A DNA stretch of 64,000 nt from Flavobacterium galactosidilyticum (lineage in GTDB: Bacteria > Bacteroidota > Bacteroidia > Flavobacteriales > Flavobacteriaceae). Where the stretch lies: NCBI RefSeq assembly GCF_020911945.1, contig NZ_CP087135.1:2592001-2656000 (forward strand), in the 5' to 3' direction. This document shows, one piece after another, positions 1 to 64,000 of this stretch (the stretch's first letter is position 1; every line of letters starts with the position of its first letter). The notes below the pieces were generated by a model that saw only the letters and a program-made list of their open reading frames with translations, had not been told where the DNA came from and made no database searches. Made by a program: the position numbers and the translations under genes.

Positions 1-211
1 GACTGATTAATAAAAAAAGAAAAAGAGAATGACTAATTCCCCGATGAATCAATAGCGCATCTACAGGATTTAAGAACATTCCAACTAGAACATCTAAGTC
101 AGGCAATGTTCCTAAAATAGCACCGTACAAAAAGGTTTTATTTTTGAGTTGTTTGCCAGCACATACTTCGGAAACGGCGATTCCGAGAGCTATTTGAGTA
201 AAAGAATCCAT
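1..211 (-). CDS. YdjM-like membrane-bound metal-dependent hydrolase, C-terminus cut by window edge
   Basis: Reading the minus strand from an ATG at 211 gives an open frame that runs off the left edge: 70 codons beginning MDSFTQIALGIAVSEV, with GAILGTLPDLDVLVG and IHRGISHSLF further on. The N-terminal hydrophobic stretch, the PDLD motif and the HRGISHS motif are typical of the YdjM/DUF457 family of inner-membrane proteins annotated as metal-dependent hydrolases; the His/Asp residues are the presumed metal ligands. The biochemical role of the family is poorly defined. It is transcribed divergently from the EamA gene. Only the N-terminal third or so is visible, so completeness cannot be judged. 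Confidence 0.75.
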   Translation of the reverse strand, partial: MDSFTQIALGIAVSEVCAGKQLKNKTFLYGAILGTLPDLDVLVGMFLNPVDALLIHRGISHSLFLFLLIS

Positions 212-492
212 AATGCTAAAGTAAGTCTTATCGAGCGACTTCCCAATTTAAGTGTTCTAAATGTTTAGAAAATTTGAGTAAATAAATCTTTAATTTAGTG
301 ATCTTATAATTTTTTTTAGCCTGACATAAAAAGGACTAAAAAGATTTTAATCTGTGGAAGTCACAGTACCTCGGGGCAAAATTTTTAAACTTTTTCTTCA
401 AACTTTAAGGCTTTTAGTGGTGAATAGTTTAAATTTCGAAAAGGACTATTTTTTAAGCAATAAACAGTATTTTTGGGTTCTAAAAATTTATT
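212..492. promoter_or_regulatory. Divergent intergenic region with possible -7 box for the EamA gene
   Basis: This AT-rich stretch separates two divergent genes. TATTTTTG at 468-475 matches the Bacteroidota -7 consensus TAnnTTTG and lies 17 bases before the ATG at 493, which would give a very short leader. No convincing TTTG -33 element was found at the usual 19-base spacing, so the promoter call is weak. A frame at 354-548 overlaps the next gene and shows no protein-like features. Confidence 0.3.
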
Positions 493-1347
493 ATGCTCTT
501 TCTAATATTAAGTATTATTTGCAGTGTTACCGTAGGTGTAATTTTTAAAGTTTCTCGTAAATACAATGTGAATAATTCACAAATTGTTACTGCAAATTAT
601 TTGTTTGCTTTGATTCTATGTTATTTCTTCTTCAGTCCTGATTTGACTGTAGTAGGAAAAGAATCGCCATGGATTTTATATGCTGTTATTGGTTTATTAT
701 TGCCTTCGGTATTTTTATTTTTGGCAGCTTCTATAAAACACATGGGAATTGTAAAAACGGATGCCGCCCAGCGACTTTCGTTATTTATTCCTATTCTTGC
801 AGCTTGGTTTATCTTCAAAGAAGATTTTAATTCATTAAAAATTACTGCATTTTTAATTGGATTACCAGCAATACTATTAATTCTAGCAAAACCGTCTGAA
901 AACACTAAAAATAAATGGATTTATCCCACTGTCGTCTTACTAGGTTTCGGATTAATAGATATCCTATTTAAACAAATTGCATTGTACACCACTTTACCTT
1001 ATACAACTTCGCTATTTGTTGTTTTTAGTATTGCGCTGCTAATTATGGTTGCCGTAGTTATCTATGAATTGATTAGTACTAAAGCGCGTTTACAAATGAA
1101 AAATATCGCATTTGGAGGTTTAGTAGGTGTTTTTAATTTTGGTAATATTCTTTTCTACTTAAAAGCGCATCAGGCATTTGTTGAAAATCCTTCGACTGTT
1201 TTTGCGGGTATGAATATGGGCGTCATTATTCTAGGAAGTTTGATTGGTGTTTTTGTATTTAAAGAAAAACTGACCAAGATGAATTACGCAGGTCTTGCCC
1301 TAGCTTTGCTAGCTATTATTCTAATAGTACTCTCGCAAATGAAATAA
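493..1347 (+). CDS. EamA/DMT-family transporter
   Basis: This 284-residue protein is almost entirely hydrophobic, with about ten predicted membrane spans in two halves separated near residues 138-150 (after SENTKNKW). That is the usual length and duplicated layout of drug/metabolite transporter (EamA) proteins. The second half carries the family-typical FAGMNMGVIILGSLIGVFVFKEKL stretch near the end, where a new span follows a conserved glycine/asparagine turn. The substrate cannot be read from sequence; relatives export amino acids, sugars or small metabolites. The gene stands alone between a divergent and a convergent neighbour. Confidence 0.8.
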   Translation: MLFLILSIICSVTVGVIFKVSRKYNVNNSQIVTANYLFALILCYFFFSPDLTVVGKESPWILYAVIGLLLPSVFLFLAASIKHMGIVKTDAAQRLSLFIPILAAWFIFKEDFNSLKITAFLIGLPAILLILAKPSENTKNKWIYPTVVLLGFGLIDILFKQIALYTTLPYTTSLFVVFSIALLIMVAVVIYELISTKARLQMKNIAFGGLVGVFNFGNILFYLKAHQAFVENPSTVFAGMNMGVIILGSLIGVFVFKEKLTKMNYAGLALALLAIILIVLSQMK

Positions 1348-1460
1348 GATATAGAAAAAATTTTGTTTTAAACCTGTATTTTTCAGCACTATGTGAACTT
1401 AAATTTAAAATTTCTTATTAAATGGTTTTTAAAAAAAAAGTCGTTATTTTCTCCTTAAAA

Positions 1461-2198
1461 CTAGACTTTTATTTTCTCTAATTCCAAATAAATATGGTCC
1501 ATTTCTTTTTTAAGCTCCACTATTTGATTGTTGGCGATATCAATTTCTTTCATGCTAGCGTTAATATCATTTTCTCTTTCGCTATCTGATCTTAAAAAAT
1601 GAAAATCTTGGGCTTTTGCTAGCTTATCTTTAGCTTGATTCAAACTACTTACAGCAACAAAAAGCTGCTGTTGAACTTCTACAAGTTGGCTATTAAGAGA
1701 AACCTTTCGTTCTTTTAATACTCGCTCAAATTCTAGTTTTTCTTGTTCAATTTTCTGGGCTTTTTCATCCTGAATTCGTTTTTCTTCTAATTCACGCTGT
1801 TGATTTTCTTTTTCAGTTTTTAAGTTTTGTTGCTCTAATTGAACGCTCCTTTGATTTTGAAAAAAGCTAATTCCAGCCGTAGCTATAACTAGTACTAAAA
1901 TTGAAACTACTATATAAAAAAGCGTTTTATCTAATCCCATAATTTTAGGATCAGGCTTTTCTTCATCAGCTTCTAAAAATGTTTGAGGCTCTAGATTTTG
2001 AGTAATTGGAAATCCTCTAAGTGGTGGTGGAATAATTACGAATAAATTTTGTAATTCTAGCACATCTCCTGCATACTTCCAATCTTCCATGCCTGCACAC
2101 CATACAGGAGTAGATTTTGTAATTAATTTGGCTTTCAGTTGGTCGCTATCAAATGGTCCAGTGCTGCCCGTACCATCGTGTATGTAATACAAATTCAT
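1461..2198 (-). CDS. GYF_2 (DUF4339) domain membrane protein with coiled coil
   Basis: The 245-residue product starts with MNLYYIHDGTGSTGPFDSDQL, a GYF_2/DUF4339 domain (residues 1-55) with the conserved GPF and the W-x-x-G-M-x-x-W pattern of that domain (WCAGMEDWKYAG). One membrane span follows at about 93-112 (FYIVVSILVLVIATAGISFF). The remaining 130 residues are rich in E, K, Q and L and should form a long coiled coil. GYF_2 domains are thought to mediate protein contacts; nothing indicates an enzyme. It lies 75 bases downstream of the saccharopine-dehydrogenase-like gene on the same strand and may be cotranscribed with it. Confidence 0.75.
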   Translation of the reverse strand: MNLYYIHDGTGSTGPFDSDQLKAKLITKSTPVWCAGMEDWKYAGDVLELQNLFVIIPPPLRGFPITQNLEPQTFLEADEEKPDPKIMGLDKTLFYIVVSILVLVIATAGISFFQNQRSVQLEQQNLKTEKENQQRELEEKRIQDEKAQKIEQEKLEFERVLKERKVSLNSQLVEVQQQLFVAVSSLNQAKDKLAKAQDFHFLRSDSERENDINASMKEIDIANNQIVELKKEMDHIYLELEKIKV

Positions 2199-2273
2199 TT
2201 AGTTGTACTTATTATTATCCAATGTCAAAAGTACAAAACAATTTTATTTATTAATTGTAAAAGAAATTTTCAG

Positions 2274-3422
2274 TTACAGTTTTGTTTTTCCATAAACTCT
2301 TGCAATATAATTTCCGTTTAAAAATGCTATCGGATCAATTTGGCTTTGAAGTATAATGCCAGTAAGAGAGGATTCTAGCAAGAGCTGTGCTGCTTGCGCT
2401 AATGGAGCGGCAGTTGTAATTTGAATGGCTCTTAATGTATGTTTTCCTACTATTTGCGGAAGAATACGTTTTGAAATTTCGCGTCGTCGCAACATTCCCG
2501 TCGAATCTCTTCCTTCTACTGCAGCATACAAAACAATTTGGTCATCTTCGATAGTAGGTACTATTTGCTGCATTTGTTGTTGCAATTCATTTATTGCATC
2601 TTCTTTGTTTTCTAAATTAGAAAGTAACTCGTCAATCCAAGTATAATGACCCGGATGTCTTAGTGTTTTGTAATCAAGCGACCTAACTTTCCCTTGTAGC
2701 GCGTCAGGCAAATCAGCTGCGCCACCTGAAGTTAGAGCCTCTTCATAAGCAATACCTTCAATAATAATAGTCGCTCTTTCTGACAATGAAGGAAGTTTTA
2801 TTTTTGAAAAATCACGAAGAACAACGGTATCTTTGAGATATTCTGTGGTAACACCTATAGGACTCCATGTGAATCCATAATAATGCGGAGCAACGGCATT
2901 AGTGGTTAGTGCACCGACCTTAAATTCCAATTTATCTACTTTTTCAACCTCATAATCATTACAAAATTGCTGAAAAAGACCATTGGCCAGTAAATCAATA
3001 TAACCAGGTGCTAAGCCGGTTTGAAGTAGAAAGCCTGTGTTAGCATTTTTTGCCAACGATTTTATAGCTTCCGTTTCTGCAACATATTCTGTTAGATTGG
3101 CGTAATGTAAATTAAAATCTTTCGCAAACTGTGCTATCCTTGGTGCTTGACTTCCAGGCAGACAGTCAAGAATAATATCGCCTTGCATTAATATTGACTT
3201 CATTTCATCGGTTAAGTCTTTTTCATGCAGATGAAAATCGTGTATGTTACCAGACTTTGATGTTCCTTTTTGAATCCAATGCACTACTTGATTTGCTTTT
3301 GAATGGTTTCTGTCGCCAATGAAAAGAGTAGGAGTGACATCACTCCATTCCATTAGTATTAAACCAACAGCTTCTGCTATTCCGCCAGCTCCCGCTATAA
3401 TTATATTGTGATGCTTTTTCAT
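2274..3422 (-). CDS. Saccharopine dehydrogenase-like NAD(P)-dependent protein
   Basis: The 382-residue protein opens with a Rossmann fold: IIIAGAGGIAEAVGLIL at residues 7-23 is a glycine-rich dinucleotide-binding loop, followed by the acidic/basic strand end FIGDRNHSK. The central part (residues 110-190, with TGLAPGYIDLLANGLF) resembles the C-terminal domain of saccharopine dehydrogenase-family reductases. The family includes lysine-pathway enzymes and many uncharacterised members; the real substrate is not evident. Length fits single-domain bacterial members. The start is the ATG at 3422. Confidence 0.75.
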   Translation of the reverse strand: MKKHHNIIIAGAGGIAEAVGLILMEWSDVTPTLFIGDRNHSKANQVVHWIQKGTSKSGNIHDFHLHEKDLTDEMKSILMQGDIILDCLPGSQAPRIAQFAKDFNLHYANLTEYVAETEAIKSLAKNANTGFLLQTGLAPGYIDLLANGLFQQFCNDYEVEKVDKLEFKVGALTTNAVAPHYYGFTWSPIGVTTEYLKDTVVLRDFSKIKLPSLSERATIIIEGIAYEEALTSGGAADLPDALQGKVRSLDYKTLRHPGHYTWIDELLSNLENKEDAINELQQQMQQIVPTIEDDQIVLYAAVEGRDSTGMLRRREISKRILPQIVGKHTLRAIQITTAAPLAQAAQLLLESSLTGIILQSQIDPIAFLNGNYIARVYGKTKL

Positions 3423-3921
3423 ACTTTAAAGATAAGGATTTTATTGTTTTAAGAAATTTTTGCTTTAGCATAAATATTTTACAAATTAGTTTCTGGTCGT
3501 AATACGCTGCATTTTATTGGTTTTAAAAGAAGTAAGAAACTTTATTTTAAGAAAAATAGTATAAAAGTAAAAAACCAAATTTAATTATATAGAAATTTTA
3601 TACAAACTGATTATATAATGATTTTTCAATTGTATGTAAGCCGCTCAGACCTTGGTTTTATTAAATATTTGAGAAGTAATAAAATTAATTTAGAAGACAT
3701 TTATTAATTAATTAGGCAGTTGATCCTTTCCTTATATAATAATGTGATAAATAGGATGTTTTCTAAATTTATTGCAAAAAAATGCACTTAATCCCATCCG
3801 TGAAAACAACAATAATTACTTTTTTAACATAATAATTAAGTAATTAAAATTTTAATTAAGTTTTAAATAAATAATAAAATGAAAATGACTAATAATTTAA
3901 TTAATAAAATTATTTAATAAC

Positions 3922-3954
3922 TTGTTCTTTGTTTTAAATATTTTTATATATTTG
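3922..3954 (+). promoter_or_regulatory. Candidate promoter of susC (sialic acid locus)
   Basis: TATATTTG at 3947-3954 is a perfect match to the Bacteroidota -7 element TAnnTTTG. A TTG at 3922-3924 is 22 bases upstream of it; an alternative TTTG at 3928-3931 is only 15 bases upstream. Transcription would start near 3961, leaving a leader of about 287 bases before susC. Confidence 0.5.
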
Positions 3955-4099
3955 CTTATCAATATTAATTTTTAACATATAATTAGTACTGATTCAAAAA
4001 CTTATTTAAACTTTTAGAATAAAATAGTTTACTAAATAAAAACGAAAATCTGCTAGTCGATACACGAAAGACCATGATAGATTTTATAAAATAAAAATT

Positions 4100-4116
4100 A
4101 ATGAGCTCGTCTCATT
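4100..4116 (+). promoter_or_regulatory. Small hairpin in the susC leader
   Basis: AATGAG (4100-4105) and CTCATT (4111-4116) form a perfect 6-bp stem around a 5-base loop. It sits in the middle of the predicted untranslated leader and has no T-run, so it is not a terminator. Confidence 0.35.
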
Positions 4117-4130
4117 TTGATTAAATATGA

Positions 4131-4198
4131 TCTTACTTTCCTTAAAAATAGCATGTAGTTCTTTTTATTCTATTATCTGAATAAACTGGAAAGTAAGA
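4131..4198 (+). promoter_or_regulatory. Nested inverted repeat just upstream of susC
   Basis: TCTTACTTTCC (4131-4141) is perfectly complementary to GGAAAGTAAGA (4188-4198). Between them, AGT (4157-4159) with TTATTC (4165-4170) can pair with GAATAAACT (4179-4187), leaving a small bulge, so the whole region can fold as one long stem with an internal hairpin. The structure ends 49 bases before the susC start. It could be a leader RNA control element or, as DNA, an operator. Function is inferred only from structure and position. Confidence 0.45.
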
Positions 4199-4247
4199 GA
4201 ATAGAAGTTACGAGAATAATAAAGTATTAACCAACCTTCAAAAAATT

Positions 4248-7200
4248 ATGAAAATTTTTTCTAAAAACAAGCCAAGAGATTTATGGTATGATTCGCCAGC
4301 CAGGGGAACAACAAAACTAGCTACTGTTTTGTTGACGGCTTTAACGGTTCAACTTTCAACAGCAGCGACGACTGACAAAGTATCGCTTTTTGAAAGTAGA
4401 CTAGTTTCAAAAACGGGAACAACAGTTTTCAATGCGAGTTTTATCCAGAAGAAAATTACTGGAAAAGTATTAGATTCAGGCGGATTGCCTATTCCTGGTG
4501 CAAACATTGTAGCAAAAGGTAGCACTGCTTCGACACAAACTGACTTTGATGGTAACTTTAGTATTGATGTACCAGCTAATGTTACCAAACTTATTGTTTC
4601 TTATATTGGAATGGAATCACAAGAAGTAAGCATTGGAAAATCACCACTTACTATTACATTAAAAGAGTCTGGCGAAAGTTTAGATGAAGTCGTAATTGTG
4701 GGCTATGGAACACAAAAGAGATCAAAAATAACAGGATCTGTATCAAAATTAGATAACAAAGTATTACAAACAGGTGTGCGTTCTAATCCAGCTTCTGCCT
4801 TAGCAGGAACAATTCCTGGATTAAGAGTACAACAGTCATCAGGACGACCTGGAGCTGTACCTTCTATTGTATTGCGTGGAGGTACAAATTATGATGGATC
4901 TGGTTCACCACTTGTTATGGTAGATGGTTTTATTAGAGCGGGTTTTAGTGAAATTAGTCAAGATGATATTGCTTCAATTGAAGTATTAAAAGATGCATCT
5001 GCGACTGCTATCTATGGTGCAAGAGCTAATAACGGTGTGATTTTGATAACGACTAAAAAAGGAAAGAATGGTACGTCTAACATCACTATTAATTCAAAAG
5101 TAGGTATTAATACACTTAATATTCCTTTTGATTTCTTAGATGCTAAAGACTATTTATATTGGTCTAGAAAAGCCATTGAAACTTCTGGAAAGTATGATGC
5201 TGGAAGACTGACGCAACTAAATGGTATTGGTCCTTTTGGAACTGGGAATGTTTACAAAGATGTTAACGGAAATATTCTTGACGGAAACAAAGTAAATACT
5301 GCAGTATGGAGTCCAATGTTTAGAAATCCGATAAATGAGGAATTGTTGTCGCAAGGTTGGCAATCTATGATTGATCCTTTAAAGACTAATGCTCTTGGAG
5401 CCTACGATTTAAATGGAACCAATAAAGAAATCATTTATAAGGATTTTAACTATAAAGATTACGCATTACGACCACAAGGATTAACTAAGGATTATAGTAT
5501 TAATATGACTGGCGGTAATGAAAAAGGAAATTATTACGCTAGTATAGGCTCCTTTGACGAGCAAGGATTGCCGATAAATACTTTCTATAAAAGGTTGACT
5601 TTTGTTTTCAATGGGGAATATAAAATCAAGCCTTGGCTAACATCTACTTCTAGCATTAATTTTGCTGATGCTAAATGGAGAGATTCTCAAACAGCTGGTG
5701 AAGGTAATTATTTAACTCGTGCTTTAGGAGCACCTCCTACAATGAGAGGAACAAACGCGAATGGCGATTTGTTAGTAGGGCGTGATTCGCAAGATGGAAA
5801 TCCTGCTGTTAACGATGATAAATTCATCCGCAATAATACTACAGATAAATTTACACTTTCGCAATCATTCAAGTTTGATATCTTAAAGAATTTAAGTTTT
5901 AGCACAAGTGCGAACTGGTTTTATAGTTATGGATATAATGAAGCTTTCAATAAAGATTTTTTATCTAGCCCAGGAAATACAAATAAAACTAGATCTTCAA
6001 GTGCTGGTTACTCAAGAGATTTTAGCCAGACCTATAATGGTGCTTTAAATTACAATACAAAGTTTTTAGATAAAAACAATATTAGTGTAATGATTGGATC
6101 TGAATATTATGACATTTATCAAAATGGATTATCAGCTTCTGGATCTGGTGCACCATCAGATGATTTCATGGATTTAGAATACACTAGTGGCGATAAAGAC
6201 AGAAGGAATATTGATACCTATCACCAACGTCAACGTATTTTATCATTCTTTTCTCGTGTAAATTATGATTATGATGACAAGTACTTAATGACTTTAACGG
6301 TAAGACGTGATGGTTATTCTCGATTATTAAACAATCGTTGGGGTAATTTCCCGGGAATATCTGTAGGGTGGAACATGCACAAAGAAAATTTCTTTAGTGG
6401 GATTTCTGATGTTGTAAATACGTTAAAACTAAGAGCTAGTTATGGTCAAAATGCTAATGTTAGCGGTATAGGTGCCTACCAGTTACAAGGAAGATATAAT
6501 TCAGGAAAGTATGATGGTATATTAGGATATCAAGCAGGTGGACTTCCTTTTCCAGACTTAAAATGGGAACGTTCTTCTACTTATGAAGTGGGAGTAGATA
6601 CACGATTGTTTAGTAAATTAGATCTTTCTTTTGCATTTTATGATAGAGAAACAAATGATAAAATCTCTACTTTCCAGCTTCCAGTTACCTCTGGTATTAC
6701 TCAAATCACAACAAACTTAGGTAGTTTTCAAAACAAAGGAGTGGAGTTAGATTTAAATTATAGTGCAGTTAGAACCCAAGATTGGTCATTAGATATTAAT
6801 ACTAATTTCGCTACCAATACGAATAAAATTTTAAAATTACCAAACAATGGTTTAGAGAATAATAGAATTGGTGGAAGCCAAGTTTATGATGATAAAGGTA
6901 ATCTTGTTTGGGTTGGTGGTTTTCAAGAAGGACAAGATCCTAATCAAGCCTATGCTTATGTTGCTGAGGGAATTATTAGAACACAGGCAGATCTAGATTC
7001 ATATGCTTTGCAATTAAGAGATTTATTAGGAGCAAGAACTCTAGTTCATCCAGATGTTTTCAACGCAATGACTCCTGCTCAAAAAGCATTGCATTACCCA
7101 ATCGCTTTAGGAGATGTAAAATGGAAAGATGTAAATGGTGATGGTATCATTAACAGTTATGATAGAGAATATATGGGACGCACTGTTCCTAAAATGACTG

Positions 7201-7682
7201 GTGGTTTTGGCTTTACAGCTAGATACAAGTCATTCACATTGAGTAGCCGTTTAGATTATGCTTTAGGTTTTGTTCAATACGATGGTCCTACGACTTGGTT
7301 CTTGAGTAATGCACAAGGAACTTTCAACACAATACAAGATGTAAAAAACACTTGGACGCCTGAAAATCCGAATGCAAAATACCCAACATATTACTGGGCT
7401 GATCAATTATACAAGAACAATACTTTCCGTACTTCAAGTATGTTTTACAACAAAGCCGATTATTTAGCTTTCCGTGAAGTTAATTTAAGCTACTCTTTAC
7501 CATCTGAACTACTGAGCAAAGCAAAGATTGAAGGAATAAAATTGACTTTAACTGGACAAAATTTAGGATACTTAAGTAAATCTACTTTATTTTCTCCAGA
7601 GGCAACAGAAAATGGAACATCTGTAGGTGGAGGGTATCCGCTACCTCGCACTGTAATATTTGGTATTCAAATTATATTATAA
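4248..7682 (+). CDS. SusC/RagA-family TonB-linked outer membrane protein (probable sialic acid/sialoglycan importer)
   Basis: The 1144-residue protein begins with a basic segment and a hydrophobic signal sequence (about residues 22-41). A CarboxypepD_reg-like domain follows at about 68-142 (ITGKVLDSGGLPIPGAN, TDFDGNFSID, SYIGMESQEV). Next is the SusC signature DEVVIVGYGTQKRSKITGSV and the TonB plug (about 150-270, with DIASIEVLKDASATAIYGARANNG), then the beta-barrel, which ends in aromatic/hydrophobic residues as expected for BAM insertion. Length is normal for SusC and there is no STN domain. It lies four bases before its SusD partner and next to nan genes, so it probably imports sialic acid or sialylated oligosaccharides, as NanO does in Bacteroides relatives. 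That substrate assignment rests on context. Confidence 0.9.
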   Translation: MKIFSKNKPRDLWYDSPARGTTKLATVLLTALTVQLSTAATTDKVSLFESRLVSKTGTTVFNASFIQKKITGKVLDSGGLPIPGANIVAKGSTASTQTDFDGNFSIDVPANVTKLIVSYIGMESQEVSIGKSPLTITLKESGESLDEVVIVGYGTQKRSKITGSVSKLDNKVLQTGVRSNPASALAGTIPGLRVQQSSGRPGAVPSIVLRGGTNYDGSGSPLVMVDGFIRAGFSEISQDDIASIEVLKDASATAIYGARANNGVILITTKKGKNGTSNITINSKVGINTLNIPFDFLDAKDYLYWSRKAIETSGKYDAGRLTQLNGIGPFGTGNVYKDVNGNILDGNKVNTAVWSPMFRNPINEELLSQGWQSMIDPLKTNALGAYDLNGTNKEIIYKDFNYKDYALRPQGLTKDYSINMTGGNEKGNYYASIGSFDEQGLPINTFYKRLTFVFNGEYKIKPWLTSTSSINFADAKWRDSQTAGEGNYLTRALGAPPTMRGTNANGDLLVGRDSQDGNPAVNDDKFIRNNTTDKFTLSQSFKFDILKNLSFSTSANWFYSYGYNEAFNKDFLSSPGNTNKTRSSSAGYSRDFSQTYNGALNYNTKFLDKNNISVMIGSEYYDIYQNGLSASGSGAPSDDFMDLEYTSGDKDRRNIDTYHQRQRILSFFSRVNYDYDDKYLMTLTVRRDGYSRLLNNRWGNFPGISVGWNMHKENFFSGISDVVNTLKLRASYGQNANVSGIGAYQLQGRYNSGKYDGILGYQAGGLPFPDLKWERSSTYEVGVDTRLFSKLDLSFAFYDRETNDKISTFQLPVTSGITQITTNLGSFQNKGVELDLNYSAVRTQDWSLDINTNFATNTNKILKLPNNGLENNRIGGSQVYDDKGNLVWVGGFQEGQDPNQAYAYVAEGIIRTQADLDSYALQLRDLLGARTLVHPDVFNAMTPAQKALHYPIALGDVKWKDVNGDGIINSYDREYMGRTVPKMTGGFGFTARYKSFTLSSRLDYALGFVQYDGPTTWFLSNAQGTFNTIQDVKNTWTPENPNAKYPTYYWADQLYKNNTFRTSSMFYNKADYLAFREVNLSYSLPSELLSKAKIEGIKLTLTGQNLGYLSKSTLFSPEATENGTSVGGGYPLPRTVIFGIQIIL

Positions 7683-7686
7683 AATT

Positions 7687-9261
7687 ATGAAAAAGATAGT
7701 ATTAGGATTTGCATTATTAACGTTATCCTTGACGTTTAATGCTTGCGACAATTTAGATTTAGCTCCAGAGGATTATTACGCTAGTGGTAGCTTTTGGAAA
7801 ACTAGCACACAGGTAGATGGGGCAATGGTTGGTTTACACAATCAATTAAGAGGGTACCAATTTACTTTGTACACTTTAGGAGAACTTAGAGGAGGGACAT
7901 TAAGGACTGGAACTAGTTTTACAGGTTCTGCGTCTTTGAACTCAAGTGGAATTATTAGTCAAGACATAAGAGAATCGGCTACTGGAATTTCAGGTTGGTC
8001 AGGATTTTATAGTGCGATTTTTCAGGTAAATAACTTTATCTATCAAGTAGAAAAAGCTGACTATCTAGTTGCAGCTGATAAAAGTTATTATTTAGGCCAA
8101 GCTTATGGTTTAAGAGCTTTTTATTATTTCCAATTGTACCGTACATATGGTAGAGTGCCATTGGCCAAAGAACCTAAAGTGGTCATTAGCACGCCAAGTA
8201 CAGTTCAAGATGCTTACTTGCCGCGTACCGTTACTGAGAAAGAAACTTTAGATTTTATCAAAGAGGATATTGAAAAGTCAGTGACTAATTTTGCAGGAAT
8301 TTATACTACTAAAATGCAAAAAGCACAATGGTCGTTAGCTGCAACTCAAATGCTAAAAGGAGAAGTGTATTTATGGTCAGCAAAAGTTAAAATTGATGGA
8401 GCAAATCCTACTACAACTGTTGCGGACTTAATTACTGCTAGAGCGGCAATCGAGGCAATTATACCAAAATACAGCTTACAATCTAGTTTTGCTAATGTAT
8501 TCAACTCTGCTGCAACATCATCTATTAAAGGAAATAATGAAATTATTTTTGCTTTGCGATATGGTCAAGGGGAGGCTACTAATAACTACAGCCAATTTAT
8601 CTATGCAATTTCAGATGCTTTGACAGGTTATGTAGATGATAAAGGTGTCGCTATTCCTGCTGCTGATCCTTTGAAAGTTAATGGCGGTGGAACGATTATT
8701 CGTTATGAGTACAAGTATGATTTGTACGCTAAATACGATGCTGCAGACACAAGAGCTAATGTGACTTTCTTGAATTTTAACAAAGGAACATTGCAAGCTA
8801 CTAACCTTCGTAAATTCATAGGAACAGTAGTTGAGGGAGCTCGTTCTTTCTCAGATGATTTTCCAATCTATCGTTTAGCGGAGGCTCAGTTGCTGTTAGC
8901 TGAAATTAAAAACAAACAAGGACAAGATCCTTCTGCTGAAATTAACGCAATCAGAACGCGTGCTTATGCAGGTAGCGTTGCGCCAGTTTTTGTAAACGGA
9001 TCATTTGAACAAAACGAGATTGCTATTTTTAATGAAAGACAAAAAGAGTTTGTAGCTGAAGGTAAAATATGGTACGATTTACGTCGTATGCAAGATGCTT
9101 CAGGAAATCCTCTTGCTTTCAGAAAAGATTTAAACTTAATAGGCGTACTAGATAATATAGCAGGTCAAAACCATAAATTATTGTGGCCAATTGATTTATC
9201 TACATTAAATAGTGACGAAACTTTAAAGGGACAACAAAATCCTGGATATAGTGGAACGTAA
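7687..9261 (+). CDS. SusD/RagB-family surface lipoprotein
   Basis: I chose the ATG at 7687 because it yields a clean lipoprotein signal peptide, MKKIVLGFALLTLSLTFNAC, with Cys20 as the lipidation site; an in-frame start at 7660 would overlap susC. The mature protein shows the SusD pattern: an N-terminal region after the lipid anchor with the ASGSFWKTSTQVDGAM helix, TPR-like helices (YLGQAYGLRAFYYFQLYRTYG), and the C-terminal RLAEAQLLLAEIKNKQG plus FNERQKEFVAEGKIWYDLRR motifs. SusD proteins sit on the cell surface as the lid of the SusC barrel and bind the ligand. The four-base gap to susC means they are cotranscribed. It probably corresponds to NanU of related sialic acid systems (inferred from context). 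Confidence 0.9.
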   Translation: MKKIVLGFALLTLSLTFNACDNLDLAPEDYYASGSFWKTSTQVDGAMVGLHNQLRGYQFTLYTLGELRGGTLRTGTSFTGSASLNSSGIISQDIRESATGISGWSGFYSAIFQVNNFIYQVEKADYLVAADKSYYLGQAYGLRAFYYFQLYRTYGRVPLAKEPKVVISTPSTVQDAYLPRTVTEKETLDFIKEDIEKSVTNFAGIYTTKMQKAQWSLAATQMLKGEVYLWSAKVKIDGANPTTTVADLITARAAIEAIIPKYSLQSSFANVFNSAATSSIKGNNEIIFALRYGQGEATNNYSQFIYAISDALTGYVDDKGVAIPAADPLKVNGGGTIIRYEYKYDLYAKYDAADTRANVTFLNFNKGTLQATNLRKFIGTVVEGARSFSDDFPIYRLAEAQLLLAEIKNKQGQDPSAEINAIRTRAYAGSVAPVFVNGSFEQNEIAIFNERQKEFVAEGKIWYDLRRMQDASGNPLAFRKDLNLIGVLDNIAGQNHKLLWPIDLSTLNSDETLKGQQNPGYSGT

Positions 9262-9280
9262 GTTTCTATAATGAACAAAG

Positions 9281-9318
9281 CCGGCAAAGTATTCATAATT
9301 ATTTTGCCGGTTTTTTTT
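9281..9318 (+). terminator. Rho-independent terminator after the first susCD pair
   Basis: CCGGCAAA (9281-9288) pairs perfectly with TTTGCCGG (9303-9310), followed directly by eight Ts. This is a textbook terminator 20 bases after the susD stop and separates susCD from the regulator gene. Confidence 0.85.
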
Positions 9319-9581
9319 ACTCTAAAATTTAGTTTTTTTCTCGGTTGAGTTACTAAAATTCAGTAGCATTAAAAATGTAATCGAATGATTTGCTTTAGCT
9401 CTGATTACCTTGCTGTTAGCCTTACTAAAAATCACATAAAAAAAGTGTTATAAAAAATGTGCGAATCTGAAGTATTATAAATAATTATCCGATTTTCTTG
9501 AGTTATAAAACCTGATTAGCTTTAAGAAAAATATAGTAAGTTTGTAAATAATTACCTCTAAATTGTAAAAAACTATAAAAA
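9319..9581 (+). promoter_or_regulatory. Intergenic region with -7 box of the ROK regulator gene
   Basis: Together with the terminator this makes a 320-base gap. TAAGTTTG at 9537-9544 fits the TAnnTTTG -7 consensus and is 38 bases from the ATG at 9582. No clear -33 element was found. Nothing else recognisable is present. Confidence 0.35.
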
Positions 9582-10811
9582 ATGAGTTTAAAAGATTTAT
9601 TAGACGCTAGTAGTGACAATAGCCTTTCGGGGCAAAAGTGGCACATGTTGAGACAATCAATTGTAAAACACTTATTGTCTTCCGGAAATGCTACAATAGC
9701 AGAATTAGGTTCGGAACTACAATCCAGTGTTCCTACAGTTACTAAAGCGGTCAATGAATTACTGACTGAAGGATATGTAGTAGATATGGGGAAAATCACT
9801 AATAGTGGTGGAAGACGACCTTCTTTATATAGTATCAATCCCACATGTGCATATTTTTTAGGAATTGAAGTAGGTCGCAGTAGCATGTCTATAGGATTAC
9901 AAAATATAAAAAATGAATTTGTAAGTATTGAATTAGGAGCTTCGTTTGTTTTAGAAAATACACAAGAATCCTTACTTGAATTATGCAACTTAATAAATTT
10001 ATTTGTTGAAGATAGTTTAGTTGATAAAAAAATGATCGTTGGTGCTTGTATCAATTTATCAGGCCGTATAAATACAATGGAAGGATTCAGTTATAACTTT
10101 TTTTTCAGTGAAAACCGACCTTTAAACGAAATCATATCAGAGCAATTGGATTTACCTGTTCGACTAGAAAATGATACCAGAGCAATGGCTTTTGGAGAAT
10201 ATCATGAGGGCGTTGTTGATGAAGAACAAAATGTAATCTATGTCAACTACGGTTGGGGTGTAGCAATTGGAATAATTACTGACGGAAACTTGTATTATGG
10301 AAAGTCAGGTTATGCGGGAGAATTTGGTCACAGTAATATTTTCGACAATGGAATCATATGCCAATGTGGTAAAATGGGTTGTTTAGAAACCGAGATATCG
10401 GGTTGGGCATTAGTGAATCAGTTCAAAGAAGCAATTTCTGCAGGAAAACAATCTAAAGTGGTGTTAGATGATAACTCAAAAAGCTTGCAACATCACGCTA
10501 TAATTATGGGGGCTTTACAACAGGAAGATTCTTTGTGTGTAGAGTTAGTTTCTAAACAAAGTGAAAAAATGGGGCGCTACTTGTCTATGATTCTTAATAT
10601 TTTCAATCCAGAGTTACTTGTTGTTGGTGGTGACTTCTCATTATTGGGTGGTTATGTACTTTTACCAATTCAATCTGCCTTAAAAAAATACTCATTAGGA
10701 TTAGTTAATAGAGATGTGAAATTAAAGAAATCTAGTTTAGGCGCTCGTGCAGGTGTTATTGGTGCCTGCTGTGTTGTAAAAGAAAAAATGCTCACTGCTC
10801 TAGTTAACTAA
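9582..10811 (+). CDS. ROK-family transcriptional regulator (candidate sialic acid/amino sugar repressor)
   Basis: Residues about 22-85 form a winged helix-turn-helix (IVKHLLSSGNATIAELGSEL, then SVPTVTKAVNELLTEGYV and a wing with GGRRPSLY). Residues 90-400 are a ROK domain with ENDTRAMAFGEY and the zinc-binding cluster CQCGKMGC at 260-267. The first phosphate-binding loop, normally DxGGT in ROK sugar kinases, reads EVGRSSMSIG, so kinase activity is doubtful. The architecture is that of NagC/XylR-type regulators, which bind amino sugars or their phosphates. Position between susCD and nanA suggests it controls the surrounding locus, and it is most likely cytoplasmic. Effector and operator are unknown. 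Confidence 0.85.
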   Translation: MSLKDLLDASSDNSLSGQKWHMLRQSIVKHLLSSGNATIAELGSELQSSVPTVTKAVNELLTEGYVVDMGKITNSGGRRPSLYSINPTCAYFLGIEVGRSSMSIGLQNIKNEFVSIELGASFVLENTQESLLELCNLINLFVEDSLVDKKMIVGACINLSGRINTMEGFSYNFFFSENRPLNEIISEQLDLPVRLENDTRAMAFGEYHEGVVDEEQNVIYVNYGWGVAIGIITDGNLYYGKSGYAGEFGHSNIFDNGIICQCGKMGCLETEISGWALVNQFKEAISAGKQSKVVLDDNSKSLQHHAIIMGALQQEDSLCVELVSKQSEKMGRYLSMILNIFNPELLVVGGDFSLLGGYVLLPIQSALKKYSLGLVNRDVKLKKSSLGARAGVIGACCVVKEKMLTALVN

Positions 10812-10854
10812 AATTATCTTTTCTTTTGTTATTAAATTTTTTTAATAAATCGAC

Positions 10855-10883
10855 TTGTATTATTAAAATATTTTGTAAGTTTA
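10855..10883 (+). promoter_or_regulatory. Candidate promoter of nanA
   Basis: A TTG at 10855-10857 is followed after 18 bases by TAAGTTTA (10876-10883), one mismatch from TAnnTTTG. The stretch shares the order CTTGT, AAATATTTT, TA..TTT with the susC promoter region at 3921-3954, which suggests similar control. Transcription would begin near 10890. Confidence 0.4.
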
Positions 10884-11012
10884 CCTTTTGATAGTTCTAA
10901 ATAAATTTTAAAGTGCTGGAGATCTTATTCTTTTCCGTTTTTTTTGCTAAAAGTAATCTAGAAAACGGTTTACGAAAATGCGATTAAATTTCTGAAACTA
11001 TACTATTAAAAA

Positions 11013-11043
11013 TAGGATTTAGAGTGGAATGCCTCTAGTCCTA
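11013..11043 (+). promoter_or_regulatory. Hairpin in the nanA leader
   Basis: TAGGA (11013-11017) and TAGAG (11020-11024) pair with CTCTA (11033-11037) and TCCTA (11039-11043), giving a ten-pair interrupted stem with an 8-base loop. It is 136 bases before the nanA start and has no T-run. Confidence 0.4.
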
Positions 11044-11179
11044 AAAATAGTTAAGATTAACGCTAATTGTATCACCACGCACATTTTTATTTTATCAATT
11101 TAATAATTTATTAGTCAGACTAAGTTTTTTAGTTTTTAGTCTTCACTTAATCTAAAAAAAAATCTTAAAAATATATATT

Positions 11180-12100
11180 ATGAAAATTCAACACTTACAA
11201 GGTCTTATTTCTGCTCCATTTACACCATTTGATAGCAACGGGAAATTAGATGTTAGTTTAATTCCTGGGTACTATTCTTTTTTAAAACAAAACGGAATAA
11301 CGGGAGCTTTTATTAATGGTTCAACAGGTGAAGGAGTTTCTACAACCATGGCGGAAAAGAAAGCAGTAGCACAAGCTTGGGCAGACTGTAGTAATCATGA
11401 TGCCGACTTTAAAGTAATGGCTTTTTTAGCAGGTACTTGTCTTGATGATTGTATCGAGTTAGCTAAACATGCTTACGAAATTGGTTTATACGCTGTTTCA
11501 CTGACAGGTCCTTTTTATTTTAAACCTGCAAATATAGATATGCTTGCTGAAGTATGTATCAAAGTTGGAAAAGAAGTGCCAAATATGCCTGTTTATTACT
11601 ATCATATTCCAGTTTTGACCGGAGTTAACTTTCCGATGTTTGATCTAGTGAGAGCACTAGATGGTAAGCTTCCCAATTTTGCTGGAGTAAAATATACCCA
11701 TGAAGATTTTATGGATTTCCAAAGTTGCATGACGTATGCTGATGGTAAGTACGATATGCTTTGGGGACGTGATGAAAATATGCTTTCAGCTTTAGTATTA
11801 GGAGCAAAAGGTGCTGTAGGAAGCACTTTTAATTATGCAGCTCCATTGTATTACGATTTGATTGATGCATTCAATGCCAATGATTTGGTTAAAGCTCGTG
11901 TTTTACAACAAAAATCCATTGACATGATTCGTTTGTTAGGGAAATATGGCGGAATCTCAGTTGGTAAAGCATACATGAAAATGGTAGGATTCAATTTAGG
12001 TGAATTCAGATTGCCTGTAAAAAACATGAGTGATGAACAATTTGAATTATTCAAAAAAGATGTAGCAAGTTTAAATTTTGATGAATATAAGTCAAAATAA
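11180..12100 (+). CDS. nanA: N-acetylneuraminate lyase
   Basis: The 306-residue protein is a class I aldolase of the DHDPS/NAL superfamily. It cleaves N-acetylneuraminate to N-acetylmannosamine and pyruvate in the cytoplasm. The carboxylate-binding motif GSTGEG is at residues 47-52, the catalytic tyrosine region YYYHIP at 139-144, and the Schiff-base lysine is Lys171 in GVKYTHED. Length matches known lyases (about 300). The surrounding mutarotase, transporter, epimerase and sialidase genes argue strongly for NAL over dihydrodipicolinate synthase. It heads a run of plus-strand genes extending to nagA, though gaps of 70-260 bases mean several promoters are possible. Confidence 0.93.
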   Translation: MKIQHLQGLISAPFTPFDSNGKLDVSLIPGYYSFLKQNGITGAFINGSTGEGVSTTMAEKKAVAQAWADCSNHDADFKVMAFLAGTCLDDCIELAKHAYEIGLYAVSLTGPFYFKPANIDMLAEVCIKVGKEVPNMPVYYYHIPVLTGVNFPMFDLVRALDGKLPNFAGVKYTHEDFMDFQSCMTYADGKYDMLWGRDENMLSALVLGAKGAVGSTFNYAAPLYYDLIDAFNANDLVKARVLQQKSIDMIRLLGKYGGISVGKAYMKMVGFNLGEFRLPVKNMSDEQFELFKKDVASLNFDEYKSK

Positions 12101-12344
12101 TTGTAATTATTGATTCTGAAAAATTCTAACACAAATAGTGTAGGTTTAACAATATTAAATAAGCTGTTTTTTTCGCTAGATTAAAAGCATCTTCGTTGCC
12201 ATTAATTAATCAGGTTACAAAGGCTTTATTTGCTTTAATTTATAAAAAAGCTAAAAAAATATTCGTTGTGTTTTTGTGTCTTTGTAGCATTGAATCACGA
12301 ACCGACTTACATTTTGTTAGAGACTTTATTTTAAAATAATAACG

Positions 12345-13520
12345 ATGAACAAATCTATTTTTCCTTTACTTTTTATATCCCTTATTATGGCAACAACTGA
12401 TGCATTTTCTCAAAAGAAAGAAGTAAATCATGTAGATTGGACGACAGCTGCCCAATTGCAAAATTCGGATGGTAGTCTTTCAATTGGTTACGCAGGACCA
12501 ATTAACGGTATTAGTAATGAGGTGCTAATTGTTAGCGGTGGTGCCAACTTCCCTGATAAAATGCCTTGGGAAGGAGGAAAGAAAAGTTATTCTAAAACCA
12601 TTCATGTACTTGAAAAATGCAAAGATCAATATACTTGGAATAATGAAGTAAAAAGTGTATTGCCTGAAGCTATTGCTTATTGTGGATCGACATCTACTGA
12701 TTTAGGTGTGGTTTATGTAGGTGGCGAAAATGAAAATGGACTTTCTAATAAATCATATCTTTTAAAATGGAATGCCGCTAAAAAAGAAGTGGAAGCTAAA
12801 GTATTACCCGATTTTCCTTTCGCTATTGCAAATATTTCTCTGACTCATATTGGTAAAACAGTTTATGCTGTTGGCGGAGATGAGGCAGCTAAATCCTCTG
12901 ATTTTTTTGCTAGTCTAGACTTGAATGAAGCCAACCCGCAATGGAAAGCTTTACCCAATTTACCTTTGGCTTTAGCCAATGCGGTTGTAATTGCTCAAAA
13001 AGGAAAAAACGGAGTTAATATTTATGTAGTAGGCGGAAGAACTAAAACAGCTTCTGGAATAAGTGATTTACATAATACTACTTTTGTTTTCGATGTAAAA
13101 AAACAAATCTGGGAAGCTGCGGCAACGATTTCTGACGGAAAAAACAGCACTAACTTTTCAGCGGGAGCTGGAGTTGCCGTAGGAACTCATTCTGTGTTAA
13201 TTGTTGGTGGAGACAATGGTGTTATTTTTCACCAAATAGAAACCTATCTATCTCAAATTGCTCAAGCAGAATCAGAAGAATTAAAAGCGGAACTCATCGC
13301 TAAGAAAAATAAATTAGTAACGAATCATCCCGGATTTTTCAACGGAATTTTGTTATACAATACGCTAACAAATGAATGGTCAAAAGTAGGAGAGTTACCT
13401 TTTTTACCTCATGTTACCACTCCAGCCGTTTTATGGGATAAAAAAATAATCCTGTCTAACGGGGAAATTAAACCTGGAATTCGTACACCTAATGTTATGT
13501 TAGGAACCATCAAGAAATAA
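12345..13520 (+). CDS. nanM: NanM-like N-acetylneuraminate mutarotase (Kelch propeller)
   Basis: The 391-residue protein has a signal peptide (residues 1-22, cleavage near DAFSQ) and is predicted to be periplasmic. Kelch-type blades recur: VLIVSGGANFP, VVYVGGENENG, KTVYAVGGDEA, VNIYVVGGRTK, SVLIVGGDNG. The family converts alpha-N-acetylneuraminate, as released by sialidases, to the beta anomer. Bacteroidota members belong to a cyclically permuted subgroup, and the first recognisable blade here begins after a WTTAAQL strand near the N-terminus. The next gene is the transporter, 74 bases away, so coexpression is likely. Confidence 0.85.
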   Translation: MNKSIFPLLFISLIMATTDAFSQKKEVNHVDWTTAAQLQNSDGSLSIGYAGPINGISNEVLIVSGGANFPDKMPWEGGKKSYSKTIHVLEKCKDQYTWNNEVKSVLPEAIAYCGSTSTDLGVVYVGGENENGLSNKSYLLKWNAAKKEVEAKVLPDFPFAIANISLTHIGKTVYAVGGDEAAKSSDFFASLDLNEANPQWKALPNLPLALANAVVIAQKGKNGVNIYVVGGRTKTASGISDLHNTTFVFDVKKQIWEAAATISDGKNSTNFSAGAGVAVGTHSVLIVGGDNGVIFHQIETYLSQIAQAESEELKAELIAKKNKLVTNHPGFFNGILLYNTLTNEWSKVGELPFLPHVTTPAVLWDKKIILSNGEIKPGIRTPNVMLGTIKK

Positions 13521-13594
13521 TAACAATTAGTTAGTTACACTCACTTTCTATTTACTGAAAAGCTATTTTAAAAACTCACAAAGAAAACCCATTT

Positions 13595-14839
13595 ATGAAA
13601 GAATCAAAATATTATCCTTGGGTTGTCGTAGCCCTACTGTGGATTGTCGCCTTGCTCAATTACATGGACAGACAAATGTTAGCCACCATGCGCCCATCAA
13701 TGGAAACTGATATTCCAGAATTATTATCTGGCGAGAATTTTGGTCGATTAATGGCAATATTTCTTTGGATTTATGCATTAATGAGTCCAGTTTCGGGAAT
13801 TATTGCTGATAAAATGAACAGAAAATGGTTGATTGTTGGTAGCCTTTTTGTTTGGTCAGCTGTTACTTATGCGATGGGATATGCTAATAGTTACAATCAG
13901 TTGTATTGGTTAAGAGCAATTATGGGTGTGAGCGAGGCTTTATATATTCCTGCAGGCTTGTCACTTATCGCTGATTATCACCAAAAAAAGACAAGATCAT
14001 TAGCTATTGGTATTCACATGACGGGATTGTATATGGGTTCTGCAATAGGAGGTTTTGGAGCTACAATTGCTGCCTCTTTTTCATGGCATACTACTTTTCA
14101 TTATTTTGGATTGATTGGAATTATTTATTCTGTTGTTTTAGTGTTTTTATTAAAGGAATTTAAACATCCCGAATCAGAAACTAAAGCATCTGTTGCTACA
14201 CCTACAAAGGAAAGAGAATCAGTGCTAAAAGGTTTAAGCGTATTATTTACAAACATGTCTTTTTGGATAATCTTATTTTATTTTGCTATTCCAAGTTTAC
14301 CAGGTTGGGCTACTAAAAACTGGCTTCCTACTTTATTTTCTCAAAACTTAAATATTCCTATGGAACAAGCTGGACCGCTTGCGACTATTACCATTTCTGT
14401 TTCGGCATTTATCGGAGTTATTTTTGGTGGAATACTATCAGATAGATGGGTACAAAAAAACATTAAAGGAAGAGTCTATACGAGTGCCATTGGTTTAGGA
14501 TTAACTATTCCTGCTTTACTGTTACTTGGTTTTGGTCATTCTTTATTTAATGTAGTAGGAGCAGCGCTATGTTTTGGTATTGGATACGGAATGTTTGATG
14601 CTAATAATATGCCAATTCTTTGTCAGTTTGTGTCTTCAAAATATAGAGCTACGGCTTACGGAATTCTTAATATGGTCGGAGTAGGTTGTGGCGCTTTAGT
14701 GACTTCATTATTAGGTAAATATTCTGATAGCGGAACCTTAGGGAGTGGATTTGCATTAATGGCTGGTGTCGTTTTAGTTGCATTAATTGTTCAAATCAGT
14801 TTTCTACGTCCAACGGCAAATGATTATGTAGATGCCTAA
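13595..14839 (+). CDS. nanT: MFS transporter, probable sialic acid importer (NanT-like)
   Basis: The 414-residue protein has the twelve-span layout of major facilitator proteins. The first span is followed by LNYMDRQMLATMRP, typical of the anion/sugar-acid symporter (ACS-like) subgroup. The loop between spans 2 and 3 reads GIIADKMNRKWLIVG, the MFS motif with conserved D and R/K. A hydrophilic central loop lies near residues 190-215. Position between nanM and the acetylesterase supports uptake of N-acetylneuraminate across the inner membrane, as for NanT in Bacteroides and Tannerella. Substrate is assigned by context. Confidence 0.85.
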   Translation: MKESKYYPWVVVALLWIVALLNYMDRQMLATMRPSMETDIPELLSGENFGRLMAIFLWIYALMSPVSGIIADKMNRKWLIVGSLFVWSAVTYAMGYANSYNQLYWLRAIMGVSEALYIPAGLSLIADYHQKKTRSLAIGIHMTGLYMGSAIGGFGATIAASFSWHTTFHYFGLIGIIYSVVLVFLLKEFKHPESETKASVATPTKERESVLKGLSVLFTNMSFWIILFYFAIPSLPGWATKNWLPTLFSQNLNIPMEQAGPLATITISVSAFIGVIFGGILSDRWVQKNIKGRVYTSAIGLGLTIPALLLLGFGHSLFNVVGAALCFGIGYGMFDANNMPILCQFVSSKYRATAYGILNMVGVGCGALVTSLLGKYSDSGTLGSGFALMAGVVLVALIVQISFLRPTANDYVDA

Positions 14840-14920
14840 TATTTGATTAAAATCAAATGCGCATTTAATATTTAAATAAGTGACTTTCATTATTTTTTGG
14901 TTTGGTTAGAGCTATATTTT

Positions 14921-14945
14921 GAGGTAAAATAGTATGTTTTGCCTC
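14921..14945 (+). terminator. Hairpin after the MFS gene
   Basis: GAGGTAAAA (14921-14929) pairs with TTTTGCCTC (14937-14945) with one G-U pair and a 7-base loop. There is no real T-run after it, so it is a weak terminator or a transcript-processing/stabilising hairpin between nanT and the esterase gene. Confidence 0.4.
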
Positions 14946-14989
14946 ATTATATAGACAGCTACAAAACTTACAACGGTTAATCCTGTACT

Positions 14990-17080
14990 ATGAAACGATT
15001 TGCTATAAATCAGTTTTTACTTTCTTGTATTGTTATCCTCTGTTTCGGACAGTTGGTAATGGCACAAAAAGCAGCTATAAAAATAGCTTGTATTGGTGAT
15101 TCCGTAACCGCAGGTTATCTTTTAGGAAATTCAGGATTAGAATCGTATCCATCCCAACTTCAATTGTTGATGGGAGAAAGTCATCAGGTTGGAAATTTTG
15201 GAAATAGTGGTGCTACACTGTTGAAAAACGGACATAAGCCTTATTATAAAACAAAGGAATTTAAAGATGCTATTGCATTTAATCCAGATATTGCCATCAT
15301 TCATTTAGGTTTAAATGATACCGATCCTAGAAACTGGCCTAACTACAAAGAAGAATTTGATGCTGATTATAGTTGGTTATTGGATGCGTTAAAAAAGCAA
15401 AATCCAGCTGTTAAAATATATATCTGTAGAATGACGCCTATTTTTAATGAACATCCTCGATTCAAATCTGGAACGAGAGATTGGTATTGGCAAATTCAAT
15501 CGCATATAGAAACTATTGCAAAAGCGAATCAAGTGGGATTAATTGACCTACATGAAATTTTATATCCGCGTCCTGATCTTTTTCCAGATGCATTACATCC
15601 CACAAAGGAAGGTGCATCAATTTTGGCGAAGATCGTTTATAAAAATATCACTCAAGATTTTGGCGGACTAAAATTAGCAACGGTTTTTACAGATAATATG
15701 GTTTTGCAACGCAATCAGCCTATTACAATTTACGGAACTGCTAATGGTGGTGAGGTAGTTGAAGTATCTTTCAAAGGACAAAAGAAGTCAGCTACAACCA
15801 ATCAATACGGAAAATGGGAAGTTATTTTTCCTCCTCAAATTCATGGTGGACCTTATGAAATGATGATTAAAAGCAATTTAAAAAACATTGTTTTAAAGAA
15901 CATATTAATTGGTGATGTTTGGTTTTGTTCTGGGCAATCGAATATGGTTTTTCAACTTCAACAATCTGAAAACGGAAATGAGGAAATAAAAAAAACTTTG
16001 CCTAATGCTGCTATTCGTCTTTTCAATTTTAAGGATTTGCGAGAAACGGACAATACAGTTTGGGATTCGATCACATTAGCCAAAACGAATCAATTAGAAT
16101 TCTTCTCAGGAAAATGGACTGAATGTAATGCGGAAAATGCAAAAGACTTTTCGGCGATTGCTTACTATTTTGCAAAAAAAATTACTACCGAGGAAAATGT
16201 GCCTATAGGATTGATACAAGTTGCTGTTGGTGGATCACCGATAGAATCTTGGATCGACAGATATACGTTAGAACATGATGATAAAGTGGTTGATTTATTA
16301 ACTAATTGGCGAAAATCTGATTTTATCATGCCCTGGGTTCGAACTCGTGCTGATATGAATTTAAAAAAATCAACCAATCCAAAACAACGTCATCCTTATG
16401 ATCCAGCTTATAATTTTGAAGCAGGCATAACAAACTTTACTAAATTCCCAATAAAAGGTGTGCTTTGGTATCAAGGGGAAAGCAATGCACACAATATAGA
16501 ATTATATGAACACCTTCTGCCTACTATGGTTAAAAGTTGGCGCAAAGCTTGGAACAGTAATTTTCCGTTTTATTATGTGCAATTGTCTAGCTTAAATCGA
16601 CCTACATGGCCTGATTTTAGAGATGCTCAAAATAGAATGCAAAAAATAATTTCTAACAGCGCTATGGCAGTAAGTATGGATTTTGGAGATTCAACTGATG
16701 TTCATCCTATTCGAAAGAAAGAAATTGGGGATCGATTAGCACTTTTAGCTTTAAAAAACACCTACGGAAAATCAGTTATCGCTAATGGACCTTACCCTTT
16801 GAATGCAGTAAAAAATAAGGATCAAATAGTGATTTCTTTTACTTTTTCAAAAAAAATAATGGCAGCAGAAAAAAAAGAGATTATTGGTTTTGAATTAGTG
16901 ACTGTTAAAGGAAAACACATTAAAACTTTGGCCACAGCCAAAAACAATCAAATTTTTATCACTATTCCAAAAGGAGAAAATATAAAGTCAGTTTATTACG
17001 CTTGGGAACCTTTTACGAGGGCAAATTTAGTAAATGAAGCCGGTTTACCATGTTCTACTTTTAAGATAGAAATAAAATAG
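14990..17080 (+). CDS. nanS: Two-domain sialate O-acetylesterase (SGNH plus SASA)
   Basis: The 696-residue protein has a signal peptide (residues 1-25, ending LVMAQ). The first domain (about 30-225) is an SGNH hydrolase with GDSVTAG at 36-42 (nucleophile Ser38), HLGLNDTD, and DALHPTKEG supplying the Asp/His pair. The second (about 226-690) is a sialate O-acetylesterase domain with GDVWFCSGQSNM (Ser317 the presumed nucleophile), VAVGGSPIESW and GVLWYQGESNAH. Such enzymes remove O-acetyl groups from sialic acids so that sialidases and lyase can act. The export signal implies periplasmic or surface action. The same two-domain arrangement is known for NanS of oral and gut Bacteroidota. Confidence 0.9.
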   Translation: MKRFAINQFLLSCIVILCFGQLVMAQKAAIKIACIGDSVTAGYLLGNSGLESYPSQLQLLMGESHQVGNFGNSGATLLKNGHKPYYKTKEFKDAIAFNPDIAIIHLGLNDTDPRNWPNYKEEFDADYSWLLDALKKQNPAVKIYICRMTPIFNEHPRFKSGTRDWYWQIQSHIETIAKANQVGLIDLHEILYPRPDLFPDALHPTKEGASILAKIVYKNITQDFGGLKLATVFTDNMVLQRNQPITIYGTANGGEVVEVSFKGQKKSATTNQYGKWEVIFPPQIHGGPYEMMIKSNLKNIVLKNILIGDVWFCSGQSNMVFQLQQSENGNEEIKKTLPNAAIRLFNFKDLRETDNTVWDSITLAKTNQLEFFSGKWTECNAENAKDFSAIAYYFAKKITTEENVPIGLIQVAVGGSPIESWIDRYTLEHDDKVVDLLTNWRKSDFIMPWVRTRADMNLKKSTNPKQRHPYDPAYNFEAGITNFTKFPIKGVLWYQGESNAHNIELYEHLLPTMVKSWRKAWNSNFPFYYVQLSSLNRPTWPDFRDAQNRMQKIISNSAMAVSMDFGDSTDVHPIRKKEIGDRLALLALKNTYGKSVIANGPYPLNAVKNKDQIVISFTFSKKIMAAEKKEIIGFELVTVKGKHIKTLATAKNNQIFITIPKGENIKSVYYAWEPFTRANLVNEAGLPCSTFKIEIK

Positions 17081-17174
17081 AAATAAAAAGTACTCCAAAG
17101 GATGCTACAACAATATAAAATAAGTACAATAAGCAGGTAGGTGATGAAAAACCTAACTATAATACTTTTAAGAG

Positions 17175-18362
17175 ATGAATTATTCGACTACAGATCTACA
17201 GGATTTAAAAGATTTTTACCAAAATCAATTATTAAATGACACGGTTCCATTTTGGTTTCCACGCTCGATAGATACCGAGTTTGGCGGTTATTTATTAATG
17301 CGAGATCAAGACGGAAGTCTAATTGATGATGATAAAGCGGTTTGGATACAAGGTCGTGCCGCTTGGTTATTGGCCACACTTTACAATACGGTCGAACCAA
17401 AACAAGAGTGGCTGGAAGGTTCCAAAACAGGTATCGATTTTCTGAACAATCATTGTTTTGATACGGATGGACAAATGTTTTTTCACGTAACTCGTGATGG
17501 GCAACCCATTCGCAAACGCCGCTATTATTTTTCCGAAACTTTTGCTGTTATCGCCATGTCGGCTTACGCCAAAGCAAGTGGAGATGAAGCCGCTGCCGAA
17601 AAAGCAAGGTTTTTGTTTGGTAAATGCATCGAATATTCAACAACTCCAGGTTTATTACAACCTAAATATTTGCCTACTCGACCAGCAAAAGGAATTGGAG
17701 TGCCTATGATTATGATGAATACGGCGCAACAATTAAGAGAAAACATTGGCGATCCCCGTTGTAATGAATGGATAGACAAATGGATTGCAGAGATTGAGCG
17801 TGATTTTGTTAAAGATGATATAAAATGCGTGATGGAACAAGTAGCACCAGATGGTTCTATTATTGACCATATCGACGGTCGTACTTTGAACCCAGGTCAT
17901 GCGATAGAAGGAGCTTGGTTTATATTGCATGAAGCAAAATACAGAAACAATGATCCACATTTGATTGCATTAGGATGCAAAATGTTGGATTATATGTGGG
18001 AACGTGGCTGGGACAAAGAACATGGTGGGATTTTATATTTCCGTGATGTCTATGACAGACCCGTTCAAGAATATTGGCAAGACATGAAGTTTTGGTGGCC
18101 ACAAAATGAGGTGATTATTGCAACTTTATTAGCCTACACCATGACTGGAGATGAGAAATATGCCAAATGGCACAAAATGATTCATGACTATGCTTATGAC
18201 AAATTTCATGACAAAGAAAATGGCGAATGGTTTGGCTATTTGCACCGCGATGGTAGCATAGCACAAACTGCCAAAGGGAATATGTTCAAAGGGCCATTTC
18301 ATTTACCGCGCCAGGAATGGTATTGTTTACAAATACTCAACGAACACTTGAAAAACGAATAG
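17175..18362 (+). CDS. AGE-family N-acylglucosamine 2-epimerase
   Basis: The 395-residue cytoplasmic protein matches the (alpha/alpha)6-barrel AGE/RenBP family in length and motifs: DTEFGGYLLMRDQDG near the N-terminus, VWIQGRAAWLLATLYN, NPGHAIEGAWF (first catalytic His region), WWPQNEVIIATL, and GPFHLPRQEWYC (second catalytic His). It should interconvert ManNAc, made by NanA, and GlcNAc without phosphorylation, as NanE does in Bacteroides fragilis. This differs from the phosphate-dependent NanE of enteric bacteria. A GlcNAc kinase must then act, and none is in the window. The gene is slightly richer in GC than its neighbours. The next gene starts 57 bases downstream. Confidence 0.9.
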   Translation: MNYSTTDLQDLKDFYQNQLLNDTVPFWFPRSIDTEFGGYLLMRDQDGSLIDDDKAVWIQGRAAWLLATLYNTVEPKQEWLEGSKTGIDFLNNHCFDTDGQMFFHVTRDGQPIRKRRYYFSETFAVIAMSAYAKASGDEAAAEKARFLFGKCIEYSTTPGLLQPKYLPTRPAKGIGVPMIMMNTAQQLRENIGDPRCNEWIDKWIAEIERDFVKDDIKCVMEQVAPDGSIIDHIDGRTLNPGHAIEGAWFILHEAKYRNNDPHLIALGCKMLDYMWERGWDKEHGGILYFRDVYDRPVQEYWQDMKFWWPQNEVIIATLLAYTMTGDEKYAKWHKMIHDYAYDKFHDKENGEWFGYLHRDGSIAQTAKGNMFKGPFHLPRQEWYCLQILNEHLKNE

Positions 18363-18418
18363 TTTTTCAAATACTCATTGAACCGATTAAAATTTATATT
18401 AATTATTATTTACAATTT

Positions 18419-21400
18419 ATGGAAAAATTATTAACTAAGCTAGGCTTGCTTTTTTGTTTGGCTTTTTGTTTGAATCTTAATGCTCAAAGTGGCAATGCAT
18501 TAGTGCTAAATGGTACATCACAGTATATGACTGTGGCTACCCACTCTGACCTCAATATTACAGCTCTTCAGAGTAAAACCATTAGCTGCTGGATTCAAAC
18601 AACCTCCACTGCAAGCACGCGTGTGTTTGGTAAACGTTCCAGTGGCAATGGAGCCAATATGACTGCACCTGGTGTATCAGGTACTGGTTTTGAAATATTT
18701 TTAAAAGGAGGCACTTCCCCTGGAAGTTTTGTTGCAGGAAATGCCAAGTCCACAACCAGTGTTAGTATTGGCACACCATATGGTACGGTGGGAGTAAATA
18801 ATGGAGTATGGCACCATCTTGCTCTGGTAATAGACAATACCACTAAAATAGCATACGTATATATAGACGGCACATTTAGTTCCCAGACTGCCACTGCTGC
18901 AACCACCGCACAAGATTTTTCAACACTTGTAAATATGGTTATTGGTGCGGCGGCAGATGCAAGCAATAAATTGCCGGGTAAAATTGATGATTTCCGTATT
19001 TATAACGGAGCGTTGGATGCAACACAAATTGGTGCCGATAAAAATACCACAACGGTAAATGGATCAACCCCAAACCTTTTGGCCGCTTGGGATTTTGAAG
19101 GTATAACCCAAACAAATGTTCCCGATGTTTCAGGAAGAAATCATCCTGGGATACTTACAGGTTATACCATGCAGTATGCTTCAACGGTCTTGTCACAAAC
19201 GAATACAACGCAACTTGTACAAGGAAGTAATGACCAACAGATTATTGGTGTCAATATCAAAACGACCAATCCAAATACTTTGCCTGCAATTACACTTTCG
19301 CAGTTAAATTTTACTATGAATGGCACCACAGTCCTTTCGGATGTAAATAATATAAAGATATATTCAACAGGGAGTTCCAATGTTTTCAGCACGGCAACAC
19401 AATTTGGCGCAGCAGTTAGTCCGGCCGCAGGAACGCTTACTGCGACTGGAAGTATTCCGTTGACAACAGGGGATAATTATTTTTGGATTGCTTATGATGT
19501 GGCTGCGGGTGCGACAGTAAATAATGTATTGGATGCCACCTGCGAAGGTTTTGTGGTAGGTAATTCTACCTATACTCTAGCGTCACCTAACAATACGGTA
19601 ACAGGTTCAAGAACAATAGTTGCACCGGGAGCCGTTAATGTTTCCTTTACCACTATCCCGAAGGATATGCAGTTTTTTGCCAGAAATCTTAGTAACCAAG
19701 CAACAATAAGTGTTGTGGGTAGTGTAGATTCACCTAATATCGCATCAATAAAAGTTGATTTTTACCGTAATAATATATTGCGAAACACGATTTCTCAAAA
19801 CCTAACGTATAGTGGAGGTTCGGCACCATTTAATTTGTCTGATGTCATCACGGCAGAATTGGCCGAATATAAAATTGTGGTAAGCACGGTTGATAATAGT
19901 AGTGCGACAGAAGTTATTACCACAAAGGATCAATTAGTAGCCGGCGATGCTTATGTTGTTATGGGACAATCTAATTCCCATCCTACCAGAGCAGGTTATA
20001 CCTTTACCAATGAATACTTAAGAAGCTTTGGTATTCAAACAGGCAATACCAACTATGATACTTACAATCCTGCAGATGTTAACTGGGGGCTTGCACAGGC
20101 AAACTATACTGGGGCGTCAGGAACGGCAGATGCTGCTAATCCTACTTTTTTTGCTGGACCTTATATGGTAGGTGTTTGGGGACTCCAAATGATGGAAGAC
20201 TTAAAAAACCAGTTTCAAATACCGATATGCATCATCAACGGAGGGGCAGGTTCAAGTACAATTGAACAAAACTTGCCAGGTGCGGATCATTTTGATTTGA
20301 CGACAGTGTATGGCCGAATGATGTACCGTGTACAACAAGCTGGATTACAAAATAACATTAAAGCCATGTTCTGGCATCAGGGGGAGAAAAATGCTGACGG
20401 AACTTTTGCAAATTATCCAGCAAACTTCGATTTACTATACAATGCTTGGAAAACAGATTTGCCAGGCATGCAAAAAGTATATGTTTTTCAAACCAACTTA
20501 AACGGTTGTTATGGCGGTGCCAGTGTAAACCAATCGGCAATGAGAGAATGGCAACGGATTTTGCCACAAACAAAAACCGATGTTTCTGTGTTTCCTATGG
20601 CGGGTATTCCAGGAATGCAATCAGGTGATGGAAATGAAATTGCTTACTGCCATTACGGACTTAGTGGTTATACCACCATGGGTAGTCGTGTTGGGAAAGT
20701 GGTAGCTAAAGAAATTTACAGTTTCAATGCTACCGATAATGTTTTGCCTCCAAACATTACTGCGGCGGCATTTAATGCAGGTCGTACCCAAATAACGTTG
20801 ACTTTCAACAACAGTAATCTTCTTGCGCAAGCAGCGGTGGGTATTCATAATTTAAAAGATTATTTTTTCCTTGACGGTGTTTCGGGTGCTGTAAGCACGT
20901 TGACCGTGATTGGTAATACGGTTGTTTTAGATTTATCGGCAGCATCATCGGCACAAACAATTTCGTACTTATCTAATAGTTTGTATAATGATAATTCGAG
21001 CGTTTTTGCTGGGCCATATTTAACCAATACTAATAATATAGGAGCATTAACTTTTAATAATTTTCCAATAACAGGAGCATTACAACATTTACCAACTCCT
21101 TCAGGCAATGTATTGAAGTTGATCAATGGTGGTGGTTCTAATCAATATATGTCTGTGGTAGATCATGCTGATATTGATATTGCTTCCAATCAGTCTAGGA
21201 CAATTACGGCATTAGTAAAAACTGCTACACCAGCAGCTGTCCGCATACTTTCAAAACGTAGTGGTGCAGGTTATGAATTTATTACCAGCGCTAGTGGTAT
21301 TCCAGGTTTAAACGCTTCGGATGCTACTGGTCCACGTGGAGCAGGGTTCACTGGATCACCGAACATTGCAAATAATCAATGGCATCATGTAGCTATGGTG

Positions 21401-23548
21401 ATTGATCAAAGCAATACAGCAGCCAAAACAGTAAAACTCTATGTTGATGGGGTCTTGATTTCAACAGGTTCTTCCTTCAATTCAGCTGGCGATTTCAGTA
21501 ATGCCGTGAACTTAATTGTGGGTGGTGTTTCTGGAACAGCAGCGGGTCAATTTAATGGTAGTTTGGATAATGTTCGCATTTGGAATAAAGCGATGACATT
21601 TTCAGAAATTAGTGCCGATCAGGATGCTGTGGTCAGTGCGCCAACAGCAAATCTTCTTGCTGCTTGGGATTTTGAAGGTGTGGTAGGTACCAATGTTCCA
21701 GATGTATCTGGCAATTCTCATCCAGGAACATTGGTGGGAAGTCCGATTGTTGCCCCTGTACAAGTAAATATGGTGGTCAACTCGACTACCTTAGTTCAAA
21801 CACAACTGCCAACAGGATTGGGAGATGTAGATCAACGCATCATCGCTGTAAGGGTAACCACTGAAGGTTTTCAAAACGTATTGACCGCTTCTGCGTTAAA
21901 CTTTACAATGAATGGCACTACTTCAATTTCCGATGTTAGCAATATCAAAGTGTATTATACGGGTAGCAGTGCTATTTTTAACACAAATACAGCATTTGGC
22001 TCAGCAATTACTCCTGCAGCTGGTGCTTTAACAGCAAATGGTTCTCAGGTTTTAACAGAAGGAGACAATTATTTCTGGATTACCTATGATGTAGCCGCTG
22101 GAGCTACCGAAGGGAATTTCCTTGACGCCAGTTGCGAATCTATTGTTATTAATTCTGTGACTTACAATCCAGCCTCGAATACTGTTGCAGGAAATAGAGT
22201 AATATTATTGGCAAACACACTATTGTTCACACCTGGGGATGCGGGTTCGTTAAATTATCGTATTCCAGCAATCATAACTGCTGCCGATGGATCTTTGGTA
22301 ACCGTAACTGACAAAAGATGGAATGGTGCTGGGGATTTAGCAGCTAAGATTGACCCCGTAGTTCGTCGCAGTACTGATAATGGTAAAACATGGTCAGCTC
22401 CTGTAGTCATTGCTAATTTTGGTGCAGCTACTGGAGCAGGAGACGCAGCGATTGTAATGGATAAAACAAATGGTAATTTAATTTGTATTTTAGCTGCAAA
22501 CAAAGGTTTTTTTGCTTCTACCAACGCCAATCCTATTCAAATTTTAATTGTTCGTAGTACTGACAATGGTATTACTTGGGGCACTCCCGTAGATATAACT
22601 ACCCAAATATATGGTCCTAATCCAAATTGGAAAGGTGTCTTTATAGCTGCTGGAAGAGCGCATCAATTAAGAGATGGAAAAATTGTAGCGGCATTAACCG
22701 TTAGAGAAGATGTTTCGGGTTCAGAAAAAATCAATAACTACATGATGAGCAGTGTAGATAGTGGAGTGACTTGGACTGCTTCAACTGGAAGAGCTGAACT
22801 AGATGGTGACGAGGCTAAAATTGTAGAGTTGAATAATGGTAATCTTATGATGAGTATTCGTAATTCAGGTTCTCGTAGATTTAATATTTCAACTGATAAA
22901 GGAGTAACTTGGGGTACCGCTTACAGTCAAGCTGCAATTACAGATCCAAATTGCAATGGGGATTTTATTCGCTACACTTCAACTATAGATGGATATGATA
23001 AAAATCGCTTGTTACATTCTGTTCCATTTGCAGCAAATCGTAGTAATGTTAGTGTATTAATGAGTACTGATGAAGGAACTTCGTGGCCAACCAAAAAAAC
23101 AATTTTTTCTGGAGCATCAGCCTATTCTAGTTTAACGGTTTTACCTGACGGAACTTTGGGTATGTACTACGAAAATGGCGAGAGTTCGACTTACCAAATG
23201 TATTTTGTACGTTTCAGTTTAAATTGGTTAACAAATGGAGCAGATACTTTTGTGCCTAGTCCTACTTTATCAACAAACAACAGTATAAATAATCAAGATC
23301 AAAAAGGTTTAACAGTCCAAATCAGTCCTAATCCTACAGATGATTTATTTACTATGAATATACTAAATGCCGAAGATCGTGTTACTATTAAAATAGTTAG
23401 TTTACTAGGAAATGTTATTCAAAAAATAACGCTTAATAAAGGTGAATCGACCAAAGTTTTATCTTTAGGAAATCAATCAAATGGGGTTTATGTGATTCAA
23501 GTAAATGATACAAAGACAACTAAAAATTACAAGATAATTAAAAAATAG
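18419..23548 (+). CDS. Secreted multidomain sialate O-acetylesterase/GH33 sialidase with T9SS sorting domain
   Basis: I take the ATG at 18419, which gives a good signal peptide (MEKLLTKLGLLFCLAF, cleavage after LNLNAQ), rather than the in-frame 18317 inside the epimerase gene. The 1709-residue order is: LamG-like lectin domain (about 25-245); BNR_assoc_N-like domain (about 258-400); SASA-type SGNH esterase (about 500-780) with MGQSN at 515-519 and WHQGE at 652-656; a second LamG (about 895-1105); a second BNR_assoc_N-like domain (about 1120-1262); GH33 sialidase (about 1270-1625) with YRIP at 1280-1283 and five Asp boxes such as STDNGKTW and STDKGVTW; and a C-terminal type IX sorting domain starting ISPNPTDD. 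The lectin modules are an internal duplication. It should act outside the cell, removing O-acetyl groups and then sialic acid from glycans. Confidence 0.88.
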   Translation: MEKLLTKLGLLFCLAFCLNLNAQSGNALVLNGTSQYMTVATHSDLNITALQSKTISCWIQTTSTASTRVFGKRSSGNGANMTAPGVSGTGFEIFLKGGTSPGSFVAGNAKSTTSVSIGTPYGTVGVNNGVWHHLALVIDNTTKIAYVYIDGTFSSQTATAATTAQDFSTLVNMVIGAAADASNKLPGKIDDFRIYNGALDATQIGADKNTTTVNGSTPNLLAAWDFEGITQTNVPDVSGRNHPGILTGYTMQYASTVLSQTNTTQLVQGSNDQQIIGVNIKTTNPNTLPAITLSQLNFTMNGTTVLSDVNNIKIYSTGSSNVFSTATQFGAAVSPAAGTLTATGSIPLTTGDNYFWIAYDVAAGATVNNVLDATCEGFVVGNSTYTLASPNNTVTGSRTIVAPGAVNVSFTTIPKDMQFFARNLSNQATISVVGSVDSPNIASIKVDFYRNNILRNTISQNLTYSGGSAPFNLSDVITAELAEYKIVVSTVDNSSATEVITTKDQLVAGDAYVVMGQSNSHPTRAGYTFTNEYLRSFGIQTGNTNYDTYNPADVNWGLAQANYTGASGTADAANPTFFAGPYMVGVWGLQMMEDLKNQFQIPICIINGGAGSSTIEQNLPGADHFDLTTVYGRMMYRVQQAGLQNNIKAMFWHQGEKNADGTFANYPANFDLLYNAWKTDLPGMQKVYVFQTNLNGCYGGASVNQSAMREWQRILPQTKTDVSVFPMAGIPGMQSGDGNEIAYCHYGLSGYTTMGSRVGKVVAKEIYSFNATDNVLPPNITAAAFNAGRTQITLTFNNSNLLAQAAVGIHNLKDYFFLDGVSGAVSTLTVIGNTVVLDLSAASSAQTISYLSNSLYNDNSSVFAGPYLTNTNNIGALTFNNFPITGALQHLPTPSGNVLKLINGGGSNQYMSVVDHADIDIASNQSRTITALVKTATPAAVRILSKRSGAGYEFITSASGIPGLNASDATGPRGAGFTGSPNIANNQWHHVAMVIDQSNTAAKTVKLYVDGVLISTGSSFNSAGDFSNAVNLIVGGVSGTAAGQFNGSLDNVRIWNKAMTFSEISADQDAVVSAPTANLLAAWDFEGVVGTNVPDVSGNSHPGTLVGSPIVAPVQVNMVVNSTTLVQTQLPTGLGDVDQRIIAVRVTTEGFQNVLTASALNFTMNGTTSISDVSNIKVYYTGSSAIFNTNTAFGSAITPAAGALTANGSQVLTEGDNYFWITYDVAAGATEGNFLDASCESIVINSVTYNPASNTVAGNRVILLANTLLFTPGDAGSLNYRIPAIITAADGSLVTVTDKRWNGAGDLAAKIDPVVRRSTDNGKTWSAPVVIANFGAATGAGDAAIVMDKTNGNLICILAANKGFFASTNANPIQILIVRSTDNGITWGTPVDITTQIYGPNPNWKGVFIAAGRAHQLRDGKIVAALTVREDVSGSEKINNYMMSSVDSGVTWTASTGRAELDGDEAKIVELNNGNLMMSIRNSGSRRFNISTDKGVTWGTAYSQAAITDPNCNGDFIRYTSTIDGYDKNRLLHSVPFAANRSNVSVLMSTDEGTSWPTKKTIFSGASAYSSLTVLPDGTLGMYYENGESSTYQMYFVRFSLNWLTNGADTFVPSPTLSTNNSINNQDQKGLTVQISPNPTDDLFTMNILNAEDRVTIKIVSLLGNVIQKITLNKGESTKVLSLGNQSNGVYVIQVNDTKTTKNYKIIKK

Positions 23549-23554
23549 CAAGAT

Positions 23555-23594
23555 TAAACTACTAGTCTTTGCTACATCATAGACTAGTAGTTTA
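23555..23594 (+). terminator. Strong hairpin after the large sialidase gene
   Basis: A perfect 14-bp inverted repeat (23555-23568 with 23581-23594, arms around ACTACTAGTCT) with a 12-base loop begins 7 bases after the stop codon. It lacks a T-run, so it may protect the 3' end or terminate weakly. Confidence 0.55.
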
Positions 23595-23735
23595 TAAATT
23601 AAATAGAAAACGAGCAATATAGTTTTAGACGATTATTGATGTTCATTTTATTTATTAATGGATATATTTACGGGTTAACTATTAAAAAATTTCCCCAATA
23701 AACAAACAACACACTAACATTAAACAGTTTTTACC

Positions 23736-24878
23736 ATGAGAAAAATTTTCACATCGCTACTATTGATCACAGTAATAGGGCTGTCGGCTCAAAATGAGAA
23801 GTACCAAATTGCAGATGGTGTTATTTCACATCAGGACTTATTCAACACATCTATGGTTCAAGGAGTAAACTGCTTCCGAATTCCTGCAATTGTTACAGCT
23901 CCAAACGGTGATCTTATTGCTGCTATTGATGAGCGTGTTCCTAATTGCGGTGATTTAAACCGAAGCGGTGATATTAACATTGTTGTCAGACGAAGTGCTG
24001 ACAATGGAAAGACTTGGTCTGCAATTGAAACGGTGGTTAATTTTCCAATGGGACTATCAGCTTCTGATCCTTCAATGATTGTAGATAGGGATACTAAAGA
24101 AATTATTCTTTTCTATAATTACATGGATTTTGAAAAAGAAAGAGACATTTATTATTTACACGTAGTTAAAAGTAAGGACAACGGAAAAACTTGGAGCAAA
24201 CCAGAAGACATTACAAAGCAAATTGCAAAACCAGAATGGCATAAAGACTTTAAATTCATCACTTCGGGTCGTGGAATTCAAACTAGAGACGGAAAACTTT
24301 TGCATACTTTAGTTAATCTAAGTAAAGGTTTATTCATTTTCGGAAGTGATGACCATGGTAAAACGTGGTATTTTATTGATACTCCTATAAAACCCGCTGA
24401 TGAATCTAAAATTATCGAATTAGCTGATGGAACTTGGATGGTTAACTCCAGAGTTAATGGCGGGAAAATGCGTTATGTACACACTTCAACAGATGAAGGG
24501 AAATCATGGACAAGTAAGCCAGAGCCTACACTGATAGATCCGAGTTGTAACGGTAGTATTATAAGATATACTGCAAAAGCAGATGGTTATAATAAAGACA
24601 GAATTATTTTCTCGAATGCAAAAATGGAAAAAGGGCGTATGAATTTGAACGTTCGTATCAGTTATGACGAAGGAAAAACTTGGTCAGAAGGTAAAACGAT
24701 TTATAGCGGTCCTTCAGCCTATTCCTCTCTTACTGTTTTGAAAAATGGCGACCTAGCCGTCTTTTTCGAAAAAGATGAGTATACTAAAAATGAATTTGTT
24801 AGCTTTTCTTTAAAATGGTTAACTGACGGAAAGGATAAGTATAAAAAAGCTTGCAAGATCAGAAAGAAAAAAAATTAA
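23736..24878 (+). CDS. nanH: GH33 sialidase (exo-alpha-sialidase)
   Basis: The 380-residue protein has a short signal peptide (residues 1-19, ending LSAQ) and one six-bladed sialidase domain. FRIP at 47-50 supplies the first of three carboxylate-binding arginines. Asp boxes are SADNGKTW, SKDNGKTW, SDDHGKTW, STDEGKSW and SYDEGKTW. ADESKIIEL contains the conserved glutamate, and PSAYSSLTVL carries the nucleophilic tyrosine. It removes terminal sialic acids from glycans. It has no carbohydrate-binding module and no type IX sorting domain, so it is probably periplasmic and complements the large secreted sialidase upstream. Confidence 0.93.
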   Translation: MRKIFTSLLLITVIGLSAQNEKYQIADGVISHQDLFNTSMVQGVNCFRIPAIVTAPNGDLIAAIDERVPNCGDLNRSGDINIVVRRSADNGKTWSAIETVVNFPMGLSASDPSMIVDRDTKEIILFYNYMDFEKERDIYYLHVVKSKDNGKTWSKPEDITKQIAKPEWHKDFKFITSGRGIQTRDGKLLHTLVNLSKGLFIFGSDDHGKTWYFIDTPIKPADESKIIELADGTWMVNSRVNGGKMRYVHTSTDEGKSWTSKPEPTLIDPSCNGSIIRYTAKADGYNKDRIIFSNAKMEKGRMNLNVRISYDEGKTWSEGKTIYSGPSAYSSLTVLKNGDLAVFFEKDEYTKNEFVSFSLKWLTDGKDKYKKACKIRKKKN

Positions 24879-24891
24879 TAATAAATTTTAG

Positions 24892-24927
24892 CCCTTCAAT
24901 AATTCACAAATTTTGGAGGGTTTTTTT
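24892..24927 (+). terminator. Terminator after nanH
   Basis: CCCTTC (24892-24897) pairs with GGAGGG (24915-24920) including one G-U pair, with extra A-T pairing inside, and is followed by seven Ts. It lies 13 bases after the stop codon. Confidence 0.7.
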
Positions 24928-25047
24928 CTAAATTTCCTGCATGGTCTTTTTTAACCGTGTAGGTTTTATATTTGAAGAATGGTCTACAACTATTTTTGAA
25001 CTTTATAAAGCATCCGCTATTGTATGGTTCGAAGAATTTTATACCTA

Positions 25048-25066
25048 CAAGGTTTTGAAAACCTTG
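25048..25066. repeat. 19-base palindrome, possible interspersed repeat
   Basis: CAAGGTTTT-G-AAAACCTTG is a perfect 9-bp dyad around a central G in the gap before the GH20 gene. From memory, very similar palindromes occur between genes in flavobacterial genomes, but I could not check copy number. It is too tight to fold as a hairpin without losing central pairs, and has no T-run. Confidence 0.45.
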
Positions 25067-25137
25067 CAGAAAAACCATAACAATTACAAATTCATTACCT
25101 TTTAACGTATAATAAACCACTATTAATACTGTCTATC

Positions 25138-27741
25138 ATGAATTATCGCAAAAACTGCAATTGGATGTACTCTGTCATTATCACAGCGCTGTTTTTTATT
25201 GCAGGAACTACCAATGCTCAAATAAAAAAAAGCAATTTTCCTGAAAGTCTATTTTCGACTTATTATCATCAAAGATTAAGTCATTTTGAAACTTTACCTA
25301 AAACTAAAAATGATATTGTTTTTTTAGGAAACAGCATATCAGATGGCGCAGAATGGAGTGAGCTATTTGCGGACAACCACATAAAAAATCGCGGAATTAG
25401 CGGTGATTTTACTATAGGAGTTCTCAATCGCCTAGATGAGATAAGTATTCGAAAACCAAAGAAAGTTTTTCTGTTAATCGGAGTTAATGACTTGACACGT
25501 AATACATCGACCGATAGTATTTTTAAAAACATTGTTCAAATTGCGAAGTACTTAAAACAAGAGAGCCCTGCAACAAAACTATACATCCAAAGTGTTCTGC
25601 CCGTAAATGACGTCTATAAAAAGTTTGATGGTCATACCAGTAAAGGGGAACAAATAAAATCCTTAAATGCTAGTCTTAAGCAAAATGCCAAAGATTACAA
25701 TTACACTTTTATTGACCTATACACAGCGTTCTCTGATGAGAATGGAAAAATGGCAAAACAGCTAACGAATGATGGGTTACATCTTAACGGCGAAGGTTAT
25801 TTGTTATGGAAACGTATTGTTTATCCTTATGTATATAATTTAGAAACCAAAGCAGCTTTACTTCCAAAACCACAACAACTAACTTGGAATAATGGCTATT
25901 TCTCTTTAACGGATGCCAATACCATTTTTGTCGAAAATCCAGCTTTGAATAAAGAAGCATTAGTATTGCAAAAAGCAATGAAGCAAAAAGGTTTACACGC
26001 CGAAATAACAAACAAAAAGCCTAGCAAACAAAATTACATCTTGCTTCGATTAGGAAATGTAAATGCTGCTTTAAATCCCGCAGAAGCCTATAATCTAAAA
26101 ACTACTTCCGATAAAATTGTACTAACGGCGAATACACCAAATGGAGTCTATAACGGCATTCAAACTTTACTGCAATTAATGCGCGATAATGTTGCAGTGG
26201 AAGCCTCTGAAATCACAGATTGGCCAGCTTTTGCATGGCGTGGATTTATGGTAGATGTTGGAAGAAATTACCAATCGATGAAACTCCTAAAACAACAGAT
26301 TGATGTAATGGCAGCTTACAAAATGAATATTTTTCATTTTCATCCTACTGAAGATATCGCTTGGCGTTTGCAAAGCAAGTTATATCCACAGTTGACAAAT
26401 CCGGAATTTATGCTGCGTGATAAAGGCGAATATTATACGGAGAATGATTTAAAAGAGCTGATTGCATATTGCAAAGAACGTTACATCACCTTAGTTCCTG
26501 AAATTGATATGCCAGGTCATAGCGCCGCGTTCAAAAGAGCCATGGGAGTTGACATGCAAAGTGATGAAGGTTTAGTAATTGTAAAAAATATAATTAAGGA
26601 ATTTTGCAGTACTTACGATGTACCGTATTTGCATTTAGGAGCCGACGAAGTAAAAATTACGAATCAGAAATTCCTACCCGAAGTGATTGCACTTACTGAA
26701 AGTTTAGGAAAAAAAGTGATTGGCTGGGAGCCAGGTGGTAATTTTACTGATAGTGTAATTCGCCAACTGTGGATGGAAGGAGCAACAAAAGTTAGTAAAA
26801 ACAAAAATATTAAATATATTGATTCTCGACATTTGTACTTAAACCACATGGACCCTTTAGAAAGTGTAGTTACCATTTTTAACCGCCAAATATGCAATTT
26901 AACTGAAGGGAATGAAAATGCTTTGGGGGGAATTGTTTGTGTATGGAATGATAGAGCGCTAGAAAACGGTGATGATGTTATGAAAATGAATCCTGTTTAT
27001 CCAGGCATGTTGGCTTTTGCAGAACGCAGCTGGCGAGGTGGGGGTTCTCAAGGTTGGACAGCAACTATTGGCGAACCAGAAACCGAAAGAGCTACTGCTT
27101 TTGCGGAGTTTGAAAACCGACTATTAGACCAAAAAAAGCAATACTTCAAAGGTTTAGATTTTCCTTATATGAAACAAACTGATTTAGTTTGGAACATTTA
27201 TGGCCCTTTTGATAATAAAGGTGATGTAACCAAATCTTTTGCACCTGAAAATGTAAAATTTAATGCATCCAAAGAAAAACCAACGTACAAAGCTACTGGC
27301 GGAACTCTAGTAATGAGACATTGGTGGGCACCATTAATTTCCGGAATTATTGAGGAGCCAAAAGAAAATACAACATGGTATGCTCAAACAAAAATTTGGA
27401 GTGATGAAGATAAAGAACAAGATTTTTGGATAGGCTTTAATAACTTATCGCGTTCGATGAATACGGATTCGCCTGCTGCAGGAACGTGGAATAATTTGAA
27501 TAGTTCCATCTGGGTAAATAATCAGTTGATCCCTACGCCACTGTGGAAACGCCCTGCGCAAAAAGGTAATTTAGAAATACCGCTAATTGATGAAGGATAT
27601 GAATTTAGAGAACCAACAAAGATTACTTTGAAAAAGGGATGGAATACGGTTAATGTAAAGTTACCAATTACTTCATTTAATGGACTTAATTGGCAAAATC
27701 CAGTAAAATGGATGTTTACCTTTGTAGCAGTAACACAATAA
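25138..27741 (+). CDS. SGNH hydrolase-GH20 beta-N-acetylhexosaminidase fusion
   Basis: The 867-residue protein carries a signal peptide (residues 1-29, ending GTTNAQ). The first domain (about 45-235) is an SGNH hydrolase with LGNSISDG (Ser66), GVNDLTRN and DGLHLNGEGY. A GH20 N-terminal-like domain follows (about 240-355). The GH20 catalytic barrel (about 360-690) has WRGFMVDVGRNY, HFHPTEDIAWRL, PEIDMPGHS and HLGADE, with the Asp503-Glu504 pair expected to act in substrate-assisted catalysis. It should release terminal GlcNAc or GalNAc exposed by the sialidases, while the SGNH domain probably removes an ester group. It likely shares an operon with nagA, 53 bases downstream. Confidence 0.9.
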   Translation: MNYRKNCNWMYSVIITALFFIAGTTNAQIKKSNFPESLFSTYYHQRLSHFETLPKTKNDIVFLGNSISDGAEWSELFADNHIKNRGISGDFTIGVLNRLDEISIRKPKKVFLLIGVNDLTRNTSTDSIFKNIVQIAKYLKQESPATKLYIQSVLPVNDVYKKFDGHTSKGEQIKSLNASLKQNAKDYNYTFIDLYTAFSDENGKMAKQLTNDGLHLNGEGYLLWKRIVYPYVYNLETKAALLPKPQQLTWNNGYFSLTDANTIFVENPALNKEALVLQKAMKQKGLHAEITNKKPSKQNYILLRLGNVNAALNPAEAYNLKTTSDKIVLTANTPNGVYNGIQTLLQLMRDNVAVEASEITDWPAFAWRGFMVDVGRNYQSMKLLKQQIDVMAAYKMNIFHFHPTEDIAWRLQSKLYPQLTNPEFMLRDKGEYYTENDLKELIAYCKERYITLVPEIDMPGHSAAFKRAMGVDMQSDEGLVIVKNIIKEFCSTYDVPYLHLGADEVKITNQKFLPEVIALTESLGKKVIGWEPGGNFTDSVIRQLWMEGATKVSKNKNIKYIDSRHLYLNHMDPLESVVTIFNRQICNLTEGNENALGGIVCVWNDRALENGDDVMKMNPVYPGMLAFAERSWRGGGSQGWTATIGEPETERATAFAEFENRLLDQKKQYFKGLDFPYMKQTDLVWNIYGPFDNKGDVTKSFAPENVKFNASKEKPTYKATGGTLVMRHWWAPLISGIIEEPKENTTWYAQTKIWSDEDKEQDFWIGFNNLSRSMNTDSPAAGTWNNLNSSIWVNNQLIPTPLWKRPAQKGNLEIPLIDEGYEFREPTKITLKKGWNTVNVKLPITSFNGLNWQNPVKWMFTFVAVTQ

Positions 27742-27794
27742 TAACTGCTCTTGCTCCATTGATGAGAGTAATTCTTTATAAAAAACAGAAAGAA

Positions 27795-28913
27795 ATGAAA
27801 CAAGCAATTATTAACGCCATAGTACATACTGGAGAGGGGATAATCCACAACGGCGTTGTTATCATAGAAAACGATACTATTATCAGTGTTCAAAAAGAAA
27901 TTCCAAATGATATTCCACAAATTGATTTAAAAGGAAAACATATTGCTGCAGGTTTTATCGACATTCAAATAAATGGTGGTGAGCAATTCTATTTTAGTCA
28001 ATATCCAAATGAGGAAACCATTCAAGACATTCATGATTCAAGTTTGAAATATGGAACGACTCATACTCTGCCTTGTTTAATTTCTTCTTCGAATGAAACC
28101 ATACTTCAAGGAATTGAAGCGATCGGCAATTATAAGGAAAAACATAAAAACGGAGTATTAGGAATGCATTTAGAAGGACCTTTTTTGAACCCTTTAAAAC
28201 GTGGTGCGCATAGCTTGAATCAAGTTCGAAAGCCAACAAATTCTGAACTAGAAGAGATTATCCGTTATGGAAAAGACGTTATAAAAGTAATCACCATTGC
28301 ACCAGAATGTTTTACAGATGACCAATTAGAGATGCTTTTAGAAAGTGGCATAGTGATTTCAGCGGGACATTCGACCATGACTTATGAGCAAGCGCAATAC
28401 TACTTTTCGAAAGGAATAAAACTCGTTACGCACTTATTCAATGCTATGACGCAATTTGGTCATCGCGAACCGGGATTAGTAGGAGCAACTTTTGCAAACG
28501 AATCTGTGTATGCTCCAGTTATTTTGGACGGTGCTCACTGTGATTATGCGGCGGCAAGAATAGCTTATGAATTAAAGAAAGAAAAGTTTTTCTTGATTAG
28601 TGACGCTGCATTTTTAGGACGTAAAGTTGTAAATTTCAAATGGGAAAATTTTGACGCTCATCTTGAAAATGGATTCTATCGTAATGAAGAAGGCAATCTT
28701 GCAGGAGCGAGTATCTCGATGGATGAAGCGGTACAAAATGCTTACAAATACCTAAATGTATCTGCTGATGAAGCAATAAAAATGGCTACTTGTCGAGTTG
28801 CAGGAGCTATAAATATGGAAAATGAAATTGGCAAAATAAAACCAGGTTTCCCTGCTACTTTTGTTCAGTTTAATCCTGATTTATCTGGAATTAAAAGTTT
28901 AGTTTTAATTTAA
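27795..28913 (+). CDS. nagA: N-acetylglucosamine-6-phosphate deacetylase
   Basis: The ATG at 27795 is preferred; it follows AGAAAG and leaves 53 bases after the GH20 stop, while the upstream in-frame start at 27690 overlaps that gene. The 372-residue cytoplasmic amidohydrolase has HLEGPF (His125, metal-binding Glu127), SAGHS, THLFNAMTQFGHREPG and FLISDAA, the standard NagA metal and substrate residues. It converts GlcNAc-6-P to GlcN-6-P and acetate. It joins the sialic acid route (ManNAc to GlcNAc to GlcNAc-6-P) and the hexosaminidase product to central metabolism. The kinase before it and NagB after it are not in this window. Confidence 0.93.
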   Translation: MKQAIINAIVHTGEGIIHNGVVIIENDTIISVQKEIPNDIPQIDLKGKHIAAGFIDIQINGGEQFYFSQYPNEETIQDIHDSSLKYGTTHTLPCLISSSNETILQGIEAIGNYKEKHKNGVLGMHLEGPFLNPLKRGAHSLNQVRKPTNSELEEIIRYGKDVIKVITIAPECFTDDQLEMLLESGIVISAGHSTMTYEQAQYYFSKGIKLVTHLFNAMTQFGHREPGLVGATFANESVYAPVILDGAHCDYAAARIAYELKKEKFFLISDAAFLGRKVVNFKWENFDAHLENGFYRNEEGNLAGASISMDEAVQNAYKYLNVSADEAIKMATCRVAGAINMENEIGKIKPGFPATFVQFNPDLSGIKSLVLI

Positions 28914-29008
28914 AAAAGATCTAATTCATATAATTGCTTTTGTGTTTTGTATATTGAAGTTTTAATCGGAATTTTGAAGAGACTTGAAATCTAACTTTAC
29001 TACCATAA

Positions 29009-29578
29009 ATGCATTCACTTTTAAAAAATTATATCAAAGAAGAAACTGGAATTAGTGAAGTGCATTTAGATTTGATTTGTACCTATTTTAAGACAATACA
29101 AACTAAGCGAAACCAAATTCTCATTAGTTTTGATGAAGTGTGTTCTAATTACTACTTCATAAATAAAGGAAGTATCCGTCTCTATACCATAAATTCAGAT
29201 GGAACAGAAAACTCACGATACTTTGGCTTTGAAGGTATGCTTTGCACAGCATTACCTAGTTTTATAGATCAAAAACCTGCTGGTGAATATTTGCAAACTA
29301 TTGAAAAATCAGAACTCCTAGTTATTTCAAGGGTAGATTTTTACAAATTAGTAGATCAATTTCCTGAATTTGGCAACATACATAAACGGATTTTAGAATT
29401 GGGTTTTATTACTTCTCAACAGCGCATTTATGGTTTTCAAGGATTTGATGCATTAGAAAAAGTCAAATGGATTATAAAAAACCAACCTCAATTTTTGTTA
29501 AGAGTTTCTAATAAAATGGCAGCTTCTTATGTGGGAATTTCTCCATCCACCTTAAGCCGAATCAAATCTAAATTATAA
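29009..29578 (+). CDS. Crp/Fnr-family transcriptional regulator
   Basis: The 189-residue protein has a cyclic-nucleotide-binding-like beta-roll (about residues 20-115, with FINKGSIRLYTINSDGTENSRYFG) and a short C-terminal winged helix (MAASYVGISPSTLSRIKS). It lacks the four-cysteine pattern of Fnr iron-sulfur sensors and the canonical cAMP-contacting RES motif, so the ligand is unknown. The size and TLSRIKSKL ending are common in Bacteroidota members. It precedes an MFS gene on the same strand, which it may regulate (inference). Confidence 0.85.
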   Translation: MHSLLKNYIKEETGISEVHLDLICTYFKTIQTKRNQILISFDEVCSNYYFINKGSIRLYTINSDGTENSRYFGFEGMLCTALPSFIDQKPAGEYLQTIEKSELLVISRVDFYKLVDQFPEFGNIHKRILELGFITSQQRIYGFQGFDALEKVKWIIKNQPQFLLRVSNKMAASYVGISPSTLSRIKSKL

Positions 29579-29746
29579 TTTTAAAAACGTTGACATAGGA
29601 CAATTCTTTTCCTTCTAAAAAAAATTAAATTTGACAAAAAATAAATGTTTATTTTCTGATAAATTTTTTGCGGTGAATTCAAAAGGATTAATTGGAAATA
29701 ACTTTATTTGTTACACTCTTTTTTAATTCCACTTCTAAAACATACA

Positions 29747-30907
29747 ATGAAACAAGTTACTCTTAGCAATCAAGTATTATATTTATTAAGCATATCTGCG
29801 GGTTTAGTCGTTGCAAATCTTTATTATAACCAACCATTATTACATCAAATCGCAGTTAGTTTTAAAGTTACGGAAGCAGAAGTGAGCAATGTTGCTTTGT
29901 TTACACAATTAGGTTATGCTCTGGGTTTATTATTTATAATTCCACTAGGAGATAAAGTTTCTAACAAGAAAATATTGCGATTGGATTTTTTAATAATGGT
30001 CCTTTCGTTAATCGCAGCTGGTTTTGCAAATTCTCTTTTTATTTTGATCGTAAGTAGCTTTTTTGTTGGATTTACATCAGCAATTCCACAGTTATTTGTA
30101 CCCATGGCAGCTCAACTTTCTGACGATAAAAATAGAGGTAGAGCTATAGGAATTGTAATGAGTGGATTACTGATTGGAATTTTAGGAAGCCGTGTGATAG
30201 GTGGTTTTGTAGGAGAGCAATTCGGATGGCGTGTCATGTTTTATGCCGCTGCGGTAATGATGGTTTTGTTGTACATCCTTCTAAAATATAAATTACCAAC
30301 GATTGCTCCAGTGTTTAAAGGGAGTTACGCTAGTTTAATGAAATCTTTGTACCATTATTTCAAAACTGACGGTTCGTTGCGATTAGCTACTTTAAGAGGT
30401 GGTTTAGCATTTGCAGGATTGAGTGCTTTTTGGACTACATTGGTTTTTTTGATGCAAGACTCTTTTGGTTACGGAAGTGCCATCACTGGAGCGTTTGGAA
30501 TTCTTGGAATTGTAGGTGCTTTGGGTGCAACTTTTGTTGGTAAAATAAGTGGTAATATTAGTAACCATTCCATAATCTTAGTGGGAACATTGCTACTAAT
30601 TCTATCTTGGTCTATTCTTCTGTTTTCAGGTACTTCATTGATTGGGTTGATGATCGGTGTTTTATTAGTCGATTTAGGTTTACAGTCTTTGCATATTACC
30701 AATCAAAAGATAATTTTTTCAAAAAATCCAGAAGCTAGAAACAGAGTGAATACCATTTACATGGTTGGTTTTTTTATAGGTGGTGCTTTTGGAACTGTAG
30801 CTGGAGCAATGGCTTGGGGACATTATAAATGGATAGGAGTTTCCGCTCTTGGAATTGTTTTATCAGTTTTAATACTAATCGCTCACCTGTCTTTTAGAAA
30901 AGAGTAA
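29747..30907 (+). CDS. MFS transporter (DHA1-like)
   Basis: The ATG at 29747 gives 386 residues; an upstream TTG at 29708 would add a non-conserved extension. The protein has about twelve spans. It starts with VLYLLSISAGLVVANLYYNQPLLHQIA, typical of the YgaY-like DHA1 subgroup, and has the loop motif LGYALGLLFIIPLGDKVSNKKIL between spans 2 and 3. These transporters are generally exporters of small molecules; substrate unknown. It lies 168 bases after the Crp/Fnr gene. Confidence 0.85.
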   Translation: MKQVTLSNQVLYLLSISAGLVVANLYYNQPLLHQIAVSFKVTEAEVSNVALFTQLGYALGLLFIIPLGDKVSNKKILRLDFLIMVLSLIAAGFANSLFILIVSSFFVGFTSAIPQLFVPMAAQLSDDKNRGRAIGIVMSGLLIGILGSRVIGGFVGEQFGWRVMFYAAAVMMVLLYILLKYKLPTIAPVFKGSYASLMKSLYHYFKTDGSLRLATLRGGLAFAGLSAFWTTLVFLMQDSFGYGSAITGAFGILGIVGALGATFVGKISGNISNHSIILVGTLLLILSWSILLFSGTSLIGLMIGVLLVDLGLQSLHITNQKIIFSKNPEARNRVNTIYMVGFFIGGAFGTVAGAMAWGHYKWIGVSALGIVLSVLILIAHLSFRKE

Positions 30908-31243
30908 TTTTTTGTGAATAAGACTAATTTTTTTTAGTTTAAAATGTTAAATAATAATCTCGGATTAATAGCAACTCTCAATAACTCTAAATATTTTATT
31001 ATTAGTGCATTAGTATAATCAATTAGTTAGATAGCTATTTTTTATTTTGTAAAAAAAGAAGTACAATCACTACTGTAACTTGTAATTGCTGGGTTTTCTG
31101 GTTTGATTTTCCTTCAAAATATAGTACATTCGGGCAATATTACGTAATACTTAATTTTTTAACTTAAACGTTTTTTTGTGTCGGTGGAATATGCATGATT
31201 GTAGATTTCAAACCACTTTTACACCTAGTAGCAATTATTCTTT
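30908..31243 (+). promoter_or_regulatory. Intergenic region upstream of the sigma factor gene
   Basis: The 336-base gap holds no coding frame. Its only recognisable content is the promoter at 31102-31132; the first 190 bases are plain AT-rich DNA without a clear terminator for the MFS gene. Confidence 0.4.
31102..31132 (+). promoter_or_regulatory. Bacteroidota-type promoter of the sigma/anti-sigma operon
   Basis: TTTG (31102-31105), a spacer of exactly 19 bases, and TACATTCG (31125-31132, one mismatch from TAnnTTTG). This is the best complete promoter match in the window. Transcription would start about 105 bases before the sigma factor gene. Confidence 0.6.
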
Positions 31244-31798
31244 ATGAAGTCACAAGATTTATTAATCCTTGAAAAACTTAAGGTAGGAGATTCTTCTGCT
31301 TATAAAGAATTATTTGACTTATACTACATGCCACTTAGTGTATACTCCTTAAAATACTGCGATTCATTTGAGTTAGCTGAAGATATTGTTCAAGATCTAT
31401 TTATCAAATTTTGGGATCAAAAGATTTATCTAAGTCTAGAACAGGCGATTAGCCCTTATCTTTTTGCAGCAGTAAAAAACAACAGTATGAAGGCTGTTAA
31501 AAAGCAAAATAAATATTATTTTGAAGAAATAGAAGATCATGTCAACATTTTAATGGATGAAGAACGCTTGGACTTAGAGTTTCTAGAGCAAGAAAAAGAG
31601 AAATTATATAAAGAAATTGAAGCTTTACCCTTAAAAAGCAGAGAAGTTTTTAAAGCAATCGTATTAGAAAATCAAAAATACAAAGAGGTCGCTTTTGAGC
31701 TGGGAATATCAGTGAATACGGTCAAAACACATTATTCAAGAGCCTTAAAACAATTGCGAAATTCGCTGGATGTAATCGTCGTTTTACTTTTAGTTTAA
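31244..31798 (+). CDS. ECF RNA polymerase sigma-70 factor (FecI-type)
   Basis: The 184-residue protein has region 2 (about 20-90, with LAEDIVQDLFIKFWDQK) and region 4 (about 125-175, with LPLKSREVFKAIVLENQKYKEVAFELGISVNTVKTHYSRALKQLR, a helix-turn-helix contacting the -35 element). Length and motifs fit the Bacteroidota sigma-70 family paired with FecR and SusC. A FecR gene follows after 67 bases and a SusC with an STN signalling domain after that, so it probably drives transcription of the downstream uptake operon when SusC senses its ligand. Confidence 0.93.
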   Translation: MKSQDLLILEKLKVGDSSAYKELFDLYYMPLSVYSLKYCDSFELAEDIVQDLFIKFWDQKIYLSLEQAISPYLFAAVKNNSMKAVKKQNKYYFEEIEDHVNILMDEERLDLEFLEQEKEKLYKEIEALPLKSREVFKAIVLENQKYKEVAFELGISVNTVKTHYSRALKQLRNSLDVIVVLLLV

Positions 31799-31865
31799 AA
31801 AAAGTTTAATTTTTTGTCACCCACTTTTGATCTTTTGTACTCTATAAGATAATAAGAAGACAAAA

Positions 31866-33074
31866 ATGATAACTATTCCACTTACTATATTAGAAATACT
31901 TTCGGCATATATCTCAAAAGAGATAACTGAAAATGAATTTGCTATTCTAAAAGAATGGATTGATGAAGGCCCTGAAAACAAACAAGCTTTTTCAGAGTAT
32001 TTACTCTTCTACAAAAAAACGAGACAAGTAGTTTTCACGGCAAACACTAATAAAGACAATGCGTGGGATACCATAGTTTCTCAATTAGAACGACCATTAC
32101 AAACGCAAGAAAAACTCCAAAAAATTGAATCGAAGGTTCGATTCTTACAAACTGCCACTACCATTCTAAAATACGCTGCTGTTGTGATAGTTTTAGTGTC
32201 TGTAGGCTATTTTTATTTTGGTAAAGATGCAAATGTAAAACCAATTTTTGAAAATTCTATTGCAGCGGAAACAGCTATTACTTTACAGCTAGCTAACGGT
32301 GACATTCAAATTATAAATGAGGATGGAACAACTCAAGTAGTTGATGCTAATGGAAATGTAGTGGGTACTCAAAAAGGAAATCAATTGGTTTACACTAATG
32401 CTTCCGCAAAAGATACTCTCGTTTATAACACTATAAAAGTACCATACGGAAAACGTTTTGAGCTTAAATTATCTGATGGAACAGATGTTCATTTGAATGC
32501 AGGAACTTCATTAAAGTATCCAGTTCGATTTATAAACGGAGAAAATCGCCAAGTGTTTCTTAACGGCGAAGCTTTTTTTGAAGTTACTAAAGATGCGAAA
32601 CATCCTTTCGTTGTGGGTTCAAACGATATGAACGTTAAAGTTTTGGGAACAAAATTTAATGTAACATCTTATAAAGAGGATGCTAAAACATATACTGTTT
32701 TAGTAGAGGGAAGTGTTGTTGCTTCTAATAAAGTAGTTGAAGATGACAATGTAATTTTAAAACCAGGAAACAGAGTGTTTTTCGAAAATAAACATCTTAA
32801 AACAGAAACTGTCGATGTTAGAAAATATATTGCTTGGGTTACTGGAGAGCTTATGTTTATTGATGATTCGTTTGGAGTTATCACAAATAAGTTAGAGCGA
32901 AAATACAATGTTGATATTGTAAATAAATACGATGAGCTGAATGATATAATGGTTACAGCAACATTTAAGGAAGAGAATATTGATCAGGTTTTGAAAACAT
33001 TTCAAACTTATAAAGCTTTTAACTATACTATTAACAACCGAGTAATAACCATAACTAAACCTAAGAATATGTAA
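31866..33074 (+). CDS. FecR-family anti-sigma factor
   Basis: The 402-residue protein has a cytoplasmic N-terminal anti-sigma region (residues 1-95), one membrane span (about 98-117, AAVVIVLVSVGYFYFG) and a periplasmic FecR domain (about 180-300) with VPYGKRFELKLSDGTDVHLNAGTSLKYP. A DUF4974/STN-like C-terminal domain follows (about 320-398, LMFIDDSFGVITNKLERKYNVDI). In this system SusC contacts the periplasmic part of FecR, which then frees the sigma factor. The order sigma, anti-sigma, STN-SusC, SusD in one direction matches known trans-envelope signalling loci. Confidence 0.93.
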   Translation: MITIPLTILEILSAYISKEITENEFAILKEWIDEGPENKQAFSEYLLFYKKTRQVVFTANTNKDNAWDTIVSQLERPLQTQEKLQKIESKVRFLQTATTILKYAAVVIVLVSVGYFYFGKDANVKPIFENSIAAETAITLQLANGDIQIINEDGTTQVVDANGNVVGTQKGNQLVYTNASAKDTLVYNTIKVPYGKRFELKLSDGTDVHLNAGTSLKYPVRFINGENRQVFLNGEAFFEVTKDAKHPFVVGSNDMNVKVLGTKFNVTSYKEDAKTYTVLVEGSVVASNKVVEDDNVILKPGNRVFFENKHLKTETVDVRKYIAWVTGELMFIDDSFGVITNKLERKYNVDIVNKYDELNDIMVTATFKEENIDQVLKTFQTYKAFNYTINNRVITITKPKNM

Positions 33075-33097
33075 TAATTTTATTAAATAAAAAAAAA

Positions 33098-33119
33098 GGA
33101 AGATGCGCCAACATCTTCC
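33098..33119. terminator. Hairpin between fecR and susC; best terminator on the minus strand
   Basis: GGAAGATG (33098-33105) and CATCTTCC (33112-33119) form a perfect 8-bp stem with a 6-base loop. The A-run lies on the left, so a U-run would follow only in a minus-strand transcript. In the plus direction it could attenuate or act as a processing site between the regulators and the transport genes. Confidence 0.45.
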
Positions 33120-33177
33120 CAGTCATTTTTAATAATGATTTAATCTAAAACTAACAAATTAAACCAAGTGTAAACTT

Positions 33178-33720
33178 ATGAAAAAACAGCGAACTAAAAG
33201 TGCGTTGAAGCGCATTTTGAATAACTCTAACTTAAAGATGAAATTCACACTCTTATTTTTATTCATAACTCTTGTGCAAGTTAATGCATCAAGTAGTTAC
33301 GGACAAAAGAACACCGTTACTATGGACGTAAATGGTGTTGCAATGTCTAATGTATTTCAGATAATTGAAAACCAAACTGATTTTCATTTCTTCTACAACC
33401 GTAATGAGTTGAATTTGAATCAAAAAATTGATTTAAATGTTGACAAAAAACTAGTTTCTGATGTCTTAGGGAAACTTTTTAAAAACACTAATATTTCGTA
33501 TCAAATTTTAGGCAACCAGATTGTCCTTAAAAAAGTAGATAAAACGAAAGTTGAAACTGTAAGTGCTGCTTATCAAAAACAAATAGAAGGCGTTGTTGTA
33601 GATAAAGCTGGATTACCTTTAACAGGTGTAACTGTAACAATCGAAGGAACAAATTACGGTACAACTACGGACTTCAATGGACGATTCAATTTAATTCTGA
33701 AGCAAATGGAAAATTTTTGA
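33178..33720 (+). CDS. STN-type SusC, N-terminal fragment (frameshifted)
   Basis: This 180-residue frame contains a signal anchor (about residues 21-40, MKFTLLFLFITLVQVNA), an STN domain (about 45-120, with VFQIIENQTDFHFFYN and LNVDKKLVSDVLGKLF) and the first part of a CarboxypepD_reg-like domain (IEGVVVDKAGLPLTGV, TTTDFNGRF). It then reads eight out-of-frame codons and stops at TGA 33718-33720. STN domains pass the uptake signal to FecR, matching the two upstream genes. The rest of the protein continues in the -1 frame at 33717. As drawn, this fragment alone cannot transport anything. Confidence 0.8.
   Translation: MKKQRTKSALKRILNNSNLKMKFTLLFLFITLVQVNASSSYGQKNTVTMDVNGVAMSNVFQIIENQTDFHFFYNRNELNLNQKIDLNVDKKLVSDVLGKLFKNTNISYQILGNQIVLKKVDKTKVETVSAAYQKQIEGVVVDKAGLPLTGVTVTIEGTNYGTTTDFNGRFNLILKQMENF
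33691..33720 (+). other. Frameshift site in susC: one-base lesion and slippery heptamer before the stop
   Basis: Reading the frame of the downstream fragment backwards gives NSEANGKF-LIFSYVGF up to base 33693, exactly joining the upstream frame after FNL. So the gene would be intact if TTAAT at 33691-33695 were TTAAAT, i.e. one A is missing. At 33711-33717 the upstream frame reads A AAT TTT followed at once by TGA. This fits the X XXY YYZ pattern of -1 ribosomal slippage, and a -1 slip there would enter the downstream frame at TTG 33717. Confidence 0.75.
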
Positions 33721-36677
33721 TATTTTCTTACGTAGGTTTTGAACCTATGAGGGTAGCTTTTGACGGTACGAGTAACTTAAAAATAGTGCTTTTACAAGAA
33801 CTTAATGAACTTGAAGAAGTGGTACTTGTAGGTTATGGTAAACAAAAACGTACTGAGTTTTCAGGAGCGGTTTCTTCAGTAAGTGCAAAAGATATTGTTC
33901 AGGCTTCAACTGGAACAATTGGTTTTGATAGAGCTTTAGGAGGATTAGTTAAAGGAGTTCAAGTATCTCAAAATACAGGACGTCCAGGTGCGCCGGTTCG
34001 TATTAATATTAGAGGTCTTACTTCTCCATTATCTTCTGTAGGTGGTGGATTAAACCAACCTTTATTTGTAATTGATGGAGTGCCGTTTAATGTTGATGCT
34101 TTACAAGGAGCAAATCCATTATCGACTTTGAATCCTAATGATATCGAAAGTTTTGACGTATTGAAAGATGCTGGAGCAACTTCTATATATGGATCTCGTG
34201 GTGCTAATGGTGTGATCATCATTAAAACTAAAAGAGGGAAAAAAGGGCAACCTTCAAGAGTAAATTTCAATTATGCTACTACTTTAGCACAGCCTATAAA
34301 CACGGTTGGAGCTTTAAATGCAACTCAGTATAAAAACTTTTATAATCAATTGATTACTAATACTGTTGATGCTATGAATAATGGTCAAATGGATCCTTTC
34401 ATTTCTTTTGATTTACAGAATATTGCTAAAGTTGATTTAGATTTTGATACGTTCATGGTGAGCAATAATGGTATGAACGATGATTATTTTGGTACTGCAA
34501 ATACGGATTGGAGCAAAGAAGTATTTAGAAGTATGGCTGTTACGAAACAAGCTAATTTAAGTTTGAGTGGCGGTAGCTATAAAACAAACTACAATTTCAG
34601 CACATCGTTTATAGATCAAGAAGGTTTGACTATCAAAGATAAAATGAAGCAGTATAATTTAGGAATGTCATTAGATACAGATCTTACTGATTTTGTAAAA
34701 ATTGGAAGTTCTGTCAATGTGGGACATACTGAAGCTAATTCAGGAGAAAATGATATCTTAAATCAATTTACTGTAAATACTTCTATAGCTCGCGCTCGTC
34801 CTGATTTAGCGCCAAGAGATGAGAATGGTAAATTAGTAGGTCAGCCGGATTATCAAAATGGGTTTATGACTCTTGAGCCTAATCCATTAATGCGTTTGGG
34901 TAATATAACAAACAACAAAGCATACAACTTTATTGGTGGTGCTTACATTGAAGTAGAGCCTTTAAAAGATTTGAAATTAAAAGCAGAGTCTAATGCTTCT
35001 ATTTTCTATAACAAAAACAGTTCTTTTATTCCAAAAACGGTTGAAACTGATTATATCTTTTTTCCAAATGACTCTTACTTGAGTGAAGCAAATGGTTTAG
35101 TATCGAACATTACAACGAACTTAACAGCTAACTACAACTTTAATATCTCAGAGAATCATAAATTTGGAATATTAGGTGGTGCTGCTTGGGACAGAACAAA
35201 CTTCAATAATTCTTCTCAATTTTACAGCGGTTTCCCAGATGACGAAATTTTAATTAATGCTACTTCAGCAAGAACAGTTATTGGTTATTCTAGTACTAAA
35301 TTAGATACAGGATTATATTCTTTGTTTTCTCGTTTGAACTACGGTTATAAAGATCTATACAATGCTACTTTGAATTTTAGAACGGATACGTCTTCTAAAT
35401 TTGGTACAGATAATAAAAGAGGTTATTTCCCATCTTTATCTGCAAGTTGGAATATTTCTAATGAAAAATTTCTTTCGGATACGGAGCATATCAATATCTT
35501 AAAATTGCGAGCGAGTGCAGGAAGAGTTGGATCAACTAACGTTTCTGATTTTGCTTATGTACAATTTTTTCAAAATTCATCTTCAAATATCTACAATGGT
35601 AATTCTGGTATTGTTGCTGATGATAATTTTCCAAATCCAGGAATTGGTTGGGAAACAACAGACGAGGTGAATTTAGGTTTAGATTTTGGATTTTTCAACA
35701 ACCGTTTAAAAGGTAGTTTTGATGCCTATTCAAGAAAAACTACCGGTGCATTAGTGCAAACACCAATATCTTTAGAATTAGGTCCTAAGTCTTATTTCTC
35801 AAACTTTATGGATGTAACTAATAAAGGTATTGAGGTTAGTATAGGTGGTGATATCATTAGAGGTGAAGACTTTGTTTGGTCAACTAATGTAAACTGGTCT
35901 TTCAATAGAAACAAATTAGTAAAACTGAATGGAGCGAGCATTAATCCTTTCCAATTAGATTACTATATTGAAGGTCAACCAGTAGGAACGATTAGAGGCT
36001 ATCAAGTAACTAAAATATTCCAAAATCAAGATGAAATAGATGCATTAAATGCAGCATCACCAACAGGTTTATACGATAAAGCATCAACTTCTGTGGGAGA
36101 TTTTATGATGGCAGATCTTAATGGAGATGGTTTAATTACAGCTGATGATAAAGCGGTAATTGGAAATATTCAGCCTAAATACTTTGGTGGAATTTCTAAT
36201 ACAATTGCTTACAAAAACTTTAGCCTTAGTGCTTTGTTCCAATATTCAGTAGGAGCACAGTCAATCTGGAATGCAATTCCTATGGGTACATTTAATAATC
36301 TAGGTGAAAATAAATACAGTGAATATGCTTTGAATACTTGGACACCTGAAAATCCTAGTGCGCGTTATGCAAGAGCACTTTACACGGATCCATCTGCAAG
36401 CGGAAGAATTTCAGATAGATATATTTATGATACTTCATACTTGCGTCTAAAAAGTATGCAGTTCACTTATAATTTCGAACAAAAACTAATGAACAAAATG
36501 GGTATTGATAAAGCGTCATTTACGCTGACTGGTACAAATTTATTGACTTGGACAAAATGGCCTGGTATTGATCCAGAAACTTTCTCAGAAAGAGGAACAA
36601 TAACAGATCAAATCAACAACGAAGATCCATATCCTTTAGCTAAGTCATTCTCATTAGGAATTCAAGTTCAATTTTAA
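33717..36677 (+). CDS. STN-type SusC, plug and barrel fragment (frameshifted)
   Basis: This frame opens at a TTG overlapping the upstream stop and runs 986 codons without further lesions. It completes the CarboxypepD_reg domain (IFSYVGFEPMRVAFDG) and has the SusC signature EEVVLVGYGKQKRTEFSGAV. The plug contains DIESFDVLKDAGATSIYGSRGANG, and a full beta-barrel ends SFSLGIQVQF. Without fusion to the upstream part it has no signal peptide and could not reach the outer membrane. The intact barrel suggests that the lesion is recent, a sequencing error, or bypassed. It lies 12 bases before susD. Confidence 0.82.
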   Translation: MIFSYVGFEPMRVAFDGTSNLKIVLLQELNELEEVVLVGYGKQKRTEFSGAVSSVSAKDIVQASTGTIGFDRALGGLVKGVQVSQNTGRPGAPVRINIRGLTSPLSSVGGGLNQPLFVIDGVPFNVDALQGANPLSTLNPNDIESFDVLKDAGATSIYGSRGANGVIIIKTKRGKKGQPSRVNFNYATTLAQPINTVGALNATQYKNFYNQLITNTVDAMNNGQMDPFISFDLQNIAKVDLDFDTFMVSNNGMNDDYFGTANTDWSKEVFRSMAVTKQANLSLSGGSYKTNYNFSTSFIDQEGLTIKDKMKQYNLGMSLDTDLTDFVKIGSSVNVGHTEANSGENDILNQFTVNTSIARARPDLAPRDENGKLVGQPDYQNGFMTLEPNPLMRLGNITNNKAYNFIGGAYIEVEPLKDLKLKAESNASIFYNKNSSFIPKTVETDYIFFPNDSYLSEANGLVSNITTNLTANYNFNISENHKFGILGGAAWDRTNFNNSSQFYSGFPDDEILINATSARTVIGYSSTKLDTGLYSLFSRLNYGYKDLYNATLNFRTDTSSKFGTDNKRGYFPSLSASWNISNEKFLSDTEHINILKLRASAGRVGSTNVSDFAYVQFFQNSSSNIYNGNSGIVADDNFPNPGIGWETTDEVNLGLDFGFFNNRLKGSFDAYSRKTTGALVQTPISLELGPKSYFSNFMDVTNKGIEVSIGGDIIRGEDFVWSTNVNWSFNRNKLVKLNGASINPFQLDYYIEGQPVGTIRGYQVTKIFQNQDEIDALNAASPTGLYDKASTSVGDFMMADLNGDGLITADDKAVIGNIQPKYFGGISNTIAYKNFSLSALFQYSVGAQSIWNAIPMGTFNNLGENKYSEYALNTWTPENPSARYARALYTDPSASGRISDRYIYDTSYLRLKSMQFTYNFEQKLMNKMGIDKASFTLTGTNLLTWTKWPGIDPETFSERGTITDQINNEDPYPLAKSFSLGIQVQF

Positions 36678-36689
36678 TTTTAAATACAG

Positions 36690-38108
36690 ATGAAACAATA
36701 TATAAAAAATAGCGCTGCAGTTTTGCTTTTTGCAGTAGCCGCTACAGTAACAAGTTGTAGTATTGACGATATAAAACCATACAATAAATTAACTCCTGAA
36801 AACGCGGTAAGAGACGAAGCTTCTGCGCAATTGATACTTAATGGTGTTTATGATTTAGGTAGAGAATTTGACGTAAGTTTTTTCCCATTGCATCTTGCAG
36901 CTTTAGGAAATGAGGGAACTATCTCAGGATTTATGAGCGGAAGCAATGGTTTTAACACTAATGAAGTTCCAGTTGATAATATCTTTTTGACCAATTTGTA
37001 TAGTGGTCATTACAAAATAATCAATGGTTGTAACTTTTTAATTCAAGAATTAGAAGCAGGAAAAGCTATTGGTATTGCAGATGATAAAAAAGCGGAAATG
37101 ATTTCAGAAGCTAAGTTCCAACGTGCTTTTGCTCATTTCAACTTACTTCGTTATTTTGGTGAATTTTATAATGTAAATTCTACATACGGAATTGTTGTTA
37201 GAAACACTTTTGCAACTACACTTGAGGCAAACCCAAGAAATACAGTTGCTGAAGTGTACAAACAAATCGAAGATGATTTACTTTATGCTTCCGAAAAAGG
37301 ACTGCAATACATAGAACATTTTTACTCAGGAAGCCTTGCTGCTAAAGCGTTATTATCTAAAGTGTATTTATATGAAGGGAAATATACTGAAGCTGCAACT
37401 TTAGCAGATGAAGTAATCAATAATGATGAAGGTTATGCTTTAGAAATGCAATACTCTGATATCTTCAAAAACAGTTTCAACTCATCAGAAGTTATTTTTG
37501 CGCCATTGACTGGTCCAGATAATGAAGGAAAAACTCAAATGAGTCAAGTGAAAAGGACTTCTTTTAGTCAAATTTTAAGAACTTTAGCTGATGCTCAAGT
37601 GGGAACTGCAAATGATGGAAGTTTGTTAGGTGCTGGTTCTGGTTATGACCCACGTTTTGCTTTTGCTTATGCAGCAAATACAAAAAAATCGAATGATAAC
37701 GGAAAATACCCATTTCTAGATCAAATATCTTCTCAAGGAAATACTTTGTATCACTTGCGTTTAGGTGAAATTTATTTAATTAAAGCGGAAGCAGAAGCTA
37801 GAAGAACTGGTGGTGATCTTGATCTTGCTTTAGAAAGTCTGAACGAAATTAGAATGCGTGCAGGAGTAACTCCAAAAGATTTATCTACTCAAGCTGCTTT
37901 ATTAAGCGATATCCGTAACGAAAAGTTGTTAGAGCTTTTCTTCGAAAATGGAGAAGGCTGGTTTGATATCGTTCGTTACGTTAATCTTGGAAATCTTACT
38001 GCTACAGCTGCTAAAGCTTCATTAGTTTCTCCAAACAAATTCGTATTACCAATGCCATTGCAAGTACTTGCAGGTAATAAAACAATAATTCAAAACAAAG
38101 GGTATTAA
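36690..38108 (+). CDS. SusD/RagB-family surface lipoprotein
   Basis: The 472-residue protein has a lipoprotein signal ending VTSC (Cys23). Typical SusD features follow: DIKPYNKLTPENAVRDEASAQLILNGVYD, TPR-like FQRAFAHFNLLRYFGEFYN, and the C-terminal LRLGEIYLIKAEAEARRTGG, LNEIRMRAGV and RNEKLLELFFENGEGWFDIVRY. It should form the lid of the preceding SusC. Its length and lack of nearby glycosidases are compatible with a peptide-binding RagB-like role, but ligand type cannot be read directly. Confidence 0.9.
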   Translation: MKQYIKNSAAVLLFAVAATVTSCSIDDIKPYNKLTPENAVRDEASAQLILNGVYDLGREFDVSFFPLHLAALGNEGTISGFMSGSNGFNTNEVPVDNIFLTNLYSGHYKIINGCNFLIQELEAGKAIGIADDKKAEMISEAKFQRAFAHFNLLRYFGEFYNVNSTYGIVVRNTFATTLEANPRNTVAEVYKQIEDDLLYASEKGLQYIEHFYSGSLAAKALLSKVYLYEGKYTEAATLADEVINNDEGYALEMQYSDIFKNSFNSSEVIFAPLTGPDNEGKTQMSQVKRTSFSQILRTLADAQVGTANDGSLLGAGSGYDPRFAFAYAANTKKSNDNGKYPFLDQISSQGNTLYHLRLGEIYLIKAEAEARRTGGDLDLALESLNEIRMRAGVTPKDLSTQAALLSDIRNEKLLELFFENGEGWFDIVRYVNLGNLTATAAKASLVSPNKFVLPMPLQVLAGNKTIIQNKGY

Positions 38109-38123
38109 TCCTAAGAACTAAAT

Positions 38124-38183
38124 GAGAGTGCAAAAAAGAAAAGAATTCATTTTATTCTTTCTGCTATTGCACTCTCACTTTTT
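38124..38183 (+). terminator. Long hairpin between susD and the thioredoxin gene
   Basis: GAGAGTGCAA (38124-38133) pairs perfectly with TTGCACTCTC (38167-38176), and AAGAAT with ATTCTT extends pairing inside the loop. A short T-run (38179-38183) follows. It could terminate part of the susCD transcript and leave lower expression of the genes beyond. Confidence 0.6.
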
Positions 38184-38209
38184 ACACTATTAATTTTTAA
38201 ACCTATAAA

Positions 38210-39241
38210 ATGAAAAATTTATCATTCCTAGCATTTCTATTAGTTATGCTTTCTTGCCAAAATGCACTAGCTCAAAAAGAATATGCAGTAGTACATGGAA
38301 AAATTGAAAACCCAATTGATGGACTAGTTGTTAGACTTTTTAATCCAGAAACTTCAAAATCAGTAAACATAAAAGTAGCAGCTGATGGAACGTATAGAGA
38401 TACCATTAATTTAGATAAACCTGGTTTTTTTAATACCTTTTATGACAAGTTCTTTAGTTTATATCTTACCAGTGGTATGAATTTAGAAATTAATTTTGAT
38501 GCAAAAAATGTGACTAAAACTCTTGTAATTACTGGAAAAGGAGAAAATGAAAATGCATTCTTGAGAGTTAAAGCGAAATTAGAAGGGGAGTTATACGGAA
38601 ATGATATAAATGCATTTTTCGATTTAGATCAAGCAGCATTTGATGCTAAAATCAATAAATTCAGCGCTGACTTTCAAACGCAATTAGATGCTAAAAAGTC
38701 AAATCTTAATGCCTCTTTTGTAACAGCTCAACATAAAATAGTTGCTGATTTGAAAAAAGGTCTAATACAACAATACAACGATGCACAAAGAAATAAAACA
38801 GAATTGGCTGTAGGAATGCAATCACCTGAATTTAAAAATTACATCAACCTTGATGGTGGAAAAACATCACTTTCAGATTTTAGAGGGAGTTATGTTTTTA
38901 TTGACGTATGGGCAACTTGGTGTGGACCTTGTAAATATGAATTTCCGTTTATTGGGAAAGTAGAAAAAATGTATCACGGTAAAAACATCAAGTTTGTAAG
39001 TATTTCTATTGATCGTTTGAAAGATGAGCAAAAATGGCGCGATATGATTAAAAAGGAAGGTTTAGTTGGAATCCAACTTTTAGCGGATAATGAAATTAAA
39101 TCTTCATTTATTGAAGGGTATTATATTCAAGCAATTCCTCGTTTTATCATATTAGATAAAGAAGGAAAAATAATAAATTCTGATGCGCCAAGACCTTCAC
39201 AACCTGAATTACAAGATATTTTAAACTCACTTGACATGTAA
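38210..39241 (+). CDS. TlpA-like thioredoxin-fold protein
   Basis: The 343-residue protein has a signal peptide whose VMLSC (Cys16) could be a lipobox, though cleavage after ALAQ is also possible. The N-terminal half (about 25-190) resembles the DUF4369-type domain that precedes AhpC/TSA-thioredoxin domains in Bacteroidota. The C-terminal half (about 200-343) is thioredoxin-like with VFIDVWATWCGPCKYEFP; the active-site cysteines are 238 and 241. It probably reduces or isomerises disulfides in the periplasm or at the outer membrane. Nearby SusCD and DsbD genes suggest a shared route, with DsbD supplying electrons. Confidence 0.87.
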   Translation: MKNLSFLAFLLVMLSCQNALAQKEYAVVHGKIENPIDGLVVRLFNPETSKSVNIKVAADGTYRDTINLDKPGFFNTFYDKFFSLYLTSGMNLEINFDAKNVTKTLVITGKGENENAFLRVKAKLEGELYGNDINAFFDLDQAAFDAKINKFSADFQTQLDAKKSNLNASFVTAQHKIVADLKKGLIQQYNDAQRNKTELAVGMQSPEFKNYINLDGGKTSLSDFRGSYVFIDVWATWCGPCKYEFPFIGKVEKMYHGKNIKFVSISIDRLKDEQKWRDMIKKEGLVGIQLLADNEIKSSFIEGYYIQAIPRFIILDKEGKIINSDAPRPSQPELQDILNSLDM

Positions 39242-39569
39242 TTTTTAGATTTCAAGAAATGACTTCGACTACACAAAAACTTTCAAAAATGTAAAAGTGT
39301 AGTATTGCTACTTCATTATTTTGTTTCAACTTATAAACCGAAGTCGTTCTAAAAAAATCCATAAGTCTGCTAATTCCTTGTTTGCGTGAGGGATTGTAGT
39401 GGAGCTCTTTTTTCTGGATTCTCGTTTTTTAACGAGATTCTGGGAAAAAAGTGGGAACAAAAAGCCCGGTTGCGATAGCGAACACGCCCAAATAATAAAG
39501 CATTTTATTGTAAAAATAGATGCTATTTCTATTCTATTACCTATACCTAAAATTTACTATTACAAAAAC
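39242..39569 (+). other. Intergenic region with structured element
   Basis: The 328-base gap between the thioredoxin and M16 genes contains the repeat-like structured element at 39384-39489. The remainder shows no promoter or coding frame that I can support; a frame beginning at 39399 simply extends the M16 gene upstream through the element. Confidence 0.4.
39384..39489. repeat. Structured intergenic element, possible flavobacterial repeat or ncRNA
   Basis: Ends GCGTG (39384-39388) and CACGC (39483-39487) are complementary. Inside, CTTTTTTC (39407-39414) pairs with GAAAAAAG (39444-39451), and CTCGTT (39421-39426) with AACGAG (39431-39436). The right part (GCCCGGTTGCGATAGCGAAC) is GC-rich compared with its surroundings. 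From memory, elements with a GCGTGAGGGAT start and a related GC-rich end recur between flavobacterial genes. I could not verify identity with any named RNA family. Confidence 0.5.
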
Positions 39570-42377
39570 ATGAAAAATCTATTAACTGTATTATTTCTTT
39601 CTTTAGCGGCTTTTACTGTTACTGCACAAGAACTAAAATTAAATGATCCGCTTCCGGTAAATTCTCGAATTAAAAAAGGGGTACTTAAAAACGGAATGAC
39701 TTATTATATCTACAAAACGGATGTAGTTAAAAACGTAGCAAGTTATTATATCATTCAGAATGTTGGTTCTGTTTTAGAGAATGACGATCAGCAAGGATTG
39801 GCACATTTTCTAGAACATATGGCTTTCAACGGAACTAAAAACTTCCCTGGAAAAGGGGTTTTAAGCACACTTCAAAAACACGGAGCTGTGTTTGCAAAAG
39901 ACATTAATGCGTATACTGCTTTTGATGAAACGGTTTACAATATGGATAATATTCCAACAAATGTTCCAGGTTTAATTGATACTTCGTTATTAATTTTGCA
40001 CGATTGGGCAGATGGTTTATTACTTACCGATGCTGAAATTGATTCAGAACGCGGTGTAATTAAAGAAGAGTGGAGAACGAGACAGAATGGTTATATGCGT
40101 CTTTTCAAAAAATCGTTACCTACGATGTTTAATAATACTAAATACGCTGATCGCATGCCTATAGGTTTAATGAGCGTAGTTGATAATTTTAAATACAAAG
40201 CATTAAGAGATTTTTACCATGACTGGTATAGAACAGACTTGCAAGCAATAGCAGTAGTAGGTGATATTGATGTAGCAGAAATAGAACAGAAAATCGAAAA
40301 ATTATTTTCTCCTATTCAAGCTATTAAAAATCCTATTGAGAGATTCGTAATTACGATTCCAGGTAACAAGGAAATGCTTTACAACTTAGGGACTGATAAA
40401 GAAGTGGCTACTTCGACACTTGTTTTTACAATTAACCATCCTAAATCATTGAAAGATGAAACGGTTGCTGACTTGAAAGAATCATTGTATAGTGGAATGG
40501 TTTCAAGAATGTTGAGTTCAAGATTAAAAGAGATTTCTCAAAAACCAGATGCACCGTATGTGTCAGCGTCTGCTAGTTATTCTAGTTTGGCTAGAGCCAA
40601 TAATACGTTTGGATTGATTATTTCTCCAAAACCAAATAGGCAACAACAAGCTTTTAAAACAGCTTTAGCTGAATTAAATAGAGCAGTAAAATTTGGTTTC
40701 ACACAAGCTGAAATCGATAGAACTATGGCGGTTTATAACAATTTTTACCAAACTAAAATTAGTAAAATTGATCAAACTCCTCATGCAGAAATAGTAAATA
40801 CGATTCAGAAAAACTATTTAGAAAATGAGGCAATGACTGATATGTCTAAAGAATTTGAGATTATCAAACAGATTTTTGCTCAAATGACTGCTAAAGATTT
40901 GCAAGATTTTATCAAAAAATTATATACTCCAGAAAACAGAGTACTTGATGTAACAGGCGTTGAAGGAGAGAATAACTTATCTCAAGCGGAAGCATTGCAA
41001 TTAATTAACGAAGTAGAAAATGATGCTACTTTAGTTGCATATTCAGATGAATTTGTTGGTAAAACATTAATTTCAGGTCTTGCTATTAAATCAGCAAAGA
41101 TTGTTTCTGAAAAATTGAATAAAGAAATTGGTTCAACACGATTTGTATTGAGCAATGGAGTAGTGGTAGATTACAAATTTACAGATATTGAAAAAAACAA
41201 TGTACTACTAGAAGCAGCTAGTTTTGGTGGTAATTCTGTGATAAAAGATGCTGATTTGCCTTCGGCTTCCATGGTGAGTACTCTAGCTAGAATGTCTGGT
41301 CTAGGAGATTATAGCGCTACTGATTTATCTAAAGTTTTAGCTGGTAAAAATGCTAATGCTCGCGTGGGTATTTCTGATTTAGAAGAGAATATTTCAGGAA
41401 TGACTACAACAAAAGATATTGAAACTTTATTACAAATGATTCACTTACAATTTGTAAAACCTCGTTTTGATTTAGATAGTTTTAAGGTACTGCAAAATAA
41501 TCTAGAAAATACTTTGACACAAAGAAAGAATGACATCGGTACTAAAATGGAAGATAGCATTACAACCTCTTTGTACGGATTTAACAATCCTAAAAAACGT
41601 TTATTTGACGAGAAATATTTAAAAGATATTTCATTCGAAAAAATAAAAGCAATCTATCAAGAGCGTTTTAAAAACCCTGCTGACTTCACTTTCTTTATCA
41701 CTGGTGATATTTCAAAAGAAGCAGTAAAACCTTTATTAGAGAAATACATTGCTAGTTTGCCAACTACTAAGAAAAAAGAAAAATGGCAAGATAATTCAGT
41801 TTCTTGGTTGAATGGAACTAACAAGAAAGTGATTTTCATGGAAATGGAAGATCCAAAAGCTACGGTTCGTATTTCGTTTAAAAAGCCTTACACGTATAGT
41901 TTAAAAAACACTTACGTTTTAAAAGCGTTTCAGGATATTCTTGAAAATAGATTATTAGAAACATTGAGAGAGCAAGAAGGTGGAACTTATGGCGCTAGTG
42001 TTTATAGTGTTTTGCCTAAGAGACCCAAACAAATAGCTAGTTTCTATGTTTACTTTGATTGTAATCCTGATAAAGTAGAAAAATTAGTGGAAATTGTTCA
42101 CCAAGAAATTGAAAAAATCAAAAATGGTGATCTTAAAAAAGAAGATTTAGATAAGGTTTTAACTAGTTACTTAAAAGACTTAAAAGAAGAAAAAGAATAT
42201 ACAGGTTACGAGTTGAACGTAATGTATGACTACGCTATTGAAGGTTATAATAGAAACGATCCTAAGAACAATGTTGATCTTATAAATGCAGTTACGCCGC
42301 AAGACATTCAGAATCTTGTTGAAACAATAATGAATGGCGCAGAGAGCTTCGAATTTATATTTAAACCCAAAAAATAG
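39570..42377 (+). CDS. M16-family zinc metalloprotease (insulinase-like)
   Basis: The ATG at 39570 gives 935 residues with a signal peptide (MKNLLTVLFLSLAAFTVTAQ); an upstream in-frame start at 39399 would lack one. The inverted zinc motif HFLEH is at residues 79-83, and SERGVIKEEWR further on supplies the third metal ligand. The protein contains the tandem M16 halves, and the second (with TLREQEGGTYGASVYSV, the R/Y substrate-binding region) lacks the zinc motif, as usual. M16 enzymes degrade peptides inside a closed chamber, so a periplasmic oligopeptidase role fits. It suggests that the neighbouring SusCD imports peptides. Confidence 0.9.
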   Translation: MKNLLTVLFLSLAAFTVTAQELKLNDPLPVNSRIKKGVLKNGMTYYIYKTDVVKNVASYYIIQNVGSVLENDDQQGLAHFLEHMAFNGTKNFPGKGVLSTLQKHGAVFAKDINAYTAFDETVYNMDNIPTNVPGLIDTSLLILHDWADGLLLTDAEIDSERGVIKEEWRTRQNGYMRLFKKSLPTMFNNTKYADRMPIGLMSVVDNFKYKALRDFYHDWYRTDLQAIAVVGDIDVAEIEQKIEKLFSPIQAIKNPIERFVITIPGNKEMLYNLGTDKEVATSTLVFTINHPKSLKDETVADLKESLYSGMVSRMLSSRLKEISQKPDAPYVSASASYSSLARANNTFGLIISPKPNRQQQAFKTALAELNRAVKFGFTQAEIDRTMAVYNNFYQTKISKIDQTPHAEIVNTIQKNYLENEAMTDMSKEFEIIKQIFAQMTAKDLQDFIKKLYTPENRVLDVTGVEGENNLSQAEALQLINEVENDATLVAYSDEFVGKTLISGLAIKSAKIVSEKLNKEIGSTRFVLSNGVVVDYKFTDIEKNNVLLEAASFGGNSVIKDADLPSASMVSTLARMSGLGDYSATDLSKVLAGKNANARVGISDLEENISGMTTTKDIETLLQMIHLQFVKPRFDLDSFKVLQNNLENTLTQRKNDIGTKMEDSITTSLYGFNNPKKRLFDEKYLKDISFEKIKAIYQERFKNPADFTFFITGDISKEAVKPLLEKYIASLPTTKKKEKWQDNSVSWLNGTNKKVIFMEMEDPKATVRISFKKPYTYSLKNTYVLKAFQDILENRLLETLREQEGGTYGASVYSVLPKRPKQIASFYVYFDCNPDKVEKLVEIVHQEIEKIKNGDLKKEDLDKVLTSYLKDLKEEKEYTGYELNVMYDYAIEGYNRNDPKNNVDLINAVTPQDIQNLVETIMNGAESFEFIFKPKK

Positions 42378-42451
42378 TATTAAAGCATCTTTCGTTATTA
42401 CTTAGTTTATTTTAAGTATTTTGAATTAGTACACAAACAACGAAAGTTTAT

Positions 42452-42480
42452 AAGGGGTCATTGAGACAATGACCCTTTAT
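42452..42480 (+). terminator. Hairpin after the M16 gene
   Basis: GGGTCATTG (42455-42463) pairs with CAATGACCC (42467-42475) around a 3-base loop, with A-T pairs extending the stem on both sides. The T-run is short, so termination may be partial and read-through into the DsbD gene is possible. Confidence 0.65.
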
Positions 42481-42511
42481 AATTAAATGCAAAAGATAAA
42501 TTTATATTCCA

Positions 42512-44581
42512 ATGAAAAAAATTATGTTACTGTTAGCTCTTTTTATAAGCGCTGTCTCTTTTTCACAAATCCACAATCCAGTAAAATGGTCTACATCGGT
42601 TGTAGCTGTTTCTGAAACCAAATATGATTTAGTTGTTCAAGCAACTATCGAAGGTGGATGGCATTTATATTCTCAAAGTGTTCCTGAGGATGGACCAATT
42701 CCAACAGCTTTTACTTTTCCTAAAAACTCCGCTTATGAATTAGTTGGAAAAGTTTCTGAAGGAACGGGGAAAACTGTTAATGATCCAGTTTTCAATATGA
42801 AGATAAAGTTTTTTGAAAATAAAGCTACGTTCAAGCAACGTATAAATGTGGTTTCAAAAAAGGCTTTTAAAATTACTGGAGAAGTTGAATTTATGGTTTG
42901 TAATGATGCCAATTGTTTACCACCAACTTACGTAGATTTAAACTTTCAAATTCCTGAAACTGCTGGAATAGCTGTTATCAAGGAAGAAGAAAAAGTAGAA
43001 AAAGAAGCGGTAGAAATTACAGCCGAAAAAACTGCAATCGACACTTTAGTAAAAGAGGAAGTTGCTGTTGATTCAACTGCTAAAGCTGAAGTTAATGCGA
43101 ATACGGTCGAAAAAGTAGTTCCTGAAACGACTCAAAAATCGACTGATAGAAGTTTGTTAGCCATTTTTATTATTGCTTTCTTTTCAGGATTTGCTGCATT
43201 ATTAACACCATGCGTGTTTCCTATGATCCCTATGACAGTTAGTTTCTTTACTAAACAAAGTAAAACTAGAGCTAAGGGAATCAAAAACGCTATTATCTAC
43301 GGATTATCAATTGTAATTATTTATGTGCTTCTAGGTTCCATAGTAAGTGCAGTTTTTGGGGCAGATGCTCTGAATGCACTTTCAACTAATGTATGGTTTA
43401 ACGTTATTTTCTTTTTACTATTAATCGTTTTTGCAGTTTCCTTTTTGGGAGCTTTCGAAATCATGCTTCCTAATTCATGGGCAAATAAAGTAGATACAAA
43501 AGCAGATAAAGGAGGATTGATTGGAATTTTCTTTATGGCTTTGGCTTTAGCAATTGTTTCTTTTTCATGTACAGGACCTATTGTTGGAACCTTATTAGTG
43601 CAAGCGGCAGCCGGCGGAAATCAAGTTGGACCTATCGTAGGAATGTTAGGTTTTTCATTGGCATTAGCTATTCCATTTGCATTATTTGCAGCTTTCCCAG
43701 GATGGTTAAATTCATTGCCAAAATCAGGCGGATGGTTGAATACTGTAAAGGTAGTTTTAGGATTTTTAGAATTAGCTTTAGCATTCAAATTTTTATCGAA
43801 TGCTGATTTAGTTTTGCAATTGCATTTACTTGAAAGAGAAGTTTTCTTAGCGATTTGGATTGCCATTTTTGGAACATTAGCATTTTATCTTTTTGGAAAA
43901 ATACAATTACCGCACGATTCGCCTTTAACGCATATATCTGTTGGAAGATTAAGTTTAGGTTTACTAACATTAACTTTTACGATTTATATGATTCCGGGTT
44001 TATGGGGAGCACCTTTAAACTTAATTAGCGCTTTTCCACCGGCACAACATTATAGCGAATCTCCTTACGGTGTAGGATCTTCTCAAGGAGGAACTTCAAC
44101 TTCAGCAACTCCTGAAATTCCAGAAGGAGCACACTTAATGGCACCGCATAATATTATTGCCTTTACTGATTACGATTTAGGTATGGCTTACGCCAAAAAA
44201 GTAAACAAACCTGTTATGTTAGATTTTACTGGATACGCTTGTGTAAACTGTAGAAAAATGGAACAACAAGTTTGGCCAAAAGAGCAAATTTTGTCTATCC
44301 TGAAAAATGAAGTTGTGCTTATATCTTTATATGTAGACGATAAAAGACCACTTCCTGCAGGTGAAGAAATTGAATCTAAGTTAAGACCAGGTAAAAAATT
44401 AAAATACGTGGGACAAAAATGGAGTGAATTCCAAACCATTAAATACAAAGCAAATGCTCAGCCATTTTATGTGTTAATCGACAACGAAGGGGAGAACTTA
44501 CTTGATCCTGTGGGTTATACACCAGATGCTGAAGAATACCACAAGTGGTTAAAAATAGGAGTAGCTAATTTTAAAAAATAG
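42512..44581 (+). CDS. dsbD: DsbD-type thiol:disulfide interchange protein
   Basis: The 689-residue protein has the three-part DsbD layout. After a signal peptide (1-18), a periplasmic alpha domain (about 20-155) has the Cys pair in [13 protein letters not shown] linker rich in E, K and V follows, then a membrane domain with eight or so spans starting [24 protein letters not shown], with the second conserved Cys in [10 protein letters not shown]. The C-terminal thioredoxin-like domain has YACVNC (Cys577 and Cys580). It moves reducing power from cytoplasmic thioredoxin to periplasmic proteins. The TlpA-like protein two genes upstream is a plausible client. Confidence 0.92.
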
Positions 44582-44598
44582 TAATATTCCATTATAAT

Positions 44599-44636
44599 AA
44601 AGCACTCTAATTTTTTAATTAGGGTGCTTTATTTGT
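44599..44636 (+). terminator. Rho-independent terminator after dsbD
   Basis: AAAGCACTCTAATT (44599-44612) pairs with AATTAGGGTGCTTT (44617-44630) through 14 pairs, one of them G-U, with a TTTT loop and a T-rich tail. Confidence 0.8.
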
Positions 44637-44721
44637 TTTAAGTATATAGGTAGAAAGGTTAGTTGTGTCGTCTTGTTTAATTCTTTATTTTTGGAATTGA
44701 ATAATAATAAATAAAACTAGT

Positions 44722-45594
44722 TTGAGCAAACTTGCGTTCCCTACTTTATCTATTGGAAATATACTTGGCGAAGATAATTTGGGTATTACCCTATTCCGTC
44801 ATAGTGTAAAGGGACGAAACGAATTTGAGCAGCCCCATAAACACGATTTCTTTCTAGTCTTTTTTGTCGAAAGTGGCTCCGGAGTTCACGATATTGACTT
44901 CACACAATATACAGTTGCTGATAATCAGGTTTATTTTGTTCGCCCTGGACAAATACACAATTGGTCACTTAAAGAAGGTACGACTGGGTTTCAGTTGATG
45001 CTTTCGAGCGAAATAGTAAATATTTTTTATAATTTATCTCCACTTTCTTTTTTTCAACCCAGTTCTTTATCCTGTATTTCACTAACAGCAACAGTTTTTC
45101 AAGAGTTTATAAAAAAGCTGAATGAAATCGAAGGATTACTTCCTAATAATGATATAGTTACAAAGGAAATAGTAGTGCTGCAGCTGCATTTGTTGCTTAA
45201 GCTATTAGAGAAGAATTATTTAATTCAATTTCCAGAGAGCGATAGTGTCGTTAGACCTGAAAAATTAATACAAAAATTCGCTGAGTTACTTGAGATTCAT
45301 TTTCAGCAAGAGCCATCGGTAAAATTTTATGCCACTCAGTTAAAAATAACAGCTAATTATCTAAATATCCTTTCGCAAAAATATTTAAAAACTTCTGCCG
45401 GAGATTTCATAAAAGATAGAACCATGCTTGAAGCGAAGCGCCTGTTAGCTAGCACTAACTTATCTATGAAAGAAATCGCATACCAATTGGGTTTTAATGA
45501 TAATGGCTATTTTAGTAAAGTCTTTAAAAAACATTCAGGAGAATCGCCGAGCGATTTTAGAGAAAGTTATAAATTTTACCATCCTTATCATTAA
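44722..45594 (+). CDS. AraC-family transcriptional regulator (TTG start)
   Basis: The 290-residue protein has an N-terminal cupin-like sensor (about 25-120, with QPHKHDFFLVFFVESGSG and VYFVRPGQIHNW). The C-terminal AraC DNA-binding domain has two helix-turn-helix units (about 190-285, with LKITANYLNILSQKYLKTSAG and MKEIAYQLGFNDNGYFSKVFKKHSGESPSDFR). No ATG occurs before Met94, which would delete most of the sensor, so I take the TTG at 44722. The ligand is unknown. The following ankyrin and amidohydrolase genes on the same strand are possible targets. Confidence 0.85.
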   Translation: MSKLAFPTLSIGNILGEDNLGITLFRHSVKGRNEFEQPHKHDFFLVFFVESGSGVHDIDFTQYTVADNQVYFVRPGQIHNWSLKEGTTGFQLMLSSEIVNIFYNLSPLSFFQPSSLSCISLTATVFQEFIKKLNEIEGLLPNNDIVTKEIVVLQLHLLLKLLEKNYLIQFPESDSVVRPEKLIQKFAELLEIHFQQEPSVKFYATQLKITANYLNILSQKYLKTSAGDFIKDRTMLEAKRLLASTNLSMKEIAYQLGFNDNGYFSKVFKKHSGESPSDFRESYKFYHPYH

Positions 45595-45719
45595 TAATAC
45601 CGTTCAGTATTAGAATTTCTAATCGATTTTTGTATTTGATAATAATCAGTAAAGATTTATAAGCATAAAAGAAAGTTTAAGACGGTTTTATGACAGAGAA
45701 TCATTTTTATTAATTCAGT

Positions 45720-46436
45720 ATGAAAAGCACTATGACAAGTATAAAAAACAACAGCGGATTATTAAGCAAATTGGTTATAATCATTGTCTTAATTTGTGGT
45801 TGCTCTTCAAAACAAACAGAATCAAAATTAGAGGATATGGACAAAAACAAAGCACTTTTTGAAGCTGTTGATCGTGGTGATGCAACAATGGTGACAAAGA
45901 TTTTACAGGATAAGCTCTCCTTAGAAATTAAAAATGAAAAGGGGAGAACTGCACTCATGGAAGCAGTTTATAAAACGGATAATAAAATAGCCGTATTGCT
46001 TATAACTGCAGGAGCCGATGTCAATGCTCAGGATGGAATAAAAAGCAGCCCTTTTTTATACGCTGGTGCTGAAGGTAATGTGGAAATAGTAAAAATGGCA
46101 TTGAAGCACGGTGCAAACTTCAAAATCTATAATCGATATGGAGGAACAGCACTGATTCCTGCAGCCGAAAAAGGACATTTAGAAGTTGTGAAATTATTGG
46201 TAAACACTCCAAATTTCCCTATAGATCATATTAATAATTTGGGTTGGACCGCTTTACTTGAAGCTGTTTTGTTGAGTGATGGTGGCCAAGTTCACATAGA
46301 TATAGTAGCTGCGCTAATAAAAGGAGGTTGTGATGTAAACATTGGTGATAAAAACGGAATAACATCATTGATGCATGCTAAGAAACAAGGTTATATTGAA
46401 ATGGTAAAATTATTAGAACAAGCAGGAGCAAAATAA
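45720..46436 (+). CDS. Ankyrin-repeat lipoprotein
   Basis: The 238-residue protein has a lipoprotein signal with LICGCSS (lipid on the Cys before SS). About five ankyrin repeats follow (residues 45-238), such as KGRTALMEAVYKTDNKIAVLLITAGADVNAQ and NGITSLMHAKKQGYIEMVKLLEQAGA. Ankyrin repeats bind proteins, so this is a protein-interaction partner attached to a membrane, not an obvious enzyme. It ends 13 bases before the amidohydrolase, so they are cotranscribed and may work together. Confidence 0.85.
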   Translation: MKSTMTSIKNNSGLLSKLVIIIVLICGCSSKQTESKLEDMDKNKALFEAVDRGDATMVTKILQDKLSLEIKNEKGRTALMEAVYKTDNKIAVLLITAGADVNAQDGIKSSPFLYAGAEGNVEIVKMALKHGANFKIYNRYGGTALIPAAEKGHLEVVKLLVNTPNFPIDHINNLGWTALLEAVLLSDGGQVHIDIVAALIKGGCDVNIGDKNGITSLMHAKKQGYIEMVKLLEQAGAK

Positions 46437-46449
46437 TAAAAAGAGAATA

Positions 46450-47811
46450 ATGGATCAAAACGCGATTAGTAGAAAAAAATTTTTAGGAATGAGTGCAGCT
46501 GCAACTGGCGCAGCTTTGTTTTCTGGTGTTGGTAGTTCAGCGATGACTGAGCTAAAGAATGAGGATAAAACGAAAGCTGATTTAAAAGAATATATTTTAT
46601 CAAATGTAAGGCTGGAAGAAGGTTTTGAATATAATGAAAAGAAGGAAGTGGTTTCCACCAAAACAGACTTGTACAATTTGCATATTGCCAATGGTAAAAT
46701 AAAAAAGATTACTAAGGAGAAATTAGATTTACGAGTAAAAATAATTGATGCAAAAGGATTTTTGATGCTACCTGGTTTGCGTGATATGCATATTCATATT
46801 GATAAAACGTATTACGGTGGGAAGTGGAATGCTGCGCCAAGAAAAGGCTATACAGTAAAGGATATGATCGTGTTAGAGGAAAAAATAATTCCACAATTAT
46901 TGACAGACTCGCAGCGCAAAGCCGAAGAAGCTATAGAACTAATGAAAAGCCAAGGTACATATTTTGCACGTTGCCAAACTAATATTGATCCCGTAAGTGG
47001 ATTAAAAAGTTTAGAGCATTTATTAGCCGCTCTAGATAAAAATAAAGATAGTTTTGCTTGGGAAATTGTAGCTTTTCCGCAGCATGGAATTCTGTATTCT
47101 CAATCAGAGTCGTTATTGCGAGAAGCTGCTAAAATGGGCGTTGACTTCATTGGTGGACTAGATCCAACAACTGTTGATGGGAATCTTGAGCGATCTCTTG
47201 ACGCAATGTTCCAAATTGCAATTGATAACAATAAAGGAATTGATATTCACTTGCACGAAGGACTACCAACAGGAAAGGCGGCAATTGATTATATTATCAA
47301 AAAAACAGAAGAGAACAAACAGTTACAAGGTAAAACATACATTAGTCATGGTTTTGCACTTGCAAGAATGGAACAAAAAGAATTAGAAAAAACAGCCGAA
47401 CAAATGGGAGCGCTGGGAATTGGTGTTGTTTCTACAGTTCCAATTGGTAGAACCATTATACCTATTCCTACTTTGAAAAAATACGGTGTAAAATTAATGA
47501 CAGGAACTGATAGTATTGTAGATCATTGGCAACCTTTTGGAAATTGTGATATGCTTGAAAAAGCAAAATTGTGTGCCCAACTTTACGGATGGACGGATGA
47601 GTTTAGTTTAAGTCGTGCTCTACATATTGCTACTACTAATGAGGTTTTACTACTAAATGATGCCGGCATTCGAACTTGGCCTCTTATAGATAATGAAGCC
47701 AATTTTATCTTGGTAAAAGCCAGTTGTTCTGCAGAAACGGTAGCGCGTTTACCTAAAAGAGAAGCAGTCTTTTTTAAAGGAAAACTTATAGCAGGAGAAA
47801 TGAAGGCTTAA
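46450..47811 (+). CDS. Exported CodA-like amidohydrolase (Tat-type signal)
   Basis: The 453-residue protein starts with SRKKFLGMSAAATGAALFSG, a twin-arginine-like signal in which the second Arg is Lys. The amidohydrolase barrel has MLPGLRDMHIHIDKTYYGGKW (metal-binding HIHIDK), IHLHEGLP, TYISHGFAL and TGTDSIVDHWQPFGNCDML. The HIHxDK opening and the D-x-W-x-P-F-G pattern resemble cytosine deaminase (CodA) and its relatives. The substrate is unknown: relatives act on cyclic amidines or ureas. A folded, metal-loaded enzyme would fit Tat export. The ankyrin lipoprotein gene lies 13 bases upstream. Confidence 0.8.
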   Translation: MDQNAISRKKFLGMSAAATGAALFSGVGSSAMTELKNEDKTKADLKEYILSNVRLEEGFEYNEKKEVVSTKTDLYNLHIANGKIKKITKEKLDLRVKIIDAKGFLMLPGLRDMHIHIDKTYYGGKWNAAPRKGYTVKDMIVLEEKIIPQLLTDSQRKAEEAIELMKSQGTYFARCQTNIDPVSGLKSLEHLLAALDKNKDSFAWEIVAFPQHGILYSQSESLLREAAKMGVDFIGGLDPTTVDGNLERSLDAMFQIAIDNNKGIDIHLHEGLPTGKAAIDYIIKKTEENKQLQGKTYISHGFALARMEQKELEKTAEQMGALGIGVVSTVPIGRTIIPIPTLKKYGVKLMTGTDSIVDHWQPFGNCDMLEKAKLCAQLYGWTDEFSLSRALHIATTNEVLLLNDAGIRTWPLIDNEANFILVKASCSAETVARLPKREAVFFKGKLIAGEMKA

Positions 47812-47879
47812 GTTTGCTTGTTTTATTTAAAACTTTCTACTTTAATTTTAAGTCAAATTCAGTTTGTAGAAATAGAATT

Positions 47880-47920
47880 AAAACAAAAAAAGATGCTATC
47901 AAAGCATCTTTTTTTGTTTT
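47880..47920. terminator. Bidirectional terminator between convergent genes
   Basis: A perfect 18-bp inverted repeat (47880-47897 with 47903-47920) has core AGATGCT/AGCATCT flanked by seven As and seven Ts, with a 5-base loop. It works in both directions and separates the amidohydrolase from the minus-strand rsmD. The rest of the gap to 48082 holds nothing I recognise. Confidence 0.85.
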
Positions 47921-48082
47921 AACGTAATTTGATTGATTTATGATCTTAAAAAATATTTTCTTTATTGAAGTACGTATCTTCTACTTTTTCACCACTAAAT
48001 TCACTTAAGCAAAATTAAAGCTTAATTCTCTCAATTATTTTATTGGAGTAGTAGATTTATGAAGCAATTCTGTTGACAATCA

Positions 48083-48670
48083 CTATTCTTCTTCACCATC
48101 TATTTCATCCTCATCATTGCCTTCGCCGTTCGAAGCTATTTCGAAAAAACTAAAAATAGAGCCTCCGTAACTTTTCTGGAAAGAAAAATGAATCATATGA
48201 TCCAGTTTCGTATACTTAGAATGTTCGATTACCATCATTCCATCTTCATTAAGCAAGTCTCTTTCAAAAACTAACTCAATAATTCTTTCAAACGTTTTTT
48301 GTTCGAATCCGTAAGGTGGATCTGCAAAAATAATATCATACGATGTTTTACATTTTTCTAAATAGGAGTACACATCACTTTTTGTAGCAGCAATATTAAA
48401 ATCATATTCAGTTGCAACTTGCTTGATGAATTTTACACATCCAAAGTCGCCATCTACAGAAGTGATTGGTGTGCAACCACGTGATGCAAATTCGTAACTA
48501 ATATTCCCAGTTCCAGCAAACAAGTCTAACACTTTTAACCCTTCAAAATTAAAATGGTTATTTAAAACATTGAATAATGCTTCTTTAGACATATCTGTTG
48601 TAGGACGTACGGGCAAACCTTTTGGTGGAGAAATGCGTCTTCCTTTGTATTTTCCTGAAATTATTCTCAT
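48083..48670 (-). CDS. rsmD: 16S rRNA (guanine(966)-N2)-methyltransferase RsmD
   Basis: The 195-residue protein begins MRIISGKYKGRRI and has VRPTTDMSKEALFNVL, the SAM-binding loop VLDLFAGTGNISYEF, and the catalytic ADPPYGF motif (DPPY at 117-120), all diagnostic of RsmD. It methylates G966 of 16S rRNA during 30S assembly. The C-terminus ends in an acidic tail (GNDEDEIDGEEE). The start codon overlaps the stop of the upstream DUF3822 gene by four bases (ATGA), so the two are translationally coupled. Confidence 0.93.
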   Translation of the reverse strand: MRIISGKYKGRRISPPKGLPVRPTTDMSKEALFNVLNNHFNFEGLKVLDLFAGTGNISYEFASRGCTPITSVDGDFGCVKFIKQVATEYDFNIAATKSDVYSYLEKCKTSYDIIFADPPYGFEQKTFERIIELVFERDLLNEDGMMVIEHSKYTKLDHMIHFSFQKSYGGSIFSFFEIASNGEGNDEDEIDGEEE

Positions 48671-49488
48671 GAGTTGAAAAGTATATAATGTTTTCTGTTT
48701 TCGGCCTCAGAAAAATAATTGTTCCATCGCAAATCCTCTACATCGATAAGAGAAACATTGCGAATGTATTTATAAGCAATTTTAAAACAATCATTTTCTT
48801 GATCAATATTCCCGATCAATTCTAATGGGAAATTTTCGGGATTAAGATTTAATTGCTCAGCAGTGAATAAAATATAATAAATAAAGTCTTCAGCTGTGTT
48901 ATAATCAAATGAATTGAATAATAACAGCTTTTGATTCTGGACTACTATGATTTCAAAATGTCCTGAATTGATATGAATGAACATCTTTTTTTCCTCTTTG
49001 TTTTTAGAGGCAATCAATAGTTTATGAACTAAAATGCTATTGGCATGTTTGTAATCGAAAGAGCCAAATTGGTCAATAAAAAAATTATTGATATTTACGT
49101 AAGGTATATAAACAGAATTCATTTGGCAGTTTGAAATTACATCAAAAGCAAAAAAATCAGTTTCAAAGACCTTTGTATTGTATTGTAAATAACTACCTAA
49201 AAAATGTTCATCAAATAGCGGCTCCGGAACAAATGTTGAAAGATTGTTGTTGTGAATCACTAAAATCTCATCATAAGTTTCACTTAATTCGGGATAACTT
49301 TGAAAGGCATTGGCAAACAGTTCCTCAATCTTGGCGTTTTTGTCCACCGTGTCAAACTGAACTTCATTAACGGAACTAACAGTATCGTTAAGTGTATTAA
49401 AACAACAAAAAGATAAACCATTCAAAGATACTTGAATAGATAGTTTTTTATAAACCTTCTCGGTTATGTTAGTGTTTTCTGTTGGCAT
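48667..49488 (-). CDS. DUF3822 family protein
   Basis: The 273-residue protein matches the Bacteroidota-specific DUF3822 pattern: an N-terminal KLSIQVSLNGLSFCCFNTL, a central VIHNNNLSTFVPEPLFDE, and INSGHFEIIVVQNQKLLLFNSFDYNTAEDFIYYILF in the second half. The paired beta-strand layout suggests an actin/RNase H-like fold, but no function is established. It is coupled to rsmD by a four-base overlap, the usual neighbour of this family. No signal peptide, so cytoplasmic. Confidence 0.85.
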   Translation of the reverse strand: MPTENTNITEKVYKKLSIQVSLNGLSFCCFNTLNDTVSSVNEVQFDTVDKNAKIEELFANAFQSYPELSETYDEILVIHNNNLSTFVPEPLFDEHFLGSYLQYNTKVFETDFFAFDVISNCQMNSVYIPYVNINNFFIDQFGSFDYKHANSILVHKLLIASKNKEEKKMFIHINSGHFEIIVVQNQKLLLFNSFDYNTAEDFIYYILFTAEQLNLNPENFPLELIGNIDQENDCFKIAYKYIRNVSLIDVEDLRWNNYFSEAENRKHYILFNS

Positions 49489-49640
49489 AATTTGATGTAC
49501 AATTCTTCTATAAATTGTATTTTAGAAAGAATTAAATGAGGTTACAAACTTACAAATAAAAATAGCAATGGCAATTGTAAAAATCAATTTCAATTTTAAA
49601 AATCAATACTAATGTCGATATTATTTCAAAATGGAAAGCC

Positions 49641-49648
49641 TATCTTTG
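49641..49648 (+). promoter_or_regulatory. -7 box of the helicase gene
   Basis: TATCTTTG is a perfect TAnnTTTG match 26 bases before the ATG at 49675, in the region between divergent genes. No good -33 element was seen. Confidence 0.5.
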
Positions 49649-49674
49649 AAATTCATATTCCAACTTATTAGCAG

Positions 49675-51096
49675 ATGAATTCCTCCTTGTTTTACAGTCT
49701 TTTACAACGCAAATTTCCATTTCAACCCACTTACAAACAAGATGTTTTTTTTCAGAAAATCGCTATTTTTTTAACTGAAGTTGAAAACAACACTATTTTT
49801 GTTCTAAAAGGATACGCTGGAACTGGTAAAACAACAGTAATTTCTACGATTGTCAATAGTTTATTGGATATTAATAAAAAATATGTTTTGCTTGCACCTA
49901 CAGGTCGCGCAGCAAAAGTGATTGCTAACTATTCTGACAAACCGGCTTTTACAATTCATAAAAAAATATACTTTCCTAAAAAATCTTCCGGCGGTGGCGT
50001 TTCTTTTACATTGCAGCAAAATAAGCATACTAATACAATTTTTATTGTTGATGAAGCGTCGATGATTTCAGATGCGAATTCCGATTCTAAATTATATGAA
50101 AACGGTTCTTTACTAGATGATTTGATTTCGTATGTGTATTCTGGAAAAAATTGTAAGATGATTTTACTGGGAGATACCGCACAGTTACCTCCCGTAAATC
50201 TAGATATCAGTCCCGCTTTAGATATTCGAACTTTAGGAATGAATTATGATAAAGAAGTAGAACATATCGAGCTTGACGAAGTAATGCGTCAGGAAGAAAA
50301 TTCAGGAATTTTACATAATGCAACTGAACTTCGAGAATTGTTGAAAGATTCTTTCATCACTGAATTCAAATTTGATGTCAAGAAATTCAAAGATATTGTA
50401 CGCTTAACAGATGGATATGACATTCAGGACGCCATAAATTCTGCTTACAGTAATTATAGTATTGAAGATACTGCGTTTATCGTTCGTTCTAATAAAAGAG
50501 CTAATCAGTATAATGAGCAAATTAGAACTAAAATTCTCGATAAAGAAAGCGAACTTTCCACTGGAGATTTCTTAATGGTTGTCAAAAATAATTATTTCTG
50601 GTTAAAAGATTCAGATCATGCCGGCTTTATTGCTAATGGTGATATTATTGAAGTTTTAGAAATTTTCAATATCAAAGAATTGTATGGTTTTAAGTTTGCA
50701 AAAGTTAAAATCAGAATGATTGATTATCCGGATCAAAAGGCTTTTGAAACGGTTCTATTATTAGATACTATAAAAAGTGAATCGCCATCTCTAACTTATG
50801 AAGAATCGAATCGACTGTATCAAGAAGTGTTGAAGGATTACGAAGGCGAAACTAAATTCAAACAGTTTCAAAAAGTAAAAGCCAACGAATATTTTAATGG
50901 ACTCCAAGTTAAATTTTCGTATGCAATAACCTGTCATAAGTCTCAAGGTGGTCAGTGGAATACGGTTTTTATAGAACAACCGTATTTGCCGGATGGCATC
51001 AACAGAGATTATATCAGATGGCTGTACACAGCAATGACGAGAGCTAAAAACAAATTGTATTTGATAGGTTTTAAGGATGATAGTTTTGTGGAATAA
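49675..51096 (+). CDS. RecD-like superfamily 1 ATP-dependent DNA helicase
   Basis: The 473-residue protein has SF1 helicase motifs in order: GYAGTGKTT (Walker A, residues 46-54), LAPTGRAAKVI (Ia), FIVDEASMIS (Walker B), LLGDTAQLPPV (III), IVRSNKRANQYN (IV), and ITCHKSQGGQW with YTAMTRAKNKLYLIG (V/VI, UvrD_C_2-like). It resembles RecD/Dda-type helicases without the RecBCD partner domains. Such stand-alone helicases probably work in repair or replication restart. It is divergent from DUF3822-rsmD. Confidence 0.88.
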   Translation: MNSSLFYSLLQRKFPFQPTYKQDVFFQKIAIFLTEVENNTIFVLKGYAGTGKTTVISTIVNSLLDINKKYVLLAPTGRAAKVIANYSDKPAFTIHKKIYFPKKSSGGGVSFTLQQNKHTNTIFIVDEASMISDANSDSKLYENGSLLDDLISYVYSGKNCKMILLGDTAQLPPVNLDISPALDIRTLGMNYDKEVEHIELDEVMRQEENSGILHNATELRELLKDSFITEFKFDVKKFKDIVRLTDGYDIQDAINSAYSNYSIEDTAFIVRSNKRANQYNEQIRTKILDKESELSTGDFLMVVKNNYFWLKDSDHAGFIANGDIIEVLEIFNIKELYGFKFAKVKIRMIDYPDQKAFETVLLLDTIKSESPSLTYEESNRLYQEVLKDYEGETKFKQFQKVKANEYFNGLQVKFSYAITCHKSQGGQWNTVFIEQPYLPDGINRDYIRWLYTAMTRAKNKLYLIGFKDDSFVE

Positions 51097-51107
51097 TTTT
51101 AAAAACA

Positions 51108-51167
51108 ACCGCAAATTCACAAATTTTTCAATTTAATTTTAAAACATATAATTTGCGAATTTGCGGT
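51108..51167. repeat. Inverted repeat, terminator-like and possibly interspersed
   Basis: ACCGCAAATTC-A-CAAATT (51108-51125) is complementary to 51150-51167 over 18 bases with one mismatch, around a 24-base loop. It begins 12 bases after the helicase stop. The A-run on the right would give a U-run only on the opposite strand. Similar GCAAATT/AATTTGC palindromes are, from memory, common in flavobacterial intergenic DNA; not verified. Confidence 0.5.
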
Positions 51168-51180
51168 AAAAAAAACAGCT

Positions 51181-52011
51181 ATGAACACATTAAACGATTT
51201 ACATAAAATATCTGGCTCTTTTTCGAATACTGAAAAAATGCCGGTTTTATTTTTGGGACATGGAAGCCCGATGAATGCGATTGAAGAAAATCAGTTTGTG
51301 ACGGGTTTTCGAAATTTGGCTAAAACGTTACCGCAACCAAATGCGATTTTGTGTATTTCGGCGCATTGGTTTACCAAAGGGACAAAGGTTACTGCAATGG
51401 AAATGCCCAGAACGATTCACGATTTTGGTGGTTTTCCGCAAGCGTTGTTTGACGTGCAATATCCAGCAAAAGGAAGTCCGGAATTAGCATTAGAAACCAA
51501 ACAATTATTGACTCCGGTAGAAGTGGAGCTGGACGAACATTGGGGTTTGGATCACGGTGCTTGGAGTGTAATTAAGCATTTATATCCGGAAGCGAATGTT
51601 CCTGTAATTCAGTTGAGTATTGATTATACAAAATCTGGGCAATACCATTTTGAACTAGCTCAGAAATTAAGTGCGTTGCGTACCAAAGGAATCTTGATTG
51701 TAGGCAGCGGAAATATTGTGCATAATTTGAGATTGGTCGATTATCGCAATTTCGATAAGGACAACTACGGCTACGATTGGGCAATTGAAGCAAGGGAAAC
51801 GGTGAACAACTATTTATTGGACGGGAATTTTCAACCATTGATTGATTTTGAAAAACAAAGCAAAGCCTTTCAATTAGCGATTCCTACGCCAGAACATTAT
51901 TTACCTTTGATTTATACGTTAGGATTAAAAGTAAAATCTGAAGAACTCAGTTTGTTCAATGATAAGCTATTGGCAGGTTCGTTGAGTATGACTTCGGTGA
52001 AGATTATGTAG
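51181..52011 (+). CDS. ygiD: DODA-type extradiol dioxygenase (YgiD-like)
   Basis: The 276-residue protein matches the class III extradiol ring-cleavage (LigB-like) family that includes E. coli YgiD (4,5-DOPA dioxygenase). Visible motifs are VLFLGHGSPMNAIEEN (metal-binding His), CISAHWFTKG, LDHGAWSVIKHLYP and IVGSGNIVHNLR. The physiological substrate is uncertain; the family opens catechol-type rings using a divalent metal. Length is typical (about 260-280). It stands alone after the helicase gene. Confidence 0.88.
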   Translation: MNTLNDLHKISGSFSNTEKMPVLFLGHGSPMNAIEENQFVTGFRNLAKTLPQPNAILCISAHWFTKGTKVTAMEMPRTIHDFGGFPQALFDVQYPAKGSPELALETKQLLTPVEVELDEHWGLDHGAWSVIKHLYPEANVPVIQLSIDYTKSGQYHFELAQKLSALRTKGILIVGSGNIVHNLRLVDYRNFDKDNYGYDWAIEARETVNNYLLDGNFQPLIDFEKQSKAFQLAIPTPEHYLPLIYTLGLKVKSEELSLFNDKLLAGSLSMTSVKIM

Positions 52012-52300
52012 GGTTTTGTGAATTAAATTTTATATTTTGGAATTAATTATAACACAAAAAAGAAAATGATTGCAGTCATTCCTACACATTATGGTTTTCA
52101 AATCAACATTTGTGAAACTATTACCTTCTAATAATTCAGATTTATAGTTTAAACATCTCCTGATCGAATAGTATTGGCCAATATTTTTTACATTTATAAA
52201 ACCGTTTGGATATCAAAAAAAAACGATACCTCGCAATAGTAATTAAAATAAAATTTACGACTTAGTACCTTCGTAGCAAATTAAAAATATAAAAATAAAA
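52012..52300 (+). other. Intergenic region before kdsB with small KdsB-like frame
   Basis: ATG 52066-52068 starts a 21-codon frame reading MIAVIPTHYGFQINICETITF, whose first residues resemble the KdsB start ([13 protein letters not shown]) lying 235 bases downstream. Beyond the stop nothing resembles KdsB. It may be a decayed duplicate or coincidence. TACCTTCG at 52266-52273, one mismatch from the -7 consensus, is a plausible kdsB promoter element 27 bases before the ATG. Confidence 0.3.
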
Positions 52301-53026
52301 ATGAAAATAATAGCAGTTATACCCGCGCGTTACGCATCAACACGATTTCCAGCTAAATTAATGCAGGATTTAGGAGGAAAAACGGTGATTTTAAGAACTT
52401 ATGAAGCTGCTGTTCGAACGCAATTGTTCGACGATGTTTTTGTGGTAACCGATTCAGAATTGATTTTCAATGAAATTATTTCTCACGATGGCAAAGCAAT
52501 TATGAGTATTAAGGAACACGAATCAGGAAGTGATCGCATTGCAGAAGCTATTGAAAGTATTGATGTAGATGTTGTAGTCAATGTGCAAGGAGATGAGCCA
52601 TTTATAAATATAGAACCTTTGGAAGAATTGATTCAGATTTTTAGAAATGATATTGACATGAAAGTAGACTTAGCTTCTTTAATGCGAGAGATAAAAGAGG
52701 AAGAAGAAATAAATAATCCAAATAATGTAAAAGTGGTTGTAGATCAAAATAGGTTTGCACTGTATTTTTCGCGTTCGGTTATTCCATATCCTAGAGAGAA
52801 AAATGTAGGTGTTCGCTATATGCAACATATTGGCATTTATGCCTTCAGAAAACAAGCTTTATTAGATTTCTATAGTTTGCCTATGAAATCTTTGGAGGCA
52901 TCCGAAAAATTGGAACAGTTGCGTTATCTGGAATTTGGCAAACGCATTAAAATGGTCGAAACTACTCATGTAGGAATTGGAATCGATACTCCTGAAGATT
53001 TAGAAAAAGCTAGGAAGATGCTATAA
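52301..53026 (+). CDS. kdsB: 3-deoxy-manno-octulosonate cytidylyltransferase
   Basis: The 241-residue cytoplasmic enzyme activates Kdo as CMP-Kdo for lipopolysaccharide core assembly. The nucleotide-binding start [24 protein letters not shown] is diagnostic. It is followed by [38 protein letters not shown] and a C-terminal [13 protein letters not shown], all KdsB features distinguishing it from CMP-sialic acid synthetase. This matters here because a sialic acid locus is nearby, but that locus is catabolic and KdsB is unrelated to it. Length is normal. Confidence 0.93.
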
Positions 53027-53027
53027 T

Positions 53028-53738
53028 TTAAGGCACATCATCATGATCAAAATAACCTTTGGTGTTAATTTTAGTAGAGAAAAAATTCAAAAATAAAACA
53101 ATAAAAAACAGGAATAGTAACGATTGTGTACTTACAAGAAATTTCCCCAACGGGTTTATAGGATACAAATCACCATACCCGATAGACGATGACGTTACGA
53201 TACTGAAATAAATAGGATCAAACCAATGCTTAAATTCTTTATTTAGGTAATTACCAACAGAATAGAAAACCGCATATTCAAATGCAATTTCTAAATAATT
53301 AAAAAATAGTAAAAGCATAGATCTTTTATAAGAACGTGGTTTTCCAAATAAATCTGACGCAAATATTAGTGTTGGAATGTAAAATAAAGTTTCTAAGAAA
53401 AAGTAAACTATGATCCAGATAAGCCATTGATGGCTTTGCCATTGATTTATTAAAATTAGTAGTGGTAGCGCTACTTTAAATAATATATAAAAATCAGAGG
53501 CTAATTCCTGATAAGCTATACCTTTTTTACTAGCTAAATATTTTATGTAAATTCCCGGAAAAAATAATTGTGAAGAGGCAAGAATTAAGCGAACAATTTT
53601 CTCAAGTCCGCTATCATCTTGATGATCATTGTTCCAAATAGACTGAATATTCCTTATCCTTTTTTGAATAGGATTTACTTTTGGTGGCAATTCTTTGGAG
53701 GTTTTACCAAGAAGTAATTTTTTTAAATGCTTTTTCAT
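53028..53738 (-). CDS. Two-pore-type potassium channel protein
   Basis: The 236-residue protein has several hydrophobic segments and the pore motif VTSSSIGYGDLYP at residues 181-193, a variant of the TVGYGD potassium selectivity filter, followed by a final span (about 200-222). The N-terminal half adds membrane segments (about 85-100, 104-125, 142-160). No regulatory RCK domain is present. It should conduct K+ across the inner membrane. It is convergent with kdsB, with the stop codons almost touching. Confidence 0.82.
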   Translation of the reverse strand: MKKHLKKLLLGKTSKELPPKVNPIQKRIRNIQSIWNNDHQDDSGLEKIVRLILASSQLFFPGIYIKYLASKKGIAYQELASDFYILFKVALPLLILINQWQSHQWLIWIIVYFFLETLFYIPTLIFASDLFGKPRSYKRSMLLLFFNYLEIAFEYAVFYSVGNYLNKEFKHWFDPIYFSIVTSSSIGYGDLYPINPLGKFLVSTQSLLFLFFIVLFLNFFSTKINTKGYFDHDDVP

Positions 53739-53830
53739 TTAAAGTATTGGATTAATACTGCTGTGTAAGAGTACAAAAAAAACTGATAAAACTCCTTTGC
53801 AAATTAAAATAAAGCGTGCCAAAAGAAAAA

Positions 53831-54496
53831 TTAATCCACCTTTTCAATTACAATTAGTTCATTATGTTGCTGGACTCTTGGAAGAGTTCTAATTTTAAAT
53901 TGATTCTCATAAAATTCAGAAACGTATTTTTTATTTCTTAAATTTTGTACTTCATTTAATATCATGGTATTAAAAAGGATACATCCACGACTTTTCAAAA
54001 GAGAACAAATTCTATTGACAAAAAAGGTTTCAAATAAAAAATTAGGCATTGCGGTATCTTGAAAAATATCTATAATTATGAGATCGTACTTATTTTTGGT
54101 TTTTAATACAAACTCAAAAGCGTCATCTATAATAATTTCGAGGCTCTCTATCTCGTTTAGTTTAAAATAAGTATTGGCTACTTTGATAATTTCAGGATCA
54201 ATTTCTACTCCCGTAATTTTATTTTTATACTTTATTTCATCTACTAATGTTTTTATGACACTACCACCAGCTACGCCTAAAAGTAATATATGATTCATTC
54301 TTGCAATTTTGCTAAACCCAATTTTTTTTAACCCGAATCGCAATATTCGTTGTAAACTACCGTAAGAATAATTTGCATTTTCAGAATCTAGAACTAATTC
54401 GCCATTTGCCCATGTTACTTCTATAGATTTACTTAATAACGATTTTGATTGATAAATTTTGATAGGATAGAGGTAGCTAAATATTTTTTTTATCAT
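53831..54496 (-). CDS. Spermidine synthase-like methyltransferase-fold protein
   Basis: The 221-residue protein has a Rossmann-type SAM or decarboxylated-SAM binding core: ILLLGVAGGSVIKTLVDE (glycine-rich loop), ITGVEIDPEIIKVANTYF, IIIDDAFEF and YDLIIIDIFQD. That order matches the spermidine synthase (SpeE-like) family, but it lacks the N-terminal strands of true SpeE and is short, so polyamine synthesis is not established. Many such genes in Bacteroidota are annotated only as fused or single spermidine-synthase-like proteins. It is divergent from the acyltransferase gene. Confidence 0.75.
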   Translation of the reverse strand: MIKKIFSYLYPIKIYQSKSLLSKSIEVTWANGELVLDSENANYSYGSLQRILRFGLKKIGFSKIARMNHILLLGVAGGSVIKTLVDEIKYKNKITGVEIDPEIIKVANTYFKLNEIESLEIIIDDAFEFVLKTKNKYDLIIIDIFQDTAMPNFLFETFFVNRICSLLKSRGCILFNTMILNEVQNLRNKKYVSEFYENQFKIRTLPRVQQHNELIVIEKVD

Positions 54497-54557
54497 TAGG
54501 GCGACTTTTGACCAAAAATAAGATTTAAATTATTTATTTTGTTCAAAATAGCAAAGA

Positions 54558-55112
54558 ATGAAGAAACAAATCTACAAATGGATATTTTTCAAGCTCATGG
54601 GTTGGAAAATAGTTGGGAATATTGATGAAGGAGTAAAGAAATGTGTGATGATGGTGATGCCGCATACCAGCGCTCATGATTTTTATTTAGGAATTTTTAC
54701 TAGAGGTATTACTGGATTAGAGATGAACTTTGTAGGTAAAAAAGAATTATTTCGTTTCCCGTTTGGAGCCTATTTTAGATACATGGGAGGCGAACCACTA
54801 GATCGTTCAGGAGGATTAAACAAAGTAGATTCGATTGCAGCTATTTTTAAGAGAAGAGAAGTATTCAGACTAGCAGTGGCTCCCGAAGGTACTCGTAATA
54901 AAGTTACAGAATTAAAAACAGGTTTTTATTTTATCGCTTTGAAAGCAAATGTTCCGATAATTCCGGTAGCTTTTGATTTTGGTAAAAAAGAAGTTAATTT
55001 AGGAAAACCCGTTTATCCTTCGGGCGAAATCGAGGAGGACCTAAAAATTTTGAAACAACATTTTGTAGGAGTAAAAGGCAAAATTCCGGAAAAAGGGTAT
55101 GTAGCTGAATAA
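54558..55112 (+). CDS. 1-acyl-sn-glycerol-3-phosphate acyltransferase-like protein
   Basis: The 184-residue protein has the PlsC-type motifs HTSAHD (HX4D, catalytic) near residue 36, GGEPLDRSGG, VAPEGTRNK and PIIPVAFDFG. These acyltransferases add an acyl chain to lysophosphatidate or a related lipid at the inner membrane. It is shorter than classical PlsC (about 240) because it has a reduced N-terminal hydrophobic region, and this short form is frequent in Bacteroidota. The exact acceptor lipid is not evident. Confidence 0.82.
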   Translation: MKKQIYKWIFFKLMGWKIVGNIDEGVKKCVMMVMPHTSAHDFYLGIFTRGITGLEMNFVGKKELFRFPFGAYFRYMGGEPLDRSGGLNKVDSIAAIFKRREVFRLAVAPEGTRNKVTELKTGFYFIALKANVPIIPVAFDFGKKEVNLGKPVYPSGEIEEDLKILKQHFVGVKGKIPEKGYVAE

Positions 55113-55193
55113 AAAATTAGAAAAATATCAAAAAAAATAAAACCAAAGTAAGTAGTTTTTCGTAAATGTTTAAAACATTTAAAATTAAACATT

Positions 55194-56195
55194 ATGAAAA
55201 ATTTATTTATTAGCTCGGCTTTTTTGATTCTCCTTTTTGCTTCTTGCGATAACAGTGATTCAAACTCCGCTTCGGCAGAGGCTACTTTAGTGACATCTAG
55301 CAACACCACAGGGAAAGTTTCTTATGTTGATTTGCTATCCCCTAATGCAATAGCAAAGTCCTTTACAATTGCTTCAATTGATGCCGAAGGAATTTCGTAT
55401 GATAGTGACACTGATGCTGTGATTGTAGCTTCAAGGACGAACAATCGACTAGAGACGTATAGTGGTTTAAAAGCAAGTTTTAATGCAGGAACAGATAATT
55501 TAAGCGCAACGCTAACTAGTTTAACAGGTGATTTTACAAATGCAAGAGAAACAGCTGTTTCTGGAGATATGATTGTAGTTACTCAAGATCAACTGGCTAT
55601 AAATGGCAATATGAATAAACTTTTAGTTTATAAAAAAGCCTCTAATGGATTTACTTTAGTGAAAACTTTTAATACCGATTTTAAGCTTTGGGGAATTCAC
55701 ATGGTTGGCGATGACTTATACGCTGTAGTTGATTTAACTGGAGATATTGTTATGTTTAAAGATTTTATGAGCAAAGCGCCAGGAATGATTACAGCAACAA
55801 AACTTGTAACTATTGCCGGTTTAACACGAACTCACGGAATCACATATTCAGCTGCTGATGATGTAATGATTTTAACAGATGTTGCCGATGCGGCTTCAGC
55901 AACTGATGGTGGTTTAGTTTTAATTAAAAACTTCAGTAGTGTTTTTGCATCAACTGCAGCGTCAGGAACAATTGCTTTATCAAATCAAGTTAGAATCTAC
56001 GGTCCTAACTCAAAATTAGGAAATCCTGTAGATGTGGCTTACGATAGTGTTACCAATTATATTTATGTTGCAGAAAGACTTAATGCGGGAGGTCAGGTAT
56101 TGACGTACAGCTATCCAATGGCTTCCGGAGATTTCGCTCCAATAAATAGTAGAGCTGAACTAGGTGTAACTTCCATTTTTGTTTTAAGAAAATAG
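55194..56195 (+). CDS. Uncharacterised lipoprotein with propeller-like repeats
   Basis: I do not recognise a named family with certainty. The 333-residue protein has a lipoprotein signal ending LFASC (Cys18), followed by a short Ser/Asn-rich linker. The rest is beta-rich with recurring patterns (AEGISYDSDTDAVIVASR, WGIHMVGDDLYAVVDLTG, THGITYSAADDVMILTD, PVDVAYDSVTNYIYVAER) that resemble blades of an NHL/YVTN-type propeller. A surface or periplasmic binding role is plausible. It is followed by a terminator. Confidence 0.7.
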   Translation: MKNLFISSAFLILLFASCDNSDSNSASAEATLVTSSNTTGKVSYVDLLSPNAIAKSFTIASIDAEGISYDSDTDAVIVASRTNNRLETYSGLKASFNAGTDNLSATLTSLTGDFTNARETAVSGDMIVVTQDQLAINGNMNKLLVYKKASNGFTLVKTFNTDFKLWGIHMVGDDLYAVVDLTGDIVMFKDFMSKAPGMITATKLVTIAGLTRTHGITYSAADDVMILTDVADAASATDGGLVLIKNFSSVFASTAASGTIALSNQVRIYGPNSKLGNPVDVAYDSVTNYIYVAERLNAGGQVLTYSYPMASGDFAPINSRAELGVTSIFVLRK

Positions 56196-56218
56196 TATTA
56201 GGGCTAAAATAATATAGC

Positions 56219-56257
56219 AAACCCTCAATTCGGAAAAATTCTGAACTGAGGGTTTTT
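56219..56257. terminator. Bidirectional terminator between convergent genes
   Basis: AACCCTCA (56220-56227) pairs with TGAGGGTT (56247-56254), with further TTC/GAA pairing inside, and is followed by Ts. It ends the lipoprotein transcript and probably that of the minus-strand XRE gene. Confidence 0.8.
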
Positions 56258-56295
56258 TATTGTGTGAAATTTTGAGTGATACATACAATAGTAGT

Positions 56296-56766
56296 CTAAC
56301 TAGGATTGTAACTTTTAAAAGTGCCATTTGTATAAAAAACGACAATCTTGTCAATTTCACTAGAATTTGTTCCCTTTGCAAAATTTTGACTTTCTACATT
56401 TTTTGTTTCTAATAAACTGACGGGATTTGAAATTTCAGAAAATAGATTCTGAGGAGTCGATTCCTCGAATGGAGCAGCAGTAGTATTTTCCTTTTTGTTA
56501 CCTTCAGTTATGCTGTCAATTTTAGAATTGTCATCATAATTTTTTGGAAATGTTCCTTTACCATTTAAAATCCAGTACAAATCTACATCAGGAAAAACCT
56601 CTAGTATTTTTAAGATAAAATCTAAACTTGGTTTGTTTCTTCCTGAAAGTAGGTGAGACAAACTAGAGCGTTGCACTCCAATTTTATCAGCAAATGAGGA
56701 AGCATTCAGACTGTAATAATCCAATAATGTTTCCAACCGTTTTATAAAATCCTCTATGTTTACCAT
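56296..56766 (-). CDS. XRE-family helix-turn-helix regulator
   Basis: The 156-residue protein has a cI/Cro-type HTH in residues 5-65 (LNASSFADKIGVQRSSLSHLLSGRNKPSLDFILKILEVFP), followed by DLYWILNGKGTFP. This start is common in Bacteroidota XRE regulators. The rest is a low-complexity linker rich in N, S, E and T, ending in a short conserved-looking tail, KIVVFYTNGTFKSYNP. No phage genes are near, so it is probably a chromosomal regulator. The divergent region with dyad repeats suggests it controls itself and the M14 gene (inference). Confidence 0.85.
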   Translation of the reverse strand: MVNIEDFIKRLETLLDYYSLNASSFADKIGVQRSSLSHLLSGRNKPSLDFILKILEVFPDVDLYWILNGKGTFPKNYDDNSKIDSITEGNKKENTTAAPFEESTPQNLFSEISNPVSLLETKNVESQNFAKGTNSSEIDKIVVFYTNGTFKSYNPS

Positions 56767-57077
56767 TGTAAATTAGCTATATCAATTAACTATTCACAAA
56801 TGTAATCAAAAGACATATCAATAGCAAAGTTACAGATGTAATTAGTATTATTTTTGTAAAATAAATTAAAGTATATTGTTATGTAATACGATGCAACTTA
56901 CTGAATTACATTATATTGAATACTAAAAAAATAGTAATCCACAATTGTTACTTACCATCGGTACGATAGGTGATAGGAATAATGTAAAAGTGTTTACATG
57001 ATTAAAATTAGCAATCTTTTACTTGTTTACAAATGTAAATATAAAGATGTTTACTTTTGTAAATCAAATAAATCAAT
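56767..57077. promoter_or_regulatory. Divergent regulatory region with repeated TGTAAA dyads
   Basis: The 311-base gap has at least seven ATGTAAT/ATGTAAA heptamers on either strand (56800, 56836, 56881, 56905, 56982, 56993 and 57033). Three form dyads: ATGTAAA-AGTG-TTTACAT at 56982-56999, TTTACA-AA-TGTAAA at 57026-57039, and TTTAC-TTTT-GTAAA at 57050-57063. The last overlaps TACTTTTG (57052-57059), a perfect -7 box for the M14 gene 19 bases before its ATG, so binding there would block transcription. A minus-strand -7 box TAACTTTG (56832-56825) could serve the XRE gene. Confidence 0.6.
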
Positions 57078-58232
57078 ATGAATTTAGAGGCATTATTTAG
57101 TCAAAACAAGGAAAAATCTATTACAGGTCGTTACATTACTTTAGAGTCGATTGAGCCATTATTGAAGCAATTAAATAGAAATAATGAAGTTCAAATTATT
57201 GGTAAATCCGTTCTTGAAAAACCAATTTATTCGTACGAAAGTGGAAAAGGAAAAACCAAAATATTTCTTTGGTCGCAAATGCACGGTAATGAAAGTACAA
57301 CGACAAAAGCATTATTTGACTTTATAAATCTATTAAATAGTGGTTCGGAATTAGCAAAACAGCTTTTAAACGCTTTTACATTTTTAAGTATTCCTATGTT
57401 GAATCCTGATGGTGCTGCGTTATATACTAGAGAAAATGCTAATAAGGTCGATTTAAATAGAGATTCGCAGGATCTTACACAGCCGGAAAGTAGGATTTTG
57501 AGGCAAGCTTTCGAGGTATTTAAGCCGGAATACTGTTTTAATCTCCATGATCAGCGCACTATTTTTGGCGTAAGCGATACAGGAAAACCAGCAACAATGT
57601 CATTTTTAGCTCCTTCATATAATGAAGCGAGAGAAATAAACGACTCTAGATTGAAGGCTATTAATGTTATTGCAGCTATTAACGATGGCTTGCAATCCTA
57701 TATGCCAAATCAAGTAGGTCGATTTGATGATTCTTTCAATATAAATTGTATTGGAGATACATTTCAATACCTAGGTGTTCCAACTATTTTGTTTGAAGCA
57801 GGTCATTATCAAAATGATTACGAGAGAGAAGTAACACGAAAACATGCATTTATGGCTTTTGTTTTTGCTTTTACAACAATTAGCGAAAACGATATAGTTA
57901 TTAATGGAATTGACAAATACATGAATATTCCTCAAAATAAAGTCGTTTTTTATGATTTTATTTATAAAAACATCAGAATAAATTATGATGGTATAGAAAA
58001 AATCACCAATTTTGCAGCTCAATACAAAGAAGAGTTAATAGACAATCAAATTTGTTTTAATGCCTATTTTTCACAAATAGGAGATTTAGAAAATTATTTT
58101 GGTCATACTGAATACGATGCTCAAGGAGCTTTATATAAAGATGAAATTAATAATATCCCAATTTTAAACCAAAAAGCAGATTTTTATTTAACTAATAACG
58201 TAGAATTTGTTAATGGAATGATAAAAATGTAA
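57078..58232 (+). CDS. M14-family zinc carboxypeptidase
   Basis: The 384-residue protein carries the M14 zinc motif HGNE (His69, Glu72) in SQMHGNESTTTKA, NPDGAALYTRENANKVDLNRD (substrate-contacting Arg region), LHDQRT (His157, third ligand) and TILFEAGHYQND with the expected catalytic Glu240. No signal peptide is evident, so it is probably cytoplasmic, acting on peptides or on amide-linked small molecules. The C-terminal 130 residues have no recognised domain. It is preceded by operator-like dyads and followed after 76 bases by an Lrp/AsnC gene. Confidence 0.87.
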   Translation: MNLEALFSQNKEKSITGRYITLESIEPLLKQLNRNNEVQIIGKSVLEKPIYSYESGKGKTKIFLWSQMHGNESTTTKALFDFINLLNSGSELAKQLLNAFTFLSIPMLNPDGAALYTRENANKVDLNRDSQDLTQPESRILRQAFEVFKPEYCFNLHDQRTIFGVSDTGKPATMSFLAPSYNEAREINDSRLKAINVIAAINDGLQSYMPNQVGRFDDSFNINCIGDTFQYLGVPTILFEAGHYQNDYEREVTRKHAFMAFVFAFTTISENDIVINGIDKYMNIPQNKVVFYDFIYKNIRINYDGIEKITNFAAQYKEELIDNQICFNAYFSQIGDLENYFGHTEYDAQGALYKDEINNIPILNQKADFYLTNNVEFVNGMIKM

Positions 58233-58308
58233 TTTTAATGTCATTTTAACATTTTTTATGTATATTTTTACACTTTGTTATAGCAATTAATAATATAAAT
58301 TACGAATT

Positions 58309-58788
58309 ATGAGTAAATTTCGTTTAGATGAAGTAGATCACCAGATATTAGATATGTTGATTGACAATACAAGAGTTCCATTTACGGATATTGCAAAAAA
58401 ATTATTAATCTCTGCTGGAACTGTGCATGTTAGAGTAAAAAAAATGGAAGATGCTGGTATTATAATGGGATCTTCATTAGTCCTTGATTATGACAAATTA
58501 GGATATTCTTTCATTGCGTATGTTGGAGTTTTTCTAAACAACACCTCTCAAACTAAGTTTGTTTTGGAACGTATCAACGAAATTCCTTATGTAACTGTAG
58601 CGTCAGTAACTACTGGTAAGTTTAATATCTTTTGCAAAATTAGAGCTAAAGATACAAAGCATGCAAAAGATGTTATTTTCATGATTGATGATATAGAAGG
58701 AGTTTACAGAACTGAGACTATGATTTCTCTTGAGGAAAGTATAAATGACAAGAAGCGTTTGATGCATACTATTTTCAAAAATATGTAA
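58309..58788 (+). CDS. Lrp/AsnC-family transcriptional regulator
   Basis: The 159-residue protein has an N-terminal HTH (about 6-55, LDEVDHQILDMLIDNTRVPFTDIAKKLLISAGTVHVRVKKME) and a C-terminal RAM (AsnC ligand-binding) domain (about 65-150, with AYVGVFLNNTSQ, VASVTTGKFNIFCKIRAKD). Such proteins form octamers that sense amino acids. Clustering with a carboxypeptidase fits a role in amino-acid or peptide supply, though targets are unknown. Confidence 0.93.
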   Translation: MSKFRLDEVDHQILDMLIDNTRVPFTDIAKKLLISAGTVHVRVKKMEDAGIIMGSSLVLDYDKLGYSFIAYVGVFLNNTSQTKFVLERINEIPYVTVASVTTGKFNIFCKIRAKDTKHAKDVIFMIDDIEGVYRTETMISLEESINDKKRLMHTIFKNM

Positions 58789-58815
58789 TGATCTTGAATG
58801 CGATATTATAAATAT

Positions 58816-58845
58816 AACCTCAAGTTTGTCCTTGGGGTTTTTTTT
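58816..58845 (+). terminator. Rho-independent terminator after the Lrp gene
   Basis: AACCTCAAG (58816-58824) pairs with CTTGGGGTT (58831-58839) with one G-U pair, followed by a run of eight Ts. Confidence 0.8.
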
Positions 58846-58885
58846 ATGACAAAAACTATTAACTAAACCAACTACAACATATATT

Positions 58886-61471
58886 ATGTACACGCTGCCT
58901 AAAATTGAACGTTTCAACCAAGACGTCCTCTCTAAATACAACATTTATAATAGTGTATTTATCACGCTTCCATTTGATTCTATTGATAATACTGGCGCTT
59001 TATTGCCTTTGTTTTCAGAGATATGTGATACAGGTTTCAAAAAGCAAGAAACACCTAAAGAAATAGTAGATTTTTTTGCCACACGTTATTTACAAAATGC
59101 ATCTGAGGATGATAAAATTGATATCATGTTTCGCTTTATTCAATACATTGAGCGTCAAATCGTTTTGTTTGATGCGGTTGAAGACGCTGCATTTCCTATC
59201 ATAAACAACATGGAAGGAAGAGGTTCGCTTCGTGACATGAAGGAGAAATCAGATGCAAAAAATAAGCAAGAAGAACTAATTGATTTTTTAGAAGAGTTTC
59301 ATGTAAGGACTGTATTAACTGCACATCCTACACAGTTTTATCCTGGCGCAGTGCTTGGGATTATTAATGATTTAACAAATGCAATCCGTAAAAATGATTT
59401 ATTGGATATCAAGCAATTGCTAGCTCAGTTGGGTAAAACTCCATTTATTAAGCATGAAAAACCAAATCCTTTTGATGAAGCGGTAAGCCTAATTTGGTTT
59501 TTAGAAAATGTTTTCTATAAGGCATCTGGAGAAATGGTTCATTATTTAGAGAAAAACATTTTCAAAGGGGATTCTATAAAAAACCAAATAATTCAGCTTG
59601 GTTTTTGGCCAGGTGGTGATCGAGATGGAAATCCATTTGTAACAACTGATATCACATTTAAAGTAGCAGAACGTTTACGAACTTCTATTTTGAAATGTTA
59701 TTATACAGAAATCAGAGCTTTAAAAAGAAAGCTAACTTTTTCTGGAGTAGACACTTTGGTTACGGAAATTGAACTTAAACTTTACAGGTCTGTTTTTTAT
59801 TCGAAAGGAGAAATTTTCATTACTTTAGAAGAGTTTAAATCGCAACTTAATAAAATAAAGCAAATAATTATTAATCAGCACCAATCATTATATCTAGATG
59901 AATTAGATGCGCTGCTGATAAAAGTGAATTTATTTGGGTTCCATTTTGCTACGTTGGATATTCGTCAGAATAGTAGAATACACGATGCAGTTTTTAATGA
60001 TGTCGTTAGTTTTTATTCTAGTTCCGATTCTTCTGTTTTTCCAAAAAATTATTTTGATTTAACTGAGGACGAAAAATTCAAAGTATTATCAACTATCAGT
60101 GGCGATCTTAATCCAAATGTATTTGATGATGAAATGACTCGTTCTACAATTGAGTCCATTCAAGCGATTAAAACGATACAAGATAAAAATGGTGAATTTG
60201 GTGCAAATCGTTATATTATTAGCAATAATGAAAGTGCACTCAACGTAATGGAGACTTTTGCTTTATTTAAATTAAGTAATTGGGATGAACCAAATGTTGA
60301 TATTATTCCGCTCTTTGAATCGGTTGATGATTTGCAAAACGCGCATACTATCATGGAAAAATTATATCTGAATCCAGCTTACTCAAAGCATTTAGTCCAT
60401 AGAAATAATAAGCAAACGATAATGCTAGGCTTCTCTGATGGAACTAAAGATGGTGGCTATTTAATGGCAAACTGGAGTATCTATAAAGCTAAAGAGATGC
60501 TTACTGAAATCTCTAGAAAATATGGCATAAAAGCAATTTTCTTTGATGGTCGTGGGGGTCCGCCAGCTCGCGGTGGTGGAAAAACGCATAAATTCTATGC
60601 TTCTTTAGGTCCAAATATCGAAAATAATGAAATTCAAATTACAGTTCAAGGACAAACAATCAGTTCTAATTTTGGTACTTTAGATTCTTGTCGTTATAAT
60701 CTTGAAAACTTATTAAGTGCTGGTGTAACCAATCAAGTTTTTAATAAAGGACAAAACGAATTATCTATAGATGAAAAAAATATACTAGATCAATTAGCTG
60801 ATTTTGGATATCAAAAGTATTTAAGTTTCAAAAATCATCCTAAATTCATTCCATATTTAGAACAAATGAGTACGTTGAAGTATTATGCTAAAACAAATAT
60901 TGGAAGTCGCCCATCTAAAAGAAGTAAATCTGAAAGTTTAGATTTTGCTGATTTAAGAGCTATTCCTTTTGTAGGTTCATGGAGTCAGTTGAAGCAAAAT
61001 GTCCCTGGTTTCTTCGGACTTGGAACTGCTTTAAAACATTATGAAGATACCAATCAGTGGGAGAAAGTTCAGGATTTGTATAACGATTCATTGTTCTTTA
61101 AAACCTTACTAGAAAATAGTATGATGTCCTTGGCAAAATCATTTTTCCCATTGACGGCTTACATGCAAAAAGATCCTGAATTTGGAGAATTCTGGCAAAT
61201 TATTTATGACGAATTCTTAGAAACAAAACGATTGCTTTTGAAAATTGCAGGGCATAAAACCTTGATGGAAAACTATCCTGATGGTAAAGCTTCTATTGAC
61301 ATTAGGGAACGTATTGTATTGCCATTGATTACAATACAACAGTATGCATTGTTGAGAATTAATGAATTGAATAAAGAAAGTGTAGTAAACGAAGAACTTA
61401 TAAAAGTGTACGAAAAAATCGTTACTCGTTCTCTTTTTGGGAATACAAATGCAAGTAGAAACTCAGCTTAA
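58886..61471 (+). CDS. ppc: Phosphoenolpyruvate carboxylase
   Basis: The 861-residue protein contains the two signature sites of PEPC: TAHPTQ with catalytic His147, and FDGRGGPPARGGGKTH (residues 553-568), the conserved loop, in a variant form with PPA in place of TVG. It also has GGDRDGNPFVT, LGFSDGTKDGGYL and ISNNESALNVMETF. The reaction fixes bicarbonate onto PEP to give oxaloacetate, replenishing the TCA cycle. The length is near the usual 850-930. The DinB-like gene follows after 11 bases, so the two are probably cotranscribed. Confidence 0.93.
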   Translation: MYTLPKIERFNQDVLSKYNIYNSVFITLPFDSIDNTGALLPLFSEICDTGFKKQETPKEIVDFFATRYLQNASEDDKIDIMFRFIQYIERQIVLFDAVEDAAFPIINNMEGRGSLRDMKEKSDAKNKQEELIDFLEEFHVRTVLTAHPTQFYPGAVLGIINDLTNAIRKNDLLDIKQLLAQLGKTPFIKHEKPNPFDEAVSLIWFLENVFYKASGEMVHYLEKNIFKGDSIKNQIIQLGFWPGGDRDGNPFVTTDITFKVAERLRTSILKCYYTEIRALKRKLTFSGVDTLVTEIELKLYRSVFYSKGEIFITLEEFKSQLNKIKQIIINQHQSLYLDELDALLIKVNLFGFHFATLDIRQNSRIHDAVFNDVVSFYSSSDSSVFPKNYFDLTEDEKFKVLSTISGDLNPNVFDDEMTRSTIESIQAIKTIQDKNGEFGANRYIISNNESALNVMETFALFKLSNWDEPNVDIIPLFESVDDLQNAHTIMEKLYLNPAYSKHLVHRNNKQTIMLGFSDGTKDGGYLMANWSIYKAKEMLTEISRKYGIKAIFFDGRGGPPARGGGKTHKFYASLGPNIENNEIQITVQGQTISSNFGTLDSCRYNLENLLSAGVTNQVFNKGQNELSIDEKNILDQLADFGYQKYLSFKNHPKFIPYLEQMSTLKYYAKTNIGSRPSKRSKSESLDFADLRAIPFVGSWSQLKQNVPGFFGLGTALKHYEDTNQWEKVQDLYNDSLFFKTLLENSMMSLAKSFFPLTAYMQKDPEFGEFWQIIYDEFLETKRLLLKIAGHKTLMENYPDGKASIDIRERIVLPLITIQQYALLRINELNKESVVNEELIKVYEKIVTRSLFGNTNASRNSA

Positions 61472-61482
61472 ATTATAATAGA

Positions 61483-61998
61483 ATGAAAGCATCACAATTG
61501 CCAGTTAAGGAATATGCAGAATATTTTTTCCCTTACATAAGTGTTTTGGGCGATGTTACTTTAATAGAAGAGTTAGAGATTTCTTTGCACGAGTTTATTC
61601 GTTTTGTTCAAAATATTCCAATGGATAAATTTGACTATCGTTACGCAGAAGATAAGTGGACAATTAAAGAAATTATTCAACACGTAATTGATACGGAGCG
61701 CATTTTTGCTTATCGTGCACTACGAATTTCTCGAAATGATCAAACACCATTGCCGGGATTTGATGAAAATGAATATTCGAATAATACAGAAGCTAACAAA
61801 AGAGGCTTGCAAGATTTATTGACAGAATTGTCGGCAGTGAGACATTCGAATATATTTCTTTTCAAAAGCTTTTCAGAAGAGCAATTGCAGCGAACAGGAA
61901 TAGCCTCTAATGCTGGTATTTCAGTTCGTGCTATTGGTTTTATAATGATTGGCCATCAAAAACACCATCAAAATATTTTTGAAGAACGCTATTTGTAG
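61483..61998 (+). CDS. DinB-family putative metal-binding protein
   Basis: The 171-residue protein is a four-helix bundle of the DinB/YfiT-like type: DYRYAEDKWTIKEIIQHVIDTERIFAYRALRI, with the His that normally binds metal, and the C-terminal GHQKHHQNIFEERYL supplying two more histidines. Family members bind a divalent metal, and some act as thiol-dependent transferases; no specific activity can be assigned. It lies 11 bases after ppc and almost touches the convergent glycosylase gene. Confidence 0.87.
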   Translation: MKASQLPVKEYAEYFFPYISVLGDVTLIEELEISLHEFIRFVQNIPMDKFDYRYAEDKWTIKEIIQHVIDTERIFAYRALRISRNDQTPLPGFDENEYSNNTEANKRGLQDLLTELSAVRHSNIFLFKSFSEEQLQRTGIASNAGISVRAIGFIMIGHQKHHQNIFEERYL

Positions 61999-61999
61999 T

Positions 62000-62476
62000 C
62001 TAATCTAACATTGTAGACCAGATTTTTAACTTTTTTTCAAAACACATTGTATTGGCAGGACTTGTAGAAGGCATCACATAATACGTGATGCCTTTTATTT
62101 GCCCAAATTTTTTGAAAAAGTATTTATGACTTTCTTTACCGTTGAAAACAATTTTAGTTATTCCTGAAAATTTTTCAAACAGCATTTCAAAATCATTTTC
62201 TTTATGATTTTTGATATGTGCATCCAGGCTTCCTTTTCTTTCGCAATTTTCTAAGACATCCCATAATCCTATTTTATTGTTTTGGAGAAACGCTATCTTT
62301 TGTTCAAAAACTTCTAAAACTGGTAAATTATTGAAAAGAGTGTAGATTATTTTCCAAAAATGATTTCTAGGATGCGCATAATATTCCTGCTTTTCCAGAG
62401 AAGCTATTCCGGGCATCGTTCCTAAAATCAAAATTTCAGTTGTAGTATTTATAAAAGGAGGAAAGGATTGTATCAT
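62000..62476 (-). CDS. DNA-deoxyinosine/uracil glycosylase-family protein
   Basis: I take the ATG at 62476 (MIQSFPPF), one base after the recQ stop, because relatives begin close to this motif; a start at 62503 would overlap recQ. The 158-residue protein has ILILGTMPGIASL, the YYAHPRNHFWKII motif and VMPSTSPANT, which match the UDG-superfamily group annotated as hypoxanthine (deoxyinosine) DNA glycosylase. It would remove deaminated bases from DNA. Placement next to recQ suggests a small repair cluster. Confidence 0.82.
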   Translation of the reverse strand: MIQSFPPFINTTTEILILGTMPGIASLEKQEYYAHPRNHFWKIIYTLFNNLPVLEVFEQKIAFLQNNKIGLWDVLENCERKGSLDAHIKNHKENDFEMLFEKFSGITKIVFNGKESHKYFFKKFGQIKGITYYVMPSTSPANTMCFEKKLKIWSTMLD

Positions 62477-62477
62477 T

Positions 62478-64000
62478 TTAAGTTGTAATACTTTCTTTTT
62501 CAAGAATGGCTAATGCTAATCTGATTTTCCCATAGTCCATTTGTTCTTCAAAATGATCAAAATAGGGTTTTAAAGCTACTGGTGATTCCAATTTTGTTTT
62601 GGCATCAGCTATTAATCGCACTTCTTCATTAGTCACAAACGGCTTTAAATCAATAGAAAATCCGTCAAGATATAATTTAGCTAAGTGTGACATTATTGTG
62701 CTTAATCCTAAATTTCTTTTTTCGGCAATTGCTTCAACAGATAATCCACTTTGGTATAGTTCTAATGTTTCTTTATAAGTACTGCCTTCTTTCTTTTTTC
62801 TAACTGGTTTTGTTTTCTGAAAATCGATAATAGCTTTAATGAATGCGTCTCCATATTTTTCTAGCTTTGCTTTTCCAACTCCGTCAATGGCTAATAACTC
62901 CTGATCGCTCATAGGTCGTTCGGTTTCCATTTGGCGTAAAGCTGCATCACTAAAGATTACATAAGCTGGAACTTCTTCTTCTTTTGAAATTTCATAGCGT
63001 AATTTTCGTAAGGTTTCAAAAAGTGAATTAGCAACTGATTTTGATTTTTTCTCTTTGACTTCTAGTTTATCGATGTTGGTTTTCTGAACAGTTGTCAATT
63101 GTACTTTCTCCCCTTCAAACAATACTTTTTTGGCGAAAGCTGTCAATCTAATTTTATTTTGCTGATGAAAAGCGATCTCGCAATAGCCTAAATTAATTAG
63201 TTGTATTAAATATTGATTCCAGTCATACCAAGAAAAATCAGCGCCAACACCATATGTCTTTAGATTTTGATATTCCTTTTCAAAAATATAAGCATTTTTA
63301 GAGCCACGTAAAAAGTCAACAATTACTGGTAGTGGTTCCGTTTCTTTTAAACGTATAATTGCCGAAAGCGCCATTTGCGCAATTACAGTTCCATCAAAAA
63401 ATAGCGGTGGATTTTTACACACATCACAATTCCCACAATTCTCAGTAACGAGTTCGCCAAAATAAGAAAGTAATATTTTACGTCTGCAACTTAATGCGTC
63501 AGTATATTGTTTCATGCGTTCTAATTTTGCCAATTGTACTTCGGCGTTCAAACCTCGTGAAGCAAATTTTTGAAGCTGAAGCATATCGCCGTAGCTTTCG
63601 AATAGAACCGTTTCAGAAGGTAATCCGTCACGGCCCGCACGACCAATTTCCTGATAATACCCTTCTATATTCTTGGGTAAGTTATAATGAATAACCCAAC
63701 GCACGTTCGATTTATCAATTCCCATTCCAAAAGCAATTGTAGCGCAAACCACTTGGCAATCATCATTTATAAATTCATCTTGGGTTTTTGATCGAATTTT
63801 ATTGTCTAAACCTGCATGGTATGCTTTTGCGTTAACACCTACTTTTTGTAGTTTTTCAGCAAGTTCTTCAGTAGTTTTTCTACTTAAGCAATATACAATT
63901 CCTGATTCGTTTGGTTTTTCTTTTATAAAATCTATAATTTGTTTTACTCGATCTAAAGCAGGACGCACTTCTAAACTTAAATTTTTTCTATCAAAAGAAG
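62478..64000 (-). CDS. recQ: ATP-dependent DNA helicase RecQ, N-terminus beyond window edge
   Basis: The frame is open to the right edge (reading SFDRKNLSLEVRPALDRVKQ), so the visible part starts within the helicase core and a GTG at 63968 is not the real start. Visible are SRKTTEELAEKL, ATIAFGMGIDKSNVRWVIHYNLPKNIEGYYQEIGRAGRDGLPS (helicase motifs V/VI), the zinc cluster CRRKILLSYFGE...CGNCDVC, an RQC winged-helix region, and an HRDC domain (MSDQELLAIDGVGKAKLEKYG). A helix-turn-helix tail (SVEAIAEKRNLGLSTIMSHL) follows, typical of longer Bacteroidota RecQ proteins. It acts in recombination and replication-fork repair. Confidence 0.93.
   Translation of the reverse strand, partial: SFDRKNLSLEVRPALDRVKQIIDFIKEKPNESGIVYCLSRKTTEELAEKLQKVGVNAKAYHAGLDNKIRSKTQDEFINDDCQVVCATIAFGMGIDKSNVRWVIHYNLPKNIEGYYQEIGRAGRDGLPSETVLFESYGDMLQLQKFASRGLNAEVQLAKLERMKQYTDALSCRRKILLSYFGELVTENCGNCDVCKNPPLFFDGTVIAQMALSAIIRLKETEPLPVIVDFLRGSKNAYIFEKEYQNLKTYGVGADFSWYDWNQYLIQLINLGYCEIAFHQQNKIRLTAFAKKVLFEGEKVQLTTVQKTNIDKLEVKEKKSKSVANSLFETLRKLRYEISKEEEVPAYVIFSDAALRQMETERPMSDQELLAIDGVGKAKLEKYGDAFIKAIIDFQKTKPVRKKKEGSTYKETLELYQSGLSVEAIAEKRNLGLSTIMSHLAKLYLDGFSIDLKPFVTNEEVRLIADAKTKLESPVALKPYFDHFEEQMDYGKIRLALAILEKESITT

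Follow-up and report, generated by a model that had tools for sequence, protein, structure and literature searches.

In the genome of Flavobacterium galactosidilyticum an SGNH esterase module and a GH33 sialidase are joined in a single 1,709 aa protein that carries a T9SS sorting domain, and its gene sits inside a sialic acid (nan) locus. The window analysed here is the whole 64,000-nucleotide stretch that contains this gene (contig NZ_CP087135.1, positions 2,592,001 to 2,656,000 of the forward strand). The protein is probably a T9SS-secreted bifunctional enzyme that trims sialoglycans on behalf of the nan locus, with the esterase as an optional module. Sialidase action is limited by O-acetylation (PMC9063846). 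The usual answer to O-acetylation is a separate esterase, whereas here a Bacteroidota lineage has both in one predicted polypeptide. The esterase stands before the sialidase in some relatives and after it in others and many orthologues lack it, which provides a natural comparison set for the benefit of linkage and for the order of the chain. Its changed block V loop adds a new case to the question of how SASA/CE20 esterases use dyads, classical triads and water-mediated triads, and a soluble esterase-sialidase could serve as a tool to deacetylate and desialylate O-acetylated mucins in a single step.

Domain architecture of the fused protein

The gene is a single uninterrupted open reading frame (18419-23548, + strand) without an internal stop. 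An alternative in-frame ATG upstream at 18317 would yield a 1,743 aa product, but the start at 18419 is preferred because it is followed by a signal-peptide-like sequence and because the full-length relative P0002 begins there. The domains follow one another in the order signal peptide, LamG, BNR_assoc_N, SASA/SGNH esterase, LamG, BNR_assoc_N, GH33 and T9SS tail:

18419..18484, +, signal peptide, residues about 1-22, predicted by eye from the translation
18509..19030, +, LamG-like domain 1, residues 31-204 (PF13385, 71 bits scanned alone)
19196..19564, +, BNR_assoc_N domain 1, residues 260-382 (PF14873, 51.1 bits scanned alone)
19652..21073, +, esterase module, residues 412-885 (PF03629, AlphaFold2 model, structural matches)
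19964..19975, +, GQSN of block I with nucleophile Ser518 (all four positions identical in 48/48 rows)
20375..20386, +, HQGE of block III (alignment of 48 rows)
20609..20653, +, block V loop and catalytic His745, without Asp at -2/-3 (alignment)
21137..21613, +, LamG-like domain 2, residues 907-1065 (PF13385)
21791..22156, +, BNR_assoc_N domain 2, residues 1125-1246 (PF14873)
22211..23254, +, GH33 sialidase, residues 1265-1612 (PF13088/PF13859; PDB sialidase 8feb, E 1e-61)
23321..23539, +, T9SS type A sorting domain, residues 1635-1707 (PF18962 and TIGR04183)

An initial annotation, made from the letters alone, had proposed this combination of a fused esterase and sialidase with LamG, BNR_assoc_N and T9SS domains, and the intact reading frame and profile scans bear it out. 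Scored against curated cut-offs, the Pfam scan returned two stretches each of Laminin_G_3 (125 bits) and BNR_assoc_N (98 bits), together with BNR_2/BNR_3 (75/72 bits) and Por_Secre_tail (37 bits), and the NCBIfam scan TIGR04183 (39 bits), all of which pass. LamG-like domain 1 and BNR_assoc_N domain 1 exceed their cut-offs in separate scans as well. The central region is assigned to the esterase family SASA and not to a non-esterase family: PF03629 covers residues 510-713 with 49.5 bits against a cut-off of 24.8, and scored 54.5 bits in a second scan. A search for the same domain order in other genomes found it in P0002, which comes from a different contig and matches the window protein end to end at 79% identity. 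An assembly slip is therefore unlikely.

The sialidase domain contains the RIP motif at residue 1281 and, as annotated, five Asp boxes (1318, 1380, 1445, 1491 and 1549), together with the Arg triad, Tyr/Glu pair and Asp of GH33 enzymes. Aligned with 8feb, these are R1281, D1306, E1465, R1481, R1541 and Y1569, which we take to be the catalytic residues; all six are present in 50/50 GH33 rows. Secretion through the T9SS is supported by the C-terminal tail, on which both profiles agree, by the sorting tails of the genome (12 of the 16 listed exceed the cut-off) and by the presence of a full-length SprA, the component of the T9SS machinery that was searched for, and is predicted on these grounds.

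Structure of the esterase module

The defining blocks of SASA are GQSN (block I) and (H)QGE (block III), according to PMC9487903. In the fused protein these lie at residues 516 and 653, in agreement with the MGQSN and WHQGE motifs first noticed by eye, and the catalytic Ser and His are retained on alignment. Ser518, Gln517 and His745 are kept in all 48 rows, the fused ones included. Within block III, Q654 is found in 47/48 rows and G655 and E656 in 48/48, while H653 falls below 90% conservation; the complete HQGE is present in the window protein and in P0002-P0007.

The 474-residue module comprises an SGNH core, of which SASA covers residues 510-713, flanked by β-strand-rich parts at its N- and C-termini. 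Its AlphaFold2 model (pLDDT 89, pTM 0.91) matches XAC1771 (7kmm), 9h4u, 9ega and SIAE (8f9o-r) from residue 1 to 472-474, and model residues 98-356 align with the plain SGNH core 2apj. The model thus shows a predicted CE20/SIAE-type fold, with the SGNH core between two β-sandwich domains; this is a statement about fold and not a CAZy assignment. The ancillary β-sandwich that some CE20 enzymes carry as an insertion in the SGNH core is absent, and the module is short beside full-length enzymes with that domain (622-644 residues).

The best structural Z score for the model (29.5) is with the tailspike of cyanophage Pan3 at 14% identity, which suggests that the fold may be shared by some phage tailspikes. 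P0121, 950 residues long, consists of this esterase module twice in tandem.

The sialic acid locus and a proposed role

SASA occurs at two sites in the genome, the fusion and a NanS-like gene, and both lie in the nan locus, where the neighbours of the fused gene are on the same strand:

4248..9261, +, SusC/SusD pair with a NanU-like SusD (TIGR04056 761.5 bits, passes; NF033072 288.8 bits, below 425)
11180..14839, +, lyase (NanA-like), cyclically permuted mutarotase (NanM-like) and MFS transporter (best matches, all below curated cut-offs)
14990..17080, +, separate NanS-like two-module esterase, GDSL_2 then SASA (profile matches)
17175..18362, +, N-acylglucosamine 2-epimerase, AGE (PF07221 150 bits; NF052547 359.6, below 600)
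23736..24878, +, separate short GH33 sialidase, NanH-like (profile matches)
25138..27741, +, EstA/PvSAE-type sialate O-acetylesterase domain and GH20 hexosaminidase (6njc/7pzg, E 3e-67)
27690..28913, +, NagA, GlcNAc-6-P deacetylase (TIGR00221 286.7 bits, above 225.65; scanned from 27798)

A ROK-type regulator is also encoded upstream on the same strand. Most of the sugar genes are named by best match and context, as their NCBIfam matches lie below the equivalog cut-offs (SusC and NagA pass). In its two-module layout the NanS-like protein resembles NanS of Tannerella forsythia. The product of 25138-27741 is a second esterase-glycosidase fusion, with near-full-length relatives (at least 77%) in 5/199 genus genomes, the window's included. 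Directly downstream of the nan genes, 31866-38108 (+ strand) holds a FecR-type regulator and another SusC/SusD pair.

The initial annotation had imagined one extracellular protein that binds, de-O-acetylates and desialylates glycans. This is a fair prediction, since the fusion is real, the catalytic residues are in place and the gene belongs to a sialic acid locus, and judged from sequence both activities are likely to reside in the one polypeptide. It is proposed that the LamG and BNR_assoc_N domains would keep the protein on the glycan while the SGNH module strips the O-acetyl groups that shield sialic acid from sialidases. The GH33 domain would next release sialic acid outside the cell, and the freed sugar could then pass through SusC/NanU and the MFS transporter to the lyase, the epimerase and NagA. 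The locus, the GH33 partner and the SIAE-like fold all favour sialate as the substrate of the esterase. Against this, xylan and xyloglucan are substrates of SASA/CE20-type enzymes as well (PMC12313940), and in another genus a distant relative of the esterase (28% identity, genome G813) has GH20 as its fusion partner. In addition, the fused copy may be redundant, because the locus already holds the NanS-like esterase, the separate sialidase and the EstA-type esterase-GH20 protein.

These objections lend some weight to the idea that the esterase removes acetyl groups from other parts of the glycan, such as sub-terminal Gal, GalNAc or GlcNAc, or from bacterial capsule sugars, and that the fusion with GH33 reflects shared targets. 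CE20 members have several substrates, relatives of the module at 27-37% identity have GH20 or peptidase S9 as a partner or lack a further catalytic Pfam domain, and two other sialate-type esterases are already present in the locus. However, in all seven of the closest relatives the partner is GH33, the one further catalytic Pfam domain listed for them, and SIAE is among the best structural matches, so that this alternative is considered rather unlikely.

The block V loop

The fused esterases differ from their relatives in block V. In the alignment of 48 rows (8 fused, 40 unfused), the distance from an aligned anchor column to the catalytic His is 6 residues in 37 of the unfused rows, 7 in two and 8 in one, whereas it is 14 residues in all eight fused rows, which are thus 6 to 8 residues longer. 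The Asp at -3 (DxxH) of 33/40 unfused rows is replaced by Ala or Pro in 8/8 fused rows, and none of these has an Asp at either -2 or -3. In the window protein A742 stands at -3 and Y743 at -2 of His745, and it thus lacks the Asp that precedes the block V His by two or three residues in the classical Ser-His-Asp triad. Instead, the fused loop has an invariant Asp at -8, an invariant Asn at -6 and Glu or Asp at -5 (8/8).

A second set of 17 loci (3 fused, 14 unfused) agrees in part. The three fused loci follow the fused pattern; two are the P0003 and P0004 genes, and L022 from F. succinicans is new. An Asp at -3 or -2 is found in 13/14 unfused loci and is missing from L025. Loop length fails as a mark of the fused clade on four unfused loci (L080-L083), in which the stretch is 11-17 residues long, with an unsure alignment, and the Asp at -2 or -3 is retained. 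Loss of the Asp is therefore the better mark.

The missing Asp counts against the proposed bifunctional enzyme, and raises the alternative that the change in block V removed the catalytic acid and left a weak or dead esterase serving as a binding or spacer domain. Residues 735-741 of the protein (324-330 of the model) have a pLDDT under 50, and the model is consequently silent on what orients His745. Nevertheless EcNanS, a member of SASA, also has no block V Asp (PMC9487903), which means that its absence is no bar to membership of the family, and for mammalian SIAE a Ser-His dyad has been described (PMC9063846, PMC12313940). By analogy with these two, esterase activity is expected but not assured. 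Since Ser518, Gln517, His745 and HQGE are all maintained and the loop has acidic residues of its own, a weak or dead module appears improbable.

Comparison with known systems

The joining of an esterase to a sialidase is not a new idea, as there is a precedent in SiaBb1 of the gut bacterium Bifidobacterium bifidum, reportedly the work of Ashida (2018) and Yokoi (2022). The initial annotation held that the two enzymes are normally separate. This was overstated: SiaBb1 combines GH33 and an SGNH esterase in one protein with both activities demonstrated (PMC10298468, PMC7232152), and also has a ConA-like domain (PMC5626965). Its esterase activity is reported to aid sialic acid release (PMC10298468, PMC7232152, PMC12856340, PMC5626965). 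The likeness between SiaBb1 and the fused protein is one of architecture, since both unite an SGNH esterase with GH33 in a chain that is secreted or predicted to be so. SiaBb1 is actinobacterial, 1,795 aa long and has a C-terminal transmembrane region where the Flavobacterium protein has its T9SS tail, and the BNR_assoc_N pair of the latter is not mentioned for it in the passages covered.

The fused esterase and the CE20/SIAE enzymes (XAC1771, Fl8CE20_II 9h4u, PpCE20_II 9ega and SIAE) share the SGNH core, β-sandwiches, GQSN and QGE but only 12-19% identity, and differ in block V; SIAE resembles the fused esterase in having no inserted ancillary domain. In Tannerella (NanS and NanH) and Bacteroides (EstA and a sialidase) the esterase and the sialidase are separate proteins that cooperate. 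The literature searched (titles, beginnings of abstracts and some passages) contained no Bacteroidota esterase-GH33 fusion, nor the two arrangements, the module exchange or the loop described here; the pairing of the activities was already known.

Paired domains, two arrangements and probable recombination

The initial annotation had placed two lectin/BNR modules at residues 258-400 and 1120-1262. These stretches do hold the BNR_assoc_N domains, but the LamG domains lie outside them (31-204 and 907-1065). The claim that the modules are clearly an internal duplication does not hold for LamG: the two copies are 37.7% identical and their grouping in a single clade is rejected (p-AU 9.6e-97), whereas for the BNR_assoc_N copies (58.7% identical) a single clade is not rejected (p-AU 0.126). 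A recent duplication of the LamG-BNR unit is thus rejected as far as LamG is concerned. In the LamG tree the first domain groups weakly with the first LamG of P0037 and the second firmly with a LamG of P0039. The simplest accounts are that a BNR_assoc_N-esterase piece was inserted between the LamG domains of a LamG-LamG-BNR_assoc_N-GH33 protein, or that two tandem genes were fused; neither precursor was found. P0008 of F. gillisiae has the order LamG-LamG-BNR_assoc_N-GH33-T9SS, a GH33 86% identical to the window's and the same locus slot (G293), but unlike the fused protein it has adjacent LamG domains, a single BNR_assoc_N and no esterase module. A free-standing LamG-BNR_assoc_N-esterase precursor was not seen among 42 proteins (P0121-P0162), of which five have a LamG-type domain (P0124, P0135, P0137, P0154, P0156) and none PF14873; these searches scored 7,994 and 7,996 candidates sharing most words, and P0125 is itself a fragment of a fusion.

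The esterase takes two positions. In type I (the window protein and P0002) it lies between two LamG-BNR_assoc_N units, and in type II (six proteins, P0003-P0007 and P0125) it follows GH33. Type II fusions from F. aquidurense, [Flexibacter] sp. ATCC 35103 and F. succinicans share the esterase clade (62-66%), GH33 and locus slot of the window protein but carry the esterase between GH33 and the T9SS tail; they are named in their sources as sialidase, hypothetical protein, CshA-type fibril repeat or LamG protein. CshA/cadherin-like repeats (PF17963, PF19076) are annotated in some of these sialidases (P0005, P0006, P0034 and P0036), whether or not they carry the esterase.

In the esterase tree all eight fused modules group in a single clade (SH-aLRT 100) that is cleanly split into the two types. 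Their GH33 partners are mixed: seven of the fused rows have a full GH33, and their placement in a 50-row GH33 tree requires six changes, at least three of them forced by well supported branches, and monophyly is rejected for all seven (p-AU 0.0014), for the two of type I (2e-10) and for the five of type II (6e-10). A single fusion followed by plain vertical descent is thus rejected. In a comparison of six GH33 domains, that of the window protein comes closest to P0008 (86.5%) and that of P0002 to P0029 (90.9%). Each domain upstream of GH33, by contrast, is 79-86% identical between the window protein and P0002. Measured over 60-residue segments, identity between these two is 80-90% at 903-1262, 92% at 1263-1322 and 82% at 1293-1352, drops to 65-75% from 1323 to 1502, and is 73-82% beyond; P0002 and P0029 show the opposite trend (39-72% before 1264, 82-95% after). 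The rise towards P0008 would prove nothing by itself, because GH33 is generally the more conserved and because the whole GH33 of the window protein and P0002 is 78.0% identical, close to LamG1 (79.7%) and BNR_assoc_N 1 (78.8%). Taken with the trees, the local drop in identity points to recombination near the BNR_assoc_N/GH33 border among alleles of one locus. The esterase may have joined an existing sialidase of the locus slot, after which recombination between Flavobacterium alleles would have spread and rearranged it.

A more specific reading, made slightly less likely by the long loops of L080-L083 and on balance somewhat improbable, is that the clade is a sialidase-dedicated esterase subfamily with a rebuilt loop (DxxH lost; longer, with invariant Asp and Asn), which travels as a recombining cassette within a single conserved Flavobacterium locus into two sites of its host enzyme and performs its chemistry in cis from either side.

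Distribution in the genus and family

Among 398 Flavobacterium genomes the esterase module (E <= 1e-8) occurs in five. It is fused in four, the window's, G097, G230 and G267, and the fifth (G260) has a 33% relative with no GH33 domain in the scanned frame. GH33 matches at E <= 1e-30 were found in 24 of the 398, and 18 genomes have a GH33 at least 74% identical to the window's, the esterase being present in 4 and absent from 14 of them. Of the 17 other loci with a close GH33, 14 were compared (3 fused, 11 unfused; G301, G321 and G068 were left out). In each, fused or not, a NanS-like gene is present and the close-GH33 gene lies after AGE and before NagA; a short sialidase intervenes before NagA in G200 and GH20 in G354, where the close-GH33 gene has no LamG.

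The patchy presence of the fusion and the constant separate NanS-like gene would suit an ordinary multidomain secreted CAZyme whose fusion is a passing product of recombination with no benefit over separate enzymes, but the conserved residues persist in eight proteins whose GH33 domains diverge by as much as some 23% from that of the window protein (pairs compared), which makes this very improbable.

Among 5.8 billion proteins, a search for the esterase in long proteins gave seven clusters with GH33, the window's included, and a search with the cut-out esterase piece added P0125, an entry that starts inside GH33. Outside the genus, the 397 family-sample genomes yielded relatives of the fused esterase and no esterase-GH33 fusion, a result that covers relatives of this esterase; GH33 may be fused to esterases of other kinds. 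Besides the window's, 12 genomes of this sample have such relatives at E <= 1e-30, in 13 places. Nine of the 13 reading frames are shorter than 820 aa and too short for both domains, although contig ends could have cut some. The four longer frames, from three genomes, have LTD, TSP_3, MopE or GH20 beside SASA (one was read for 1,427 of 1,497 residues). The GH20 partner of the 28% relative in G813 is encoded with it in a 1,170-residue frame (L087:2438-5947).
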